The translations under genes were made by a program, and so were the position numbers. A stretch of 55,552 nucleotides of DNA from Streptomyces griseus subsp. griseus (GTDB lineage Bacteria > Actinomycetota > Actinomycetes > Streptomycetales > Streptomycetaceae), in the NCBI RefSeq assembly GCF_000720255.1, contig NZ_JOJE01000049.1:1-55552 (forward strand), in the 5' to 3' direction. The first letter of the stretch is position 1. Each line of letters begins with the position of its first letter. Shown here in pieces: positions 1 to 55,552 of the stretch. The notes below the pieces were generated by a model that did not search any database, had not been told where the DNA came from, and saw only the letters and a list, made by a program, of their open reading frames with translations.

Positions 1-1
1 G

Positions 2-196
2 TCCACCGACACCTCCGCCCCGTCCTCCCTCCCGTCCATCGCTCCGTCCGCCGTACCTTCCGAGCCCCCGACCGGCCCCACGCCCGCACCATCCGGCACT
101 CCGACGTCCCCCTCCAAGGCGTCAGCGGAAGCGCCATCGGCACAGCCGACCGACGCCCTCGCGTCGCAGCCGCCGCAAGCCCCTAACAAGCCGTAG
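2..196 (+). CDS. C-terminal end of a Ser/Pro/Ala-rich protein (partial)
   Basis: The frame is open from the left edge to a TAG at 194-196 and encodes a low-complexity tail made almost only of Pro, Ser, Ala and Thr. Third codon positions are nearly all G or C, which supports coding. Tails like this are common linkers or cell-envelope extensions in Streptomyces membrane or secreted proteins. No domain is visible because the gene starts outside the window, so no function is given. Confidence 0.5.
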   Translation, partial: STDTSAPSSLPSIAPSAVPSEPPTGPTPAPSGTPTSPSKASAEAPSAQPTDALASQPPQAPNKP

Positions 197-306
197 GGAA
201 AACCCCATGATTCACCGCTGACGATCGACAATGGTGAACTCTCAAGTAACGTCTCCGGGCATCCGCTCAGGCCTCCCCACCCCCATCCCGACGGAGACCG
301 CACCCC

Positions 307-978
307 ATGCCCGCTGCGACGACCGCCCCAGGACCCGGCTTACCGGACGAGCGATGGAGCACCCCCACCCCTACGGCCGCCCCCACCGTCCTGATGGACG
401 ACCGGGCCCTCACCGACTTCCTCAGTGCGGCAGTCGGCGAGTACCGACTCATCACCGCCGAAGCCCCGTTGCCCTGCTTCGCGCTCCTGCTGGGCAGCGC
501 GGAGGGGACGACGTACCTCGTCCGACGCATCGCCTTCGGCCGCAACGCCCGGACCCGTGACCCCGCGGCTCGACGGGAGTTCCGCGAGACGATCGTGCCG
601 AGGTTCGGACCGGCCTACGAAAACGAGTCCCGCGGCTGGTGGATGGACTCACGGGACGTTCTGACGGCGTCCCGCGAGGCGGACGCCCTCGAGATGGACC
701 TGCTCGGCTCCATCCACATGCACCCCGACTGGCACCGCCTGGGCCCTCCCTCGGAACGCGGCCACACGCTCAGCGAGCGCCCGACCCCGATGGACCGCCA
801 CCTCTTCGGCCGCACCGGCTGGCCCCTCAACATCATCTGCTACCTGGAACGCAGGGGTGGCGTGTTCTACCACGCCCTGGCGGCCTGGTCCCCGCCTCCC
901 GCGCGCGAGGGTGCTGAGGCTGCCGAATGCCCGCAGGTCCCCCTACGGGTCCGTACGAGTTCACTGGCGGAGGCGTGA
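307..978 (+). CDS. JAMM/MPN-type metalloprotease-like protein
   Basis: 223 aa. The central part carries a JAMM-like metal motif: HMHP with H137 and H139, followed by T160-P-M-D163, matching HxH...[ST]xxD of the JAB1/MPN/Mov34 zinc isopeptidase fold. Bacterial members cut C-terminal extensions from ubiquitin-like or sulfur-carrier proteins, but the substrate here is unknown. The spacing between HxH and the Ser/Thr-x-x-Asp part is about 20 residues, longer than usual, so activity is uncertain. The N-terminal 30 residues are Pro/Thr-rich; an alternative ATG is at codon 30. The stop overlaps a GTG of the next gene, suggesting co-transcription. Confidence 0.65.
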   Translation: MPAATTAPGPGLPDERWSTPTPTAAPTVLMDDRALTDFLSAAVGEYRLITAEAPLPCFALLLGSAEGTTYLVRRIAFGRNARTRDPAARREFRETIVPRFGPAYENESRGWWMDSRDVLTASREADALEMDLLGSIHMHPDWHRLGPPSERGHTLSERPTPMDRHLFGRTGWPLNIICYLERRGGVFYHALAAWSPPPAREGAEAAECPQVPLRVRTSSLAEA

Positions 979-983
979 GCGCG

Positions 984-1883
984 ATGCACGAACAGGACCA
1001 CGACGGCGCCCCGGGTGACGGCACCCAGGACGACGACACCCGTGCCATCCGAGCCCTGTGGGCCGAGATGGCAAGGGGCTGGGCGGCCGGTGACGCCGCT
1101 CTCTTCGCCGCGAGCTTCGCCGAGGAATGCGACTTCACGACCGTACGAGGCGACAAGCCCCCCGGTCGGACCGGCATCGAGGCCGGGCACGGCGCCCTCT
1201 TCCACGGCCCGTACGCCGGAACCACGCTTGACGCCCGTGTCGTGGCCGTCCGGTTCCTGCGCCCCGGACTGGCCACCGTCGAGGCGGAGTCCACGATCAC
1301 CGCCCCGGACGGCCGGACCCTGACCAGCACGCATGCCTTGGCCGTCGTGGAACGGACAGCGCAAGGCCAATGGCTCATCCAGGCGTTCCACAACATGGTC
1401 CCCGCGGCCCGCCCGGCGCGGCGCACCCCCGACGCGAAGGAGTCCCAGGTGAACCAACCCGAACCCGGACCCCGGCCTGAACCCCGCCCCCGCGCCCGGC
1501 CCAGGCTTCGTCACCTGGCCATCGTGGCCCGCGACCCCGAGAAACTGGCCGAGTTCTACTCCTCCGTCTTCGCCATGGAGCTCTTCCACCGCGACCCCGA
1601 CGGCAGTTGCTTCCTCTCCGACGGCTACCTCTCCCTCGCCCTCATCAAGCACCAGCTCGACGGCGAGACCCCCGTCGGCATGAACCACTTCGGCTTCCAC
1701 ATCGACGACACCACGGCCACCTCCGACGCCCTGGTGGCCGCGGGCACTCCCAAGCCGGCCGAACGCTTCACCGACCGCCCCTTCGCGGAGTACCGCGCCA
1801 TGGACCCCGAGGGCAACTGGTTCGACCTCTCCGAACACGGTTTCGGTGGCCCCCGCCCACCGTCCGACCCCACCGGCGCCTGA
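984..1883 (+). CDS. SnoaL-like (SgcJ/EcaC) domain fused to a VOC/glyoxalase domain
   Basis: 299 aa from the ATG at 984, which has a GGAGG about 10 nt upstream; a GTG at 975 is an alternative. Residues about 20-140 look like an SgcJ/EcaC NTF2-fold domain (two Trp/Asp-rich helices, then a beta core ending in QWLIQAFHN). Residues about 165-285 form a VOC (glyoxalase/bleomycin-resistance) module starting RLRHLAIVARDPEKLAEFY and ending in MDPEGNWFDLSEH. Both families bind small organic molecules; VOC proteins use a divalent metal, but the acid/His pattern is incomplete here. A Pro/Arg-rich linker joins them. A fused form is less common than separate genes; substrate unknown. Confidence 0.75.
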   Translation: MHEQDHDGAPGDGTQDDDTRAIRALWAEMARGWAAGDAALFAASFAEECDFTTVRGDKPPGRTGIEAGHGALFHGPYAGTTLDARVVAVRFLRPGLATVEAESTITAPDGRTLTSTHALAVVERTAQGQWLIQAFHNMVPAARPARRTPDAKESQVNQPEPGPRPEPRPRARPRLRHLAIVARDPEKLAEFYSSVFAMELFHRDPDGSCFLSDGYLSLALIKHQLDGETPVGMNHFGFHIDDTTATSDALVAAGTPKPAERFTDRPFAEYRAMDPEGNWFDLSEHGFGGPRPPSDPTGA

Positions 1884-1913
1884 ACGCCGCCTCCTCCGCC
1901 CCGGCCGCCGCCC

Positions 1914-2450
1914 TCACACACCGGACAGCAGCCCCACGCTCACGGCGGCGACCGCGGGGAGCAGCATGAGCACGGCGGCTTGTACGCACCTGTTCTTGGT
2001 CCGGGCGATGCGGCTCGTCCCGATCAGCGCGCGGAGCAGGCGGGTGTGCGGGTCGTAGCTGCCCGACATGAGCCGGGACCGCAACTCCGCCCGCTCGTCC
2101 GCCCGGACGACGTCCTCGTAGACACGCTGCGAGATGACCGCGGCGAGGTGGGTGACGTGTTCGCTCGCCGCGGCCAGGATCGCCTGCGCTCGGCGCATCA
2201 AGTCCAGCATGAGCCCACACTGTTCGATGAAACGGCGGAACCGTTCCGCTTCCAGCACGACGGCCTCACACGGGGTGAGAGCGACCACTTCCGCCGTGCG
2301 CGTGGGTGCCGCTGAAGACGGACACCTCGCCCAGCAGGTCGCCCGCAACACGCTGCGTCGCGGGCTCGTCGCCTTCCTCGGTGTCCGCGTGGGCCCTTTT
2401 CGGCCTCCTCCGACCTTTCCAGTTCCAGGCCGCACTACGCCGATAGCATG
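1914..2450 (-). pseudogene. frameshifted cyclic-nucleotide-binding (Crp-type) protein remnant
   Basis: On the minus strand the open frame ends with a plausible segment (RTAEVVALTPCEAVVLEAER, then helices around SYDPHTRLLRAL). The text that should precede it lies in another frame: at about 2330-2380 the sequence DLLGEVSVFSGT, typical of a cNMP-binding beta-roll, reads in a different phase and joins the first frame only if one base is removed near 2310. Further upstream a third frame reads LELERSEEAEKGP. Two frameshifts and no intact start indicate a decayed gene, or less likely sequencing errors. No DNA-binding domain is recognisable after the effector domain. Confidence 0.5.
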
Positions 2451-2558
2451 TTCGAACTTATGATGATCGCCCTCATCGCTCGCCCTTCATCGGAAAAGCG
2501 TGCCATTCAGTACAAAGAGCGACTCATTTAGCTGACAACTGACAAATCGGCCAAAGCA

Positions 2559-3923
2559 TTGATACCTATAGCATCGCGGTTGTTCTCGCGAATAAAAAGC
2601 AGATCGGCGTTCGCCGCGTGGCGTCAACCGCGGGTGATCCTGTGGGCCCTGGCGGGTGTGGTGACCCTCGGGTTCCTCATCGCGCTGGAGATCGCCGCGC
2701 GCCACTACGGCCTGCCGGGTCCGATCACAACCCAGGTGCAAGAGGTAGTACTGCGCCCCAAGTCGGGTTTCCTGCTGTACGCCAGCATGGCGCTGATGAT
2801 GACGGTGCTCACCTGGCGGCAACGGCTCATCGCGGCTGGTTTCGCCATCGGCATCGACCTCGTCTTCGTACTGGTGCGGTGGGCGTTCCACGTCAAGGCG
2901 ACCGAGGGCCACCCGTTCGGGAACGGCGCCTTGTGGGTGATCCTCGGCTGCGCGGTCATCGCCGTCACGCGCCGCACGGGCCAGGAACGCATCCTGCTGC
3001 TCAAGGGGGTCGGACTGGCCCTGCTGCTGGTGGCCGGCCGCAAGACCGGCGACACCTGGCTGCTCATCACGTCGAAGACACGGCCCGCGGTGCTCGACCC
3101 GTACCTGGCCGTCGCCGACCACGCGCTGGGAAACCCGTCGTGGGTGGCGGGCCGGCTGGTCAGGGCCACCGGCTCGGTCGGCGCCCATGTTCTCGACTGG
3201 GTCTACGTGCAACTCGCCGTGGCCGCAGTGGTCATGGCGCTGTACCAACTGCGCCACGTGGCCGCGGAGCGCCGCTTCCCGAGCCACCACCTGGTGCGCA
3301 CGTTCCTCGTCATCGGCCTCCTCGGGCCGGGCATCTACATGCTCTTCCCGGTGGTCGGCCCGATCTTCGCCTACGGCGCCGACGGCGGACACTGGGCACT
3401 GGGGAACCTCTGGCCGGACACGCCTCCGCCGCTCACCGCCCCGCACTCGATGCCGTTCGACGAGATCACCCCGCGCAACTGCATGCCCAGCCTGCACACC
3501 GCGTGGGCCACCACGATCTTCATTCACTCCCGCAGGGCCCCGCGGGTTCTCCGGTTCGCGGGCACCTTCTGGCTGATCGCCACCCTCGGCGCCACACTGG
3601 GCTTCGGCTACCACTACGGCACGGACATCATCGCCGGCGTGGTGTTCGCCCTCACCGTCGAGGTCGCCATGCGCTCGCTCGCCCACGGCTGGGAGCGGTC
3701 GGGAATCCAACTCGTCGCCTACGGCACCACGGTCTTCGCCGCGCTCCTGGTCGCGTACCGCTGGCTGCCGATGCAGATGGCCGAGCACCCCTGGGTCTTC
3801 GGCCCCCTCCTCATCCTCGCGACGGCCTCCGTGATCCACGGCTACATACGCACCACCAGGCAGGGGGAACCCCAATCCCCACCAGCAGCCCGGCAACCGG
3901 AACCCCAGCCCGAACCGGTCTGA
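2559..3923 (+). CDS. PAP2-family integral membrane phosphatase/phosphotransferase
   Basis: Up to 454 aa with many hydrophobic segments. The two C-terminal PAP2 motifs are clear: NCMPSLHTAW with S311 and H313, and GFGYHYGTDIIAG with H352 and D356, the catalytic His-Asp pair. This spacing fits the inositol-phosphorylceramide-synthase-like branch of PAP2 proteins, which act on lipid phosphates at the membrane. The start is uncertain: TTG at 2559, TTG at 2580 and a GTG near 2635 are all in frame, and the first in-frame ATG lies far inside. The C-terminal tail is Pro/Glu-rich. The gene stands alone and is followed by a hairpin. Confidence 0.8.
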   Translation: MIPIASRLFSRIKSRSAFAAWRQPRVILWALAGVVTLGFLIALEIAARHYGLPGPITTQVQEVVLRPKSGFLLYASMALMMTVLTWRQRLIAAGFAIGIDLVFVLVRWAFHVKATEGHPFGNGALWVILGCAVIAVTRRTGQERILLLKGVGLALLLVAGRKTGDTWLLITSKTRPAVLDPYLAVADHALGNPSWVAGRLVRATGSVGAHVLDWVYVQLAVAAVVMALYQLRHVAAERRFPSHHLVRTFLVIGLLGPGIYMLFPVVGPIFAYGADGGHWALGNLWPDTPPPLTAPHSMPFDEITPRNCMPSLHTAWATTIFIHSRRAPRVLRFAGTFWLIATLGATLGFGYHYGTDIIAGVVFALTVEVAMRSLAHGWERSGIQLVAYGTTVFAALLVAYRWLPMQMAEHPWVFGPLLILATASVIHGYIRTTRQGEPQSPPAARQPEPQPEPV

Positions 3924-3946
3924 GCCATGCCGCGTGCCACGACACG

Positions 3947-3984
3947 ACGAGGGCCCCGGCCGGGTTGGCGGTCGGGACCCTCGT
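3947..3984 (+). terminator. hairpin downstream of the PAP2 gene
   Basis: An inverted repeat, ACGAGGGCCCC paired with GGGACCCTCGT (one mismatch), lies 24 nt after the PAP2 stop. There is no T-run, as is common for Streptomyces terminators. The remaining DNA up to 4153 shows no gene. Confidence 0.45.
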
Positions 3985-4153
3985 GCGCCGAGTGGTGGTC
4001 CGGGCGGCTGCGGCCTCTACGACGGCTGCGTGAGGCCGAGGGCGTGAGATCCGGGGGACGTGAGATCCGGGGGCAGTGCCCGCCGGTTGCCCCGTCAGAC
4101 AGCCGGGTCATACGGTCCAAGTGCCAGCCTCCGCAGTTCGAGAGCGAGTTCCC

Positions 4154-4996
4154 ATGACCAGCCCGGCCGCCCGAAGGCCCCCGGTGATCACGCACTTCGC
4201 CGCCCGCGCGGGTGATCACAACGACCGCGCCATGCAGGGCTCGGGGATGATCGCCGCCGAACTCGCCTCCCGCCTGAAGACCGAACCGGTGGTGATCGGA
4301 CGGCCCGAGCCGGCGCTCTGCACGAACTGGGACACCGAACTGACGGCGGCGCACCCCGCGCTCCTGGCGATGGCCCAGCAGTACGAGCGGATCTTCCGTG
4401 TCGGCGGTACGCCGGTCACGGCGCTGAGCCGGTGCGCGGTGGCCCTGGCCACCCTTCCGGTCGTCGCCGGGCATCGTCCCGACGCGGTCGTCGTCTGGTT
4501 CGACGCGCATGCCGACCTGAACACCCCGCACACCACCACGACCGGCTACCTGGGCGGCCTCGCGCTGAGCGGGCCACTCGGGATGTGGCCCACCGGTCTC
4601 GGCGACGGGCTGCGGAACGAGAACGTGATCCTCTGCGGAGCCCGTGACATCGACCCGCCCGAGCAGGCGCTGATCGACCGCGGCGACATCACACTCGTAG
4701 GGGTGGGCCCCGACATCACGGCCGGGCTCCGAGCCGCGATCGCCGGCCGCCCGGTGTACGTCCACATCGACTGCGACGTCCTCGACCCCGGCATCGTCCC
4801 GACCGACTACCTCGTGCCCGGGGGGCTCACCCTGGACGACCTCCGTTCCGTCGCCGGCATGCTTGCCGAGCACGAGATCGTCGGCCTCGAGGTCGGCGAG
4901 TTCGAGGCCGCCGAGCACCCGGCGAGCGACCTCGTCACCCCCGGCCCGCTCCTCGACGCCCTCCAGCCACTGCTCGACAAGGCGGGCGCAGCATGA
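4154..4996 (+). CDS. arginase/ureohydrolase-family protein
   Basis: 280 aa. The Mn-binding motifs WFDAHAD (D117, H119, D121) and HIDCDVLDP (D206, D208, D211) are present, which defines the ureohydrolase fold that hydrolyses guanidino compounds to urea. The first motif, normally GGDHS, reads GGTPV at residues 84-88, so one metal-ligand His is missing; the second metal site may be incomplete and the substrate is not predictable. Start at ATG 4154, about 90 nt inside a longer open frame, gives an N-terminus (VITHFAARAGDHNDRAMQG) typical of the family. Monocistronic. Confidence 0.75.
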   Translation: MTSPAARRPPVITHFAARAGDHNDRAMQGSGMIAAELASRLKTEPVVIGRPEPALCTNWDTELTAAHPALLAMAQQYERIFRVGGTPVTALSRCAVALATLPVVAGHRPDAVVVWFDAHADLNTPHTTTTGYLGGLALSGPLGMWPTGLGDGLRNENVILCGARDIDPPEQALIDRGDITLVGVGPDITAGLRAAIAGRPVYVHIDCDVLDPGIVPTDYLVPGGLTLDDLRSVAGMLAEHEIVGLEVGEFEAAEHPASDLVTPGPLLDALQPLLDKAGAA

Positions 4997-5063
4997 GGGG
5001 CGCGGAACGGGGCTGAAGGACGGGGCAGCCTGAGACGGCCGCGCTCCTCACCGCAGCACGGAG

Positions 5064-5276
5064 CTACGCCGCCCTGCGGCGTGTCGCACGTTGGCGCGAA
5101 GCGGGCTCCTGTGGGTCCTCGAGCGGCCAGGCCTCCTCTTCCCCCTCTTCCCCGAAGTCAGGGGCCTGGAAGGGGTTGGTCGCCGGAGGCGGCGATGCCG
5201 CGGAGGAGCTGCGGGGCTGCCCTTCCATGGCGGAAAACAGCGACGTCGGGTCGATGAGAGGACTCTCTTTCGTAAC
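5064..5276 (-). other. possible small gene or gene fragment (acidic Pro-rich tail)
   Basis: The 340-nt stretch 4997-5336 has no obvious gene, but on the minus strand a frame ending at TAG 5064-5066 has strong GC3 bias and a protein-like composition: ...PLIDPTSLFSAMEGQP, then a Ser/Pro stretch, an acidic patch GEEGEEEAW and a basic end TRRRAA. An internal ATG (5228) would give 54 aa. The same phase continues back without a stop to the TAG of the CarD-like gene. It may be the 3' remnant of a lost gene. Function unknown. Confidence 0.3.
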
Positions 5277-5336
5277 AGGTCCCTGGCTGGCAGGTCCCTG
5301 AAGGGGCCTGGTGCGCCGTGGCCGCGCACAGCGGTC

Positions 5337-5558
5337 CTACAGCTTGGTCATCTTGGCGTACGGGCTCAAGATCCGCATCTGTGCCGAGCCGAAATCCACG
5401 AGTGCCGCGATTCCGTCCTCGATGCCCATCACTCGGCCGAGGCCGTACACGTCGTGGGTGACTTGGTCACCCACGGCGAAGTGCTTGGGAGCCGGTGGGA
5501 CCGGGGCCTTGAAGGGGCTGGTAGGCAGGTGACGTTTCGACGCAGCAGGCTTTGTCAT
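5337..5558 (-). CDS. CarD-like small protein
   Basis: 73 aa. After a Lys/Pro-rich N-terminus, residues about 28-70 read FAVGDQVTHDVYGLGRVMGI, a Tudor-like fold as in the CarD/CdnL/TRCF RNA-polymerase-interacting module (VGDxVxHxxYGxGxV), and end in LSPYAKMTKL. Only this module is present, without the DNA-binding C-terminal part of true CarD. This short form is common in Streptomyces and is sometimes labelled ATP-binding protein without proof. It probably binds a protein partner; the role is unknown. Confidence 0.75.
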   Translation of the reverse strand: MTKPAASKRHLPTSPFKAPVPPAPKHFAVGDQVTHDVYGLGRVMGIEDGIAALVDFGSAQMRILSPYAKMTKL

Positions 5559-5930
5559 GGCTCAGTATGAGCCCACGTGTGTCCCGTTTCGCTGTGGCCG
5601 TCGGCACAAATCCGGACGGGAGCAACCGCTTCACGCCGCTGACCTGGTATTTCGGGAACGGGTGACGCAGAAAAACGGATCGGACGATCTTGCCACCGTG
5701 GGCTCCGTCGCTGCACACGCCTCCGCGTCAAGCACTGAGGACTTCCCGGTCGCACTCCCTCGTAGCCGCCTGTCCCCGTGCCCTCCTGCTCGGCGAGCTC
5801 GTGGGCATCGAGCACGGCTTCAGGACGACGGTGCACGCCTGCCACGCAGGAGCGGAACCACGACGGGCGCCGCCAAGGCGACCGATCGGTCTCGTGCTGC
5901 CGAACCTCGATGGCAAGGCGGGCGGGCGGC
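5559..5930. other. intergenic region without a supported gene
   Basis: Several frames are open because of high GC, but none has a ribosome binding site, coherent codon bias and recognisable protein features together. No RNA gene or insertion sequence is seen. Confidence 0.5.
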
Positions 5931-5963
5931 CGAGACGGAAACCGAGACGGAAACCGAGACGGG
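5931..5963. repeat. 12-bp tandem repeat
   Basis: The unit CGAGACGGAAAC occurs at 5931-5942 and 5943-5954 and is followed by a partial third copy (CGAGACGGG) at 5955. It lies just before the chromosomal terminator of the former tRNA-Ser gene. No function assigned. Confidence 0.85.
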
Positions 5964-5970
5964 ACAACGC

Positions 5971-6004
5971 CGAAGGGCCCCACCGCGAACGGTGGGGCCC
6001 TTCG
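5971..6004 (-). terminator. original tRNA-Ser terminator
   Basis: A perfect 14-bp stem, CGAAGGGCCCCACC / GGTGGGGCCCTTCG, with a 6-nt loop. It sits 23 nt beyond the 3' end of the displaced tRNA-Ser 3' part at 6028-6081, in the position where the intact gene would have had its terminator. Insertion of the element has moved it 47.8 kb away from the tRNA promoter. Confidence 0.75.
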
Positions 6005-6027
6005 ACATCGTGCCCGGTGAGGCACTG

Positions 6028-6081
6028 GCGGAGGATACGAGATTCGAACTCGTGAGGGGTTGCCCCCAACACGCTTTCCAA
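6028..6081 (-). repeat. left attachment site (tRNA-Ser 3' fragment)
   Basis: 54 bp identical to 53783-53836. On the minus strand it reads from the anticodon loop (TTGG) through the variable arm and T arm (GAGTTCGAATCTC) to the acceptor 3' end. The match stops at 6082, where the sequence changes to element DNA, so there is no 5' half here. This copy is the original chromosomal 3' end of the tRNA gene. Confidence 0.9.
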
Positions 6082-6177
6082 ATGTTCGTCTGGGGGTTCG
6101 GGGATATGCGGGAACGTCCTGACCTGCGGTGGAGCGGTTCGCTGGACGGGCGGCGGACGGCGCTGGACGGGGGTGAA

Positions 6178-6197
6178 TGCAACCAAAACTGCAACCA
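6178..6197. repeat. left copy of the 20-bp end motif (candidate integrase arm site)
   Basis: TGCAACCAAAACTGCAACCA, itself two TGCAACC units 12 bp apart. An identical copy lies at 53701-53720. This one starts 97 bp inside the left core; the other ends 62 bp before the right core. In the excised circle the two would flank attP in the same orientation, as arm-type binding sites of tyrosine integrases do. Confidence 0.7.
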
Positions 6198-6300
6198 GCG
6201 GTGCACTTGTTCTGCCTGGTCAGAAGGGTTTGGTGCCGTGGGGATGTGGGTCGGCAGACCGGCCGCCCGCGTCCGTCTGCCAGAACCCCCGAGCCCCAAA

Positions 6301-7341
6301 TCAATGTGCCAGCGGCACGTCACTGAGCACGTCGAAGCGAAGGGCCTCCTGCGGAATCGCTTGGCCGGTGACCAACAGGGCGCGAGCCTGATCGCGGACT
6401 GAGGCTGGGAGCCATGCGACCAGCTCCCGGGCCTTGGCCTCCGATGTGGGACGAGCCGGGCGCGGTGGCCGGAGGACGAGCATGGCCCAGAGGCGTTCGG
6501 CCGGTCCGGCCGGGATACCGGCACGCTCGACCGTGGCGCAGGCCGTGATGGCGATCTGAAGACCGGCGGCATCCAGGTCGCCGAGGTAGTCCAGACGTGT
6601 GACCGGGAAGGGCAACGCCGTTAGAGACTCCAGAGGCGCGGTGTTGCGGCCCTGGACCCAGGCGACGGCGGCCCAGGGTGGGACCGCGCGGGCGCGCAGG
6701 ACGCGGAGGAGCGTGCGGAAGGTGGCGTGGTTCTCGACGCAGACGACGGCGCTGGATTGGCCGATCTCCGAGGTGACCGGCTCCCAGACGAGAGGAGTCG
6801 GCAGCCGCTCGCAGCGCAGCAGCTCGAAAGTCAGCCGGTCGGGCGCCCATAGGGTGCTTCCCCCGCGCGGAGGGTTGGCATCGAACGCCTTCTCGTCGAG
6901 GAGGAGTTCGTATGCCCGTTCAGCGACGGAGACGACCGGGACCTTACCGCCGTCGGTACGCCGCAGCCAGTCGTTGACGGCCAGGAGGAGCTGTCGCTGT
7001 GTCGCGGAGAGACGAAGCGTGGCTGCCCAGCCGGCGAGTTCACTGCGCAGGGGTACGCCGACCGTCAGCAGCTTGTCGGCGGGGCGGGTTGCCCCCGGCA
7101 GGGTTATGGCTTTGGGTAGGACCGTTCGTCCCCGGCGTACGGTCGTGGTCCGGCTCGCTGACCACAGTCCTTCTTGCTCCCCGCGCCTGATCGTGTCGTG
7201 GACGACTTCGGGCAGCGCGGACGCTTCGATCCCGGGGTTCTGCGCTCCAATAGCGGCGGCAAGGTCGTCGGCGTGGCGACGGCCCCCGCGGCCGTCAGGG
7301 TCAAGTGCGACGATCAGATCGGTCAGGTTGACGGAACTCAT
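6301..7341 (-). CDS. jetD: Wadjet nuclease subunit JetD (Toprim fold, DUF3322/DUF2220)
   Basis: 346 aa. The C-terminal half has the Toprim signature: an acidic residue in CVENHATF (E203) and YLGDLDAAG with D255 and D257. This matches the topoisomerase VI/Spo11-like nuclease of Wadjet, which cleaves circular plasmid DNA after extrusion by the JetABC motor. The N-terminal half has the winged-helix character of DUF3322. The ATG overlaps the jetC stop (ATGA), so it is translationally coupled as the last gene of the operon. It ends 104 nt inside the left end motif. The assignment rests on motifs plus the exact JetABCD gene order. Confidence 0.85.
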   Translation of the reverse strand: MSSVNLTDLIVALDPDGRGGRRHADDLAAAIGAQNPGIEASALPEVVHDTIRRGEQEGLWSASRTTTVRRGRTVLPKAITLPGATRPADKLLTVGVPLRSELAGWAATLRLSATQRQLLLAVNDWLRRTDGGKVPVVSVAERAYELLLDEKAFDANPPRGGSTLWAPDRLTFELLRCERLPTPLVWEPVTSEIGQSSAVVCVENHATFRTLLRVLRARAVPPWAAVAWVQGRNTAPLESLTALPFPVTRLDYLGDLDAAGLQIAITACATVERAGIPAGPAERLWAMLVLRPPRPARPTSEAKARELVAWLPASVRDQARALLVTGQAIPQEALRFDVLSDVPLAH

Positions 7342-10300
7342 TCTCCGAGCACCGCCCTGACGTCACGTTGTACGAGGACCAAGTCGGTCAACTCGTGGGA
7401 TCCGTCGTCCACGACCACGACCTTCTCACCCGAAGACGGGCGGGAGCGCCGGCCGAGCATGATGGTGCGGTCGAACATCGACAGTGCCCCTTTGTCCTTG
7501 GGCGCCGCGGTGAACAGCAACTGCAGGCCGAGCTGGTCGGCGGCGCGTCGCATCGTCCGGACGAACTGGTCCGCGGATGCCTGGCCGAACGGGTTGTCCA
7601 GCCACAGCCAGCCGACCGAGGTGGTGTCCGAGAGAGCCCGGACTTTCGTCATCGTCGCGTACAGGAGGACGCCTGCCGTCACTCGCTGCCCACCGGAGAA
7701 GTTCTTCAGCTCGGATACGTCGACGCGGTCGAGGGATAGGTCGATGTGCGGTTTGAGCAGACGCACCCTGAAGGGCGCGTCTACCAGCGCCCGGGCGGCG
7801 GCGAACAGCAGCGACCGTGCGTCCGACCGGCCGGCGCCGGGTGTCAGGAGGGAGTGGACGACGCGAGCGACCCGGTCGATGGCGACGGATTCGTCGGCTG
7901 GAATCTTTTCGTGCTCGATGACGACGAAGCGTCGCTGGGACCACTCGCCCAGTCCGTCCGGGAGCCGTGACTGGTTCTGGTAGGCGCGAAGCCGGTCGAG
8001 CGCCCGCGACGCCTGCACGTGCAGCATGACCGCGCAGGTATGGACGTCGCGGTCATGTCGGTTCAGGTCGTCCCGCAGCGAAACAGCTCGCTGTTCGAGC
8101 TCGCCCGCGATGCGTTCCGACTCCGCGGGAAGCTGCTCGTCGCCGCGCAACCGTGAGATCAGGTCGATGACGCGGGAATCCTCCGCGGCCTCGACCTTGC
8201 GCGCCTGTGAGCTGTTGGCGTGTGCGCGGACTGTGCTGGCCTCCCTCTGCCGGGCCTGCTCGCTGTCCGTCAGGTGCTTCCGTGACTCGCGGACGCGTTC
8301 GGAGACGGCCGAGATCCGGGCGGTGAGGGCGGCGATGTCATCCGCACGGCGACCGGTCAGTGCCGGGTCGGCGAGATAGCGCAGCCCGCTCACGCTTGCC
8401 TCGACCAGCTGGGCTGACTGGCGCGCCGCCGTCACAGCGGTCTCCGCGTTTCGGGCGAGTTGTTCCTCGGAGCGCTGGGTGAGCAGCGACTGGGACGCCA
8501 GTTCGTCGAGCTGGTCGGCGAACCCATCGGCTTCGTCCCCCTCGGCGACCAGATCCGCCGACGGAAACCCCTCGATGTCAGGGGAGGATCGGTCTGCCCG
8601 GTCCTCGGCCTGCCGCTGGAATTCCCGCTTGGCCGTATCAGCGGCCTGCCATGCCTTCGCGTACTCCTCGCGCGCTTCCGCCTCGCGAGCCTCGGCCTGA
8701 CGGGTGGCGGTGCCGAGCGCGACAGGATGCCGCGCGTCATCGGTGCCGGCGAACCGCTCGGCCAGACGCCGCAGGTCGATGTCGGCGTCCAGTTTCGCGT
8801 CCAGGTCCGCGAGGTGTTGCCTGGTGTCAGTGATCAGTTGGCGCAGTTCCGGGTCGACCGCGGCATCTTCCAGGGCCGATGTGACGCTCTTCAGCCGCGC
8901 TCGGATGGTGGGCGCGTCATCGGTGGGGACAGGGCCGTCGATGGTGGCGGACAGCCCTGCGCTGCGTAGTTCGTCGGCCGCGTCGTCCCGGCGGCCTGCG
9001 AGGGTGCGTACAAGGTCGCGTGCCCGGTCGACAGCGACGGCGAGGGCAGGCATCTCCTCGCCGAGCTGGTTGACGCGGCGGCGGTGCTCGGCCTCGGCCG
9101 TGCGTAGCCCCGGCAGCTTCTCACGGGCGCTGGAGAGGGCGTCTGCAGCGCTGATCACAGGGATGAGGAGCCGCCGCATCTCGGTCGCGCGGTCGATGAC
9201 TTCTTGCGCGGCAGCTCGCGCGGCCTCGTGCTCCTGCTTGAGCCGGGCGAGGTCCTGGAGTGCGTCCGCCGCGGCTTGTGCATCGCTGCGGGCTGCTTCC
9301 ACCCGTTCCTGAGCGGACCGGATCTTCTCCTGGACAGCGGTACGCGGATCCCCAGGGAAGTCCTTCCAGAACTGGGTCAGGGCCGCGAGGGCGCCGCGGG
9401 CGTCGGAGGCACGCTGACCAGCTTCCTGGAGGCGAAGAGTCGCTGAGGTCAGCGCGCTCTCGGCGGCGGTGAGCATGTCACTCGCCGCCTCCCGGTCGTA
9501 GGTACCCGGGTGGGGGAGCAGGACTCGGGCGAGTGTTCCGTCGGAGTGGTCGGCCGCACTCGGTGATATGGCGGTCTCTGGGTCAAGGACGGCACCGACC
9601 CAGACCGCCGTGTCGGTGTCGAGATCACCGATGGCGTCGAGGGCACGATGGAAGTGGTTGGGGTGGGAGACCACCACGCCGGACGCGATGTCGGGACGTG
9701 CCGTCGCGAAAGATCGGGCGGCTTGAGAGGTCATCGTGTCTGCCAGCCACCGCCATCCCGGCCAGGCCGGCACATCGGCGTCCTGGCAGCGCCGGACGGC
9801 CTCTTCGACCAGCACGGATGCCGGAAGCAGACCGTCGGCGCCGACCGCGTCGAGGGTACGCCGGGCCTCAGCGGCCACGGTACGTGCCTCGTCGGCGTCC
9901 CCGTCAGCCGTCTCGGCGCGTTGGCTCAGCGCATCCGTGAGTGCTGTGCGGGCGGTCCACAGCTCGATGCCGCTGTCACCGACGGCGTCTCGTATACGTT
10001 CGTCATCCTCCAGCGCGCGGACCCTCTGGTTCACCTGCCGTAGCTGCCGCTCTGCGCTCTCCACGTCGTGCCGGGCGGCGACGATCGCGTTCTGGGCCTT
10101 CGAGACGGCCTTCCGCTGGGCATCAGCCTGTTTGTCGACGGATTTGAGCGCTCCGCCAGCAGCCTCGCGGCCCCTCAGCGCCGAAGCGGCTTTCTCCGCC
10201 CACTCGGCTTCCACTGCTGCCGGATCGGCACCCTCACGGAGCAGGTCGACGGTGACCGCCTCGGAGAGGATCCTTTCGGACTCGGTGATCTGATCACTGA

Positions 10301-11726
10301 CGTGCCGGATCTGCTCGGCGGCGGTCGCGTGTGCCGCCACGGCCTTCTGGCGTTGGTCCTGGGCTGTCGCCAGGGAAGTGAGGGCCTGTTCCCGTCGCTC
10401 CTCGGCGGCACGGAGGTCGGCGGCGGCACGGTCGCGTTGGTCGGTGAGGAGCCGGGCGAGGGCATGCAGGTGCTGCTGTTCCTCCTTACGAAGGTCCGCG
10501 GTCTGCTTCTCGGCAGCCTCAAGGCGGGCCGTGAGCCCGGCCAGCTGAGTCTTGGCCGTGCTGGCGTCGAGTACATCCTGGACGAGTCGCCAGGCGGCCA
10601 GTTCGCGAACTGCCCGGTCGCGGACCGCGCGGCGCTTGTCGGCGAGGGCTGCGGCGGCGTTGGCCCTGAGTTCGGCCCCTCTCAGCCGCATCCGCAACCG
10701 GTGCGCCTGTGCCCTGCGTGCGGTCGCGCCCGCCTCCCGGCGCAGGCGTTCGTGCTCCTCATGTTTCTCGCCGGCACTGGCGTCCTCGGCGGCCAGTTCG
10801 GCGAGCGTCGCCTCGGAGTCGGCCACAACAGTTGCGGCGTTCGCCTCGGCGGTGGCCACCGCCCGTCGGTGAGTAGCGACCTGATCATGGGCGATGGCGA
10901 GGCGGAGCAACGGTTCGGTGAGGCTCTCCCACAGGGCGAGTTCGTCGGACCATCGGGGGCGGGCGGTGGCGTTCGCCCGCAGGACTTCGATGCTCTTGCT
11001 GATCTGCTCGACGGTCGTGGTCGGGGTGGTCGCGCCGATGAGCCAACGTACGCAGGCGTCGGAATCAGGAAACCGCATCACATGGTCGACGCCGCCTTCG
11101 GAGGCGTTCATCTCGGACTGGAACCGCAACTGCTCCACATCGACTCCAGCGGCGGCCAGCCAGTCACCCCAGGCCCGTTGGTGGTCCGAGGGACGATGCG
11201 GCGGTAGCGCGCCGCCGTTGGGCAGCATCCCGCGCACCGCCTCCACGAACTGCGCATGGGTCGCGCGTCGGCCGACGCTGGTACGGAACGGCAGGTCTTC
11301 GATGGTCGGCCCCGAGCCGTAGGTCACCCATCCGTAGAAGTCGCGCTGCAGTTTGCGTGGGTTGTCGAGGTCCTGAGTGCCGCCGTCTGCCCAGTCGGCG
11401 ACCATGCCCATGACGATGCGCTGGAGTTCGCCGTCCACGACTCGGGTGGCCTGCTCGACCACGTGACAGACATCGCCCGAGCGCACCAGCTTCGCCAGGG
11501 ACCGGTCGGATTCACCCCGGATGAAGTCCCGCGTGTGCGGCAGGTACAGCCCGAAACGCAGAGCTGTGATCGTCGTCTTTCCCGTGCCGTTGTCGGCCCA
11601 CAGCGCGGCGTGTCCGGTGGGCTCAAAGGGATCGGACCAGTTGATGCTGAGCCCCTCCAGCCGTGACTCGGGGAAGCCTGCGCCTACCAGATAGGTGCGC
11701 TCGAGGCGCCAGCCCGTCTGCATCAC
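7338..11726 (-). CDS. jetC: Wadjet SMC-like ATPase JetC (MukB/MksF-type)
   Basis: 1462 aa. An N-terminal Walker A (ADNGTGKTT, K50) and a C-terminal ABC signature (FSGGQR, from residue 1343) are separated by long Ala/Arg/Glu-rich coiled coils, the SMC/Rad50 layout. A hinge-like non-coiled region with Trp and Pro occurs around residues 600-720. Walker B reads WLWLDNPFG at about 1373-1381: the usual catalytic Glu after Asp1377 is Asn. JetC dimers would use ATP to extrude DNA loops and detect small circles. Start is GTG 11726, overlapping the jetB stop; an ATG follows directly. The gene is intact, with no frameshift seen. Confidence 0.88.
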   Translation of the reverse strand: MMQTGWRLERTYLVGAGFPESRLEGLSINWSDPFEPTGHAALWADNGTGKTTITALRFGLYLPHTRDFIRGESDRSLAKLVRSGDVCHVVEQATRVVDGELQRIVMGMVADWADGGTQDLDNPRKLQRDFYGWVTYGSGPTIEDLPFRTSVGRRATHAQFVEAVRGMLPNGGALPPHRPSDHQRAWGDWLAAAGVDVEQLRFQSEMNASEGGVDHVMRFPDSDACVRWLIGATTPTTTVEQISKSIEVLRANATARPRWSDELALWESLTEPLLRLAIAHDQVATHRRAVATAEANAATVVADSEATLAELAAEDASAGEKHEEHERLRREAGATARRAQAHRLRMRLRGAELRANAAAALADKRRAVRDRAVRELAAWRLVQDVLDASTAKTQLAGLTARLEAAEKQTADLRKEEQQHLHALARLLTDQRDRAAADLRAAEERREQALTSLATAQDQRQKAVAAHATAAEQIRHVSDQITESERILSEAVTVDLLREGADPAAVEAEWAEKAASALRGREAAGGALKSVDKQADAQRKAVSKAQNAIVAARHDVESAERQLRQVNQRVRALEDDERIRDAVGDSGIELWTARTALTDALSQRAETADGDADEARTVAAEARRTLDAVGADGLLPASVLVEEAVRRCQDADVPAWPGWRWLADTMTSQAARSFATARPDIASGVVVSHPNHFHRALDAIGDLDTDTAVWVGAVLDPETAISPSAADHSDGTLARVLLPHPGTYDREAASDMLTAAESALTSATLRLQEAGQRASDARGALAALTQFWKDFPGDPRTAVQEKIRSAQERVEAARSDAQAAADALQDLARLKQEHEAARAAAQEVIDRATEMRRLLIPVISAADALSSAREKLPGLRTAEAEHRRRVNQLGEEMPALAVAVDRARDLVRTLAGRRDDAADELRSAGLSATIDGPVPTDDAPTIRARLKSVTSALEDAAVDPELRQLITDTRQHLADLDAKLDADIDLRRLAERFAGTDDARHPVALGTATRQAEAREAEAREEYAKAWQAADTAKREFQRQAEDRADRSSPDIEGFPSADLVAEGDEADGFADQLDELASQSLLTQRSEEQLARNAETAVTAARQSAQLVEASVSGLRYLADPALTGRRADDIAALTARISAVSERVRESRKHLTDSEQARQREASTVRAHANSSQARKVEAAEDSRVIDLISRLRGDEQLPAESERIAGELEQRAVSLRDDLNRHDRDVHTCAVMLHVQASRALDRLRAYQNQSRLPDGLGEWSQRRFVVIEHEKIPADESVAIDRVARVVHSLLTPGAGRSDARSLLFAAARALVDAPFRVRLLKPHIDLSLDRVDVSELKNFSGGQRVTAGVLLYATMTKVRALSDTTSVGWLWLDNPFGQASADQFVRTMRRAADQLGLQLLFTAAPKDKGALSMFDRTIMLGRRSRPSSGEKVVVVDDGSHELTDLVLVQRDVRAVLGE

Positions 11727-12514
11727 TGCCCCCTCTCGCCGAAGGGTTCGACGTAGCCGGTGTGGGCGGACTTACCCTGGCTGTCCTGTCGGTGCCCTTC
11801 CGGCACCTGCGAACCGATGATTGTCTGCCACACGAGAGGGCCGCCGGCGGTCGCGACATGAGCGCGGAAGCGGTCGGTGGACCGCCACACCTTCAGCTCA
11901 GCTCGGGGTGGCGCAACTGTCGTGTCGACCACGACCAGTCCGAAGGACGCCAGCATCACCAGCACGTCCTCGCACATCCGCACCGTGCAGTCGCGCTTCA
12001 AGCGGCCACTCGATGTCAGAGCGACCTGTTTACGGTTGGTGGCGTACTCGCGCCACGCCTCGCCGAGCCCGCCGTCGAGCGTGATTTCCTCCGCCTCGAT
12101 GGCCGTCGCGTGTTCCCGTACGAGACGATCGACATCCAGGGCCGTGACGCGCCGCGTACCCGGCTCACGCACCGCACGAGCGGTCGGATAGCACCAGGCC
12201 GTCGCTCCGCCGAGGGCCAGCCCGTACACCAGGCGATCAGCCGTTCCCCGGATACGAAGCCAGGTGCTGACGTCCGTGACTGCCAGCGGCGAGGTGGGTT
12301 CGGCGATCAGCACGAGCCCTGCTGAGCGATCAGCGGTCAGTACCCGCAGGCCGAGGCCGTCGGCTGTTTCGTCGAAGGCGGTGCGCAGGTCAGGGTCGGT
12401 GTGGAAGCGGTCCAGCAGTCGGCTGTAGCCGTCATGGCGGGCTGGGGACACGGTGGGGTCGAGGCCGTACCTCAGGAGGAGGCCGACATCCCGCGCGTCG
12501 TCACGTGCCGTCAT
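11723..12514 (-). CDS. jetB: Wadjet kite subunit JetB (MukE/DUF4194-like)
   Basis: 263 aa, sitting between the kleisin and the SMC gene as in every Wadjet operon, with overlaps at both ends (14 nt with jetA, 4 nt with jetC). Composition and predicted helices and strands fit a tandem winged-helix protein, e.g. the segment LRIRGTADRLVYGLALGG followed by a basic helix. The family role is to bind the kleisin and stabilise the motor. Start ATG 12514 has GGAAAGGGG upstream inside jetA. Sequence similarity alone is weak by eye; the assignment depends mainly on context and size. The last 40 residues are polar and probably disordered. Confidence 0.75.
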   Translation of the reverse strand: MTARDDARDVGLLLRYGLDPTVSPARHDGYSRLLDRFHTDPDLRTAFDETADGLGLRVLTADRSAGLVLIAEPTSPLAVTDVSTWLRIRGTADRLVYGLALGGATAWCYPTARAVREPGTRRVTALDVDRLVREHATAIEAEEITLDGGLGEAWREYATNRKQVALTSSGRLKRDCTVRMCEDVLVMLASFGLVVVDTTVAPPRAELKVWRSTDRFRAHVATAGGPLVWQTIIGSQVPEGHRQDSQGKSAHTGYVEPFGERGQ

Positions 12515-14015
12515 CTTCGTCCCCTTTCCGGCAGACGAGCAGATCGGGAACGTCCAGATCGGAGAGCACTCCCCGTATCCCGTCGTCCAGCGCCCACCAC
12601 TCGTCCGAAGCATCGGGTCGGCCGTCGGGCCGCCAGAGCATCATCGCGTCGAGCGCGAGCAGCAGCCGCAATCTGCGACGGGCGGTCTCACGTGAACCTC
12701 CGACGACGGCGACCAACCCGTCGAGGACGGCGGACGGCTCGTCGGCGGCGAACAGCCTGTCAGCGTCGGCCAGCAAGTCGGTCAGCCGCGCCTTGGCTCC
12801 CGGCATGACCCTGTGGGCACGCAGCACGTGGGCCACATCGTGGAACTGCTCCGGGAACTGCTCGTACACTCCGTCAGCGTCTTCGAGCGGCTCCTCCGCA
12901 ATGGGCGCAGCTTCCGGGGTCGGCACTTGCTGCGGCGGCACGGCAAGTCGGTTCGCGAGCGTCGCGACATCCAACAGCACCCGTGGAGCCGGCGGAGACA
13001 GCTCAGCGCCGCGGGGCAACGGCAGGCCGCCCAGAAGCGCCGTGAGCACGTCTGCGGTCGGGTCGATCTCGCTCACCGGCACAGCACTGAACGCCTGCGC
13101 GGCCTGGGCCTCACGCCAGCGCGGAGCGGCCCCGATCACATCGGTCTGCAGCGCGGCCAGGGTCTCCACCGCGTCACCGAGCCGCGACGCGGCCACGGAC
13201 AACTGCCGGACCGCCACTGGGTCTTGTTCTTCGGAGGCGTCCGCCCGCAAGTTCTCCAGGTGCCGCAACAACGTCCCGTCGACGTTGATGCGCCGCTCCA
13301 GATGCGCAGCCGCGGCTATGAGCTCAGGCCGCAGGACCCGCAGGTAGTCGACACGGGTCACATCACGTTCGGCCTCGGCGATCATGCGCCGGACGTTCGC
13401 CGCGTAGGTTCGCGACAGCGTCAGGGCGTCCTCCGCCGAGTCGATCGCCGCGTCCAGACGCCCGCTCTCGGCCTGTGCCCGCATGACTGCGATCACTGCC
13501 TCGTGCTCGTCCTCCAACGACCGGTTGGTCGCGATGAGCAGCAAGGTCACGGCGGTGTTGTCAGCGTTGACGTGCAGGGTGCGCCCGTCGGCGGCCAACG
13601 TCTCGTACAGCACACGTACCTGAAGGGGAACCGGCTGCCAGCTGGAGTCGGGATCCGCGTACTCGACAGTGAAGTACGGGGTCGGCTCGTCGTGGCGCAG
13701 GAGGTGGTCGAGGAGGTGCCGGGCGACGTGTTCGTGTTCCTCAGCAGGGCGGCGCGGGGCCATGCTGCCGGCCACCCGGGCCATGTCAGCGAGCACCTCG
13801 TCACGGGGGGCGCCGAGAGTGCCCTCCAGCCCGGAGGACAGCGCGATCGTGTCCACGCACGACTGGATCAAGGCGACGAAATCGTACGCCTGCCACTGCA
13901 CACTCGATGGGTTCCTCGCCCGGTTCAGGTGCACCTCGAAAATCGGCGAGAGATGCGCAAGTGTTCGACGGCGGCGCGCGGCAGTGCTTGTCAGCGGAGA
14001 ACCGGTGCTCTTCAC
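12501..14015 (-). CDS. jetA: Wadjet kleisin subunit JetA (MukF-like)
   Basis: 504 aa from GTG 14015, chosen because AGGAGG lies 5 nt upstream; longer starts would run into the divergent neighbour. The N-terminus (FEVHLNRARNPSSVQWQAYDF) begins a helical domain. The middle is helical with an SRTYAANVRRMIAEAERDV segment resembling the kleisin neck-binding helices. The C-terminal 110 residues form a winged-helix-like domain ending DLPDLLV-like and are acidic at the very end. It is the first gene of the four-gene operon and would bridge JetC heads and recruit JetB. The 210-nt divergent gap to 14226 must hold the operon promoter. The Wadjet subtype cannot be fixed from the sequence by eye. Confidence 0.78.
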   Translation of the reverse strand: MKSTGSPLTSTAARRRRTLAHLSPIFEVHLNRARNPSSVQWQAYDFVALIQSCVDTIALSSGLEGTLGAPRDEVLADMARVAGSMAPRRPAEEHEHVARHLLDHLLRHDEPTPYFTVEYADPDSSWQPVPLQVRVLYETLAADGRTLHVNADNTAVTLLLIATNRSLEDEHEAVIAVMRAQAESGRLDAAIDSAEDALTLSRTYAANVRRMIAEAERDVTRVDYLRVLRPELIAAAAHLERRINVDGTLLRHLENLRADASEEQDPVAVRQLSVAASRLGDAVETLAALQTDVIGAAPRWREAQAAQAFSAVPVSEIDPTADVLTALLGGLPLPRGAELSPPAPRVLLDVATLANRLAVPPQQVPTPEAAPIAEEPLEDADGVYEQFPEQFHDVAHVLRAHRVMPGAKARLTDLLADADRLFAADEPSAVLDGLVAVVGGSRETARRRLRLLLALDAMMLWRPDGRPDASDEWWALDDGIRGVLSDLDVPDLLVCRKGDEDDGT

Positions 14016-14225
14016 GCGCACCTCCTCAGCCGGTCGGGCTACGCCGTCGACTCCCTGATGCCAATGAGTATGTCCAGCAACCGAGGCCACGACCCCTCCA
14101 TCGTTCGGGCCTCTGAGCCTGGCAGGTGCAGAGCAAACGAGAAGACCTTTTCCGACTATATGCGGCAGCGTGCGTCTTGCCGCCAAAGACTGGCTTTGCT
14201 CAGTTTCCCGGCGAAAGGAAGCATC

Positions 14226-15185
14226 ATGGAAGCCAATTCGGATCGCACGGTCACGAACAGCGCCCGAGTCTGCAAGGAACAGTCCGGTACCGGTGCGCTG
14301 CAGGCGTCGACCTCGGCGCCAGAGCGGGCCGCGTCCATGCTGCGGGCGCATGACGCATGGGCTCTGTCGGTCGAGGTCCTGGGAGACGCGCTGGGCGCGA
14401 CGTTCTTCGAGAAGGAGCTGGGCGACGACCACCAAGCGTGGCTCATCGCCCTACGCGGCCGGATCGTGGTCGCCACGGTCCCCGGACTGTCTGAGGGAGC
14501 GAAGAAGCACCACATCCGGCGGCTCTTCTCCGAGTACATCAGTCATGGCTGGGCCGCCATCACGGTGGATGCCGAGGAAGAGGTGACCTTCGCCGAGACT
14601 TTCCTGGAGGAGGTCGACCCGGCCGAGACCTTCTTGGGCGAGGTCGGCCCGGAGCGCGGTCCTGCAGACGATCCGCCCGACGTGGGCGTGAAGCAGAGCA
14701 TGGACGTGCGCGACCTCTACGAAGGATCCGCCTACGCGCCACTGCACGGCTGGCGCAGTGACGAGGAGGTGATCACGGCACTGCGCACGCTGATCACTGG
14801 TGCACTTGCCGGCACGGCCGAGGACATGCCGGAGGAGGTCTACCCGCTTCCCGAGGGCGTCGGAGCCATGGTCGCGATCGGCTACGACGAGCAGGGAGCG
14901 CTGCATCCTCTGGTCTGGGTCCGCACTGACATCCCCAGCGGGTTGCGAGCGGACCTGTGGGGGTACTGCGCCGCGCTGTCCGCCAGCCTCGACCGCGTGG
15001 ATGTTGAGCCCGACGAGAACGGGATCTTCTATGTGGGAATGGAAGGCTCGCCGGTGACCGGCCCGGGCGTAGCGCTGCTCGCGGCGGCCATGGTGCAGCG
15101 GATGGGCCGGCGCCCTGAGGACTGCGCCTTCCCTCTCCTCGCGCCTCCCTCCCAGGCAGAGGAGACACCGCCTCTGGCTGCGTGA
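14226..15185 (+). CDS. hypothetical protein divergent from the Wadjet operon
   Basis: 319 aa. The start at ATG 14226 is supported by GAAAGGA 5 nt upstream. I do not recognise the family. Two alpha/beta segments are separated by an acidic linker: residues about 35-120 (AWALSVEVLGDALGATFF, ending AAITVDAEEE) and about 160-300 (DVRDLYEGSAYAPL to RMGRRPEDCAFPLL). The linker has an internal near-repeat, FAETFLEEVDP / PAETFLGEVGP. There is no signal peptide or membrane segment. It is divergent from jetA and may share regulation with it; whether it belongs to the defence system is unknown. Confidence 0.75.
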   Translation: MEANSDRTVTNSARVCKEQSGTGALQASTSAPERAASMLRAHDAWALSVEVLGDALGATFFEKELGDDHQAWLIALRGRIVVATVPGLSEGAKKHHIRRLFSEYISHGWAAITVDAEEEVTFAETFLEEVDPAETFLGEVGPERGPADDPPDVGVKQSMDVRDLYEGSAYAPLHGWRSDEEVITALRTLITGALAGTAEDMPEEVYPLPEGVGAMVAIGYDEQGALHPLVWVRTDIPSGLRADLWGYCAALSASLDRVDVEPDENGIFYVGMEGSPVTGPGVALLAAAMVQRMGRRPEDCAFPLLAPPSQAEETPPLAA

Positions 15186-15443
15186 CGGGGAGAACGCCGC
15201 GCCCGACGGCCAGAGGGCGGTCCGCCTGACAGTCGTGTGGGGCCCGGAAGCTTCCCGCTGCCGGAAGCTTGGCTGCGGACTCGTTGGGCGTGCAGTCTGG
15301 CGAGGCCGACGGCTCGTGCGGCGGCGAACTCCTCGCGCTGCTGCCTCGCGCCTCGCATGCCCAAGCGGCGTCTATACGGGCGGCGACCTGCCGGGGCCTG
15401 GTTTGAACAGGTCCCGGTCGGCGTGCTTTCGGGGGTGGAGGTG
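15186..15443. other. intergenic gap between convergent genes
   Basis: About 260 nt between the convergent genes ending at 15185 and 15444. It contains an inverted repeat near 15247-15267 (GGAAGCTTCC...GGAAGCTT) that could end transcription. No coding signal is seen. Confidence 0.4.
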
Positions 15444-16352
15444 TCAGGAGTGCCCGTCGTGCTTGATGCGGGCTGCGAGTGCGGCGGCCTGCTGCACGCA
15501 TTCTTTGGCGTCTCTGGTGACCTCGGATCCGCTGAAACGGACGATGCGCCAGCCGTCGAGTTCGAGTTCGCGCTGTCTGGCCCTGTCGCGGGTGAAAGCT
15601 TCCGGACTGGAGTGCCAGGAGTAGCCGTCGAGTTCGATGCCGATCTTCTGGTCGGGCAGGGCGAAGTCGATCCTGTACCGGCCGCCGAAGACGGGATGCT
15701 GCGACTTCAGGCCGCTCAACTCTGGGGGAGTCGTGTGCAGGTAGGCGCGCCAGAACGCTTCCTCGATGGGTGATTCGAGGCTGGGAAAGAGGTCCACGAC
15801 CTGCTTGAGGGCGGCATCGGGTGTCGCGGCAGTGATCGTGACGGTGGCGCAGGAGAACGCGAACCAGAGATCGTTGGTGGGACCGTCAGGGATACCCAAG
15901 CCGTGACCGGACAGGTCTTCGTAGGTGTGCGGCAGTTCGGGGGCCGCGACAACGACGGGCTTGCCGCGGCCTTTGGCGTAACCGATCTCGACGAGCGTGC
16001 CGTAGGCGGTGGGGTCGTCGAGCCAGGCAAAGACGATGTCGGCGACGTCGATGGCCGCGAGGCAGAGTTCCCGGATCTTGGGTCGCTGCGGAAGGTTGCC
16101 GTAGGTGTAGCAAGCCAAGCAGCCGTCCATGCCGCAACCGTGCGTGCTGGGACCATGGCCGCACCTGTGGTCGTCGCCGATGAAGTAGGGGCCGACGTAG
16201 TCGAAGGTGTCGAGGACACCTCGCTTCATAACGGGCCACGGCTCGGATGGGTTGTCGTCCGTGACTTCCCAGGCGTAGCGGAGTTCCCAGCCGAGCAGTT
16301 CATGGCGCCAGTCATAGGGTCCGATCTTTCCTGCGAGGTAAATGGACGGCAC
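15444..16352 (-). CDS. nucleoside 2-deoxyribosyltransferase-like domain fused to a DUF559/Vsr-like endonuclease
   Basis: 302 aa from GTG 16352 with GGGAGG 4 nt upstream. Residues 1 to about 165 match a nucleoside 2-deoxyribosyltransferase/TIR-like Rossmann fold: YLAGKIGPYDWR at the start, AIDVADIVFAWLDD, then GTLVEIGYAKGRGKPV carrying the likely catalytic Glu. Within it is a Cys/His-rich insert (HRCGHG...CGMDGCLAC), possibly zinc-binding. Residues about 195-300 form a PD-(D/E)xK-like DUF559/Vsr domain: EEAFW, RYRIDFALPDQKIGIELDG, and a basic helix before GWRIVRF. The fusion of a nucleotide-processing or sensing domain to a nuclease, next to Wadjet and a type III R-M system, suggests defence. 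Function untested. Confidence 0.8.
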   Translation of the reverse strand: MPSIYLAGKIGPYDWRHELLGWELRYAWEVTDDNPSEPWPVMKRGVLDTFDYVGPYFIGDDHRCGHGPSTHGCGMDGCLACYTYGNLPQRPKIRELCLAAIDVADIVFAWLDDPTAYGTLVEIGYAKGRGKPVVVAAPELPHTYEDLSGHGLGIPDGPTNDLWFAFSCATVTITAATPDAALKQVVDLFPSLESPIEEAFWRAYLHTTPPELSGLKSQHPVFGGRYRIDFALPDQKIGIELDGYSWHSSPEAFTRDRARQRELELDGWRIVRFSGSEVTRDAKECVQQAAALAARIKHDGHS

Positions 16353-16478
16353 TGGGCCTCCCGGGTGGTTTCAGATGATCTGGTGTGGTGACGGTACGAC
16401 CGAGATGGTTCGCCCGTCTGGAGGTTTGATCAGAAGGACGGTTCGTCGGTGGCCGCGTCTAGCCCCCTTGGATCCGTT

Positions 16479-16504
16479 CCCCCGGGTTCAGGGGGCCGGT
16501 TTTT
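16479..16504 (+). terminator. hairpin followed by a T-run in the divergent gap
   Basis: CCCCC-GGGTTCA-GGGGG followed by CCGGTTTTT. It lies in the 363-nt gap between divergent genes (16353-16715), where a terminator is unexpected. It could be part of the leader of the methyltransferase gene or a relic. Nothing else is seen in the gap except room for two divergent promoters. Confidence 0.3.
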
Positions 16505-16715
16505 AGCCCGCAGCCCGTTGCCGCGACGGCTCGTCTCAAGCAAGCCCGACCTTGAGGAACAGAGGAGACGTCGAGGCGTGGCGCACTCCGGCAGGCGGCC
16601 CTATGCGGCGTGCGGGATGCAGGTGGTAGGACGTGTCCAGAGAGGATTCGCATACCGGTGCGGCAGGAGTGCGACAAAATAGGCTGGTCACCTTCAACCT
16701 GCAAGGGAACGCTGC

Positions 16716-18821
16716 ATGACCTCGAACTCGACGCCCCGACACCAGGGGCGCCTCGAACTCACCTGGACCGACAAAGACAAGACGCTGCTGTCGACCGGAG
16801 ACGGTAGGTACGACTACACGTTCGTCGAACCGTCGGACTACAGGGTCTCCGAGGTCCGGCTCCTCCACGAGGTTGATCGAGTCGAGGCACCGACACCCGA
16901 AGGTCGTCCGGCAGACCTGCCGGCGCCGACCCACGACAACCTCCTCATCACCGGCGATGCGATGCACGTACTGGACGCGCTCGCCAAGATTCCGGCCTAT
17001 GCCGAGAAGTACCTGGGTCGGGTGAAATTGGTCTATATCGACCCGCCCTTCAATACAGGTCAGGCATTCACCAACTACGAAGACAACATCGCGCACTCGA
17101 TCTGGCTCACCCTCCTGCGGGACCGGATCCGCCAGATCAGGCCGCTGCTCGCGGACGACGGAACCGTGTGGGTGCACCTCGATCACATGGAGTCGCATAG
17201 GTGCCGTGTTGTCCTCGACGAGGAGCTGGGGGAGAGTAACTTCGTTGCAGAGGTCGCCTGGCAAAAGGCGGACTCGCCCCGAAACGACACCAGGCTGCTT
17301 TCGACGTCTCAGGACACGATCCTGGTCTACCGGAAGTCCGAGTCCTGGTCCCCGAACAGAATGCCCAGGCTCGCCTCCTCGAACACGAGCCGCTACCAGT
17401 CACGTGACGGGGACCCCGTGCCCTGGCGTGACGGAGATGCGACCGCGGGCAAGGCGGCAACGAACCATCCGATGGTCTACGCGATCCAGCACCCTGTCAC
17501 CGGGGGCCTGATGTATCCGACTGCTGGCCGCTGCTGGGGGAAGGCGCAGTCGTGGATGCTGAAGCAGATGTCGGAGTATGCGCCGTACGAGTTGCGTGAC
17601 ATCGGCGACGAAGAGGAGCGCGCACGCATCTGCGGGACAACAGCGGACAAGGTCAAGGCCGGCGTTCCAGCGATCATGCTGTCGGTGCCCGTCGAAGAGG
17701 CCGCCAAAATCGCCCGCGCCCGCTATGACGCGGGGCACTGGCCCGACATCGTGATGCTCGGCCTCCGGGAGCGCATCCAGCGCAAGAAGCATCTGGAGGA
17801 CAACGGTCGCGTTCCCGAGACGCTCTGGCTGGGAAGCGAAGTCGGAGGAAACCTTCGAGGCAAGATCGAAATCAAGAATCTGTTCCCTGACGAGCATCCG
17901 TTCGCGACGCCGAAACCGGAGGCTCTGATGGCCCGCATCATCCACATCGCCTCCAATCCCGGCGACATCGTCCTGGACTGTTTCGCCGGGTCAGGCACTA
18001 CCGCGGCCGTCGCCCACAAGATGGGCCGGCGATGGGTGACCAGCGAACTGTTGCCCGAGACCGTGGCCCGATACACGCTGCCCCGGCTCGCCAAGGTCGT
18101 CAACGGCCAGGATCCTGGGGGCATCACCACCGTTACCGAGCGAGTCTCGGCGGTTGACGATGACGAAGACCGCGAGGGCGGCCTTCCTGATGGAATGACG
18201 CCGGACGAGGCGCACGAGTTCAACCGGCTGCTCACCAAGGTCACCAAGGCTGTCGGGTCCGAACTCGATGCCAGCACCGTCAAGGCACTCAAGGCGGCCA
18301 CCAAGACCAAGAACGTCAAGAACGTCAACTGGCACGGTGGGGGGAGCTTCACTCATCTCCAGGTCGGCGAGTCCATGTTCGTCGAGATGAGTGGCATGGT
18401 CCTGCTGGCCGACTGGGCCGTCCAAGGCGCACTGGCCGAGGCGATGTGCGCCCAGCTGTCCGTCCCTTACAAGCCCGACGGCATCTTCGCAGCCAAGCAG
18501 GGCCGTTCCCGTTACGTCGTCATCGACGGCATGGTCGGTACGGGCACCGTCGCGTCCATCGTCGACAGGCTCGCAGAGGACGAGGTCGTGGAAGTGTGGG
18601 CCACCCAAATCCAGGACGGTGCCGCCGAGGCACTGAAGCAGGCCCGCCGCGGATCCCGGCTCGAACTCATTCCTGACAAGGTTCTCGACAACTACCGGCG
18701 CAAGTCAGCCCGCAAGTCTCCGTTCGGCGCAGGTCGTTCCGCGGTCCCATCACCTCGGGCCACCGAGGAACCGGCTGAGACCACCACCGTTGCCGCCGTT
18801 ACCGAAGGGGAGACCGCCTGA
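16716..18821 (+). CDS. mod: type III restriction-modification system DNA methyltransferase (Mod)
   Basis: 701 aa. The amino-group methyltransferase motifs are in the beta-class order: catalytic DPPF (residues 109-112, in [11 protein letters not shown]) first and the AdoMet motif DCFAGSGTT (about 421-429) near the C-terminal side of the domain. The region between holds the target recognition domain. Residues about 480-701 form an extra C-terminal part found in Mod proteins of this type. It would methylate adenine in an asymmetric site and pair with Res for cleavage. AAGGGAA lies before the ATG. The stop overlaps the res start (TGATG). GC content is lower than in neighbouring genes, consistent with transfer. 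Confidence 0.88.
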
Positions 18822-21391
18822 TGGGCGAGTTGCAGTTCCAGCCCGACCTCCTGGCCGAGGTCGCCCACCGCCTCGACCTGCGTGAGCCGAACCGCAAAGC
18901 CATCGAGTCGGTGATTCTCCGCACGTCCGACCACTACGACGTGCAGGAGGAGACTGAGCCGTACGAGTGCATCGTGGACTCGGCCACCGGCGTGGGAAAG
19001 ACCTACGTCATGGCCGGACTGATGGAGTACCTGGCCGGAGCTGCGACCCCGGTCCGCAACTTCCTGCTGTTGGCGCCCGGACGGACAATCCGGGACAAGT
19101 CGATCCTCAACTTCACCGCTGGCAACCCGAAGTCGCTGCGGCACATGCTGCGATCCGCCCCGTACGTCATCACGGCCGACAACTTCAACGCGCAGTCCAC
19201 CCGAGTCGCGATCGATGATCCGACGGTCACGAAGCTGTACGTTTTTACGGTTCAGGCCCTGACGTCAGCTACAGGCGAGGGGCGTGCAACACACGTGCCC
19301 CTGGAAAACTTGGGCATGTCCTTCTTCGACCACCTCGCGCGGCTCGATGACCTCGTCATTCTGGCGGACGAGCACCACTGCTACCGAGGACCGGCGTTCT
19401 CTCGAACCATCCGGGACTTGAAGCCCGAGCTCGTAGTCGGTATGACTGCCACGCCCGTTAGAGCGGACGAGTCCCTCGTTGCATTCCGTTACCCGCTGGC
19501 CGCCGCTATCGCGGACAAGCTCGTGAAGACCCCCGTGATGGTGGCTCGCCGTGACGACCGCTCTGACGTCGAGACGAAGCTGCTCGACGGCGTCAATCTG
19601 CTGCGTTACAAGGGCCAAGCCGTCGACGCCTATTGTGACGAGAATGGTCTGCCCCGGGTGAACCCAGTAATGCTGGTCATCGCCCGGAACATTGAGGAGG
19701 CCGAAGAATTCCAGGCCGTCCTCGACTCGGGCAGCTTCGACGGTGGTGCGTGGGTTGGAAAGACGCTCCTGATTCATTCGAAGTTGACCGGCGATGCAAA
19801 AGAGAAGGCTCTGGCCGATCTCCAAGCCGTCGAGAACCCTGACTCGCCGGTCCGCATCATCATCAGCGTCGGAATGCTGAAGGAAGGCTGGGACGTCAAG
19901 AGCGTCTACGTGATCGCCTCCATGCGGGCATCGGTCTCGGAAGTCATGACCGAACAGACCCTCGGCCGCGGTATGCGGCTTCCGTTCAGCAAGTACACGG
20001 ATGTCGAGATCCTCGACACGCTCGAAATCCTGGCCCACGAGAAGTACAGCGAGCTACTGGAGAAGCGGAAGGTCCTCAACGAGGCTTTCATCGACTACGC
20101 CACATACGCAGAAGTACGGCGACTGGCCGATGGCAGCTCCGTGGTCCGCCAGAAGACGGTCGAGAGTGACGGGGAGGTCATCGGCCTTCCCGGAGGTGGT
20201 CTCTCTCAGGCCGGCGATACCAGCCGGCCTGAGGGAGACAACGTCAGCCAGAGCGGTGCGTCGGCTACTGGGCGGGGATTGACCTCGGGAGTCACTCCAG
20301 CAGTCCCCGCGCCGGCTGCCCCCGATGGGCGCGGGGTTGTGGATGTGGAAACCCGTACGCGCGAGGCAGCGGAGGCCGCCAAGAAGACCTCCACGGTGGT
20401 CCACTACGATCCGCTGCCTGATCGAGAACCTATCCTGATCCCTAAGCTGATCTCGGTGCCGCAGTTCGCCCAGGTCAGCCTTAACGAAATCGTCGACTAC
20501 GGCCCGTTTGAGCGGCTCGGCCGCACCCTCACCGCCGACTATTCCGATGAGTTGAAGCGGACGAAGATCGTCGCCAGTCACGACGGCCGCAAGGTCACGA
20601 CGGCGACCGAGACAGCCAACGACAAAATAGTCTCCGCGTTGCCGCTCGACATCCCTCTCTCGGTTACGCGGGAAGCGCTCGTCCGCCGAGTCATGTCCGT
20701 CAAGGGCGTGCCGAATCGCGCATTGGAGCTTGGAGCTGCCCAACGCATCGTCGACCGCCTCATTGAAGCGATGGGGGAGAAGGCAGCCGACCATCTCTCT
20801 GCCTTCGTCGACCGGTGTGGCCAGCGTCTCGCCACCGAGGTGGCCAAAACCCTCCGAGACGTAACCCAGGCCCAGGTCACCTATGACGACGACGTACAGC
20901 TCGTCGCACTCACCAAGACTCGCGAGACGCGCAAGCGCCAGGTGGCCGGCCATGCCGATGGTTCATTCGACAAGGCGATCGCCTTCAACGGCTGGAGCAA
21001 GAACCTCTACAGCCATGCCTGGTTTGACACCTCGCCGGAGTTCAAGGCAGCCAACGCTATCGACAGCGGCAAGAACGTGGTCGTGTGGGCCCGTCTGCAC
21101 ATCAACGATGTGCCCATCAAATGGACCTCGGAGGGGCGAGAGTACAACCCTGACTTCGTCGTCATCGAAAAGGTGGACGGGCAGCGCATCGGCTGGCTGG
21201 TTGAGACGAAGGCAGACAAGGACATGACCTCTGCCGAGGTGGTTGCCAAGCGCAAGGCAGCCCGGAGGTGGGCCAACACCGCGAACTCCTCACCAGACGT
21301 CGACATCACCTGGAAGTACCTCCTTGTGGGCGAGCAGGACGTCGAGGACGCTCAAGGGTCCTGGGAGTTCCTGAAGGGCTTCGGCCAGTAG
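18821..21391 (+). CDS. res: type III restriction enzyme Res subunit (helicase-nuclease)
   Basis: 856 aa. SF2 helicase motifs are visible: Walker A DSATGVGKT (residues 53-61), LADEHH (about 181-186, in place of DEAH), MTATPVRAD, and motif VI-like EQTLGRGMRLP. The C-terminal nuclease carries a PD...ExK motif: P777-D778 and E795-T-K797. A Pro/Ser-rich linker around residues 460-510 contains a long DNA inverted repeat. With Mod it would translocate and cut unmethylated DNA between head-to-head sites. It is translationally coupled to mod and followed by a strong hairpin. Confidence 0.88.
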   Translation: MGELQFQPDLLAEVAHRLDLREPNRKAIESVILRTSDHYDVQEETEPYECIVDSATGVGKTYVMAGLMEYLAGAATPVRNFLLLAPGRTIRDKSILNFTAGNPKSLRHMLRSAPYVITADNFNAQSTRVAIDDPTVTKLYVFTVQALTSATGEGRATHVPLENLGMSFFDHLARLDDLVILADEHHCYRGPAFSRTIRDLKPELVVGMTATPVRADESLVAFRYPLAAAIADKLVKTPVMVARRDDRSDVETKLLDGVNLLRYKGQAVDAYCDENGLPRVNPVMLVIARNIEEAEEFQAVLDSGSFDGGAWVGKTLLIHSKLTGDAKEKALADLQAVENPDSPVRIIISVGMLKEGWDVKSVYVIASMRASVSEVMTEQTLGRGMRLPFSKYTDVEILDTLEILAHEKYSELLEKRKVLNEAFIDYATYAEVRRLADGSSVVRQKTVESDGEVIGLPGGGLSQAGDTSRPEGDNVSQSGASATGRGLTSGVTPAVPAPAAPDGRGVVDVETRTREAAEAAKKTSTVVHYDPLPDREPILIPKLISVPQFAQVSLNEIVDYGPFERLGRTLTADYSDELKRTKIVASHDGRKVTTATETANDKIVSALPLDIPLSVTREALVRRVMSVKGVPNRALELGAAQRIVDRLIEAMGEKAADHLSAFVDRCGQRLATEVAKTLRDVTQAQVTYDDDVQLVALTKTRETRKRQVAGHADGSFDKAIAFNGWSKNLYSHAWFDTSPEFKAANAIDSGKNVVVWARLHINDVPIKWTSEGREYNPDFVVIEKVDGQRIGWLVETKADKDMTSAEVVAKRKAARRWANTANSSPDVDITWKYLLVGEQDVEDAQGSWEFLKGFGQ
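20196..20242. repeat. 20-bp inverted repeat inside the res linker
   Basis: The arms at 20196-20215 and 20223-20242 pair over 20 bp with two mismatches around a 7-nt loop. It is in frame and encodes a Gly/Ser/Asp-rich linker between the helicase and nuclease parts of Res. It looks like a small palindromic insertion tolerated in a linker. Confidence 0.7.
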
Positions 21392-21403
21392 GTTGAACGA
21401 CGT

Positions 21404-21437
21404 GAAGCCGGGCGACGGACACTCGCCGCCCGGCTTC
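21404..21437. terminator. bidirectional hairpin between res and int
   Basis: A perfect 11-bp stem, GAAGCCGGGCG / CGCCCGGCTTC, with a 12-nt loop, 13 nt after the res stop and 20 nt before the integrase stop on the other strand. It can serve both convergent genes. Confidence 0.75.
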
Positions 21438-21456
21438 GTAACGCCACAGCTCGCTA

Positions 21457-23232
21457 CTACGCGTAGCCGTCCCCGTACTTTCCGGGATTCCTGGCCCTAT
21501 CCACAGCCTGTGCACGAGCATCGGCGAACGCCGTGGTCACAGCCTCGCGGTCCGTGCCGCGGACCTGAGCCTCGACCTCCTGGCCAGATCGGCGGGTGGT
21601 GTGCCAGCGCACCGGTAGATCCGTGTAGAGATCGGTTTCGAACTCCCAGGCTGGCGTGGACCATTGCTCGTCGCGGCCGATGTTGAGCCGTTCGCCGCCG
21701 GGCAGGAACATGGCGTGGGCATGGTGGACAACCCGGCGGTCCGGCATGCGGTCGCGGATAGCTTGCACGCCGCCAGGGCCTTCGCGCTCCCACTGCGGCC
21801 GGTCCCACTTCTCCACATGCGCAGGCTTGCCAGGGTGATCGGCGCGCCACTGGGAGACCACGGCCTGGGCATGCTCGTTGTGCAGGAACGGAACATACCG
21901 CTCGCCGAGACAGGCCACGTACACATCCGACCCTGCTTGTACGGGGCCCTGACTCAAACCCGACACGGGACCTCCAGGTGTCGCCGGGAACTGGTGCGGT
22001 GTTGAGCCCCAGATCAGGGCGCCGACCTTCGCTGCCGTCTGCTGGAGCACTTGGCCGGTGAGGTGCTGGTAGCGGCGACGCATCCGGGCGGACTTGCCGG
22101 GCTCCCAGCCCATGATCCTGTCGACGACCGCTTCGGGGACGCCGAGGATGAGCAGCACCGTGGCGGCGGTGTGCCGGGCGTCGTGGAGGCGTCCGTCGCG
22201 GACGTTCGCCGCCTTCAGCAGGTCCTTCCACCGGTGGAAGTCGGTGTTGGGGTTGAGCGGCTCGCCGATCGGCGAGGTGAACACGTACCCCTTCTCCACC
22301 CACAGGTCCCGGGCGAGAGTGCGCTCGCGGTCCTGTTTCTCCTTGTGCTGCCGCAGCAGCTTGAGCAACTCTTCGGGCATGCCGATCGGGCGCTTGCCGG
22401 CGCGGGTCTTGGTGTCCTTCGTCTCGCGACGGATGCTGATCTTCTGCGGACAATAGCCGGGCTTGCGCCCGCACTTGTCGCCGCAGCCGTGCTTGTAGCG
22501 GGGCCGCAGGCGCCCTCGGCGTACGAGGATCACGCCGTTCTCGAAGTCGACGTCCCCCCACTGCAACCCGAGGGCCTCGCCCTGGCGCAGGCCGAGGGCG
22601 AGGGCGATGACCCAGCGGGCGGTGTTGCGGTGCTTGCCCGCTTCGAGGAGGAGGCGCTGGACCTCCTCGATCGTGTACGGCTCGACCTCCTCCTCTTCGA
22701 GCTTGGGGGCCTTGGCGATGGAGGCCGGGTTGATGGCGAGATGGCGGCGGCGTACGGCCTCGTTGAGTGCCGTGCGGACCGTGCGGTGCGCCTGGTGGGC
22801 GGTGCCGGCGGAGCTGCCGTTCGCCTGCATCTTCCGGTAGAAGCGCTCCAGGTGTTCCGGCTCCAGCTTCTCCAGGCGGTGGGCGCCCAGGCCGGGGATG
22901 AGGTGGTGGTAGACCGCCACGCGGTAGCCGTCGATGGTGTTCTCGCCGACGCTGGGCGCGGCGATGTTCTCCACCCAGTGGGTCAGCCACGTCGCGACGG
23001 TCCAGGTCTGGCCCGCCTTGGCGACACCGGTGGAGTCGCGCTGCTTCTCCAGTTCGCGCACGAGTTTGGTGACCTCGGGGCGCGTCTTGCGGCTGACGTG
23101 GCGCCGGTCCGGGGTGCCGTCGTCCTTGACGCCGACGGTGACATAGCCGTGCCAGCGACCGTCCTTCCCGAGGAAGATCGAGGAGGCGCCGTTGGGCTGG
23201 CGGGACGTGCTGGGCTTCTTGGCCTTTGCCAT
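21457..23232 (-). CDS. int: tyrosine integrase with C-terminal extension
   Basis: 591 aa. N-terminal arm-binding domain (GASSIFLGKDGRWHGYV), SAM-like core-binding domain, then the catalytic domain with R216 (GLRQGEALGL), H350-x-x-R353-H354, W376 and Tyr388 (RRRYQHLT). A Cys-rich insert (C250, C254, C261) is typical of pSAM2-like Streptomyces integrases. Such enzymes usually end 20-30 residues after the Tyr; this one continues for about 190 more (from about 401), including DVYVACLGERYVPFLHNEH. The extension is unrecognised. It would integrate and excise the element at tRNA-Ser. It lies 15 kb from the nearer attachment site, which is unusual. It is 11 nt downstream of xis. Confidence 0.88.
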   Translation of the reverse strand: MAKAKKPSTSRQPNGASSIFLGKDGRWHGYVTVGVKDDGTPDRRHVSRKTRPEVTKLVRELEKQRDSTGVAKAGQTWTVATWLTHWVENIAAPSVGENTIDGYRVAVYHHLIPGLGAHRLEKLEPEHLERFYRKMQANGSSAGTAHQAHRTVRTALNEAVRRRHLAINPASIAKAPKLEEEEVEPYTIEEVQRLLLEAGKHRNTARWVIALALGLRQGEALGLQWGDVDFENGVILVRRGRLRPRYKHGCGDKCGRKPGYCPQKISIRRETKDTKTRAGKRPIGMPEELLKLLRQHKEKQDRERTLARDLWVEKGYVFTSPIGEPLNPNTDFHRWKDLLKAANVRDGRLHDARHTAATVLLILGVPEAVVDRIMGWEPGKSARMRRRYQHLTGQVLQQTAAKVGALIWGSTPHQFPATPGGPVSGLSQGPVQAGSDVYVACLGERYVPFLHNEHAQAVVSQWRADHPGKPAHVEKWDRPQWEREGPGGVQAIRDRMPDRRVVHHAHAMFLPGGERLNIGRDEQWSTPAWEFETDLYTDLPVRWHTTRRSGQEVEAQVRGTDREAVTTAFADARAQAVDRARNPGKYGDGYA

Positions 23233-23243
23233 GCGCGCCCGCC

Positions 23244-23540
23244 TCAGGCCGCAGCGTCGAAGTCCGAGGCCCGAAAGCGTCGGGCTAGGAACTCACCGAC
23301 CGCCTCAGCGGGTATGCGGCGCAGGCTGCCGATCTTGACGGAGGCGATCTCGCCGGAGGAGACGTACTCGTACAGCTTGGTGCGGCCGATGCCGATCCGG
23401 CGGGCGGCCTCGGTGACGGTGAGGGCGACCAGGGTTGTGTCGCTGGCGGTTCGCCGCTCGGCCATCAGGGTGCGCAGGGCGTCTTCGGGGACGTCCAGGA
23501 GCTGGGCTATCTGGGATATGGGCAGGGCGGGCTGCGACAA
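23244..23540 (-). CDS. xis: excisionase-type HTH protein (Xis)
   Basis: 98 aa. Residues about 40-90 read LTVTEAARRIGIGRTKLYEY, then ASVKIGSLRRIPAEAV, a MerR-like helix-wing fold of the excisionase/HTH_17 family. These small proteins bend attachment-site DNA and direct integrase to excision. It sits 11 nt before int in the same direction, so co-transcription is expected. The N-terminal 35 residues are helical and less conserved. Confidence 0.85.
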   Translation of the reverse strand: MSQPALPISQIAQLLDVPEDALRTLMAERRTASDTTLVALTVTEAARRIGIGRTKLYEYVSSGEIASVKIGSLRRIPAEAVGEFLARRFRASDFDAAA

Positions 23541-23700
23541 GGGGTACTCCTCCCGCCGGCATCGCGGCCTCGCGGGAGCGGCAACTCCCGTCGGCCTGGC
23601 CGGTGGCGTCGTTCAGGGATGGATGGGTGATCGTCGGCGACAGGGGTCGCCGCGCTTATGGGGTTCTCGGCGTTCGTAGCGCCGGTGGGGCAACGGCCGG

Positions 23701-24240
23701 CTACTCGTCGGCGGGCGGCTGCTCCTGGTTTCGCAGGTGTGCCTGGGAAGGGTGCAGGCTTCTCATCGCGGCTCGTTCTTCGAGCCGGAGGAGTTCGTCG
23801 ACCTGTCCTCTCTGCTCGGGGCCCTTGTCCCCGTAGGCGTCGAGTTCCATCTGGATCTCGTGCAGGTGCATCTGGTTCCGGTCGATCGCCGCTCGCAGTT
23901 GGCGGTACTCCAGCGTCATCTGGACGTACGTCTGGGCGAGCTGGCGGATGCGGGGCGTGGCCAGCTCTCCTGGCGGTCCGGTCAGGTCCTGCATGGTGAT
24001 GTCGAAGACCTTGCAGAAGCCGAGCGCCTCGTCGAGGTTGACCCTGCGACGGGGTTTGCCGCTCTCGATGCGCCAGATCGCCGACTGGTTGATCGGATGG
24101 CCGGCAGCGGCCATCTCCTCGGCGAGCTTCACCGTGCTCCAACCGCGGACCTCGCGCTCCAGCTTGATGCGTGCGGCGGCATGATCCTCCGGCATCGGAC
24201 GACCCGGGCCGGCGCGCTCCGCACCTTCCTCACCGCTCAT
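23701..24240 (-). CDS. XRE-family transcriptional regulator
   Basis: 179 aa from ATG 24240, with GGGAGG 5 nt upstream. Residues about 25-80 form an HTH: WSTVKLAEEMAAAGHPINQ, SAIWRIESGKPRRRV, followed by LDEALGFCKVFDI. The C-terminal half is a Gln/Glu/Arg-rich helix (YVQMTLEYRQLRAAIDRN), probably a coiled-coil dimer region. It is transcribed away from the replication gene and toward xis-int. Position and family suggest the element's repressor controlling excision and replication, like the regulators of actinomycete integrative elements. The 160 nt down to xis show no gene. Confidence 0.8.
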   Translation of the reverse strand: MSGEEGAERAGPGRPMPEDHAAARIKLEREVRGWSTVKLAEEMAAAGHPINQSAIWRIESGKPRRRVNLDEALGFCKVFDITMQDLTGPPGELATPRIRQLAQTYVQMTLEYRQLRAAIDRNQMHLHEIQMELDAYGDKGPEQRGQVDELLRLEERAAMRSLHPSQAHLRNQEQPPADE

Positions 24241-24392
24241 TCGCACCTCCCTTCACACGACAACGGGCCCACTGGGGCGAGCGTCCACAACTAAACATCA
24301 TTGCGGAGTGAAATGCAAGGCGTTGCGCTTCCGAAAATTTCAGCTATGGTCGTAGTCCGCCGTACAGCGGTGGACGCATCCGCACACGCAAG

Positions 24393-24421
24393 CGGCCCCG
24401 GTGCTACGAACACCGGGGCCG
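24393..24421 (+). promoter_or_regulatory. leader hairpin before the replication gene
   Basis: CGGCCCCGGTG / CACCGGGGCCG forms an 11-bp stem with a 7-nt loop, 98 nt before the rep start and inside the 280-nt divergent gap with the XRE gene. It could attenuate rep expression or be a binding site. The rest of the gap must hold both promoters. Confidence 0.45.
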
Positions 24422-24519
24422 AGGTAGAGGCTCCACCGCACAACCATCCATCCCTGAACGATCGAAACCGGCACCGCCGGGGTTGCCGCCCCATAGTGGC
24501 CTGCCGGGTGAGGAGCTCT

Positions 24520-26040
24520 ATGCCTCAGGGTACGACCCTGCCGCCCGAGATGCCATCCCGCTTCGACGAGGGCCCCACGCCTATGGAGCCTCCGTACAAC
24601 GTGGACGCCGAGCGCGCGGTCCTCGGCGCCTGCATGCACAAATCCGACATCATCGACGTGGTCCGGCCCATCCTGGGCGAGGACGCCTTCTATCGCCCCG
24701 CGCACGAGACGATCTGGCGCGCGCTCCTCGCCCAGCACCGCGAGGACAGGCCGACCGACCCGATCGTCCTCACCGAGCTGCTCCAGCAGCAAGGGGACCT
24801 GCAGCGTGTCGGTGGCCGTCCCTACCTGCACCAGCTCGCCGACGTGCACTACGGCACCGGTGGCGCAGAGCAGCATGCGGAGATCATCCGCGAGAAGGCC
24901 AACCTCCGCCGCCTGCTCGCCTCCGCGGTCCGCACCGTCCAGCGTGCCCAGGAGCCGGGCGCCGACCCCGAGGCGATCCGCAGTGAGGTCGAAGCGGAGA
25001 TGCGGGCCGAGCGCGAGCGGGCCCTCGCCTCGGGCCAGGGCCGGCTGAACCGCTTCGCCATCGACGGGTGGTCCTTCGTCAAGGAGACCGGCGCGGACGC
25101 CGAGCCCCTGTGGGGCACCCGAGAGAAGACCGTCTGGGCACCGGGCGAGAGCCTGATGATCGTGGGCGCACCCGGTGTCGGCAAGACCACCCTGGCCCAC
25201 CAGGTGATCTTCGCCCGCCTCGGCCTGCAGGAGACGGTCCTGGAGATGCCGGTCGCTCCCAGCAGGCGGGTGCTCTACCTGGCAATGGACCGGCCCAAGC
25301 AGATCGCCAAGGCCATGGCCCGCCGCGTCTTCGACACCGACGAAGCGATCCTGCGTGAGCGGCTCGTCGTCTGGGAGGGGCCACTGCCCACCACCCTCGA
25401 CAAAGAGCCCGACCTCCTCGCCGACCTCGCCGCCGCCCACCAGGCCGACACCATCGTGATCGACAGCCTCAAGGACGCGGTCAGCACGATGGTCGACGAC
25501 AGCCTCGCCGTCGCCTTCCACAACGCCCGCATGCGCGCCCTGCGAGGCGGCGTGGAGATCCTGGAGCTGCACCACCAGCGCAAGGCCACCGCCGACGCCC
25601 CACGCGGCCAGCGCCCCAGCCTGGACCAGGTCTACGGCTCCACTTGGATCACCGCCGGCGCGGGCAGCGTCCTCTTCGTCACCGGCCGGGCAGGCGACCC
25701 AGCCGTCACCCTGCACCACCTCAAGACCCCCACCGGTGAGGTCGGCCCGCTGGACGTCACCCACGACCACAAGCGCGGCACCACCACGGTCGACCCGACC
25801 AAGGACCCCGCCGTCCTGCTGCGCAACGCCCCTGGCGGCATGACCGCCCGCGACCTGGCGACCGTCCTCATCGGCGGCGGCGAACCCGAACGGGCCGACG
25901 TCGAAAAGGCACGGCGCCACCTGGCTCGCCTCGTCGACAGCGGCCTGGCCACCAGGGCCGACGGCGTCGCCGGAGGAGCCGGAGGCGGGCAGCAGACCCG
26001 CTACTACGCCTCCTCCCGCCACCTCACCGCCGTCGGCTGA
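24520..26040 (+). CDS. replication ATPase with DnaB-like N-domain and RepA/KaiC-type core
   Basis: 506 aa. Residues about 24-140 match the DnaB helicase N-terminal domain (PPYNVDAERAVLGACMHKSD, FYRPAHETIWRAL). Then comes a RecA-fold hexameric ATPase with Walker A GAPGVGKTT (216-224), Walker B TIVIDSLKD and an arginine-rich motif. The C-terminal 80 residues look like a winged helix (PGGMTARDLATVLIGGG). Plasmid RepA-type helicases of this kind support element replication after excision. Start ATG 20 nt after a stop codon with GAGGAGC upstream; an earlier in-frame ATG at 24301 is disfavoured. Iteron-like repeats follow directly. Confidence 0.82.
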   Translation: MPQGTTLPPEMPSRFDEGPTPMEPPYNVDAERAVLGACMHKSDIIDVVRPILGEDAFYRPAHETIWRALLAQHREDRPTDPIVLTELLQQQGDLQRVGGRPYLHQLADVHYGTGGAEQHAEIIREKANLRRLLASAVRTVQRAQEPGADPEAIRSEVEAEMRAERERALASGQGRLNRFAIDGWSFVKETGADAEPLWGTREKTVWAPGESLMIVGAPGVGKTTLAHQVIFARLGLQETVLEMPVAPSRRVLYLAMDRPKQIAKAMARRVFDTDEAILRERLVVWEGPLPTTLDKEPDLLADLAAAHQADTIVIDSLKDAVSTMVDDSLAVAFHNARMRALRGGVEILELHHQRKATADAPRGQRPSLDQVYGSTWITAGAGSVLFVTGRAGDPAVTLHHLKTPTGEVGPLDVTHDHKRGTTTVDPTKDPAVLLRNAPGGMTARDLATVLIGGGEPERADVEKARRHLARLVDSGLATRADGVAGGAGGGQQTRYYASSRHLTAVG

Positions 26041-26061
26041 GCCCCGCCACCGGCCAACGCG

Positions 26062-26202
26062 GAGCGATCACGCGACCGTACACGCGGCCCTCACGCGAAC
26101 ACCCCGCCATGAACCGCTCACAGCGCGCACGCTCACAGCAAAACCGCAGGTAGAGCGATCACGCGAGCGTCCACGCCGTACACGCGCCCAGGCGATCACG
26201 CG
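26062..26202. repeat. iteron-like cluster, candidate replication origin
   Basis: GCGATCACGCG occurs at 26064-26074, 26155-26165 and 26192-26202; the first two extend to a 14-bp identity (GAGCGATCACGCGA). CGTACACGCG occurs at 26077-26086 and 26177-26186, exactly 100 bp apart. All repeats are direct. The cluster starts 22 bp after the rep stop, the usual place for initiator binding sites. Confidence 0.65.
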
Positions 26203-26204
26203 CG

Positions 26205-26227
26205 GGGCCCCCTTTAGAAGGGGGCCC
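26205..26227 (+). terminator. 10-bp stem hairpin after the iterons
   Basis: GGGCCCCCTT / AAGGGGGCCC with a 3-nt loop. It could end rep transcription or be part of an origin or single-strand structure; both fit its place next to the repeat cluster. Confidence 0.5.
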
Positions 26228-26302
26228 GCGTGAACGCCCCCTCCGTGAACGCCGCTCACTCCCACCCCCGCAAGCCTCACTCTCGCCCCGGAGCCCACGC
26301 CC

Positions 26303-26419
26303 TTGCACTCCCCTGCCCCGAGCGCCCCGGCAGCCATACGCGGCAGCCGCGCCGGCATCACCCTGCTCCCGCTCGCCCCGGCCGCCGAGTACTCGCACCC
26401 GCTGGAGGTCGTCGCGTGA
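26303..26419 (+). CDS. possible 38-aa small protein before spdB
   Basis: A short frame from TTG 26303 (CCGGAG 8 nt upstream) to TGA 26417-26419. It has almost complete GC3 bias and encodes RGSRAGITLLPLAPAAEY near its end. Its stop overlaps the GTG start of the DUF2637 gene (GTGA), the coupling pattern used elsewhere in this element. Function unknown; it may be a coupling leader. Confidence 0.4.
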   Translation: MHSPAPSAPAAIRGSRAGITLLPLAPAAEYSHPLEVVA

Positions 26420-27399
26420 ACCGCAACGGACGCATCACCCTCGTCGTCGGCCTGGTGGCCGTCGTCCTCATGGCCTTCCGGGTCTCGTGGAACGCGCTGT
26501 CCGACGTGGCCCGCGCCATCGGCGCCGACCCCACCGCCGCCCTGCTCTACCCGATCGTCATCGACGGGCTGATGGCCCTCGCGCTGGTCGCCACGCTCGT
26601 GCTGACCGGCAACGACCGCAAGTTCGCACTGCGGGTCCTGGCGACCTACACGATCGCCAGCCTCCTGCTGAACTACGTGCACGGCCTCATCCCGGCCCTG
26701 CACACCGAGTCGGTCCAGTGGGGCCGACTGGCCGACTGGGACCCTGCGAACTGTGCCCTTGTGCTGCTGGCGACCTCGCTCCCGGTCGGGTCGATCTACT
26801 TCGGGTCGGACCTCGTGGCGAAGGTGCTGCACCACACCCCCGAGTCGGCCGACTCCGCCGAAGCGGCCTTTGCCCAGTCGGAGAGTCGGCCAGCTGACGA
26901 GCAGGCCGCAAGGTCGAGGTCTGACCAGGCCGAATCGGCCCCCGAGCAGCCGACCGAGTCGGCACCCGTGAAGGTCGCCGAGGCAGCGGTGACGAGGCCG
27001 ACCGAAGCCGACGATTCGGCCCCCGCTACCCGACCGCCCCAGTCGGCCGCCACGGTGGAGTCGACCAGGGCTGCCGCGCGTCGGGCGACCAGTCGGCTCC
27101 GCGCCACCGCCAAGTCGACCGCCGACCGAACCCGCACCGACGCCGAAATCCTCGACGAGGCCCGACTCCTGACTGCCGACTGGAGCGACGACCGGCTGAC
27201 CGCCGAGCGTCTGCGCAGCGCACTACGGATCGGCCAGAAACGCGCCCGAGCCCTCCGCGACCAGCTGCAGGCCGAGCGCACCAGCCAGGCCGAGCCCACC
27301 GCGTACGACGACTTCGAGACCGCGCCTCTCGACGGGCTCGACGAAGCCGCCTCCCAGCGGCAGAGGGAACTCGACACCGCCCCCGTCGGCTCCGCCTGA
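26416..27399 (+). CDS. SpdB-like DUF2637 transfer/spread membrane protein
   Basis: 327 aa from GTG 26416, with GGAGG 7 nt upstream; this start places the first membrane segment at residues 7-24. Four hydrophobic segments fill the first 140 residues (GRITLVVGLVAVVLMAF; AALLYPIVIDGLMALAL; ALRVLATYTIASLLL; CALVLLATSLPVGSIYF), the DUF2637 pattern of Streptomyces plasmid spread proteins. The C-terminal 180 residues are cytoplasmic, Ser/Ala/Glu-rich and end with an HTH-like segment (LTAERLRSALRIGQKRARAL). It probably helps intramycelial spread or interacts with mobilization proteins. The N-terminal extension of the open frame (26230-26415) is probably untranslated in this phase. Confidence 0.8.
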   Translation: MNRNGRITLVVGLVAVVLMAFRVSWNALSDVARAIGADPTAALLYPIVIDGLMALALVATLVLTGNDRKFALRVLATYTIASLLLNYVHGLIPALHTESVQWGRLADWDPANCALVLLATSLPVGSIYFGSDLVAKVLHHTPESADSAEAAFAQSESRPADEQAARSRSDQAESAPEQPTESAPVKVAEAAVTRPTEADDSAPATRPPQSAATVESTRAAARRATSRLRATAKSTADRTRTDAEILDEARLLTADWSDDRLTAERLRSALRIGQKRARALRDQLQAERTSQAEPTAYDDFETAPLDGLDEAASQRQRELDTAPVGSA

Positions 27400-27439
27400 C
27401 CCCGCAAAACGCACCTTCGCCCCACCCTTCCGGCTCCCC

Positions 27440-27470
27440 CGTGCCCCGTGCGGACAAGCGCGGGGGCACG
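27440..27470. other. inverted repeat before mobC (candidate oriT)
   Basis: CGTGCCCC (27440-27447) and GGGGCACG (27463-27470) form an 8-bp inverted repeat around a 15-nt spacer containing GCGGACAAGCGCG. It lies 52 nt before mobC in the only gap of the mobilization operon, the common place for a nic region. Nothing proves nicking. Confidence 0.35.
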
Positions 27471-27522
27471 AGGCCGCGCAAAGCGAAGCACCGGACACCA
27501 GCACCCCACGGAGAACAGTTCG

Positions 27523-28167
27523 ATGCACGATCCGCACCGCGAACTCGCCACCCGCCAGCAGGAGATGCCCACCGGCCTGAACAGCGGAGCAAGCAATGGC
27601 GATGGACCGTCCATAGGCCGGTCCATCGCGAACACCTCCGCCCCGGGGGTGGCGGAGGAGCTGCTCCGGCACGAGGGCGTGCCAGAGCAGGAGCGGGTGA
27701 GCGCCGGCGGACAGCCGACCGGTCTCGTCAGGGGGGCCAGGCAGCGTACGCCGCACCGCCGCGCGAACCTCGACGCGCAGCGTTCCGAGCACGTCACCGC
27801 CCGCTTCGCTCCGCATGAGAAGCACGACATCCAGTCGGCGGCGAAAGCCGAGCACGTGACCATGGCGCGATACATCGCCGACGCCACCATGGCCCGCGTC
27901 CGCGGTGAGATCACCGTCGCCGCCCCTCGCACTGTCTACGACGATGCGGTCGATGAGCTCGCCACCATCCGGGCGCAGATCGCCCGGATCGGCAACAACG
28001 TCAACCAGATCGCCCGGCGCCTCAACTCGGGCGGCGATCCACACCCTGTGGACGCCGCGATCCTTCAGCGGGCGGAGCGCCTGCTCGCCACCGCCCACGA
28101 CACGGTCCGGGCGATCGACGACGCGGCTTTCCGGGCAGCCGGGCAGAAGGCGGGTGGCCTGAGTTGA
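27523..28167 (+). CDS. mobC: MobC-family relaxosome accessory protein
   Basis: 214 aa from ATG 27523. The C-terminal half carries the bacterial MobC pattern: a ribbon-helix-helix-like segment (RFAPHEKHDIQSAAKAEHVT, MARYIADATM) and the signature IGNNVNQIARRLNSGG. MobC proteins bind oriT and open DNA for the relaxase. The first 90 residues are low-complexity. An upstream GTG at 27448 is possible but weaker. The stop overlaps the relaxase start (TTGA), so the two are coupled. Confidence 0.85.
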   Translation: MHDPHRELATRQQEMPTGLNSGASNGDGPSIGRSIANTSAPGVAEELLRHEGVPEQERVSAGGQPTGLVRGARQRTPHRRANLDAQRSEHVTARFAPHEKHDIQSAAKAEHVTMARYIADATMARVRGEITVAAPRTVYDDAVDELATIRAQIARIGNNVNQIARRLNSGGDPHPVDAAILQRAERLLATAHDTVRAIDDAAFRAAGQKAGGLS

Positions 28168-29885
28168 TCGCGAACATCGTCAAGCCGGGCAACAACACCT
28201 ACGGCGTCCTGGCGTACCTCTTCGACAAGGGCCGCGCCAACGAACACACCGACCAGCACATCGTCGCTTCCTGGGATGACTTCGTTCTGGACCCCGGCCC
28301 GTATGACAGCCCCGGGCACAAGCAGCGGCTCGGCCAGCTCACCAAGGCCCTGGATCTGCGGGTCGAGCAGGCTGGCGACAAGGCACCCGAGGGACACGTG
28401 TGGCACTGCTCGGTGCGCGCCGCGCCCGAGGACCGCCTCCTGACCGATGCCGAGTGGGCGACGATCGCCAAGCGCATGGTCCATGCGACCGGCATCGCAC
28501 CGGAGGGCGATCCGGACGGCTGCCGGTGGGTGGCCGTGCGCCACGCGGACGACCACATCCACATCGTCGCCACCAAAGTCCGCGGCGACCTGCGCCCGCC
28601 GCGGAACTGGAACGACTACCACCGCGCCATGACCGAACTCGCCAGGATCGAGAAGGACTTCGGCCTCACCCAGGTTCCGCGGGGCCCCGAAGCCGCCACC
28701 GGCACTCCGGCGGCGAAGCGCCCCACCCGCGCCGAGCAGGAGAAGGCCCGACGGCTGGGCCACCACAAGACGGCTCGCGAGCGGCTGCGGCACACCGTGC
28801 GGATCGCGCTCTCCCACGCGAAGGACCTGGACGAGTTCTTCAACCTGCTCGCCGACGCCGGTCTTCAGGTCGAGACCCGCACTTTGCCCTCCGGCGACCT
28901 CGGCGGCTACAAAGTCGCCCTGCCTGACGACGGCACACCCATCTGGTACTCCGGCTCCAGCCTCGCCACCGATCTGTCCCTCCCGCAGATCCAGCAGCGT
29001 CTGGCCGCCGCCGAAGCGCACTCCGCCACGGCGGCCTCACCAGCCGGCCACTACCGCCCAAGCCCTTGGCACCGGGCCACCGCAGCCGCAGAACGTATCC
29101 CCCACCACCTTGATCACGCCGACGACAGCGCCGCACAAGCCCACCTGACCGTCTTCGGCGAAGTCCTCTACGCCTTGCCCGCCCACGCCCCCGTCCATCT
29201 CAAGGCCGAACTCCACCGCGCCGCCGTCGCCTTCGAGCACGCCGCCCACACCTGTGCCCGCGCCGACCACCAGCACGCCCGCGCCCTGCGCGGCGCTCTG
29301 AAAGCCATGCGCTACCAGCCCGCGGACCACACCGGCCTGGCCATGCTCCTGGACGTCGCCATCCTCGTCGTCGTCGCAGCCCAGCGCCGCAGCGCGCTGC
29401 ACCACCACGACCGGCAGGTGGCCGCCGCTCGCCAAACGCTCATCCATCTCCAGGCCGCCTACGACCAGATCACCCCCGCCAGCCTCGCCGTACTCGCCAG
29501 GCGCCGGCCTTCCGAAAGCACTGTCCACCGGTACGCCCGCACCCTGCACGAGGTCCTGCCCTCCCACTCCGGACAGATCCTCACCGAGGCTGCCTGGCCC
29601 GCACTCACCGCAGCCCTCGCCGCCGCCGAAGCCGCAGGCCACATCCCCGCAGCCGTCCTCCGGCAGGCAGCCCAGCAGCGCTCCTTGAGCGACGCCAAAT
29701 CGGCATCCGAAGTTCTCGTCTGGCGTATCCAACGCCTCGGCGACCGGCACGCCCCCGGCCCAGGTGCACGAGCCGCGCAAGCCAGTAGCCCCCACATCCC
29801 CCGCGTCGGGTCCACAGCGCGGGCCACCGCAGCGACACCCCCCATATCCACGCAGACGCCATCCCGCCCTCACCGGCCGCGGTGA
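28164..29885 (+). CDS. relaxase/mobilization nuclease
   Basis: 573 aa from TTG 28164, coupled to mobC. The N-terminal 170 residues form a relaxase domain: IANIVKPGNNTYGVLAYLF, WHCSVRAAP and the three-His metal cluster H127...H131-I-H133 in RHADDHIHIVATK, with candidate tyrosines near residue 13 and in the DYH segment. It would nick oriT and lead the strand into a recipient through a helper conjugation system. Residues 180-560 are helical, Ala/His/Arg-rich and less conserved; the last 40 are disordered. No coupling ATPase is encoded nearby. Confidence 0.87.
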   Translation: MIANIVKPGNNTYGVLAYLFDKGRANEHTDQHIVASWDDFVLDPGPYDSPGHKQRLGQLTKALDLRVEQAGDKAPEGHVWHCSVRAAPEDRLLTDAEWATIAKRMVHATGIAPEGDPDGCRWVAVRHADDHIHIVATKVRGDLRPPRNWNDYHRAMTELARIEKDFGLTQVPRGPEAATGTPAAKRPTRAEQEKARRLGHHKTARERLRHTVRIALSHAKDLDEFFNLLADAGLQVETRTLPSGDLGGYKVALPDDGTPIWYSGSSLATDLSLPQIQQRLAAAEAHSATAASPAGHYRPSPWHRATAAAERIPHHLDHADDSAAQAHLTVFGEVLYALPAHAPVHLKAELHRAAVAFEHAAHTCARADHQHARALRGALKAMRYQPADHTGLAMLLDVAILVVVAAQRRSALHHHDRQVAAARQTLIHLQAAYDQITPASLAVLARRRPSESTVHRYARTLHEVLPSHSGQILTEAAWPALTAALAAAEAAGHIPAAVLRQAAQQRSLSDAKSASEVLVWRIQRLGDRHAPGPGARAAQASSPHIPRVGSTARATAATPPISTQTPSRPHRPR

Positions 29886-29952
29886 GCACCAGCCCCCTGA
29901 CGCAGCGGCCGCGCACGCCTCGCACCCGCTACCGAGAACCACCGAAGTCACG

Positions 29953-30954
29953 ATGACAACCGATCAAAGACAACAGCCCTGCCCCCGGCCTTACGACGCC
30001 GCAGGACATCTGCGGTGCGTCACCGGCACCCCATCCGACGAGGAGCCCATCATCCAGACCCACCCCACCGCCGACATGTTCCCGATGCTGAGCGCCGACG
30101 AGCTGCACGACCTGGCCGAGTCCATCAAGACCGAGGGCCAGCACGAGGCCATCGTCCTGTCCGCCGACGGTGTCCTCCTCGACGGGCGTAACCGTCTGGC
30201 CGCCTGCGAGATCGCCGGCGTCGAGCCGCGCTTCACCACCTACAGCGGCAGCGACCCCAAGGGGCTGATCCTCGCCCACAACCTGCGACGTCGGCACATC
30301 AGCAAGGGCCAGCAGGCGATGATCGTGGCGATGGCCCGTTCCTTTTCGGAACACTCCCTGCGCCACCAGGCCAAGGTCCACAGCATCAGCCTGACCCGTC
30401 TCTCCAACGCGGCCACGGTCCTCAAGCACAACCCTCCCCTCGCCGAGCAGGTCCGCAGCGGCCAGCTCAGCCTCGATGCCGCCTACAGCACCGTGCGCGA
30501 ACGCCAGGCCCGCTCCGCCGAGATCCAGGCCCAGCACGGCCGCCTGCGCGAGCATGCCCCCGACCTTGCCGAACAGGTCGTGGAGGGCCTCCGCACCCTT
30601 GACAACGCCATAGCGGCACTCGACCAGCGGCAGCACGAAGAACAGCTCCGGCAGTCCGTGCAGCACACGGACGCTCTCCGCCTCGCCGACGGAGACTCCG
30701 CCCCGCCCCTGGCCCAGCTCGTCGAGCGGGGAGACATCACCTGGGAGCAGGCCCACCAGCGCGCCGAAGAGTTCCTCGTCCACCGGCGGAACGCCGTCCA
30801 GCAAGCGCAGCAGGCTCTCCGGGTGGTCGCCGAGAACTGGGCCACGGTCCAAGACCTCGCTGCCCGACCCGAGACCCCCTACAGGCGGGACATCCTTGAC
30901 GGCCTCACGCCCGAAGTCCGGTCCCTCGTCCAGAACCTGACCGCCCTGGCCTGA
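29953..30954 (+). CDS. ParB/RepB/Spo0J-family protein
   Basis: 333 aa. Residues about 35-105 match the ParB N-terminal nuclease-like/CTPase domain (HPTADMFPMLSADELHDLA, ESIKTEGQHEAIVLS, LLDGRNRLAACEIAGV). A helix-rich part follows with the HTH-like ISKGQQAMIVAMARSF and LTRLSNAATVL. The GxGRRxxA loop is represented by DGRNRLAA. No ParA is present, so it may regulate or mark the element rather than partition it; DNA binding is likely. It is the last gene of the mobilization block and is followed by a hairpin. Confidence 0.82.
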   Translation: MTTDQRQQPCPRPYDAAGHLRCVTGTPSDEEPIIQTHPTADMFPMLSADELHDLAESIKTEGQHEAIVLSADGVLLDGRNRLAACEIAGVEPRFTTYSGSDPKGLILAHNLRRRHISKGQQAMIVAMARSFSEHSLRHQAKVHSISLTRLSNAATVLKHNPPLAEQVRSGQLSLDAAYSTVRERQARSAEIQAQHGRLREHAPDLAEQVVEGLRTLDNAIAALDQRQHEEQLRQSVQHTDALRLADGDSAPPLAQLVERGDITWEQAHQRAEEFLVHRRNAVQQAQQALRVVAENWATVQDLAARPETPYRRDILDGLTPEVRSLVQNLTALA

Positions 30955-30962
30955 CACGGCGG

Positions 30963-31004
30963 CGCCCCTGGGGCCGGCCTTGTGGGCTCCGGCCTCCAGG
31001 GGCG
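30963..31004 (+). terminator. terminator of the mobilization operon
   Basis: CGCCCCTGG-GGCCGG pairs with CCGGCC-T-CCAGGGGCG over 15 bp with one bulge and an 11-nt loop, 8 nt after the ParB-like stop. The next 150 nt hold no gene. Confidence 0.75.
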
Positions 31005-31152
31005 AGGACGGTGAAGACCGCCCTGGTCACGGGGCTCACCACCGTGGGGAAACGACAGGCAACTCCATGACCACGGCGGGGATCTGGCGGTACAGGAACC
31101 GGCCTCGGACTCGGGGCCTGCGACGCCGTCCGTGCCTGCCGATCCCGGCCCA

Positions 31153-31860
31153 TCACCCCGTGAGCCTGACCGCCGTGGCCTTGGCGACCGCCTCGTGCAA
31201 GTGGGCGTCGACCAGGCTGGGGCTACCGGAGATCACGACTACCATCGGCCCGGTGCGGACGGCCGTCTGCTTGATGAGACTGCTGCGCCCGTCAGCGGTG
31301 AAGGTGAGCAGCAGGCTCCACCGCTCGTCCCCCAGCCGGGGTGCGGGCACGTTTTGGGGTGTGACGGTGATGGGGGTGTTGCCCGACACCACCTGGTACG
31401 TCGGACAAGAGACCATCGCATCGAAGATCTCCCCGATGTCCTTGGACAGCTTCGCCGCAGTATCGCTGTACAGCTCCTCGGTCAGCTCGGAGTTGTTGCC
31501 GCCGGCGTAGGTGAAGGACACCTTCGCCTTGCGGGGGAAGACGAGGCTGACGCCGGTCCCCGCGTCGCCGCCGATTTTCTCCAGTGCCGGGCAGCCGATC
31601 ACGCTCACGTTTTCGTGCTGCGCGGAACGCTGCGGCATTCGGGCGTAGCCCTGGCCCAGGTCGCTCTCTTCCAGGAGTCGCTTGGCCAGCGCGGCCGAGG
31701 ACAGCGGAGCGGGCGCCGGGACGCTCTCGTCGTCTGGGTGCACCGGGACGATCGGGGAGGACATCGGGCCGGAGGAGACGGCGCTGCCATGGGAACAGCC
31801 CGCCAGGGTCAGGACGGCAAGGGCGCTGAGGCTGAGGACGGTCGTGGTGTGAAGGCGCAT
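31153..31860 (-). CDS. secreted lipoprotein, function unknown
   Basis: 235 aa. A lipoprotein signal is clear: MRLHTT, hydrophobic core VLSLSALAVLTLAGC with the lipobox LAGC and Cys22. After a Ser/Pro linker the mature part has two further Cys (in IGCPALEK and SCPTYQ), a beta-rich pattern ending PMVVVISGSPSLVDAHL. It would be anchored on the outer face of the cell membrane. I do not recognise an enzyme motif. It is monocistronic and faces left, convergent with the mobilization operon. Confidence 0.8.
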   Translation of the reverse strand: MRLHTTTVLSLSALAVLTLAGCSHGSAVSSGPMSSPIVPVHPDDESVPAPAPLSSAALAKRLLEESDLGQGYARMPQRSAQHENVSVIGCPALEKIGGDAGTGVSLVFPRKAKVSFTYAGGNNSELTEELYSDTAAKLSKDIGEIFDAMVSCPTYQVVSGNTPITVTPQNVPAPRLGDERWSLLLTFTADGRSSLIKQTAVRTGPMVVVISGSPSLVDAHLHEAVAKATAVRLTG

Positions 31861-31953
31861 AGGAAACCCCTTTGTGGCCTGCGAAGCGGACGGTCTGACC
31901 AGGCCGGCCCTCCGGGCGTCGGCAGTACGAAGGGGAGCGGGGGTTTCGGGAGG

Positions 31954-32421
31954 TCAATGGCCGAGGTGGCGCAGGCCCTCTTCGAGAGTGGGGTGGAACC
32001 GGTCGACAGGACCGGAGTGACGGTTGAACCAGACCGCATCCAGGCCGGGCTCCCTCGTCTCGTGGCCCGCCCGGCAGCGCAGCCATATCGAGTCGTCGCG
32101 CAGGCAGAAGACGATCCAATCCCGATACGCGCCGCACCCGGGGCACGTACGGACCTCGCCGTCGACGACGAGCGGCTGAAGCCAGCGCATCATCACCCCG
32201 GCCACCTCCTGGGCCGACGGCAGCCGCAACTCCGGCGGCAGGAAGTCGGGCACCGCCACTTCCTCCGCGGCAGGATCCTGTGGTGGGGGCTCGGGGCAGC
32301 CGGGCCATGGCTGGGTGGCCTGCAGTCGCAGGAGCAGCTCGTAGCCCGCACGCTGGGCTTCACGGAATGCACGGTCCTCGCGGGCGCGTCGAAAGAACAC
32401 GACTTTCTCCTTCTCTGTCAT
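31954..32421 (-). CDS. hypothetical zinc-ribbon protein
   Basis: 155 aa from ATG 32421; a start 9 codons earlier is possible. The N-terminal third is charged and helical (TEKEKVVFFRRAREDRAF). The C-terminal half has TCPGCGAYRDWIVF and WLRCRAGHETREPG, a CxxC...CxxxH pair that likely binds zinc. Family unknown. It lies about 100 nt from the DUF317 gene in the same direction. Confidence 0.65.
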   Translation of the reverse strand: MTEKEKVVFFRRAREDRAFREAQRAGYELLLRLQATQPWPGCPEPPPQDPAAEEVAVPDFLPPELRLPSAQEVAGVMMRWLQPLVVDGEVRTCPGCGAYRDWIVFCLRDDSIWLRCRAGHETREPGLDAVWFNRHSGPVDRFHPTLEEGLRHLGH

Positions 32422-32521
32422 CGGGCAGGCGCGGAGAACACGCCTCATACGTCTGACCTGCTGCTACTCGGGGAGATCGGCGACGAGCCGCACAACAGTG
32501 GATCCTCTGGGGCAGCGGCTA

Positions 32522-33271
32522 TCAGCTGCGGCGGACGACAGTGAGCCGCCCCTCAGCGCTCTCGGGCACAGTGTGGCGAGGCACCGGGACCGGGGAGGCG
32601 AGTGAGGACGCGAACGCGGCGACCAAGTCATGGGGGACGCTGGCGCTGAAGCTGGCACACCACAGGTACGGGGCGCCAGGAACGGGGTCCGCCCACGCCT
32701 GCCAGCCCACCAGGTCAGGACGCGGGTCGCCGTCCTCGATGAGCGGCGGCAGCATCTCCAGGGAGACGCAGGAGGAGAACCCGGGGTCTGCGGCAGTGGT
32801 GCGGGGGCGGTCCACATCGCGGATCCAGCCCCGGGCACTCAACGCTTCGAGGACCGTCTCAGGCCCCTCGAAGCAGACATTGGGCGCCTCACGGGCGTCG
32901 AGCGCCATGAGGAGATCGGCGAGCGCCTCGTAGGAGACGCCGGTGGTGAAGTACGCGTTCCACACCGGCATCGCGGAGGCGGCATGCGCGCGGACGCTCA
33001 GCTGCCAGGCGACGGGCAGACCGCCCAGCTCGAACGGGTAGGCCGCGAGGATCCACTCGGCGCCACGCAGCCCGTCCGGGCTTACGTATAGAAGCGTGTG
33101 ACGGGAGGTGGGCCACATGCGCCAGCCGAGGTCGGACAGGGTGGCGCCGATCTGTTCGGCGAGCACACCGTCGTCGCCGGCCAGATGACGCGGGGTGACC
33201 CAGTACACAGGGTCGGGCAAGTCGGGTCGGGAGCGGTCGCTGGAGTGGTGCGGGAGCAGGGGCGCCTCCAT
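32522..33271 (-). CDS. DUF317-domain protein
   Basis: 249 aa. Two tandem DUF317-like units can be seen: residues about 20-110 (VYWVTPRHLAGDDG, LGWRMWPTSRHTLLYVSPDG, WQLSVRAHA) and about 145-240 (RGWIRDV, WQAWADPVPGAPYLWCASF, PHDLVAAFASSLASPVPV). DUF317 is found almost only in Streptomyces, often on plasmids and integrated elements, with unknown function. Start ATG 33271 lacks a strong ribosome binding site; an overlapping frame upstream (to 33392) encodes an alternative N-terminus, so the true start may involve another phase. Confidence 0.75.
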   Translation of the reverse strand: MEAPLLPHHSSDRSRPDLPDPVYWVTPRHLAGDDGVLAEQIGATLSDLGWRMWPTSRHTLLYVSPDGLRGAEWILAAYPFELGGLPVAWQLSVRAHAASAMPVWNAYFTTGVSYEALADLLMALDAREAPNVCFEGPETVLEALSARGWIRDVDRPRTTAADPGFSSCVSLEMLPPLIEDGDPRPDLVGWQAWADPVPGAPYLWCASFSASVPHDLVAAFASSLASPVPVPRHTVPESAEGRLTVVRRS

Positions 33272-33802
33272 GAGTTCGTGGGGTAGAAGACTGGCCGTCC
33301 AGGATTATCGGCGTCACTTCGCTGGCCAGGTCTTCCGGCAAGGTGTTGGAGGGTGGCATGGCTGTGCGGCTGTTCGCCAGTCGTTTCGCCATCTTTCCTG
33401 TCTGCCTGCGGCGAACTGGTTGAAAGGTGGACGGGATTGCTCAAAGAGGCGGGCCGCGCCCATCGCGGATCCGGCGTGTGATCGCCAGGGTCATACGTCG
33501 CGGTGGCCCTCGACGGGCGGCCGCCGATGGCGCGCAGCGCGGTCCACATCCCGCACTTGATCGACTAGCTTGGGAGTCCTAACCGTGCCGTTGTCGTAGC
33601 CGACAGCGCGCCTTGCGGAAGCTGGTGCGCCCCGTGGCTCAGACGCGCCCTTGACCAAGGTCTACGAGGACTGTTCCGTTAGGGAAGTTGGGGCGTTCTA
33701 CTCGGGGGTTGCCTTCGTGACCAGGTCGGTTGGCGGTGCGTGGTGCGTCAATAGCGCCACCAGGCAGGAATCGGCCGTTCCCTCGGCTGATGGGGCCTCC
33801 GT
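33272..33802. other. 530-nt gap without a supported gene
   Basis: It separates the divergent DUF317 gene and the STAND-TPR gene. Open frames exist, but none combines a ribosome binding site with a protein-like product. It must contain the promoter of the cyclophane-type RiPP operon. No hairpin, tRNA or IS end is seen. Confidence 0.4.
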
Positions 33803-36568
33803 ATGAGACTCCGGCGCGGGATCGCGATCGCCGTCGTCGCCGGAGGCGGCGCTGTGACCACAATGCTGGTCGGGCTCGTCACGAACGCCGTGTCCGATGA
33901 GTCGCGGTGGCCCGGCTGGCTGGGGTGGTTACAGGAGCACGCCTGGTTCTCGTTCGTCGTGTTGGGCGTGACGATGGCGGGGCTGACGGCCCTGCTCGCC
34001 GGCCTCTCCGAGACGCGGCCTCCCACCCCTCCGGGCCGACCGGAGGACGGAGCAGGGCCAGGGGCCGCTCAGGTGCTGCGTTCGTTGCCGCGCGACACCG
34101 CCGCGTTCACCGACCGTGCCGCGGAGCTGGAACGGCTGGTGGGCTCGGTGCGGGCCTCACAGGAGCGTGGCGAGGGGCTGCCCGTTCACGTGATCGACGG
34201 CATGCCCGGTGTTGGGAAGACCACCTTCGCCGTGCACGCAGGCCACCTGCTCTCCGAGCGGTTCCCCGACGGACAGCTCTTCGTGAACCTCAACGGGCAC
34301 ACGCCGGGGCGCACTCCGGTGCAGGCCGGCGAGGCGCTCGCCTCGCTTCTCGCGGCCGCCGGCGTGCCGACGCAGCAGATTCCCGTCGGTGACGACATCG
34401 GAGCGGTCACGGAGGCCCGGGCCGCCATGTGGCGGAGCAGGCTCGCGGACAAGAAGGCGCTGCTGATTCTCGACAACGCGGCCAGCTACCGACAGTTGGA
34501 GCCGCTGCTCCCCGGTGGGAGCGGGTGCTTGGTGTTGGTGACCAGTCGCAAGCGGCTGGTGGCGAACGAGGAGGTGGTCATGTCGGTGGACGCACTGCCG
34601 CCGGATCACGCGGTCGACCTCTTCGTGCGGCTCAGTGGGCGGCCAGCCGACGCTCTCGGCCGGGATGTGGTGGACGAGTTGGTGCGACTGTGCGGGTGTC
34701 TGCCGCTGGGGGTGTCGTTGCTCGCGGCACGGTTGCGGCACCATCCGTCCTGGGGCGCCGAGGACCTGCGCGGGCGGCTGGTGGCGGCGCGGGACCGGCT
34801 GGGGGAGCTGCGCGCCGGGGAACGCGCCGTCACCGCGACGTTCGATCTGTCCTATCGGGATCTCGCGCCGGAGCGGCAGCGCTTCTTCCGACAGCTCGGC
34901 TTCTTTCCGGGCACCGATCTCGACCCGCACGTCGGTGCGGCGCTTGATGAGGTCTCGGTCGTGGTGGCCCGTCGACATCTTGAGGCGCTCTACGACGACC
35001 ATCTGATCGACGAACAACCGGGGAGTCGCTACCGGCTGCATGATCTCTTGCGCGACTACGCTCGCGGTCTCGCTGCCGAGGGAGACAGCATGGACCACGT
35101 ACAGGCCGTCCAGCGTGTGTGCACCTACTACCTGGCCACTCTCGTCGTTGCGAATGGGCACATCGTGCGCAGCGGCGCCGCGGTGCCACCGGCTCCGGAC
35201 AGCGCCTCGCGGGTGGAAACCCCAGCCTTGGAGTCGCGGGCGGATGCCCTGAGCTGGCTGGAGACCGAGCGGGCCAACATCCTGGCCTGCGTCCGGCGGG
35301 CGAACGGCCTCGCCCTGTATGACCTCGTGGTCCGGCTCGCCGCGGCTATGGCGCCCTTCCTGCGCCAGGCCGGTCCCTGGGACCAGGCTGTCGGGCTCCA
35401 CCGGACCGCTGCCGAGGCCGCCCGCCACACCGGCGACCAGCGGGCACGGGGCGATGCTCTCGCCGAGCTGGGGGTCGTACGCCGCTTCATGGCCGCCTAC
35501 CCACAGGCGATCGAGGCCCTGAACGACGCCGTGACGGCGTACGAAGCAGTCGACGACCGGCGCGGCAAGGCGGACGCACTCAACCAGCTCGGCATCGTCT
35601 GGTACCTGACTGCGGACAACGAGGACGCAGCCCGCGCCCAGACCGAGGCCCTCTCCCTCTACCGTGAGCTGGGCAACCGGCTCGGACAGGCGAACGCGCT
35701 TGCCGATCTCGGCATGACACACCGGCAGATGAGTCGGTTCGACGCCGCAGTGGAGGCGCAGAGCGAGGCCCTGGCGATCTACCGGGAACTCGGTGACCGG
35801 TACGGGGAGGCGAACTCCCTGCGGGACCTGGGTGTCGCGCACTGCCTCATGGGCACGTACGACCTGGCCACGCGGCATCATCAGGAAGCGTTCGACATCT
35901 ACCTGGAGCTGGACGACCGTGTGCACCAGGCTTACGCGCTGAATGAGTTGGGCGTCGTCCGACGGCTGACCGGGGACACCGAGGGAGCGCGGACGGCACA
36001 CAGCCAGGCCCTGACGCACTTTACCGAGCTCGGTGAACGGTTCGGCCGCGCGACCAGCGTCCGCCACCTTGGCGTCGTGGAGCGTGTGACCGGGGATGCG
36101 ACAGAGGCGATCCGGCTTCTGGTGGAGGCCCTGGACGTTTACCGCGAACTCGGCAGCCGCGGAGGTGAGGCCGCCTCGCTGAGCGAGCTGGGCGTGGCGC
36201 GCGGCATCGTCGGTGAGCGCGACGGCGCGATCGAGGCGTTCCAACGCGGCTTGGAGATCCTGCGGGACTTGGGCGACCGGTGCGGCGAGGCAGAGGTACT
36301 GAACCACTGGGGGATGCTGCTGCTCACCTCCGATGAACCGCCGGCCGCCCGTCGGCACTTCGATCAGGGGCTCACGCTCGCGCGGGACTCCCGCTGCCCG
36401 CTTGAGGAGGCGCGGGCACTGGAAGGCATCGGCCGCTGCGACTGGACGATTGACGGGCCTGGTCACGGAGTGACCTCGCTTCGAGCCGCCGCGACCGTGT
36501 ACCGGCGATTGGGCGTGAGCGCGGCCGCGGACGACATCGAACGGTTGCTGGTGCCGCGGTCCGGTTGA
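33803..36568 (+). CDS. haaT: STAND NTPase with C-terminal TPRs, cyclophane-RiPP associated (HaaT-like)
   Basis: 921 aa. Two N-terminal membrane helices (residues about 5-26 and 43-65) precede an NB-ARC/STAND module with Walker A GMPGVGKTT (133-141), Walker B KALLILDN and the GLPL-like CLPLGVSLLA. A winged-helix part follows (YDDHLIDEQPGSRYRLHDLLRDYA). Residues about 510-900 are about nine TPR units (for example ALSLYRELGNRLGQANAL). Proteins of this plan lie beside cyclophane-forming radical SAM peptide clusters in Streptomyces and resemble AfsR/SARP-like regulators. It may sense or regulate the peptide at the membrane. The symbol is by family and context. Confidence 0.72.
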   Translation: MRLRRGIAIAVVAGGGAVTTMLVGLVTNAVSDESRWPGWLGWLQEHAWFSFVVLGVTMAGLTALLAGLSETRPPTPPGRPEDGAGPGAAQVLRSLPRDTAAFTDRAAELERLVGSVRASQERGEGLPVHVIDGMPGVGKTTFAVHAGHLLSERFPDGQLFVNLNGHTPGRTPVQAGEALASLLAAAGVPTQQIPVGDDIGAVTEARAAMWRSRLADKKALLILDNAASYRQLEPLLPGGSGCLVLVTSRKRLVANEEVVMSVDALPPDHAVDLFVRLSGRPADALGRDVVDELVRLCGCLPLGVSLLAARLRHHPSWGAEDLRGRLVAARDRLGELRAGERAVTATFDLSYRDLAPERQRFFRQLGFFPGTDLDPHVGAALDEVSVVVARRHLEALYDDHLIDEQPGSRYRLHDLLRDYARGLAAEGDSMDHVQAVQRVCTYYLATLVVANGHIVRSGAAVPPAPDSASRVETPALESRADALSWLETERANILACVRRANGLALYDLVVRLAAAMAPFLRQAGPWDQAVGLHRTAAEAARHTGDQRARGDALAELGVVRRFMAAYPQAIEALNDAVTAYEAVDDRRGKADALNQLGIVWYLTADNEDAARAQTEALSLYRELGNRLGQANALADLGMTHRQMSRFDAAVEAQSEALAIYRELGDRYGEANSLRDLGVAHCLMGTYDLATRHHQEAFDIYLELDDRVHQAYALNELGVVRRLTGDTEGARTAHSQALTHFTELGERFGRATSVRHLGVVERVTGDATEAIRLLVEALDVYRELGSRGGEAASLSELGVARGIVGERDGAIEAFQRGLEILRDLGDRCGEAEVLNHWGMLLLTSDEPPAARRHFDQGLTLARDSRCPLEEARALEGIGRCDWTIDGPGHGVTSLRAAATVYRRLGVSAAADDIERLLVPRSG

Positions 36569-36696
36569 CGCCGACCATGTGGCCGAATTTCCTGTGCCAG
36601 GTGGGTGGTTGAGGATGCTAAGTTTCCGGCTGATCTGGTCGCTTCAGCCCCATCGCACCGTGCCACCTCCGGCACGTACCTCACGAGGAGCGTTGA

Positions 36697-36900
36697 ATGC
36701 CGTCACCCGCGTCCGTCACCGAGCCACGCATCATCACGCCCGTCGGCCCGGCGTCCGCGGAGCCGACGGCGGCCGGCACCGCCGTCCTGGACCGCGTGGC
36801 CGCCCGTGTCCGGAAGCGGCTGGAGGCCGAGGAGGGCGCGACGAGCCGGGTCGGCGACGGCGCCCACGCGGCCTCGCTCATCTGGCCCTGGCCGCTGTGA
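36697..36900 (+). CDS. haaA: RiPP precursor peptide ending HAASLIWPWPL
   Basis: 67 aa with a strong GAGGAGC 5 nt before the ATG. The leader is Pro/Ala/Thr-rich followed by a helix (AVLDRVAARVRKRLEAEEG), and the C-terminal core is HAAS-LIWPWPL. The two Trp residues near the free C-terminus are the likely sites for cyclophane (aryl-to-side-chain carbon) crosslinks by the downstream radical SAM enzyme, 13 nt away. The HAA tripeptide and neighbour set fit the HaaA family of cyclophane-containing RiPPs as I recall it. The better-known FxSxx C-terminus is absent. Confidence 0.75.
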   Translation: MPSPASVTEPRIITPVGPASAEPTAAGTAVLDRVAARVRKRLEAEEGATSRVGDGAHAASLIWPWPL

Positions 36901-36913
36901 GCACGTCCGCTCG

Positions 36914-38074
36914 ATGACAGAACCCGAAGGCCCCGTTCCTTTCCGGACGTTCATCCTCAAGGTCGCCAACCGCTGCAATATCGACTGCGACTACTGTTTC
37001 GTCTTCAACTCCAAGGACCAGGCGGCGCGGCGCCTGCCCGCCCGAATGGACCTCGCCGTGGTACGGGCTGCGGCCCGGCAGATAGGTGAGCACGCTTCCG
37101 CGCACCGCCTTCGGGCCATCCACGTCGTCCTGCATGGCGGGGAGCCGCTTCTCGTCGGTGTCGGGCACATGGCCGATCTGTTGCAGGCCGTCCGGGACAG
37201 CGTGCCGGCCGGGACCCGGGTCCTCTTCGAGCTCCAGACCAACGGGACTCTTCTTTCCGGTGCATGGCTGGACCTCTTCGAACAGTACGAGGTCGCGGTG
37301 GGCGTCAGCCTCGACGGACCGCCGCGTGCGAACGACCGGCACCGGCTGACGCACACCGGGCGGTCGAGCGCCGCCTCCGCCGTGCGCGGCATCGAACTCC
37401 TGCGGTCGCGGCCACATCTGTTCGCGGGGCTGCTCGCCGTCGTGGACCTGGCCAACGACCCCGTAAAGGTCCACGACTATCTGGCGGCGTTCGAACCGCC
37501 GGTGATCGACTTCGGCCTGCCGCACGCAACCCACGACGACCCGCCGCACCGCTCCGACCCGAGCGTGCCCGAATACGGGCTGTGGATGAGCAGGGTGTAT
37601 GACGCCTGGCTCGCCCGGCCCGAGTACGGGCACAGCGTCCGGATGCTTGAGGACATCGTGGCTCTCACCTCTGGCGTGCGCGGCTCGGTGGAGACGCTCG
37701 GCCTGGCCCCGCCGACGAGCGTCGTGATCGAGTCCGACGGCTCCATCGAGGCCGTGGACACCCTGAGGTCGGTCGAGGAGGGTGCCACCTGGCTCGGTCT
37801 CGACGTCCTCCGCCACTCCTTCGACGAAGCGCTGTCGCATCCAAAGCTGCTGCACCGGCAGCACGGCAAGGAAGCGCTCGCCGAGCAGTGCCGCGCCTGC
37901 CCGCTCGTGGACGTGTGCGGCGGTGGCTACCTCCCACACCGCTTCAGCGAAGCCCAGGGTTACCGGAATCCGTCTGTCTACTGCGCGGACCTGGAGTACC
38001 TCATCCGACACGTCCAGGGCTCCCTGCGGCAGCACGGCTGGGACCCCTACGCGCAGGCCGCCTCGTCGCCGTAG
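36914..38074 (+). CDS. radical SAM/SPASM cyclophane-forming peptide maturase
   Basis: 386 aa from ATG 36914, 13 nt after the precursor. The radical SAM cluster motif is C21-x3-C25-x2-C28 (CNIDCDYC), preceded by FILKVANR. It is followed by HGGEPLL (SAM binding) and VSLDGPPRANDRHR. The C-terminal SPASM-like region has C326, C329, C335 and C357 (CRACPLVDVCGGGYL...YCADL) for auxiliary iron-sulfur clusters. These features match the FxsB-like group that crosslinks aromatic residues. Substrate: the HAASLIWPWPL precursor, by position. Confidence 0.88.
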   Translation: MTEPEGPVPFRTFILKVANRCNIDCDYCFVFNSKDQAARRLPARMDLAVVRAAARQIGEHASAHRLRAIHVVLHGGEPLLVGVGHMADLLQAVRDSVPAGTRVLFELQTNGTLLSGAWLDLFEQYEVAVGVSLDGPPRANDRHRLTHTGRSSAASAVRGIELLRSRPHLFAGLLAVVDLANDPVKVHDYLAAFEPPVIDFGLPHATHDDPPHRSDPSVPEYGLWMSRVYDAWLARPEYGHSVRMLEDIVALTSGVRGSVETLGLAPPTSVVIESDGSIEAVDTLRSVEEGATWLGLDVLRHSFDEALSHPKLLHRQHGKEALAEQCRACPLVDVCGGGYLPHRFSEAQGYRNPSVYCADLEYLIRHVQGSLRQHGWDPYAQAASSP

Positions 38075-38166
38075 ACGCGTGTGCCGTACCGCCAGGAGGG
38101 GATCACGCGTTGGAACGAACGAGTGCAGCAGCGACCGAAGCAATCGAGGAAGGACAGGAGGCGCCG

Positions 38167-38646
38167 ATGACCGTGACGATCCGTCCCGCGGAGAAGCGGG
38201 ACGTCCCGGCCGTGGCCGAGCTGATCGAGGAGATCGAGCGGTTCTACGGGGCGACCGACACAGATATCCAGCCGATCGAGGAGCGCCGCATCCAGGTGGA
38301 AGAAGCCCTCTTCGGCGTGCCACCGCTGGCTTCCGCCCTGCTCGTCGAGGACGAGACCGGGGGCATTGTGGGCCTCGCCGCGTATTCCTTCCTCTGGCCG
38401 GCCGCCGGTTCCTCGCACTCCCTGTTCCTGAAGGAGCTCTACGTCCGCGACACCCTGCGTCGGCAGGGCATCGGTGCTCGCCTCATGGACGAACTCCGCG
38501 CCCTGGCCGCCGCGCGCCCCGGCTGCAGCCGGGTGGAATGGATGGCCGACCGCGACAACCCAGGCGCACGGGCCTTCTACGAGTCGCGCGGGTTCACCGA
38601 GTCCGACGGGAAGATCGTCTACCGGGTCGACTCCAGCAGGGCGTGA
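38167..38646 (+). CDS. haaN: GNAT acyltransferase of the cyclophane RiPP cluster (HaaN-like)
   Basis: 159 aa. A GNAT fold: VTIRPAEKRDVPAVAELI, core strand LFLKELYVRD, the acetyl-CoA loop RRQGIGARLM (Q/RxxGxG/A), then NPGARAFYESRGF. It probably acylates the trimmed peptide N-terminus, as proposed for HaaN-type enzymes. Two starts have good ribosome binding sites: ATG 38167 (AGGAGG, 5 nt) and TTG 38110 (AGGAGGGG, 9 nt), the latter adding 19 residues. The gene is 92 nt after the maturase. Confidence 0.78.
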   Translation: MTVTIRPAEKRDVPAVAELIEEIERFYGATDTDIQPIEERRIQVEEALFGVPPLASALLVEDETGGIVGLAAYSFLWPAAGSSHSLFLKELYVRDTLRRQGIGARLMDELRALAAARPGCSRVEWMADRDNPGARAFYESRGFTESDGKIVYRVDSSRA

Positions 38647-38662
38647 GGGTGGTACGAGGCCA

Positions 38663-39031
38663 GTGGAAGTAGAGCGCTGCGGCGAGTGCGGCGGCAAGAT
38701 CGTCATCGGGCTCGGATGCGAGTGTCCGCCGGGCTCGTCGGCGTCGGCGCCCGCGCGTTCCGTAGGCACGTTCGTGAAGAGGGAGTGGCGTGCTCACCCG
38801 GATGACACGATCCTGATCTCCCCGAAGCAGGTCGCGCACAGGCCCGGATGGTGCGACCACATGACCGAGGACGACGTACGGCCCCCGAGGTGGGGGTGGA
38901 TCCCGAATCCTCCACCTGGGCTCTGGGAGCGGTTGAGCAGTGCTTCTCCGGCGACCGCCACCGCGGGCAATCCGAGGCGACGGGCCGTGCGGCGGTGCAC
39001 CGACTGTGAGGCGAACCTCGCGCAGGGCTGA
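38663..39031 (+). CDS. small Cys-rich protein of unknown function
   Basis: 122 aa from GTG 38663, 16 nt after the GNAT stop and in the same direction. The N-terminus reads VERCGECGGKIVIGLGCECPP, with a CxxC and CxC set, and the end has RRCTDCEAN, another CxxC. Zinc binding is likely. Between them is an Arg/Pro/Trp-rich stretch. I do not recognise it. Position suggests it is the last gene of the cyclophane operon; it is convergent with the lanthipeptide methyltransferase gene. Confidence 0.5.
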   Translation: MEVERCGECGGKIVIGLGCECPPGSSASAPARSVGTFVKREWRAHPDDTILISPKQVAHRPGWCDHMTEDDVRPPRWGWIPNPPPGLWERLSSASPATATAGNPRRRAVRRCTDCEANLAQG

Positions 39032-39106
39032 CCCCCGTGCTCCAACGCCGCTCTGTTCTCGTTCGGTGGGCGCGGCCGCACCTGCCAACGGCCACGCCCC
39101 CTGGCG

Positions 39107-40336
39107 TCAGGAGCAGTAGGCGATGACGAGCCGCACGGAGGGCCGGTCGATCAAGGCTCCGTCGGCGAGGTCGCCGTCCGGTGTGTCCGCGGGGTAGGCC
39201 GTGACCACGGGTTCGGCGGTCCGGGCCGGGCTCCAGGCGCGGATCTGCGCGCAGATCCGCTCGGCGAGATCGGCGCCGGCCGGGCCGTAGCCGACGGCTC
39301 CCAGCTGGAACCGGGGTTCTGTCTCGGGGGCTTCGGCGGTCCGTTCCAGGGTGAGGTACGCGATGGAGTCCCCCTCGACGAGGGCGGGGCTCAGGGCGGG
39401 TGAGGCGGGGCGGTGGAGGCCGGCCTCCACCGCTGCGGGCTTCGCAGTGATGCGGCAGGTCGCTCGCTCGGTGGCGCTCAGCCGCAGCCAGACGCCGTCG
39501 AACGACTCGACGGGGCCGACCGTCACATCGGTCCAGACGACCGACTTCGTTCGGGTGAGCGCGTCGCGAAGGAGTTCCGGGGCGATGGACTGGTCCTCGT
39601 CCCAGTAGAGCCTGACGAGCCGGTCGTCGTCGATGTAATCGTTCCGCTCTCCGTCCTGGCCGATCACCGGGAGGAAGCCGCACATCTTGACGGAGTCGGA
39701 CCGCATCCGACTCTCCTCGCGTTGGAAGGCCACGGCCCTGGAGAGCCCGCGCCACCGCAGTGGGACCACGAGGCGTCCGCCGACAGCGAGCTGGTCCCAC
39801 CAGGCGCCGGGAAGGTCCCACATGCCGACCGTGGCGATCATTCGGTCGTACGGGCTGAACTCCGGGGCGCCGAGGGCGCCGTCCCTCGTGACGACGCGAA
39901 CGTCTTCGTATCCGTTGGCGTCCAGCGTCCGGCGGGCGTAGGCGGTCACGTCGGGGGCGATGTCGCATGTGGTGACCTGTCCGGACTTCCCGGTGAGGTG
40001 CTTGAGAAGGGCGGCGTTGTAGCCGGTGCCGGCCCCGATCTCGAAGACGTTGTCGCCTTCGCGGACGGCGAGCTGGACCAGCATGAAGTGCACGACGTCG
40101 GGCTGGGAGGCGCAGCTCAGCGGGAGTGCGTCCTTGTCGGGGTTCTCCTTGATCGTCACGCTCTTGTTGGCGTACGCCTCCTCGATGGGCGCGTCGGGGA
40201 GGAAGGCGTGGCGGGGTACGGTCCGCAGCGCGGTTTCGACGCGTGCGTCGCGGAGGCCGGAGAGGTCCTCTTTCAGGATGGCGTCGACCAGACGGTTGCG
40301 CAGGTCGTCGGGGGAGGCGCCAGTGGTGGTGTTCAT
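39107..40336 (-). CDS. FxLD-system methyltransferase (PIMT-like)
   Basis: 409 aa with AAAGGA before the ATG. The N-terminal 220 residues follow protein-L-isoaspartyl methyltransferase: ALRTVPRHAFLP, then SQPDVVHFML and motif I VFEIGAGTGYN (97-107), then VVTRDGALG and WDQLAVGGRLVVPL. The C-terminal 180 residues are an added domain typical of the FxLD lanthipeptide methyltransferases. By family knowledge such enzymes methylate an Asp in the lanthipeptide, which can rearrange to isoaspartate via a succinimide. It is the last gene of the minus-strand cluster, 87 nt after lanC. Confidence 0.85.
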   Translation of the reverse strand: MNTTTGASPDDLRNRLVDAILKEDLSGLRDARVETALRTVPRHAFLPDAPIEEAYANKSVTIKENPDKDALPLSCASQPDVVHFMLVQLAVREGDNVFEIGAGTGYNAALLKHLTGKSGQVTTCDIAPDVTAYARRTLDANGYEDVRVVTRDGALGAPEFSPYDRMIATVGMWDLPGAWWDQLAVGGRLVVPLRWRGLSRAVAFQREESRMRSDSVKMCGFLPVIGQDGERNDYIDDDRLVRLYWDEDQSIAPELLRDALTRTKSVVWTDVTVGPVESFDGVWLRLSATERATCRITAKPAAVEAGLHRPASPALSPALVEGDSIAYLTLERTAEAPETEPRFQLGAVGYGPAGADLAERICAQIRAWSPARTAEPVVTAYPADTPDGDLADGALIDRPSVRLVIAYCS

Positions 40337-40423
40337 CGCGTCCTTTCGGAAGGTGCCCGGCTGTGCGTACGGCAGGGGTAGATCGTTCTCATTTGTTCTG
40401 GTGTGCGGATGCGGTTCGCGGCG

Positions 40424-41599
40424 TCACCCTGTCAGGAGCAGGCAGCGGTCCCAGGGGGCGGTGATCGCAGTGTTGGCGGGGTCGGTGAGACGGACCAGGT
40501 GGATGCCTGCCGTGCCGTCCATCAGGCCGGTACCGTCCGGTAGTCCGTGGTGGTCCAGGTGCTTGTCGAGCCGGATGTTCAGGCGGCGTAGATGCGATGC
40601 GAGTTCGTCGTTGAGGGCGTCGGCGGCGGCACGGGAGACGGTCTGTATGAGCCCCGCCCAGCCGTGACAGAGGGAGGCGTCGGTGAGCTGGGCGAGCTGC
40701 TGGTCGTCGGCCAGGCATCCGGCCAGGGCCTGCTCGGCCTGGCGTTGCCGGTCACGGTCGCCGAGGGCGAGGCCGGCGAGTTGCTGGGCGCGGGCGATGC
40801 CGGGTGTGCCATAGCACCAGGACGGGCGTCTCGGTCCTGGGCGCTGGAGTTCGCCGCGTCGGTGTTCGGCTCGGGTGATCAGGTCCGGCCACCAGGCGTC
40901 CAAGTCGGTGCCGTTGCGCCACCGGTCAAGCCAGTCGCAGATTCGGGTGATGGCTTGCGTCTGTCCGGGCACCGTGTGGCCGTGTCGCAGGGCCGTGGCC
41001 AGCAGCGCCAGCGGTCCGGTGATGCCGTGGGCGAGGCCGAGGTTGCCGTGTCCGCCGGGCCATCGCGGCGTCGGTCGCAGATCGGGGCTGTCTTCCGTCC
41101 ACCAGCCGGGCAGACGTTGCGCTTCGATGGTGATCGGTTCCGTCAGCCGCACCAGGTAGGCGAGGACGTCCTGAAGTTCCGTCTTGTGGCCGCGGTGCAG
41201 GTGGTACACGGCCAGCCCGGTCAGTCCGCTGATGAGGTCGTACTCGCCCAGGGTGGGCAACGCGCCGCGATCGATGCGGGCGTGTGCCCGCTGGAGTCGT
41301 TGGCGTGTGACGTCGGCGAGGTGTGTGTCCAGGGTCGCCAGGGCGCGCGTGGCGGTGTTCGTGTGCGTGAAGGTGAGGACGTACGCGACGGCCGGGGCGC
41401 CCTCGTACAGACCGCATGCTTCGGCGGCGGCTTGGATCGGGCCCTTGAGCATGGCGGCGGCCCATGGCCGGAGCGCGTCCCTGTCGTCTTCGCCGGTGTG
41501 GGCCCTGACGGCGTGCAGCAGGGCGACTCCCGCCGCGCCGGAGTACAGCGACTGGCCCCAGCCCGGCCCGGTGGGTGTGGGTGGCGCGTCGTAGGTCAT
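40424..41599 (-). CDS. lanC: LanC-like lanthionine cyclase
   Basis: 391 aa. The zinc ligands of LanC cyclases are present: C262 in SWCYGTPGIA, and C311-H312 in LCHGWAGL; the catalytic His is in GLAHGITG (H191). Gly-rich toroid repeats appear as LYSGAAGVALL, LYEGAPAVAYV, LISGLTGLAVY and LMDGTAGIHLV. It joins Cys thiols to dehydrated Ser/Thr in the precursor to form thioether rings in the cytoplasm. The ATG overlaps the lanB stop (TGATG). No membrane segment. Confidence 0.9.
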   Translation of the reverse strand: MTYDAPPTPTGPGWGQSLYSGAAGVALLHAVRAHTGEDDRDALRPWAAAMLKGPIQAAAEACGLYEGAPAVAYVLTFTHTNTATRALATLDTHLADVTRQRLQRAHARIDRGALPTLGEYDLISGLTGLAVYHLHRGHKTELQDVLAYLVRLTEPITIEAQRLPGWWTEDSPDLRPTPRWPGGHGNLGLAHGITGPLALLATALRHGHTVPGQTQAITRICDWLDRWRNGTDLDAWWPDLITRAEHRRGELQRPGPRRPSWCYGTPGIARAQQLAGLALGDRDRQRQAEQALAGCLADDQQLAQLTDASLCHGWAGLIQTVSRAAADALNDELASHLRRLNIRLDKHLDHHGLPDGTGLMDGTAGIHLVRLTDPANTAITAPWDRCLLLTG

Positions 41600-44500
41600 C
41601 AGCGGCTCTCCCCCGGCCAGGCAACCCACGCGACGGCGGACTGACGGGCAAGGCGGCGGCAGATCCTCTCGTCCTCCCGGTCCAGGCTACGAAGGCGGTT
41701 GTGGTGCATGTGCAGCAAGGATTCCAGGACGGAGTCGAGGTCCATGGTCTCGGCGAGGTGCTCGCGATACAGCGCCAGGGCCACGGCGCGACGGTGCCAC
41801 GCTTGGGCGAGCTCTTCGCCCCAGCTTCGGGCACGAGGCGTAGTGCGGCGAACGAGTTCGATGGCCTGGTCGCTGACGCCTCGCTCGACGCGAGCCGGAG
41901 GCGCGGGCCGGTTCGCCAGCCACCGCATGCCCTCGTCGGGGCCGAGCAAGCCGCAGGCGATGTCCACCATGCCGACCGCGGCCAGCGCACGTCCGTCGAC
42001 GCCGTCGACTCCGGGGCCCTGCAAGGCGGCGAGGACGTAGGCCGAGTCGGCCGTGAACACCGCCTCGGCACAGCGCAGGGCGGCGGCTGGGCCGTAACGG
42101 CCGATCTCGGGGGTGTACGTGTCGAACACGAGCTTGCTGCTGAGCCCCTCGCGGCGCAGCCCGGTGGCCCATCCGGCGACGAGCTCAGTGCAGGCGGCGT
42201 ACTGTCCGGGGCTGCGGGTGCGGATGCGCAGACGCAGGTGGTCGAGGTCGTTCGGGGTGCGGTATCGGACGAACCACCACTCGGGTGTGCTCGGGAGTTG
42301 GGCCGCGAGCCGCGCGAGGTGGGTACCGATCAGCTCATCGAGCTGTTCGGGGTGGCTGTAGATCTTGGCGTTCAGCCAGGGTGCCTGGACCGCGCCCGGT
42401 ACGGGCCCGAGGGTGCTGTTGGTGAGCACGGGGAGGAAGCCGGAGAGCGGGTCGGGTATCGGCCGGCGGGTGCTGGTCATCGGCAGGGCGATCTCGTGGA
42501 CGTGGCCGCCGATCCAGCCGTAGGTCTCCTCGGCCGGCGCCTCCGTCAGCACGGCATGGTTTTCCCGGTCCAGGTGGGCGCGTAGGACGGTGGCGTGGGC
42601 GGGCACGTCGAGTTGGAGCCGACGTGTCCGGTCGTCCTCCCGCAGTTCGACGGCGCCATGGCAGTGCCACCGCTTCCGCCACCGGCCGAGGGCGTCGGTC
42701 CACTCCCGCATGTCCGCGCCGCGGCTTGGAAGGTCGTCAGCGGTCAGGTTCCAGCGACTGGGAGAGAGGTTCACGCGCCCGTAGCGGACGCGTGGCAGGA
42801 ACGGCAGCCGTGCGCCGTGCGGCCCCCAGTCGAAGCTGGTCCAGGCAGGGCCGAAGGAACGGGTCAGGTGCGCCAGGAACCTGGCCAGGGGCGGGGGTTG
42901 CTTGTCCAGGGCCATGGCGTGGAAGACCTGCGGGTCCACCAGGCGACGGCGGGAGATGCTGACCAGGTACAGCCGGGTGTGCGTGGCTGTGACCGCGAGG
43001 TCGTCGACGTCGATGACCGTCGGCGCGGTGTTGTTGTCGAGGCTGCGGTGCTCGCCCAACGGAATCACGTGCGGAAGATAGGCGGGGATGCGGGCGACGT
43101 TCTCTGTGTGCGGATAGAGGGGCGGGAAGGAGAGCTGCGCGGTCAGCGCGTTCTCGACGCCCGTGGGAGCTTGGCGGTAGACCTCGTCGAGTCCCGTGCC
43201 GGTGGCGACCGGAGTGAACCGGGAGGTGAGCGTGCCTGCGGCGCGGGCTGGTGTCACCGTGAGTGTGAAGTCCCCGCGTTCCAGGGCGGACAGGCTGTCG
43301 GCGTGCAGACGCGCGCACATCTCCACGTGGGGCGGTGCCTCCTGCCCGGTCGGTGCATCGCCGGCCAGGCGGTCGATCAGGTCGTCGGTGAGGACGATCT
43401 CCCTGCTGCCGTCAGCCAGCGCCTGCCAGGCCAGGGCCAACAGCCGCTCGTCACGCTCGGAGACTGTTGGGGGCGGTGCGGTCATGCGGCTGCCCGGGTA
43501 TTCGGCCGGGTAGCCGAGCCCGGACGCTGGGTCGACGACCTCCTTCACCGGTACGAGGGTGCCGGTGCCGTACCGTTCCCAGAACGCGACCTGGTACTCC
43601 TTCCACACACCTTGGCCCGTCGGTCGGCGGGTGAGCCGCAGCAGAGCATCGGCAGCTCTCTCCATCTCCTGCGCGACGCTCTCGGGGATCCGTACTTCGG
43701 CATCCAGCCTCAGGTCGACGGCCAAGGGGCTTCGGCCCGCGTCGGAGAGCCGACGTAGCCGCCCCGTGAGTTCCTCCCGAGCCAGCCCTTGCGTGCTCGC
43801 CGGGCGCCGGTTGTGCTCGTGTACGGCGCGTTGCACCGCTTCCAGCTCGTGCAGAACCGGCGCGACCTCCGGCATCGTGCCCGCGTCCGCGCCGTGCAGC
43901 CGGTCAATCAGGTGGGACAGCGGATCGGTGTTGGTCATCGGCGCGCGCAAATTGGTGATCAGGAATTTCTCGCGCACCAGCGCGCCGAGCAGTGTGCGGA
44001 TGTTCTGCGGCTCAGTTTGAGGGAAGGAGGCGGCCAACTGCTCGGCGAGGGCGGCGAAGCGGACCGACCCGCCCGCGAGGCGCTCGATCACGCGTACCGC
44101 ACTGGTGCGCCGGACGGTGGCCCCCATCGGTCCGCCGTGCGGGACATGCAGCCGCCCGCCGCGGCGCGCCGCCAGGTTGTTGAGGACGACATCCAGGCGC
44201 TCCAGCAGGGTCGGGCACGCCTCCAGGCGGACGATGACGTCGTCCAGCCACTCGGTATCCACCCGCGCCACGGCCTGGTGTGCGTCTCCCCACCTCACGT
44301 GTGGCGTCGAACCCACGCTGGCCGCGGTGACTCCCGCGAAGAGGCCGAACGGGGTCGGTCGTCCGGTGGCGCGCAACAAGTAGCGGCCGGTGGCCATGGC
44401 GGCGCGCCGGACCTGCTTGGAGCGTGTCGGCTGCCCGGCGCAGATCGCGTCGACCCGAGAGGCGAGATCACCGCTCGCCTGCCGTACGGCGTCCGAGAAC

Positions 44501-44652
44501 CGCGCATCGGCCCACACCTGCTTCAGCCACCTGCCGCACGCCTCCGTGTCGGACGAATCAGGCCACCATGTCGGCAGACCCGTCAGCGGCATCGCGGCGG
44601 CCCGCAGCAGCGCCGCGCCCGTGTGCTGGTAGAGCTTTCCGTCGCTTCCCAT
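41599..44652 (-). CDS. lanB: full-length class I lanthipeptide dehydratase LanB
   Basis: 1017 aa from ATG 44652, with GGAGG 7 nt upstream. The N-terminal two thirds is the glutamylation domain (ATGRPTPFGLFAGV is the classic Lant_dehydr_N motif), and the C-terminal third is the SpaB_C elimination domain (WWFVRYRTPNDLDHLRLRI). It transfers Glu from Glu-tRNA to Ser/Thr of the precursor and eliminates it to give dehydro-residues. Both domains are fused, not split as in thiopeptide pathways. It begins 79 nt after the precursor gene, past a stem-loop. Confidence 0.9.
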   Translation of the reverse strand: MGSDGKLYQHTGAALLRAAAMPLTGLPTWWPDSSDTEACGRWLKQVWADARFSDAVRQASGDLASRVDAICAGQPTRSKQVRRAAMATGRYLLRATGRPTPFGLFAGVTAASVGSTPHVRWGDAHQAVARVDTEWLDDVIVRLEACPTLLERLDVVLNNLAARRGGRLHVPHGGPMGATVRRTSAVRVIERLAGGSVRFAALAEQLAASFPQTEPQNIRTLLGALVREKFLITNLRAPMTNTDPLSHLIDRLHGADAGTMPEVAPVLHELEAVQRAVHEHNRRPASTQGLAREELTGRLRRLSDAGRSPLAVDLRLDAEVRIPESVAQEMERAADALLRLTRRPTGQGVWKEYQVAFWERYGTGTLVPVKEVVDPASGLGYPAEYPGSRMTAPPPTVSERDERLLALAWQALADGSREIVLTDDLIDRLAGDAPTGQEAPPHVEMCARLHADSLSALERGDFTLTVTPARAAGTLTSRFTPVATGTGLDEVYRQAPTGVENALTAQLSFPPLYPHTENVARIPAYLPHVIPLGEHRSLDNNTAPTVIDVDDLAVTATHTRLYLVSISRRRLVDPQVFHAMALDKQPPPLARFLAHLTRSFGPAWTSFDWGPHGARLPFLPRVRYGRVNLSPSRWNLTADDLPSRGADMREWTDALGRWRKRWHCHGAVELREDDRTRRLQLDVPAHATVLRAHLDRENHAVLTEAPAEETYGWIGGHVHEIALPMTSTRRPIPDPLSGFLPVLTNSTLGPVPGAVQAPWLNAKIYSHPEQLDELIGTHLARLAAQLPSTPEWWFVRYRTPNDLDHLRLRIRTRSPGQYAACTELVAGWATGLRREGLSSKLVFDTYTPEIGRYGPAAALRCAEAVFTADSAYVLAALQGPGVDGVDGRALAAVGMVDIACGLLGPDEGMRWLANRPAPPARVERGVSDQAIELVRRTTPRARSWGEELAQAWHRRAVALALYREHLAETMDLDSVLESLLHMHHNRLRSLDREDERICRRLARQSAVAWVAWPGESR

Positions 44653-44685
44653 CCCCATGCCTCCGCCATCAGTGCTGTGAACGAG

Positions 44686-44717
44686 CGGGGTCGGGAGCGG
44701 CACCGCCCCCGACCCCG
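44686..44717 (-). promoter_or_regulatory. stem-loop between lanA and lanB
   Basis: CGGGGTCGGG / CCCGACCCCG, a perfect 10-bp stem with a 12-nt loop, in the 79-nt gap. A hairpin here is typical of a partial terminator that keeps precursor mRNA more abundant than the enzyme mRNA. Confidence 0.6.
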
Positions 44718-44731
44718 AGCACGAGCCGCCG

Positions 44732-44935
44732 TCAGACGGCGCTCGCGCAGGAAGAGGCACAGGACGGCGCACACCCGTCACCGGTACCGCACGCCTTGGG
44801 GAGCAGATCGGCACCGACCTCCGTGACGATGGTCAGGTCGACGTCGAACGGGTCAGCGGGCGCCTCGGGGACGGCCGTCGCAGCGGACGCCCCGGTGGTG
44901 GCCGTCGTGATCGGGCTGAGCATGGTTGCGGTCAT
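44732..44935 (-). CDS. lanA: FxLD-family lanthipeptide precursor
   Basis: 67 aa with GAGGAAG 4 nt before the ATG. The leader (1-46) is Thr/Ala-rich and contains PFDVDLTIV, the FxLD-type recognition motif with Val in place of Leu. The core is ACGTGDGCAPSCASSCASAV: four Cys (49, 55, 59, 63), one Thr (51) and four Ser (58, 61, 62, 65) for dehydration and ring closure, and an Asp (53) that could be the methyltransferase target. It is followed by LanB, LanC and methyltransferase genes. An internal ATG at codon 5 is possible. Confidence 0.88.
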   Translation of the reverse strand: MTATMLSPITTATTGASAATAVPEAPADPFDVDLTIVTEVGADLLPKACGTGDGCAPSCASSCASAV

Positions 44936-45120
44936 CGCACTTCCTCTTCTGTCGGAAGGATCCGAACGGTTCGTCGTGCTGCCCGGCCTGCGTATGGATT
45001 GCCGCAAGGCCGGGTTTCTGCGTTCGCACCTTGGGTGCGGCCCCTCTCCGGTTGACCGGATTCCGTGGGGGACATGGATTCGGAGCATCCGGAGAGAGGG
45101 GTCGAGGACACGGGCCGGGG

Positions 45121-45297
45121 CTACCGGGACTGGCCCGCGTAGAGCGTGGTCAAGGTTGTGCCGGTCACCAGGACGGGCAGGAACAGCACCTGGAAGGTGC
45201 CGAAGCCGAACCGACCGATGTACGTAGCCGGATGCCGCAGCACCCATCCGACCTGGCCGAGCATCTGCAGGAGCAACCGTTGCCGCATCCGGGCCAT
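45121..45297 (-). CDS. 58-aa hydrophobic small protein next to lanA
   Basis: The N-terminus is basic (MARMRQR), followed by a moderately hydrophobic helix LLLQMLGQVGWVL and a stronger one, GTFQVLFLPVLVTGTTL, probably one or two membrane segments. Its ATG overlaps the stop of the upstream gene (TGATG), so both are co-translated. The 185 nt to the lanA start hold an imperfect inverted repeat (CCCCTCTCCGG...CCGGAGAGAGGGG). It may take part in export or immunity; unproven. Confidence 0.55.
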   Translation of the reverse strand: MARMRQRLLLQMLGQVGWVLRHPATYIGRFGFGTFQVLFLPVLVTGTTLTTLYAGQSR

Positions 45298-45704
45298 CAC
45301 GCCGCCGACCGCCGTGCGACCGTGGCGCCTGCGGCATCGACGACCGCCCACGGGGTCGTGATCAGCGCTCCGGTGCGAGCCTGCCAGGCAGCGAGGTTCG
45401 CCCTGTCCTCCTCCAGATGCCCCAGCATCACGAGCAGAGGGGTGACGATCCCGGCCGCCTTCCCCTGCTCGACCGCGGCCAAAGCGTTGTGCCAGCCCTC
45501 GCACAGGGCGCGGCTCTCGAACGGTGCCGCCCGGTCGACGAACGTCTCGACCGCCTCCCAGCCGGCATCGGCCACGTACCGCCGTGCGCTGGCCACACTG
45601 TGGTCGGCGGCCTCACCGAGTGACGCGGGCAGACAGGCGTACAACACCAGGTGCGTGCCCGGGGGCACCTCGTGTGGTGCGGTCTGCCTCGCACTGCCGC
45701 TCAT
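45297..45704 (-). CDS. hypothetical protein upstream of the lanthipeptide genes
   Basis: 135 aa with GGAGGT 8 nt before the ATG. The protein reads LVLYACLPASLGEAADHSV, YVADAGWEAVETFVDRAAP, GKAAGIVTPLLVMLGHLEED, an alpha/beta pattern that weakly recalls a serine-recombinase N-terminal fold or a flavodoxin-like fold, but the recombinase catalytic Ser context is not convincing. Cytoplasmic. It is coupled to the 58-aa membrane protein. Function unknown. Confidence 0.65.
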   Translation of the reverse strand: MSGSARQTAPHEVPPGTHLVLYACLPASLGEAADHSVASARRYVADAGWEAVETFVDRAAPFESRALCEGWHNALAAVEQGKAAGIVTPLLVMLGHLEEDRANLAAWQARTGALITTPWAVVDAAGATVARRSAA

Positions 45705-45916
45705 TCCGCGTTACCTCCAGCCAGGTGAACCGAGACGCCAAGGGTCCGGCGCCTCGACGAAGAGCCTCGCCGGGGGCAGTCGGCGGCGGTACGCCGTCAG
45801 CACGCCGTTCGTCCGCCGTCCGGCGGCGCGCAAGGAGGCGGAGCCGCGGCGTACCGCCGCAGCTCACGCGTGGCGAGGCTGATCGGTCCAGTGCCAAGCG
45901 GAAACGAGAAGCGGCG

Positions 45917-46462
45917 ATGGACGCGGTGGACGAAGAGCGCCTCTGCAGGCGGACGCCAGTACGGCGTCATTGGGTGAAGCTGGCCGATTGCACCGAGCCT
46001 TCGGGCCTCGCGCGCAGACACGTACGAGAGTTCCTTGATGGTCGTGCCGCGCCGGAGCGGGTCGACGACGCCGTTCTGATCGCCTCGGAGCTCGTGGGCA
46101 ATGCGCTCAGGCACACAGTCGGCGGACCGGACTGCATGTGTGTGGAGGTCTACCGGGACGTGGCGGTACTACGAGTCCATGACGCAGGACGGGATGTCTC
46201 CAGGGTCCGGGCACGCTCTGCGGAGGAGTCGGTGGATGAGTTGACGGGCAGTGGTCTCGGACTGCTGCTCGTCGCGGAGTTGGCCTCCGCGTGGTCCGTC
46301 CGGCAGACCGCGATCGGCAAGGAAGTGGTCGTGGTTCTCGCCTTGGGCGCCAGCGGGCTACCCGAGCGTGACGTTCCTCCGCACATCCCAGCGGTACGTC
46401 CGCCTTTCACGGCGGAGTTCCACCAACTGGACGGCGGACACGGAGAGTTCGACAGCCGGTAG
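45917..46462 (+). CDS. HATPase_c anti-sigma-regulator-like protein
   Basis: 181 aa from ATG 45917. It has the GHKL boxes: N box ASELVGNALRHTVG, G1 box VHDAGRD, and G2 box GSGLGLLLV, as in RsbW/SpoIIAB-like kinases that are very abundant in Streptomyces. These proteins bind ATP and usually phosphorylate or hold an anti-anti-sigma factor or sigma factor; no partner is encoded next to it. The 3' end overlaps the tail of the opposite-strand 2H phosphoesterase gene by 105 nt, which suggests one stop may be mispredicted or the overlap is real. Confidence 0.82.
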   Translation: MDAVDEERLCRRTPVRRHWVKLADCTEPSGLARRHVREFLDGRAAPERVDDAVLIASELVGNALRHTVGGPDCMCVEVYRDVAVLRVHDAGRDVSRVRARSAEESVDELTGSGLGLLLVAELASAWSVRQTAIGKEVVVVLALGASGLPERDVPPHIPAVRPPFTAEFHQLDGGHGEFDSR

Positions 46463-47062
46463 AGCGCGAAGTCCTGAGACCGTCTCCACAACGGGCGCGG
46501 CGGGGCGCCGGCGGTTGTTGTACGCGAGGCTCAGGTGCGGCCGGAACGCGGACGTCGGCTTCTTCGGGGCCAGATCGACGCTGCTTCCCGCCTTGGCCAG
46601 CGCGTGGTGCAGCCGGAGCAGGGGTTCCCAGGGTCCGAGGGATAGCCGGACAGCGCCGCGGGAGCCGGCCAGCGGCATGGCGTGTACGGAGAACGCGGAG
46701 GGCAGCAGCGCCTCGGCGTCCCGTGCCAAGCTGTCCAGCTGGCCGGGGGTGACGACGCCCGGCGTTCCGACTCGGGCGAGGGTGATGTGCAAGCCGTCCG
46801 TCGGCACCGGGTCGAGGCCGAGGGGCGCCAGCTCCTCCTGGCAGTGCCCGGCGAGAGCAGCGAGCCGCTGATCATCTGGGAAGGTCAGCATCCAGTAGTA
46901 CGCCCGGCTGCCGTCCGACCAGCCTGGGCGTGCCCAGTGGTCGGTCATCTCGTCGAGTGCGCTGAACGCCGCCCAGTCGTGGGCCGCGGTGACCGCCGGG
47001 TCGTGCGTGTCGGCGGGGGGCTCGGCGGGGAAGGCGGCGGGATCGGCGCTGAGCAGGTGCAC
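46358..47062 (-). CDS. 2'-5' RNA ligase-like 2H phosphoesterase
   Basis: 234 aa from GTG 47062, with GAAGGAG 8 nt upstream. The two H-x-[TS]-x motifs that define the 2H superfamily are HITLAR (about residue 120) and HLSLAY (about 195). Members hydrolyse or form 2',5'-phosphodiester or cyclic phosphate bonds in RNA or nucleotides. It also has YYWMLTFPDD, a typical first strand. The substrate cannot be told. It ends inside the 3' end of the opposite HATPase gene. Confidence 0.8.
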   Translation of the reverse strand: MHLLSADPAAFPAEPPADTHDPAVTAAHDWAAFSALDEMTDHWARPGWSDGSRAYYWMLTFPDDQRLAALAGHCQEELAPLGLDPVPTDGLHITLARVGTPGVVTPGQLDSLARDAEALLPSAFSVHAMPLAGSRGAVRLSLGPWEPLLRLHHALAKAGSSVDLAPKKPTSAFRPHLSLAYNNRRRPAAPVVETVSGLRALPAVELSVSAVQLVELRRERRTYRWDVRRNVTLG

Positions 47063-47117
47063 CCGACGTACTCCTTCGGCTTCACACTGCCCCGGAATAC
47101 GACGACACCCATGGCGC

Positions 47118-48458
47118 CTACGACGCGGATGACGCCATGGCCAGGGCCGCTGGCTGCGAGCTCCAGGTCCGGAACTCGTCGCCATAATCGCGTACCGCCG
47201 AGTGATCACGCCACGGCCCGGCCTGCTCATGCAGGTCACGGGAGCGTTGGTAGACGGAGCTGATCGGTGTGTCTCCGCACAGCCGCAGTGCCTCACGGCC
47301 CAGCGCCATCGCCTCGTCGATGTCGGGCGTGCGCTGCTGCAGCAGCGCGGTGGCGACGTCGAGGCGTACGAGCGAACGGCTCCAGGAGGAGGTCGAGTGC
47401 TCCACCAGGTCGTCGATGTGCTCGGCGTCGCGCAGTACCTGGGCCGTGTTGCGCAGCGCGACGTGTGACGTGACGGCGTTGGCCAGCGTCCGGGCCCGTC
47501 CGTACGGCTCGAAGGAGATGCAGGAGGTCAGCCCGACGGGTACCTCGTGGAGGTCGGAGAGGCGGAGTGCCTGTCCGATGGTCTGCTCGACGGCACGCCG
47601 GTCGCCGGTCTTGCCGAGGGCCCGGGCCCGGCCGTTGGCGAGCAGGCGGATGGACTGGGCGTGGCGCGGGGCTCGCTCGACGGCCGCGGCCGCGCAAGCG
47701 TCCGCCTCGTCGTACCGGCCGGCGTAGTAGAGGCTGAAGGAGAGGGTGCCGCACGCCCAGAGGTCGGTGTCCAGGTCGCCGATCTCACGGCTGAGATCCC
47801 GGGCTTCGGTGCAGTACGCCTCCGAGAGCGCGAAGTCGCCCGTGTTCACCGCCATGTATCCGAGCAGGCCGGAGGCACGGGCGGCGACGCGGAAGAGCTC
47901 CCGGCGCGTGCGTGGGGGCTGGCGGCCGTCAAGGAGGGTGTGGGCGAGCTGCCGCACCTGGCGGGCCTGGGGACGGAGGACGTACGGCCCGTCCTCTTCG
48001 TACCGGCTGGCGATGCCCTCCAGCGAGGAGTCGAGGAAGGCGAGCGTCGCGTCGTCGGCGTTGCTGGCCGTGAGCTGCCGGGTCCGAGTGACGATGTCCA
48101 GTGGGTTCTCGTCGTCCTCGCGTGGCGGAGGCGCACTCGTCGCCTGCTGGCCCGTGCTCGACCCCTCGTCGCGGTCGTGCGCGGAGTCGCCGTCGTACGC
48201 CGTGGAGAACAGCTCGGACACGGGTCTGCCCAGCATGTGCTCCAGAACTCGGCAGGCGTCAGGACGGGGCAGAGTCAGCAACTCCCCGCCGTACCAGCGG
48301 TCGAACTGGCGTGAAGAGACCTGGAGGGACGCCAGGCGGGGGTCTCGGTCGAGCTCTGCCAGCCGGGCGGCGGCCCGCTCGTACTGGGCGGCGAAAGCCT
48401 CGTGCGTCGTCAGGTGCCGTTGCTGGAGCAGCTGCCGAAGCAGCGTTGTCCGTGGCAT
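47118..48458 (-). CDS. XRE-like transcriptional regulator with helical repeat region
   Basis: 446 aa from ATG 48458, with GGAGGG 6 nt upstream. The first 90 residues resemble an XRE DNA-binding part (HLTTHEAFAAQYERAAARLA, LQVSSRQFDRWYGGE). Residues about 190-440 are TPR-like (SGLLGYMAVNTGDFALSEAY, CGTLSFSLYYAGRYDEADA). This type is frequent in Streptomyces and often located beside secondary-metabolite or RiPP genes. It may regulate the lanthipeptide cluster; direct evidence is absent. Confidence 0.75.
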   Translation of the reverse strand: MPRTTLLRQLLQQRHLTTHEAFAAQYERAAARLAELDRDPRLASLQVSSRQFDRWYGGELLTLPRPDACRVLEHMLGRPVSELFSTAYDGDSAHDRDEGSSTGQQATSAPPPREDDENPLDIVTRTRQLTASNADDATLAFLDSSLEGIASRYEEDGPYVLRPQARQVRQLAHTLLDGRQPPRTRRELFRVAARASGLLGYMAVNTGDFALSEAYCTEARDLSREIGDLDTDLWACGTLSFSLYYAGRYDEADACAAAAVERAPRHAQSIRLLANGRARALGKTGDRRAVEQTIGQALRLSDLHEVPVGLTSCISFEPYGRARTLANAVTSHVALRNTAQVLRDAEHIDDLVEHSTSSWSRSLVRLDVATALLQQRTPDIDEAMALGREALRLCGDTPISSVYQRSRDLHEQAGPWRDHSAVRDYGDEFRTWSSQPAALAMASSAS

Positions 48459-48679
48459 GGCCCACCCTCCTGGTACGGCGTGCAGGACCGACGCGAAGGC
48501 GCGTGCCGGTAGCGAGGTCGGGGCCTGCTCGCCCATCGGTCGGCTGCGGCGCACGCCCGTACCAACGCGCGCCGCGACTTCTGACAGGATGCCGACGCAA
48601 CCATCAACTAGGCAATATGTCTGGTGAAGTTGACCCGTATGGGTTGTAGAGGTGTCGCCGGTACGGAGAGACTTCCGGC

Positions 48680-49561
48680 ATGGCCTTGAAGAGAAGCCTG
48701 GTCCCGCAGTCGGTGTACCGGCGACAGCTCGCGGCACGGCTGAAGGAACTGCGTGATGCGACCGGGCTCACCCTCATCGAGGTCGCCGACCAACTGGAGG
48801 TCAACCAGGGGTCGCTAAGCCGCATCGAGAACGGCGAACGCGGCACGACGCCGGTCCTCGTCCGGGCACTGCTGGACCTGTACGGCGTCAAAGACGAGGA
48901 CCGGCGCGCTGACGTGCTCGACCTCGTGCGAGCGGACAAGGAGCAACAGAAGCCCTGGTGGCGGAAGTACTCGACAGTGCTCACCCCGACCCGCTACGAC
49001 GGGTACCTCGCGCTGGAGGCCGGCGCGACGCACCTCGCCAGCTACCAGCCAATGCTCGTGCCGGGACTGCTCCAGACCGAGGACTACGCGCGTGCCGTGA
49101 TCTCCCAGATGAGGAAGGACCTGTCCCCGCCGCAGGTCGAGTCCTTGGTCAGGGTCCGCATGGAGCGGCAGAACAGCCGCCTGGGCGGTGAGGCCCCCGC
49201 CAGGCTCTGGGCGATCCTCGACGAAGCCGTGCTGCGCAGGACGGTCGGCTCCGCCGAAGTGATGCGCGACCAAGTGCGGAAGCTGGTGGAGGCGAGCGAG
49301 CGGTCGAACGTCACCGTGCAGCTGCTGCCGTTCTCGCTCGGCGCGCATCCGGGGCTGTACGGCCCATTCGTCATCCTGACGTTCCCGCACCCCACGCCGG
49401 ACCTGGTGTGGCTGGAGAATCCCAAGAACTCCGTGTATCTCGAGTCCCCGGAGGACGTGGACAACTACACGGATATCTTCGATCAGTTGAGGTACAGCGC
49501 CCTCGACCCATCGGAGACCCGCACCCGCATCGCACGCATCAGCAAGGAGCTCGAAGAGTGA
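48680..49561 (+). CDS. XRE regulator with DUF5753 (Scr1-type)
   Basis: 293 aa. HTH at residues about 15-70 (RLKELRDATGLTLIEVADQL, NQGSLSRIENGERG), then DUF5753 from about 95 (YDGYLALEAGATHLASYQP, LVPGLLQTEDYARAVI, LPFSLGAHPGLYGPFVILTF). These regulators are nearly always paired with a DUF397 gene, as here (stop/start overlap GTGA), and have been compared with toxin-antitoxin pairs in Streptomyces. Targets unknown. Confidence 0.88.
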   Translation: MALKRSLVPQSVYRRQLAARLKELRDATGLTLIEVADQLEVNQGSLSRIENGERGTTPVLVRALLDLYGVKDEDRRADVLDLVRADKEQQKPWWRKYSTVLTPTRYDGYLALEAGATHLASYQPMLVPGLLQTEDYARAVISQMRKDLSPPQVESLVRVRMERQNSRLGGEAPARLWAILDEAVLRRTVGSAEVMRDQVRKLVEASERSNVTVQLLPFSLGAHPGLYGPFVILTFPHPTPDLVWLENPKNSVYLESPEDVDNYTDIFDQLRYSALDPSETRTRIARISKELEE

Positions 49562-49815
49562 GCACGCCCCGCATGGCCGCCCCGCACGACGTCACCGCAG
49601 CCCGGCACGACGTCGACCTCGCACGCGCGCGTTGGCGGAAGAGTTCGTACAGCGGGGGTGCGAACGACTGCTTGGAAGTCGCTGTCCTGGGCAAACACGC
49701 CGCAGTGCGCGACTCAAAGGACATCAGCCGTGGACCGTTGCTCTTCCCGAGGACGGCGATGCGCGCGCTGGTTGGCGGAATCGCCAGCGGAGCAATCGGT
49801 GAGCACCTGGGCTGA
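49558..49815 (+). CDS. DUF397 protein, partner of the DUF5753 regulator
   Basis: 85 aa from GTG 49558, overlapping the regulator's stop. The DUF397 signature is complete: ARWRKSSYSGGANDCLEVA, VRDSKDISRGPLLF, then AMRALVGGI. This family is restricted to actinobacteria and acts with the adjacent XRE-DUF5753 protein, possibly as a small regulator or toxin-like partner; biochemical function is not settled. Confidence 0.88.
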   Translation: MSTPRMAAPHDVTAARHDVDLARARWRKSSYSGGANDCLEVAVLGKHAAVRDSKDISRGPLLFPRTAMRALVGGIASGAIGEHLG

Positions 49816-49956
49816 GCAGAGAGCTGGGGCGTAGAGGAGAGAGACGTGTCGCCGTCGTAGGCGTAGGCGTCTCGGGTCTCACGACCGGCGTGGCGCTGAC
49901 TGAGGCCGCGCTGCGAAACGTCCGACATGGCCGGTCTCGCGCACCCGCGAAGCCGG

Positions 49957-50658
49957 TCATCTCCCGTACGCGCGCTTCCAGCGCGCTCGGTGCCGGGAGT
50001 CTCCCTGGCCGCGGCCGTTCACCTCACTCAGGGAGAGCAGGGAGGCTCCGTTGTTCCACAGGGCGAGGTGGTCGCGGTGCACCGCGAGGATGCCGTGCTG
50101 CACGGCGAACCGCTCGGAGGGGCGGCTGAAGCGCGTGGTCGTCACGAACACCGCCAGGTCGGCCCCGAAGTGCACCTTGGCACCCAGCAGATCGCGTAGC
50201 TCGCGACTCGCGATCGTGCTGCTCGGCGCGTAGCGCTTGCACTGGATCACCATGCTCCGGCCGTCCGGAAGGCGGCCGACGACGTCGGCGCCGTTGTCGT
50301 TCGCACCGCCCACCCGCCGCACCTGCGTGCAGCCGTCCCGTCGGCACAGGCTTGCGACCAGGTCCTCGAACTCGGTGCCGGTCATCGCGTCCACCTCGGC
50401 GAGCGTCCGGTGACCGGCCTTCACCGCCTCTTCCTGCCGCCAGAGACGGTCCCGCCCGCGCACGAGCCGGTCCGTACGCCACAGCCACCAGGCCGCCGCT
50501 CCGGCGCCGCCGAGGACCAGTGCGCCCGTGATGTACGGCCACACGGCCGACCAGAACACCACCAGCAGGACCAGCACCAGACCACCGCCGGCCGCCACCG
50601 CCTTCAGCCGCGCCGCCCGCCGCCTGCGAGCAGCCGCACCCCGTCTACGCCCAGCCAC
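49957..50658 (-). CDS. membrane-anchored Mrr-like restriction endonuclease
   Basis: 233 aa. A basic N-terminus is followed by two hydrophobic segments (about 19-38 and 42-60). The C-terminal half is an Mrr-type PD-(D/E)xK nuclease domain: GTEFEDLVASLC (E97), GGANDNGADVVG with D125, and VIQCKRY with Q139-C-K141. The Mrr catalytic pattern D...QxK is therefore intact. Such Mrr_cat proteins with membrane segments are common in Streptomyces; they may cut modified or incoming DNA at the membrane. Monocistronic. Confidence 0.82.
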   Translation of the reverse strand: MAGRRRGAAARRRRAARLKAVAAGGGLVLVLLVVFWSAVWPYITGALVLGGAGAAAWWLWRTDRLVRGRDRLWRQEEAVKAGHRTLAEVDAMTGTEFEDLVASLCRRDGCTQVRRVGGANDNGADVVGRLPDGRSMVIQCKRYAPSSTIASRELRDLLGAKVHFGADLAVFVTTTRFSRPSERFAVQHGILAVHRDHLALWNNGASLLSLSEVNGRGQGDSRHRARWKRAYGR

Positions 50659-50871
50659 GCTCGAAACTCCTCCTCCACAGGTCCGTGTACGGCAGTCTGA
50701 TCAGCCCGAGGCAGCGCGAGAAGGGCGCGAGTTGGCCATGTCCGGATCCTGAAGGTCTCGCCGATTGCCGGTCGACGTCAGCTTGGTCGGCACCGAAGCC
50801 GATGACTCGCATCGACCCCATCCTTGGCATCATCACCATGGCTCGTTGCCGGCACTGAAACGGAGACGCTC

Positions 50872-52209
50872 GTGGGGGACAGATGGCGGCTGTTGCTGGG
50901 GGAGCGGCAGGTCATGTTCGGCAAGAACAAGTTTCCGTCGCGGCTCATGGCCATCTTCCAAGAAGAAGACAAGTACATGCAGGACGACTGGGCTCAAGCC
51001 GTCGACCAGCTCAACAGCGTTCCCTTGGGCGAAGAGATCCCGCCAGAGCTTCAGGAACTTGCAACGCTCATCGAGTTGGACGATGACGTCGACACGTTTG
51101 ACCGTTTTGGCTACCGCACCACAGTCGCAACCGTCCTTGCCCGACTGAAGCTCATGGGCTTCACGCCCGAGGCCAGCAGGCGCTCGATGGCAGAGATCCG
51201 CAGATCGAACCTCAAAGAGAACGGGGAAGCAGAAGAGATCCTCCTTGTATTTGGGAACCAGATCACCGAGCAAACACCTCATCAGATGTCTCCCGAGCAG
51301 GTCGTCGATAACGGACTCAAAGCCCATATCAAGGCTTGCACCCGCTACGGATTCAACGACAAGCATCTCGACCTGGTGGAGCTGAACTGCCTAGAGGCGT
51401 TGGCATACCATTTTGACGACGACTCGGATGATCCGAGGTTCCTCCTTGCAGCCATCCTGCATGGCCAGGATCCGCAGAACACAGTGACGATGGACCTGTC
51501 GGACCTTCTGGCGGCCGACTATTGCAACAGCTCTGAAGACCTGTCTGCCCAGGCCATCCGAGAGTTGAGCTCACTCACAGCGAACACAGGCCCCATCATC
51601 GTGATCACCGAAGGCAAGTTTGACGCCCAGGTCATACCTCGGGCGCTCAGACTCGTCCGTCCCGAAATCGCCGGATACTTCAAATTCTGGGACATCGAAA
51701 CGATGAAGGCCGCTGGTGGCGTCGATCAGGTCGTCAAAAACATGAGAAGTTTCGCGGCGGCCGGCGTCATGAACCGGGTGATCGGGATCTTGGACGACGA
51801 CACGGCAGGTCGGCAAGCTGAAAAGCTGCTTGCCAGCACTCCTCTGCCTGAACATTACGCAGTCTGCAGGCTGCCCGACCTCGACTATGCACATGCCTAT
51901 CCGACCGAAGGCCCCTCAGGGGCTTCCGTCGACGACGTGGCAGGTCGTGCATGTTCCGTGGAGTTCTACTTCGGACAGAATTGCCTTCTTGGAACAGACG
52001 GGAAGCTGGTCCCGGTCCGATGGAGGGGCCGCAACGATGCGATGAACGATCGCCAAGGGGAGCTCGTCAACAAACCCCACGTCCAGAGGCGCATCAAGGA
52101 GATGCTCCGATCCGCCGAAGCTGGGGAGGACCCCCTTGGGAGTGACTGGGACCCGATGCGACGCCTTGCTGAGAGGCTCGTGAACCTGGCAGTGCCTGAC
52201 CCCGAATGA
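50872..52209 (+). CDS. HEPN/Toprim-associated protein, putative defence nuclease
   Basis: 445 aa from GTG 50872 (GGAG 6 nt upstream), chosen because the protein then begins GDRWRLLLGERQVMFGKNK, typical of the HEPN/Toprim-associated N-terminal domain; a TTG at 50824 is an alternative. Residues about 240-350 are a Toprim fold: IVITEGKFDA with E247 and IGILDDDTAG with D308-D310. Toprim nucleases of this kind occur in phage-defence loci. Lower GC and more A/T-ending codons than neighbours point to recent transfer. The partner gene follows 139 nt later. Confidence 0.75.
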   Translation: MGDRWRLLLGERQVMFGKNKFPSRLMAIFQEEDKYMQDDWAQAVDQLNSVPLGEEIPPELQELATLIELDDDVDTFDRFGYRTTVATVLARLKLMGFTPEASRRSMAEIRRSNLKENGEAEEILLVFGNQITEQTPHQMSPEQVVDNGLKAHIKACTRYGFNDKHLDLVELNCLEALAYHFDDDSDDPRFLLAAILHGQDPQNTVTMDLSDLLAADYCNSSEDLSAQAIRELSSLTANTGPIIVITEGKFDAQVIPRALRLVRPEIAGYFKFWDIETMKAAGGVDQVVKNMRSFAAAGVMNRVIGILDDDTAGRQAEKLLASTPLPEHYAVCRLPDLDYAHAYPTEGPSGASVDDVAGRACSVEFYFGQNCLLGTDGKLVPVRWRGRNDAMNDRQGELVNKPHVQRRIKEMLRSAEAGEDPLGSDWDPMRRLAERLVNLAVPDPE

Positions 52210-52348
52210 CCACCCGAGGCGGTGAGCGGGCACGGCTGACTGCGACCGAGGACGCAGGCCGGGCCTCTCCGTCTCCGACGAGCCCGAGCGCTGATCTCAG
52301 AAACCACAGGACGGAACGGTGGTCGGTCACCGAGGATGTCTCGCTGTG

Positions 52349-53167
52349 ATGCAGACCCTCTCGAGTCCCACTCTGGCCGTCCTGATCAAGATCGCTGTCA
52401 CGCGAACGGCGAAGGAGATCCACACGAGCTTGCTCGCCGCCAACCTGGACCGGTTCATCACCGAGGCATCCTCCAAAGAGAGGCTCGTCCAGACGGTCTT
52501 GATGGACGCCCGGCGAGCGGCGCAGAAGGGCGACAAGGACGCCCACCGCGGCCTGCTTGCGTTCGCCAAGGAGCAGACGAGCGGCTTCCGGCACCCCGAC
52601 GAACTGGGTCCAGAGACTTTGCTGTTCCAGCTCAAGGACGCCCTTCTTGCAGACGGCTACGACCTCCAGTGGGACGACCCGAACATCCAGAAGGAGGCCG
52701 ACCTCGACAGCTGGATCGAAATCCGCAAGGGGCCCGTCGTCTATCACATCCGTCCGACTGAAGCGCCGGGCGTCGAGATGGCCAAGGAGATCAGCGGTCT
52801 GGAGGCGCAACTCGGCGCCGCCGGCTTTGAGGTCGCCCTCAACCACTACAAGCAGGCTGTCGACAACCTCAACCATCACAACTACGAGGCCAGCAACGGC
52901 GCCCTCCGCCCGATGCTCGAAGACGTGACCTTTCGAGTCGCGCAGAAGTACGGCTACACGGGCACCTCGGGCGGCAACGCCATCAACTTCATGGTCGACC
53001 AGAAGAAGGTCGTACCCGCAAAGTGGGGCCGACTCCTGCAGGGGGCCTGGGACATCTCGCACCCCGATGGGCCCCACCCTGGCCGATCCAACGCAGACGA
53101 GGCGCGCTTCAGGATGCTGATCATCACCAGCATCGTCCGAAGGCTGCTTCAGCACGCTGGACTCTGA
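52349..53167 (+). CDS. hypothetical protein next to the HEPN/Toprim gene
   Basis: 272 aa; start at ATG 52349 or GTG 52346 (GAGGA upstream), with GTG 52319 also possible. The N-terminal half is helical (LDRFITEASSKERLVQTVLM). The middle reads LDSWIEIRKGPVVYHIRPTE. The C-terminal 100 residues (NHYKQAVDNLNHHNYEASNG, then RSNADEARFRMLIITSIVRR) recall the helical HEPN-like domains of abortive-infection proteins, with a His-rich patch SHPDGPHPG. The identification is weak. It probably acts with the HEPN/Toprim protein. Confidence 0.65.
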   Translation: MQTLSSPTLAVLIKIAVTRTAKEIHTSLLAANLDRFITEASSKERLVQTVLMDARRAAQKGDKDAHRGLLAFAKEQTSGFRHPDELGPETLLFQLKDALLADGYDLQWDDPNIQKEADLDSWIEIRKGPVVYHIRPTEAPGVEMAKEISGLEAQLGAAGFEVALNHYKQAVDNLNHHNYEASNGALRPMLEDVTFRVAQKYGYTGTSGGNAINFMVDQKKVVPAKWGRLLQGAWDISHPDGPHPGRSNADEARFRMLIITSIVRRLLQHAGL

Positions 53168-53700
53168 TCCGACTGTCAATCTGTTGAAGCAGCCCCGGCC
53201 GACTGCGTCGCCGATGGCTGAGACGCGATAAAGAGCTATGCCCGGCCTATAGCTTCGCCTGCAGACGGTCAGTGGTCAGTTCCAAACAGCGCCCACAAGC
53301 CGGCGGACAACCGCACGCTGTGGGAGGAGATCGTCGGCGAACGGACGCCTCTTCCCCCAGCCTCGGCCGAGAGGACGACCACGTGATCACCTTCGCCGAG
53401 CAGCAGATCGACCGCACCTGCCGGGCAGGAGAAGAAGCCTGGTTCGTCAGCGACGCCCGGCCCATCCGCGACCACGGCCGGCCGACTGGTGGCATCACCG
53501 TTCCCGCGCACGCCCGTGCGGGGGCTCTGGTGGTCCGATGCGGATCACGCCAGTCGAGCGGGCCGCCGCCTCCGCCGCGCTGGGATGCCCGATGTGGGAG
53601 CTGGGGCCGTGTGCGGCCAGCTGATGCGCAGGTACGGGCGGTACGCGGCGATGTACTGCCGCGTGTGCCGGGCGGTCCTCAACGGGCCGTAACCGGGAAC
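53168..53700. other. element right end, remnants of small reading frames
   Basis: About 530 nt before the right attachment site. Frames with coding-like GC bias but without clean starts and stops include one ending at 53385 (DNRTLWEEIVGERTPLPPAS), one from GTG 53383 (ITFAEQQIDRTCRAGEEAWF) and a Cys-containing pair, MRITPVERAAASAALGCPMW and GRYAAMYCRVCRAVLNGP, in two different phases. The last two would form one small zinc-finger-like protein if a frameshift were repaired. I treat them as decayed. Confidence 0.35.
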
Positions 53701-53720
53701 TGCAACCAAAACTGCAACCA
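53701..53720. repeat. right copy of the 20-bp end motif (candidate integrase arm site)
   Basis: Identical to 6178-6197 and in the same orientation: two TGCAACC units 12 bp apart. It lies 62 bp inside the right attachment core. Confidence 0.7.
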
Positions 53721-53728
53721 CGGCACGA

Positions 53729-53763
53729 CGAAGGCTCCGACCGAGATCCGGTCGGAGCCTTCG
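53729..53763 (-). terminator. element-supplied tRNA-Ser terminator
   Basis: CGAAGGCTCCGACC / GGTCGGAGCCTTCG, a perfect 14-bp stem with a 7-nt loop, 20 nt after the 3' end of the rebuilt tRNA. The stem begins CGAAGG like the displaced chromosomal terminator at 5971-6004 but has a different core, so it came with the element. Confidence 0.75.
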
Positions 53764-53782
53764 TTTGCCCTGGTGGGCGGGT

Positions 53783-53836
53783 GCGGAGGATACGAGATTC
53801 GAACTCGTGAGGGGTTGCCCCCAACACGCTTTCCAA
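53783..53836 (-). repeat. right attachment site (tRNA-Ser 3' part carried by the element)
   Basis: 54 bp identical to 6028-6081. It supplies the 3' part of the functional tRNA-Ser, from the anticodon loop onward. Identity ends at 53837 where the chromosomal 5' half begins. Confidence 0.9.
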
Positions 53837-53868
53837 GCGTGCGCCCTAGGCCTCTAGGCGAATCCTCC
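53784..53868 (-). tRNA. tRNA-Ser(GGA)
   Basis: 85 nt with acceptor stem GGAGGAT / ATCCTCC and discriminator G, anticodon arm CACGC-TTGGAAA-GCGTG (anticodon GGA at 53832-53834), a long variable arm (TTGGGGGCAACCCC) typical of serine tRNAs, and T arm CGAGTTCGAATCTCG. CCA is not encoded. The gene is intact only because the integrated element restores its 3' part. Reads UCC/UCU codons. Confidence 0.93.
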
Positions 53869-53943
53869 GCCGGAAACATTACATGACCGAGAGGAGTGCT
53901 CGCGAACTCGTTCGCGGCCCCCGACATCAGGTAACCTGTGCGG

Positions 53944-54030
53944 AGCCCCTCACGCGGCGCTATCTGACTGAACTCCCCCAGGGCCGGAAGGCAGCAAGGG
54001 TAGGTTGGCTCTGGCGGGTGCGTGGGGGGC
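53944..54030 (+). ncRNA. ffs: signal recognition particle RNA (small bacterial type)
   Basis: The conserved apical SRP domain is present: GGGCCGGAAGGCAGCAAGGG with the GGAA tetraloop and the asymmetric AGCA loop. The ends pair as a long helix (GCCCCTCACGC with GCGTGGGGGC), giving about 87 nt, the size of the small scRNA of Streptomyces. It binds Ffh to target membrane and secreted proteins. A TAACCT box at 53932-53937 is a possible -10 element. Confidence 0.88.
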
Positions 54031-54080
54031 GTTTGCGTGCGCGGTCCGCTTTGTCAGTGGGCGCCTATAACCTCGTAGGC

Positions 54081-55552
54081 GTGTCGTCTCTCGCGCTGTA
54101 CCGCCGCTATCGCCCGGAGTCGTTCGCCGAGGTCATCGGGCAGGAGCATGTCACTGACCCGCTGCAGCAGGCGCTGCGGAACAACCGGGTCAATCACGCG
54201 TACCTGTTCAGCGGTCCGCGCGGTTGTGGCAAGACGACCAGCGCCCGCATCCTCGCCCGCTGCCTGAACTGCGAGCAAGGTCCCACGCCGACTCCGTGCG
54301 GCGAGTGCGAGTCCTGCAAGGACCTCGCGCGCAACGGGCCCGGTTCCATCGATGTCATCGAGATCGACGCGGCCTCTCACGGTGGTGTGGACGACGCCCG
54401 TGACCTGCGGGAAAAGGCCTTCTTCGGGCCCGCCCGCAGCCGCTACAAGATCTACATCATCGACGAGGCCCACATGGTCACGTCGGCCGGCTTCAACGCG
54501 CTGCTGAAGGTCGTCGAGGAGCCGCCGGAGCATCTCAAGTTCATCTTCGCCACGACCGAGCCCGAGAAGGTCATCGGGACCATCCGGTCCCGGACCCACC
54601 ACTACCCCTTCCGGCTCGTGCCCCCGGGCACCCTGCGGGACTACCTCGGCGAGGTGTGCCAGAAGGAGGACATCCCCGTCGAGGAGGGTGTGCTGCCGCT
54701 CGTCGTGCGGTCCGGTGCCGGGTCCGTGCGTGACTCCATGTCCGTCATGGACCAGCTCCTCGCCGGCGCGGCCGAGGACGGTGTGACGTATGCCATGGCG
54801 ACCTCGCTGCTCGGGTACACCGACGGGTCTCTGCTCGACTCCGTCGTGGAGGCCTTCGCCACCGGTGACGGATCCGCCGCCTTCGAGGTCGTCGACCGTG
54901 TCATCGAAGGTGGCAACGACCCCCGGCGGTTCGTGGCCGACCTGCTGGAGCGACTGCGCGACCTGGTGATCATCGCCGCCGTCCCGGACGCGGTGGAGAA
55001 AGGACTCATCGACGCCCCGGCCGACGTGCTGGAACGGATGCAGGCCCAGGCCGGCGTCTTCGGCGCCGCCGAGCTCAGCCGCGCCGCCGACCTGGTCAAC
55101 GAGGGTCTCACCGAGATGCGGGGAGCCAACTCGCCCCGCCTCCAGCTCGAGCTGATCTGCGCGCGCGTGCTGCTGCCCGCCACCTACGGCGACGAACGGT
55201 CCGTCATGGCCCGCCTCGACCGCCTGGAGCGCGGCGTGAACTTCTCGGCGGGCGGCGCGATGCCCGCCATGGGGTACGTCCCCGGCCCCGAGGCGCACGG
55301 AGGAGCGGCGGCGCAGGGCGGAGCGGGGGCGCAGGGCGGAGCGGCGGCGCAGGGTGGTCCCGCGCCGCACGGCGGTGGTCCGGCGCAGGGGGGTGCGCCT
55401 GCCGCCGCCGCGCCCATCCCGCCGGGGGGCGGTGCGGCCGCCGCCCGGGCCGCGGTGCGTGCTTCGGGACCGGCCTCGGCCGGCACGCCGGGGGCGCCCG
55501 GAACACCGGCCCAGCCTTCGGCTCCCACCCCCACCCACACGCCCGCCCCCGC
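54081..55552 (+). CDS. dnaX: DNA polymerase III gamma/tau subunit (partial, 3' end outside)
   Basis: 490 codons are seen from GTG 54081 to the window edge. It has RYRPESFAEVIGQEHV at the start, Walker A GPRGCGKTT (45-53), the zinc module C61-x2-C64...C73-x2-C76-x2-C79, Walker B IYIIDEAHM and sensor motifs including TIRSRTHHYPF. It is the clamp-loader ATPase of the replisome. From about codon 400 the tail becomes Gly/Ala/Gln/Pro-rich with degenerate AQGGA repeats, the usual disordered linker of actinobacterial tau. Right chromosomal flank; the gene order SRP RNA-dnaX is conserved in Streptomyces. Confidence 0.95.
   Translation, partial: MSSLALYRRYRPESFAEVIGQEHVTDPLQQALRNNRVNHAYLFSGPRGCGKTTSARILARCLNCEQGPTPTPCGECESCKDLARNGPGSIDVIEIDAASHGGVDDARDLREKAFFGPARSRYKIYIIDEAHMVTSAGFNALLKVVEEPPEHLKFIFATTEPEKVIGTIRSRTHHYPFRLVPPGTLRDYLGEVCQKEDIPVEEGVLPLVVRSGAGSVRDSMSVMDQLLAGAAEDGVTYAMATSLLGYTDGSLLDSVVEAFATGDGSAAFEVVDRVIEGGNDPRRFVADLLERLRDLVIIAAVPDAVEKGLIDAPADVLERMQAQAGVFGAAELSRAADLVNEGLTEMRGANSPRLQLELICARVLLPATYGDERSVMARLDRLERGVNFSAGGAMPAMGYVPGPEAHGGAAAQGGAGAQGGAAAQGGPAPHGGGPAQGGAPAAAAPIPPGGGAAAARAAVRASGPASAGTPGAPGTPAQPSAPTPTHTPAP

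Follow-up and report, generated by a model that had tools for sequence, protein, structure and literature searches.

A complete type III Wadjet operon near one end of a predicted integrative mobilizable element in Streptomyces griseus

How can a mobile element that would pass through a circular form carry an operon of a family known to cut small circular DNA? This question is raised by a 55,552-nucleotide stretch of the Streptomyces griseus subsp. griseus genome (hereafter the window), in which the initial annotation had recognised a complete JetABCD-type Wadjet operon on a plasmid-like mobilizable element. Four intact ORFs fill positions 6301–14015 of the minus strand in the order JetA, JetB, JetC and JetD, with no internal stops; neighbouring ORFs overlap by 4 to 14 bp and thus form a contiguous operon, jetA-B-C-D. 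A profile search against JetA–D models, the check proposed with the annotation, matched three of the four proteins. Specifically, the PADLOC hmmscan assigned JetA to JetA3 (1.8e-46), JetC to JetC3 (1.4e-131) and JetD to JetD3 (1.2e-51), which are type III profiles (PDLC00567, PDLC00579 and PDLC00594), and found no match for JetB. The ORF layout and these type III matches for JetA, JetC and JetD bear out a complete operon in the annotated order and confirm it as a complete Wadjet operon of type III. In NCBIfam, none of the four Jet proteins has a match, and the Pfam matches of JetD fall below the curated cut-off; these two results together argue that the window operon belongs to a divergent clade. 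Phage records searched with JetA gave no match. In gene order, in its JetA3, JetC3 and JetD3 matches, in the Toprim JetD and in a kite-like JetB, the operon resembles known Wadjet type III with its DUF3584-type JetC. It differs as a divergent actinobacterial clade whose JetB lies beyond existing profiles, and window JetC shares only 23–25% identity with its type III counterparts on three Streptomyces plasmids, on one Rhodococcus plasmid and on contig C3 of the same genome.

The two non-catalytic subunits were assigned with unequal ease. JetA (12501–14015, minus strand, 504 aa, GTG start) is a kleisin by its PADLOC JetA3 profile. In the fold search for JetA, unrelated helical bundles (CorA) score above the MukF rows, whose rmsd is 7.1–7.6; the MukF rows cover 217–245 residues, as against about 110–155 for the bundles, and because of this longer span we prefer them, as a judgement call. 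JetB (11723–12514, minus strand, 263 aa) has no match in any of three profile libraries, PADLOC, Pfam and NCBIfam, and its predicted fold leans towards the JetB/MukE kite proteins with matches of middling strength. JetB is therefore likely a kite protein; the kite feature claimed for it at first has some backing in the predicted fold and none in the profiles. The start of jetB was placed at ATG 12514, correcting the earlier ATG 12613, because of a purine-rich leader, the overlap of this ATG with the jetA end and the same start in four relatives.

JetC (7338–11726, minus strand, 1462 aa, PADLOC JetC3) is an SMC-type ATPase that contains a Walker A motif, an SGGQ signature and a Walker B Asp followed by Asn. 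In an alignment of window JetC with 11 others, Walker A, the signature and the Walker B Asp are present throughout, and the next residue is Asn in 12 of 12. The same Asn is found in 99 of 100 database relatives of JetC, with a gap in one (alignment, P0226–P0325); among these relatives the signature Ser is invariant (100/100), and its first Gly position holds Gly in 68 and Cys in 25. In other SMC ATPases, the catalytic glutamate stands at the position after the Walker B Asp where type III JetC has Asn. The type I side of this comparison comes from publication: Corynebacterium MksB needs its Walker B glutamate, the mutant E1042Q being inactive according to the accessible part of the report (PMC10123090). 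Because Asn follows the Walker B Asp, the motor chemistry of type III may differ from that of type I. JetD (6301–7341, minus strand, 346 aa, PADLOC JetD3) is a Toprim nuclease, and the Toprim Glu and Asp-x-Asp are retained in all 11 aligned JetD sequences. A sequence search of solved structures with JetC and JetD matched no Wadjet chain. The operon shares its four-part architecture with type I Wadjet and MksBEFG (E. coli GF4-3, Pseudomonas, Corynebacterium), and by analogy the loop-extrusion-and-cut scheme of these systems is probably common to type III.

The DNA around the operon has the predicted make-up of an integrative mobilizable element, bounded by a direct repeat pair at 6011–6088 and 53766–53843 with a spacing of 47,755 bp. 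The distal att core (6028–6081, plus strand) is a 54-nt exact copy of the 3' half of tRNA-Ser, and the second core copy (53783–53836) lies at the tRNA-side end of the element, which is formed by an intact tRNA-Ser(GGA) gene (53783–53868, minus strand). Pfam matches define a tyrosine integrase of 591 aa (21457–23232, minus strand; PF00589, 1.2e-18, and PF14659), a helix-turn-helix protein (23244–23540, minus strand; PF12728, 8.4e-14) that is Xis-like in a role suggested by its position, a DnaB-like replication protein (24301–26040, plus strand; PF00772, 2.2e-26, and PF13481), a NikA/MobC relaxosome protein (27448–28167, plus strand; PF21983 and PF05713) and a relaxase (28164–29885, plus strand; PF03432, 5.3e-7) with matches in 418 plasmid records. 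A DUF2637 protein is also encoded. Taken together, the tRNA-gene repeats, the integrase and the relaxase identify, at the level of sequence, an integrative mobilizable element with a predicted excision circle of 47.8 kb, and with Rep and MobC they uphold the annotated carriage of the operon on a mobilizable element of about this size. No FtsK/TraB or type IV secretion system Pfam domain occurs in 34 scanned ORFs (31 within the element and 3 at its edge or outside), which are part of the element's ORFs and not every one; on this ground the element appears to be mobilizable rather than self-conjugating. With actinomycete integrative and conjugative elements (AICE) it shares a tyrosine integrase, an Xis-like protein, a tRNA site and its own replication protein, and it departs from them in having NikA/MobC and a relaxase and, among the 34 ORFs scanned, no FtsK/TraB-type translocase. 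Other cargo comprises a type III restriction-modification pair (Mod and Res, 16716–21391, plus strand; PF01555, PF04851 and PF19778), which is defence cargo adjoining the operon, as well as an Mrr-type nuclease, an NB-ARC/TPR protein and a lanthipeptide gene set.

The operon belongs to this element. It sits about 220 bp inside one element end, and it adjoins the same att arm in three genomes, those of the window, S. blattellae and a further Streptomyces (G228). Just beyond jetD, the window and S. blattellae (L001/L054) both have the att core and the same inner arm; in G228, only a remnant of the att core and arm remains, about 1.5 kb beyond jetD, and no tRNA-Ser lies within the 100 kb read. 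Integrase matches at E up to 1e-50 occur in 162 of 392 genomes, and the stretches inspected around the five best other matches (G352, G220, G275, G325 and G110; 82–94% identical) hold no intact operon, the G220 stretch being a 47-kb contig that may be cut. Of these five, G110 keeps a 640-bp piece of jetB that covers only residues 35–228, and in G352 a type III JetD is encoded on a separate contig, off the related element. Since five integrase relatives are without an intact operon, Wadjet appears to be accessory cargo subject to gain and loss.

Next to the operon lies a divergently oriented gene with no Pfam match (14217–15185, plus strand), for which Pfam thus assigns no function. It is found in 14 of the 392 genus genomes; it adjoins the operon in S. 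blattellae and G228 as well, and in G352 it is present on the related element that has no operon. A role of this gene as a Wadjet-specific immunity or regulator gene is unsupported, as five loci (L002–L006) carry jet genes without it. Among its best five matches (G352, G228, G022, G128 and G357), moreover, JetD is unmatched in G128 and G357, and the JetD of G352 is only on a separate contig.

Relatives of the operon show how its genes have been maintained. The scan of species genomes recovered six operon loci (L001–L006). All four jet genes are matched in L002, L003, L005 and L006, as they are in L001 (S. blattellae), where JetD is 89% identical; in L004, jetA is unmatched and jetB partial. 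Window JetD finds matches at E up to 1e-10 in 28 of 392 genus genomes, the window's own included, and JetD is at least 89% identical in three genomes, again counting the window's; the JetD3 profile matches in 38 of 392 at E up to 1e-5. In G228, a single-contig genome, all four jet genes are intact as in the window. The dN/dS values against G228 are 0.106 for jetA, 0.143 for jetB, 0.199 for jetC and 0.252 for jetD, and those against L001, with its jetB left out, are 0.115 for jetA, 0.175 for jetC and 0.212 for jetD. The jet genes are thus kept by purifying selection (dN/dS 0.11–0.25), and this range together with homologous operons in other actinobacteria excludes a chance origin. As a separate observation, the jetB of S. 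blattellae (L001:4728–5616) is split over two reading frames in a draft assembly.

The self-attack problem that the initial annotation had posed can now be narrowed. According to the accessible text of PMC10586767, linear DNA escapes type I Wadjet, as do circles larger than about 100 kb, and circular plasmids of variable size are among the carriers of Wadjet operons. A plasmid collection was searched with window JetC, JetA and JetD and with two other type III JetC proteins. Nine distinct plasmid records match type III JetC, of which five are linear (Streptomyces, 367, 417 and 429 kb; Rhodococcus, 77 kb; Embleya, 5.7 Mb) and four circular (Salmonella, 133 kb; Polaromonas, 172 kb; Microvirga, 1.39 Mb; E. 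coli, 4.9 Mb); no circle under 100 kb is among the nine. For the four circular records the type III assignment is weaker because only 7–16% of the JetC query is covered, and in the Salmonella record JetC is annotated as two pieces. These sizes and shapes agree with self-avoidance by shape or size and, as nine records with no matched control, prove nothing. Because the element is integrated and a circle is needed only during transfer, self-attack would be confined to the excised-circle phase. The problem as first posed would thus apply to the excised circle and would for the most part not arise as long as the element is integrated.

Building on the observed gene content, motif integrity, selection, att-end linkage and mobility genes, we consider it likely, by analogy with type I, that the window holds an intact type III Wadjet that forms part of the cargo of a 47.8-kb integrative mobilizable element, close to one of its ends, and removes incoming small circles. 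Circle cleavage, its target range and its timing, which we infer for this operon, would proceed as follows. JetC dimers, together with the kite JetB and the kleisin JetA, would reel in DNA as in type I, and JetD would cut the molecule once it is found to be a small closed circle, which would clear the cell of circular plasmids that enter it and of competing circular elements. The element itself would escape because its normal location is within a chromosome megabases in size. Exposure would be limited to the brief excised circle, a risk that may be accepted or may be lowered by low copy number, by short duration or, after transfer, by integration before the complex is made.

A 2018 study by Doron and colleagues reportedly included an assay of a type III operon in Bacillus. 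Wadjet research is mostly on type I, and types II and III may recognise other substrates, according to the accessible part of PMC10586767; the window operon is of type III, intact and under selection, in a genus with well-developed genetics. Since the operon is intact and selected and 47.8 kb is near the type I cut-off, the survival of a Wadjet-bearing element's own circle is directly testable here. In published surveys, as far as their accessible text goes, Wadjet is present in 42% of Actinobacteria as against 7% of other bacteria and, on Streptomyces chromosomes, is enriched towards the termini (PMC10482375), and Wadjet-carrying mobile elements are known from E. coli (PMC10121019). Like the hotspot 37 islands of E. 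coli (PMC10121019) and plasmid-borne Wadjet (PMC10586767), as these are described there in part, the window presents Wadjet as mobile cargo; it differs from both in its phylum and in its Rep- and relaxase-bearing mobilizable element at tRNA-Ser. Among the papers listed in literature searches, titles and abstract openings contain no description of Wadjet on this kind of element, which does not prove that there is none.

Small-circle cutting, which the annotation had carried over to this operon as a known property of Wadjet, holds for type I. The operon is of type III, and the literature examined, in its accessible parts, demonstrates no plasmid cleavage by type III. Deletion of a type III Wadjet in Cupriavidus necator left electroporation efficiency and the stability of the tested plasmid unchanged, according to the accessible part of PMC12645576. 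It is accordingly conceivable, though on balance unlikely, that the type III complex serves against phage or in DNA maintenance in the manner of MksBEF, with JetD acting on another structure. Along with the unaffected plasmids in Cupriavidus, the Asn that follows the Walker B Asp throughout speaks for such a role, as does a second, chromosomal type III set in the same genome (L015:3917–11401, on contig C3 of G000). This set consists of JetA3, a gene in the jetB position with no profile match, and JetC3 (PADLOC, 1423.6 bits; 25% identical to window JetC). No JetD lies within the 17 kb read on contig C3, and genome-wide the only match to the JetD3 profile is the JetD of the window. The lack of JetD suggests a role apart from cutting, and the C3 set is possibly an SMC complex without a nuclease. 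For the same reason, we dropped the notion of a second functional host Wadjet that the element would have to contend with. On the other side, the operon of the element keeps a JetD with an intact Toprim site under purifying selection, and the Cupriavidus test, as reported in the accessible text, comprises two read-outs and few plasmids.

That the operon is a decaying passenger with no present function on the element is very unlikely. The jetB scrap in G110, the two-frame jetB in the S. blattellae draft assembly and the missing jetA match in L004 would fit such decay, but all four genes are intact in both the window and G228 and show dN/dS of 0.11–0.25. We regard it as highly improbable that Wadjet instead destroys excised or replicating copies of the element itself and thereby locks it in the integrated state, against over-replication and loss. 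The element does have its own Rep, a 47.8-kb circle is within or near the type I cutting range given in the accessible part of PMC10586767, and the operon is at the att end in three genomes; however, five related elements lack the operon, and the att-adjacent position may be mere cargo insertion. Least probable of all is that type III forms a distinct SMC-nuclease branch without the Walker B Glu, one that spares or serves replicating elements of about 50 kb and here combines self-policing with exclusion of rivals, one operon then providing both defence and control of the element's own copy number and integration.

Further observations concern the element and its relatives. Many relatives of the 591-aa integrase align only over residues about 8–411, which suggests that some 170 aa at the C terminus are an extension characteristic of a subgroup. 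An internal block of ~28 kb, reaching from the integrase to XRE/Mrr (about 21470–49900, perhaps to 50750), has one orientation in the window and G352 and the opposite one in G220, G275, G325 and G110, with the att ends collinear; a backward orientation of the whole element relative to these relatives was rejected, as both ends are collinear and only the internal block is inverted. In G352 (L075–L077), three att cores in a row at the same tRNA-Ser accompany three integrase relatives, an apparent array of tandem elements. The lanthipeptide cargo set (36605–44814) encodes a radical SAM protein, a PCMT-like methyltransferase, LanC and LanB; its counterparts on the related elements in G275 and G110 are 83–95% identical, and those of the NB-ARC/TPR protein (33803–36568, 921 aa) in the same two are 92–94% identical. 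Beside the type III restriction-modification genes, positions 15444–16352 encode an apparent fusion of nucleoside deoxyribosyltransferase-like and MTES_1575-type nuclease parts.
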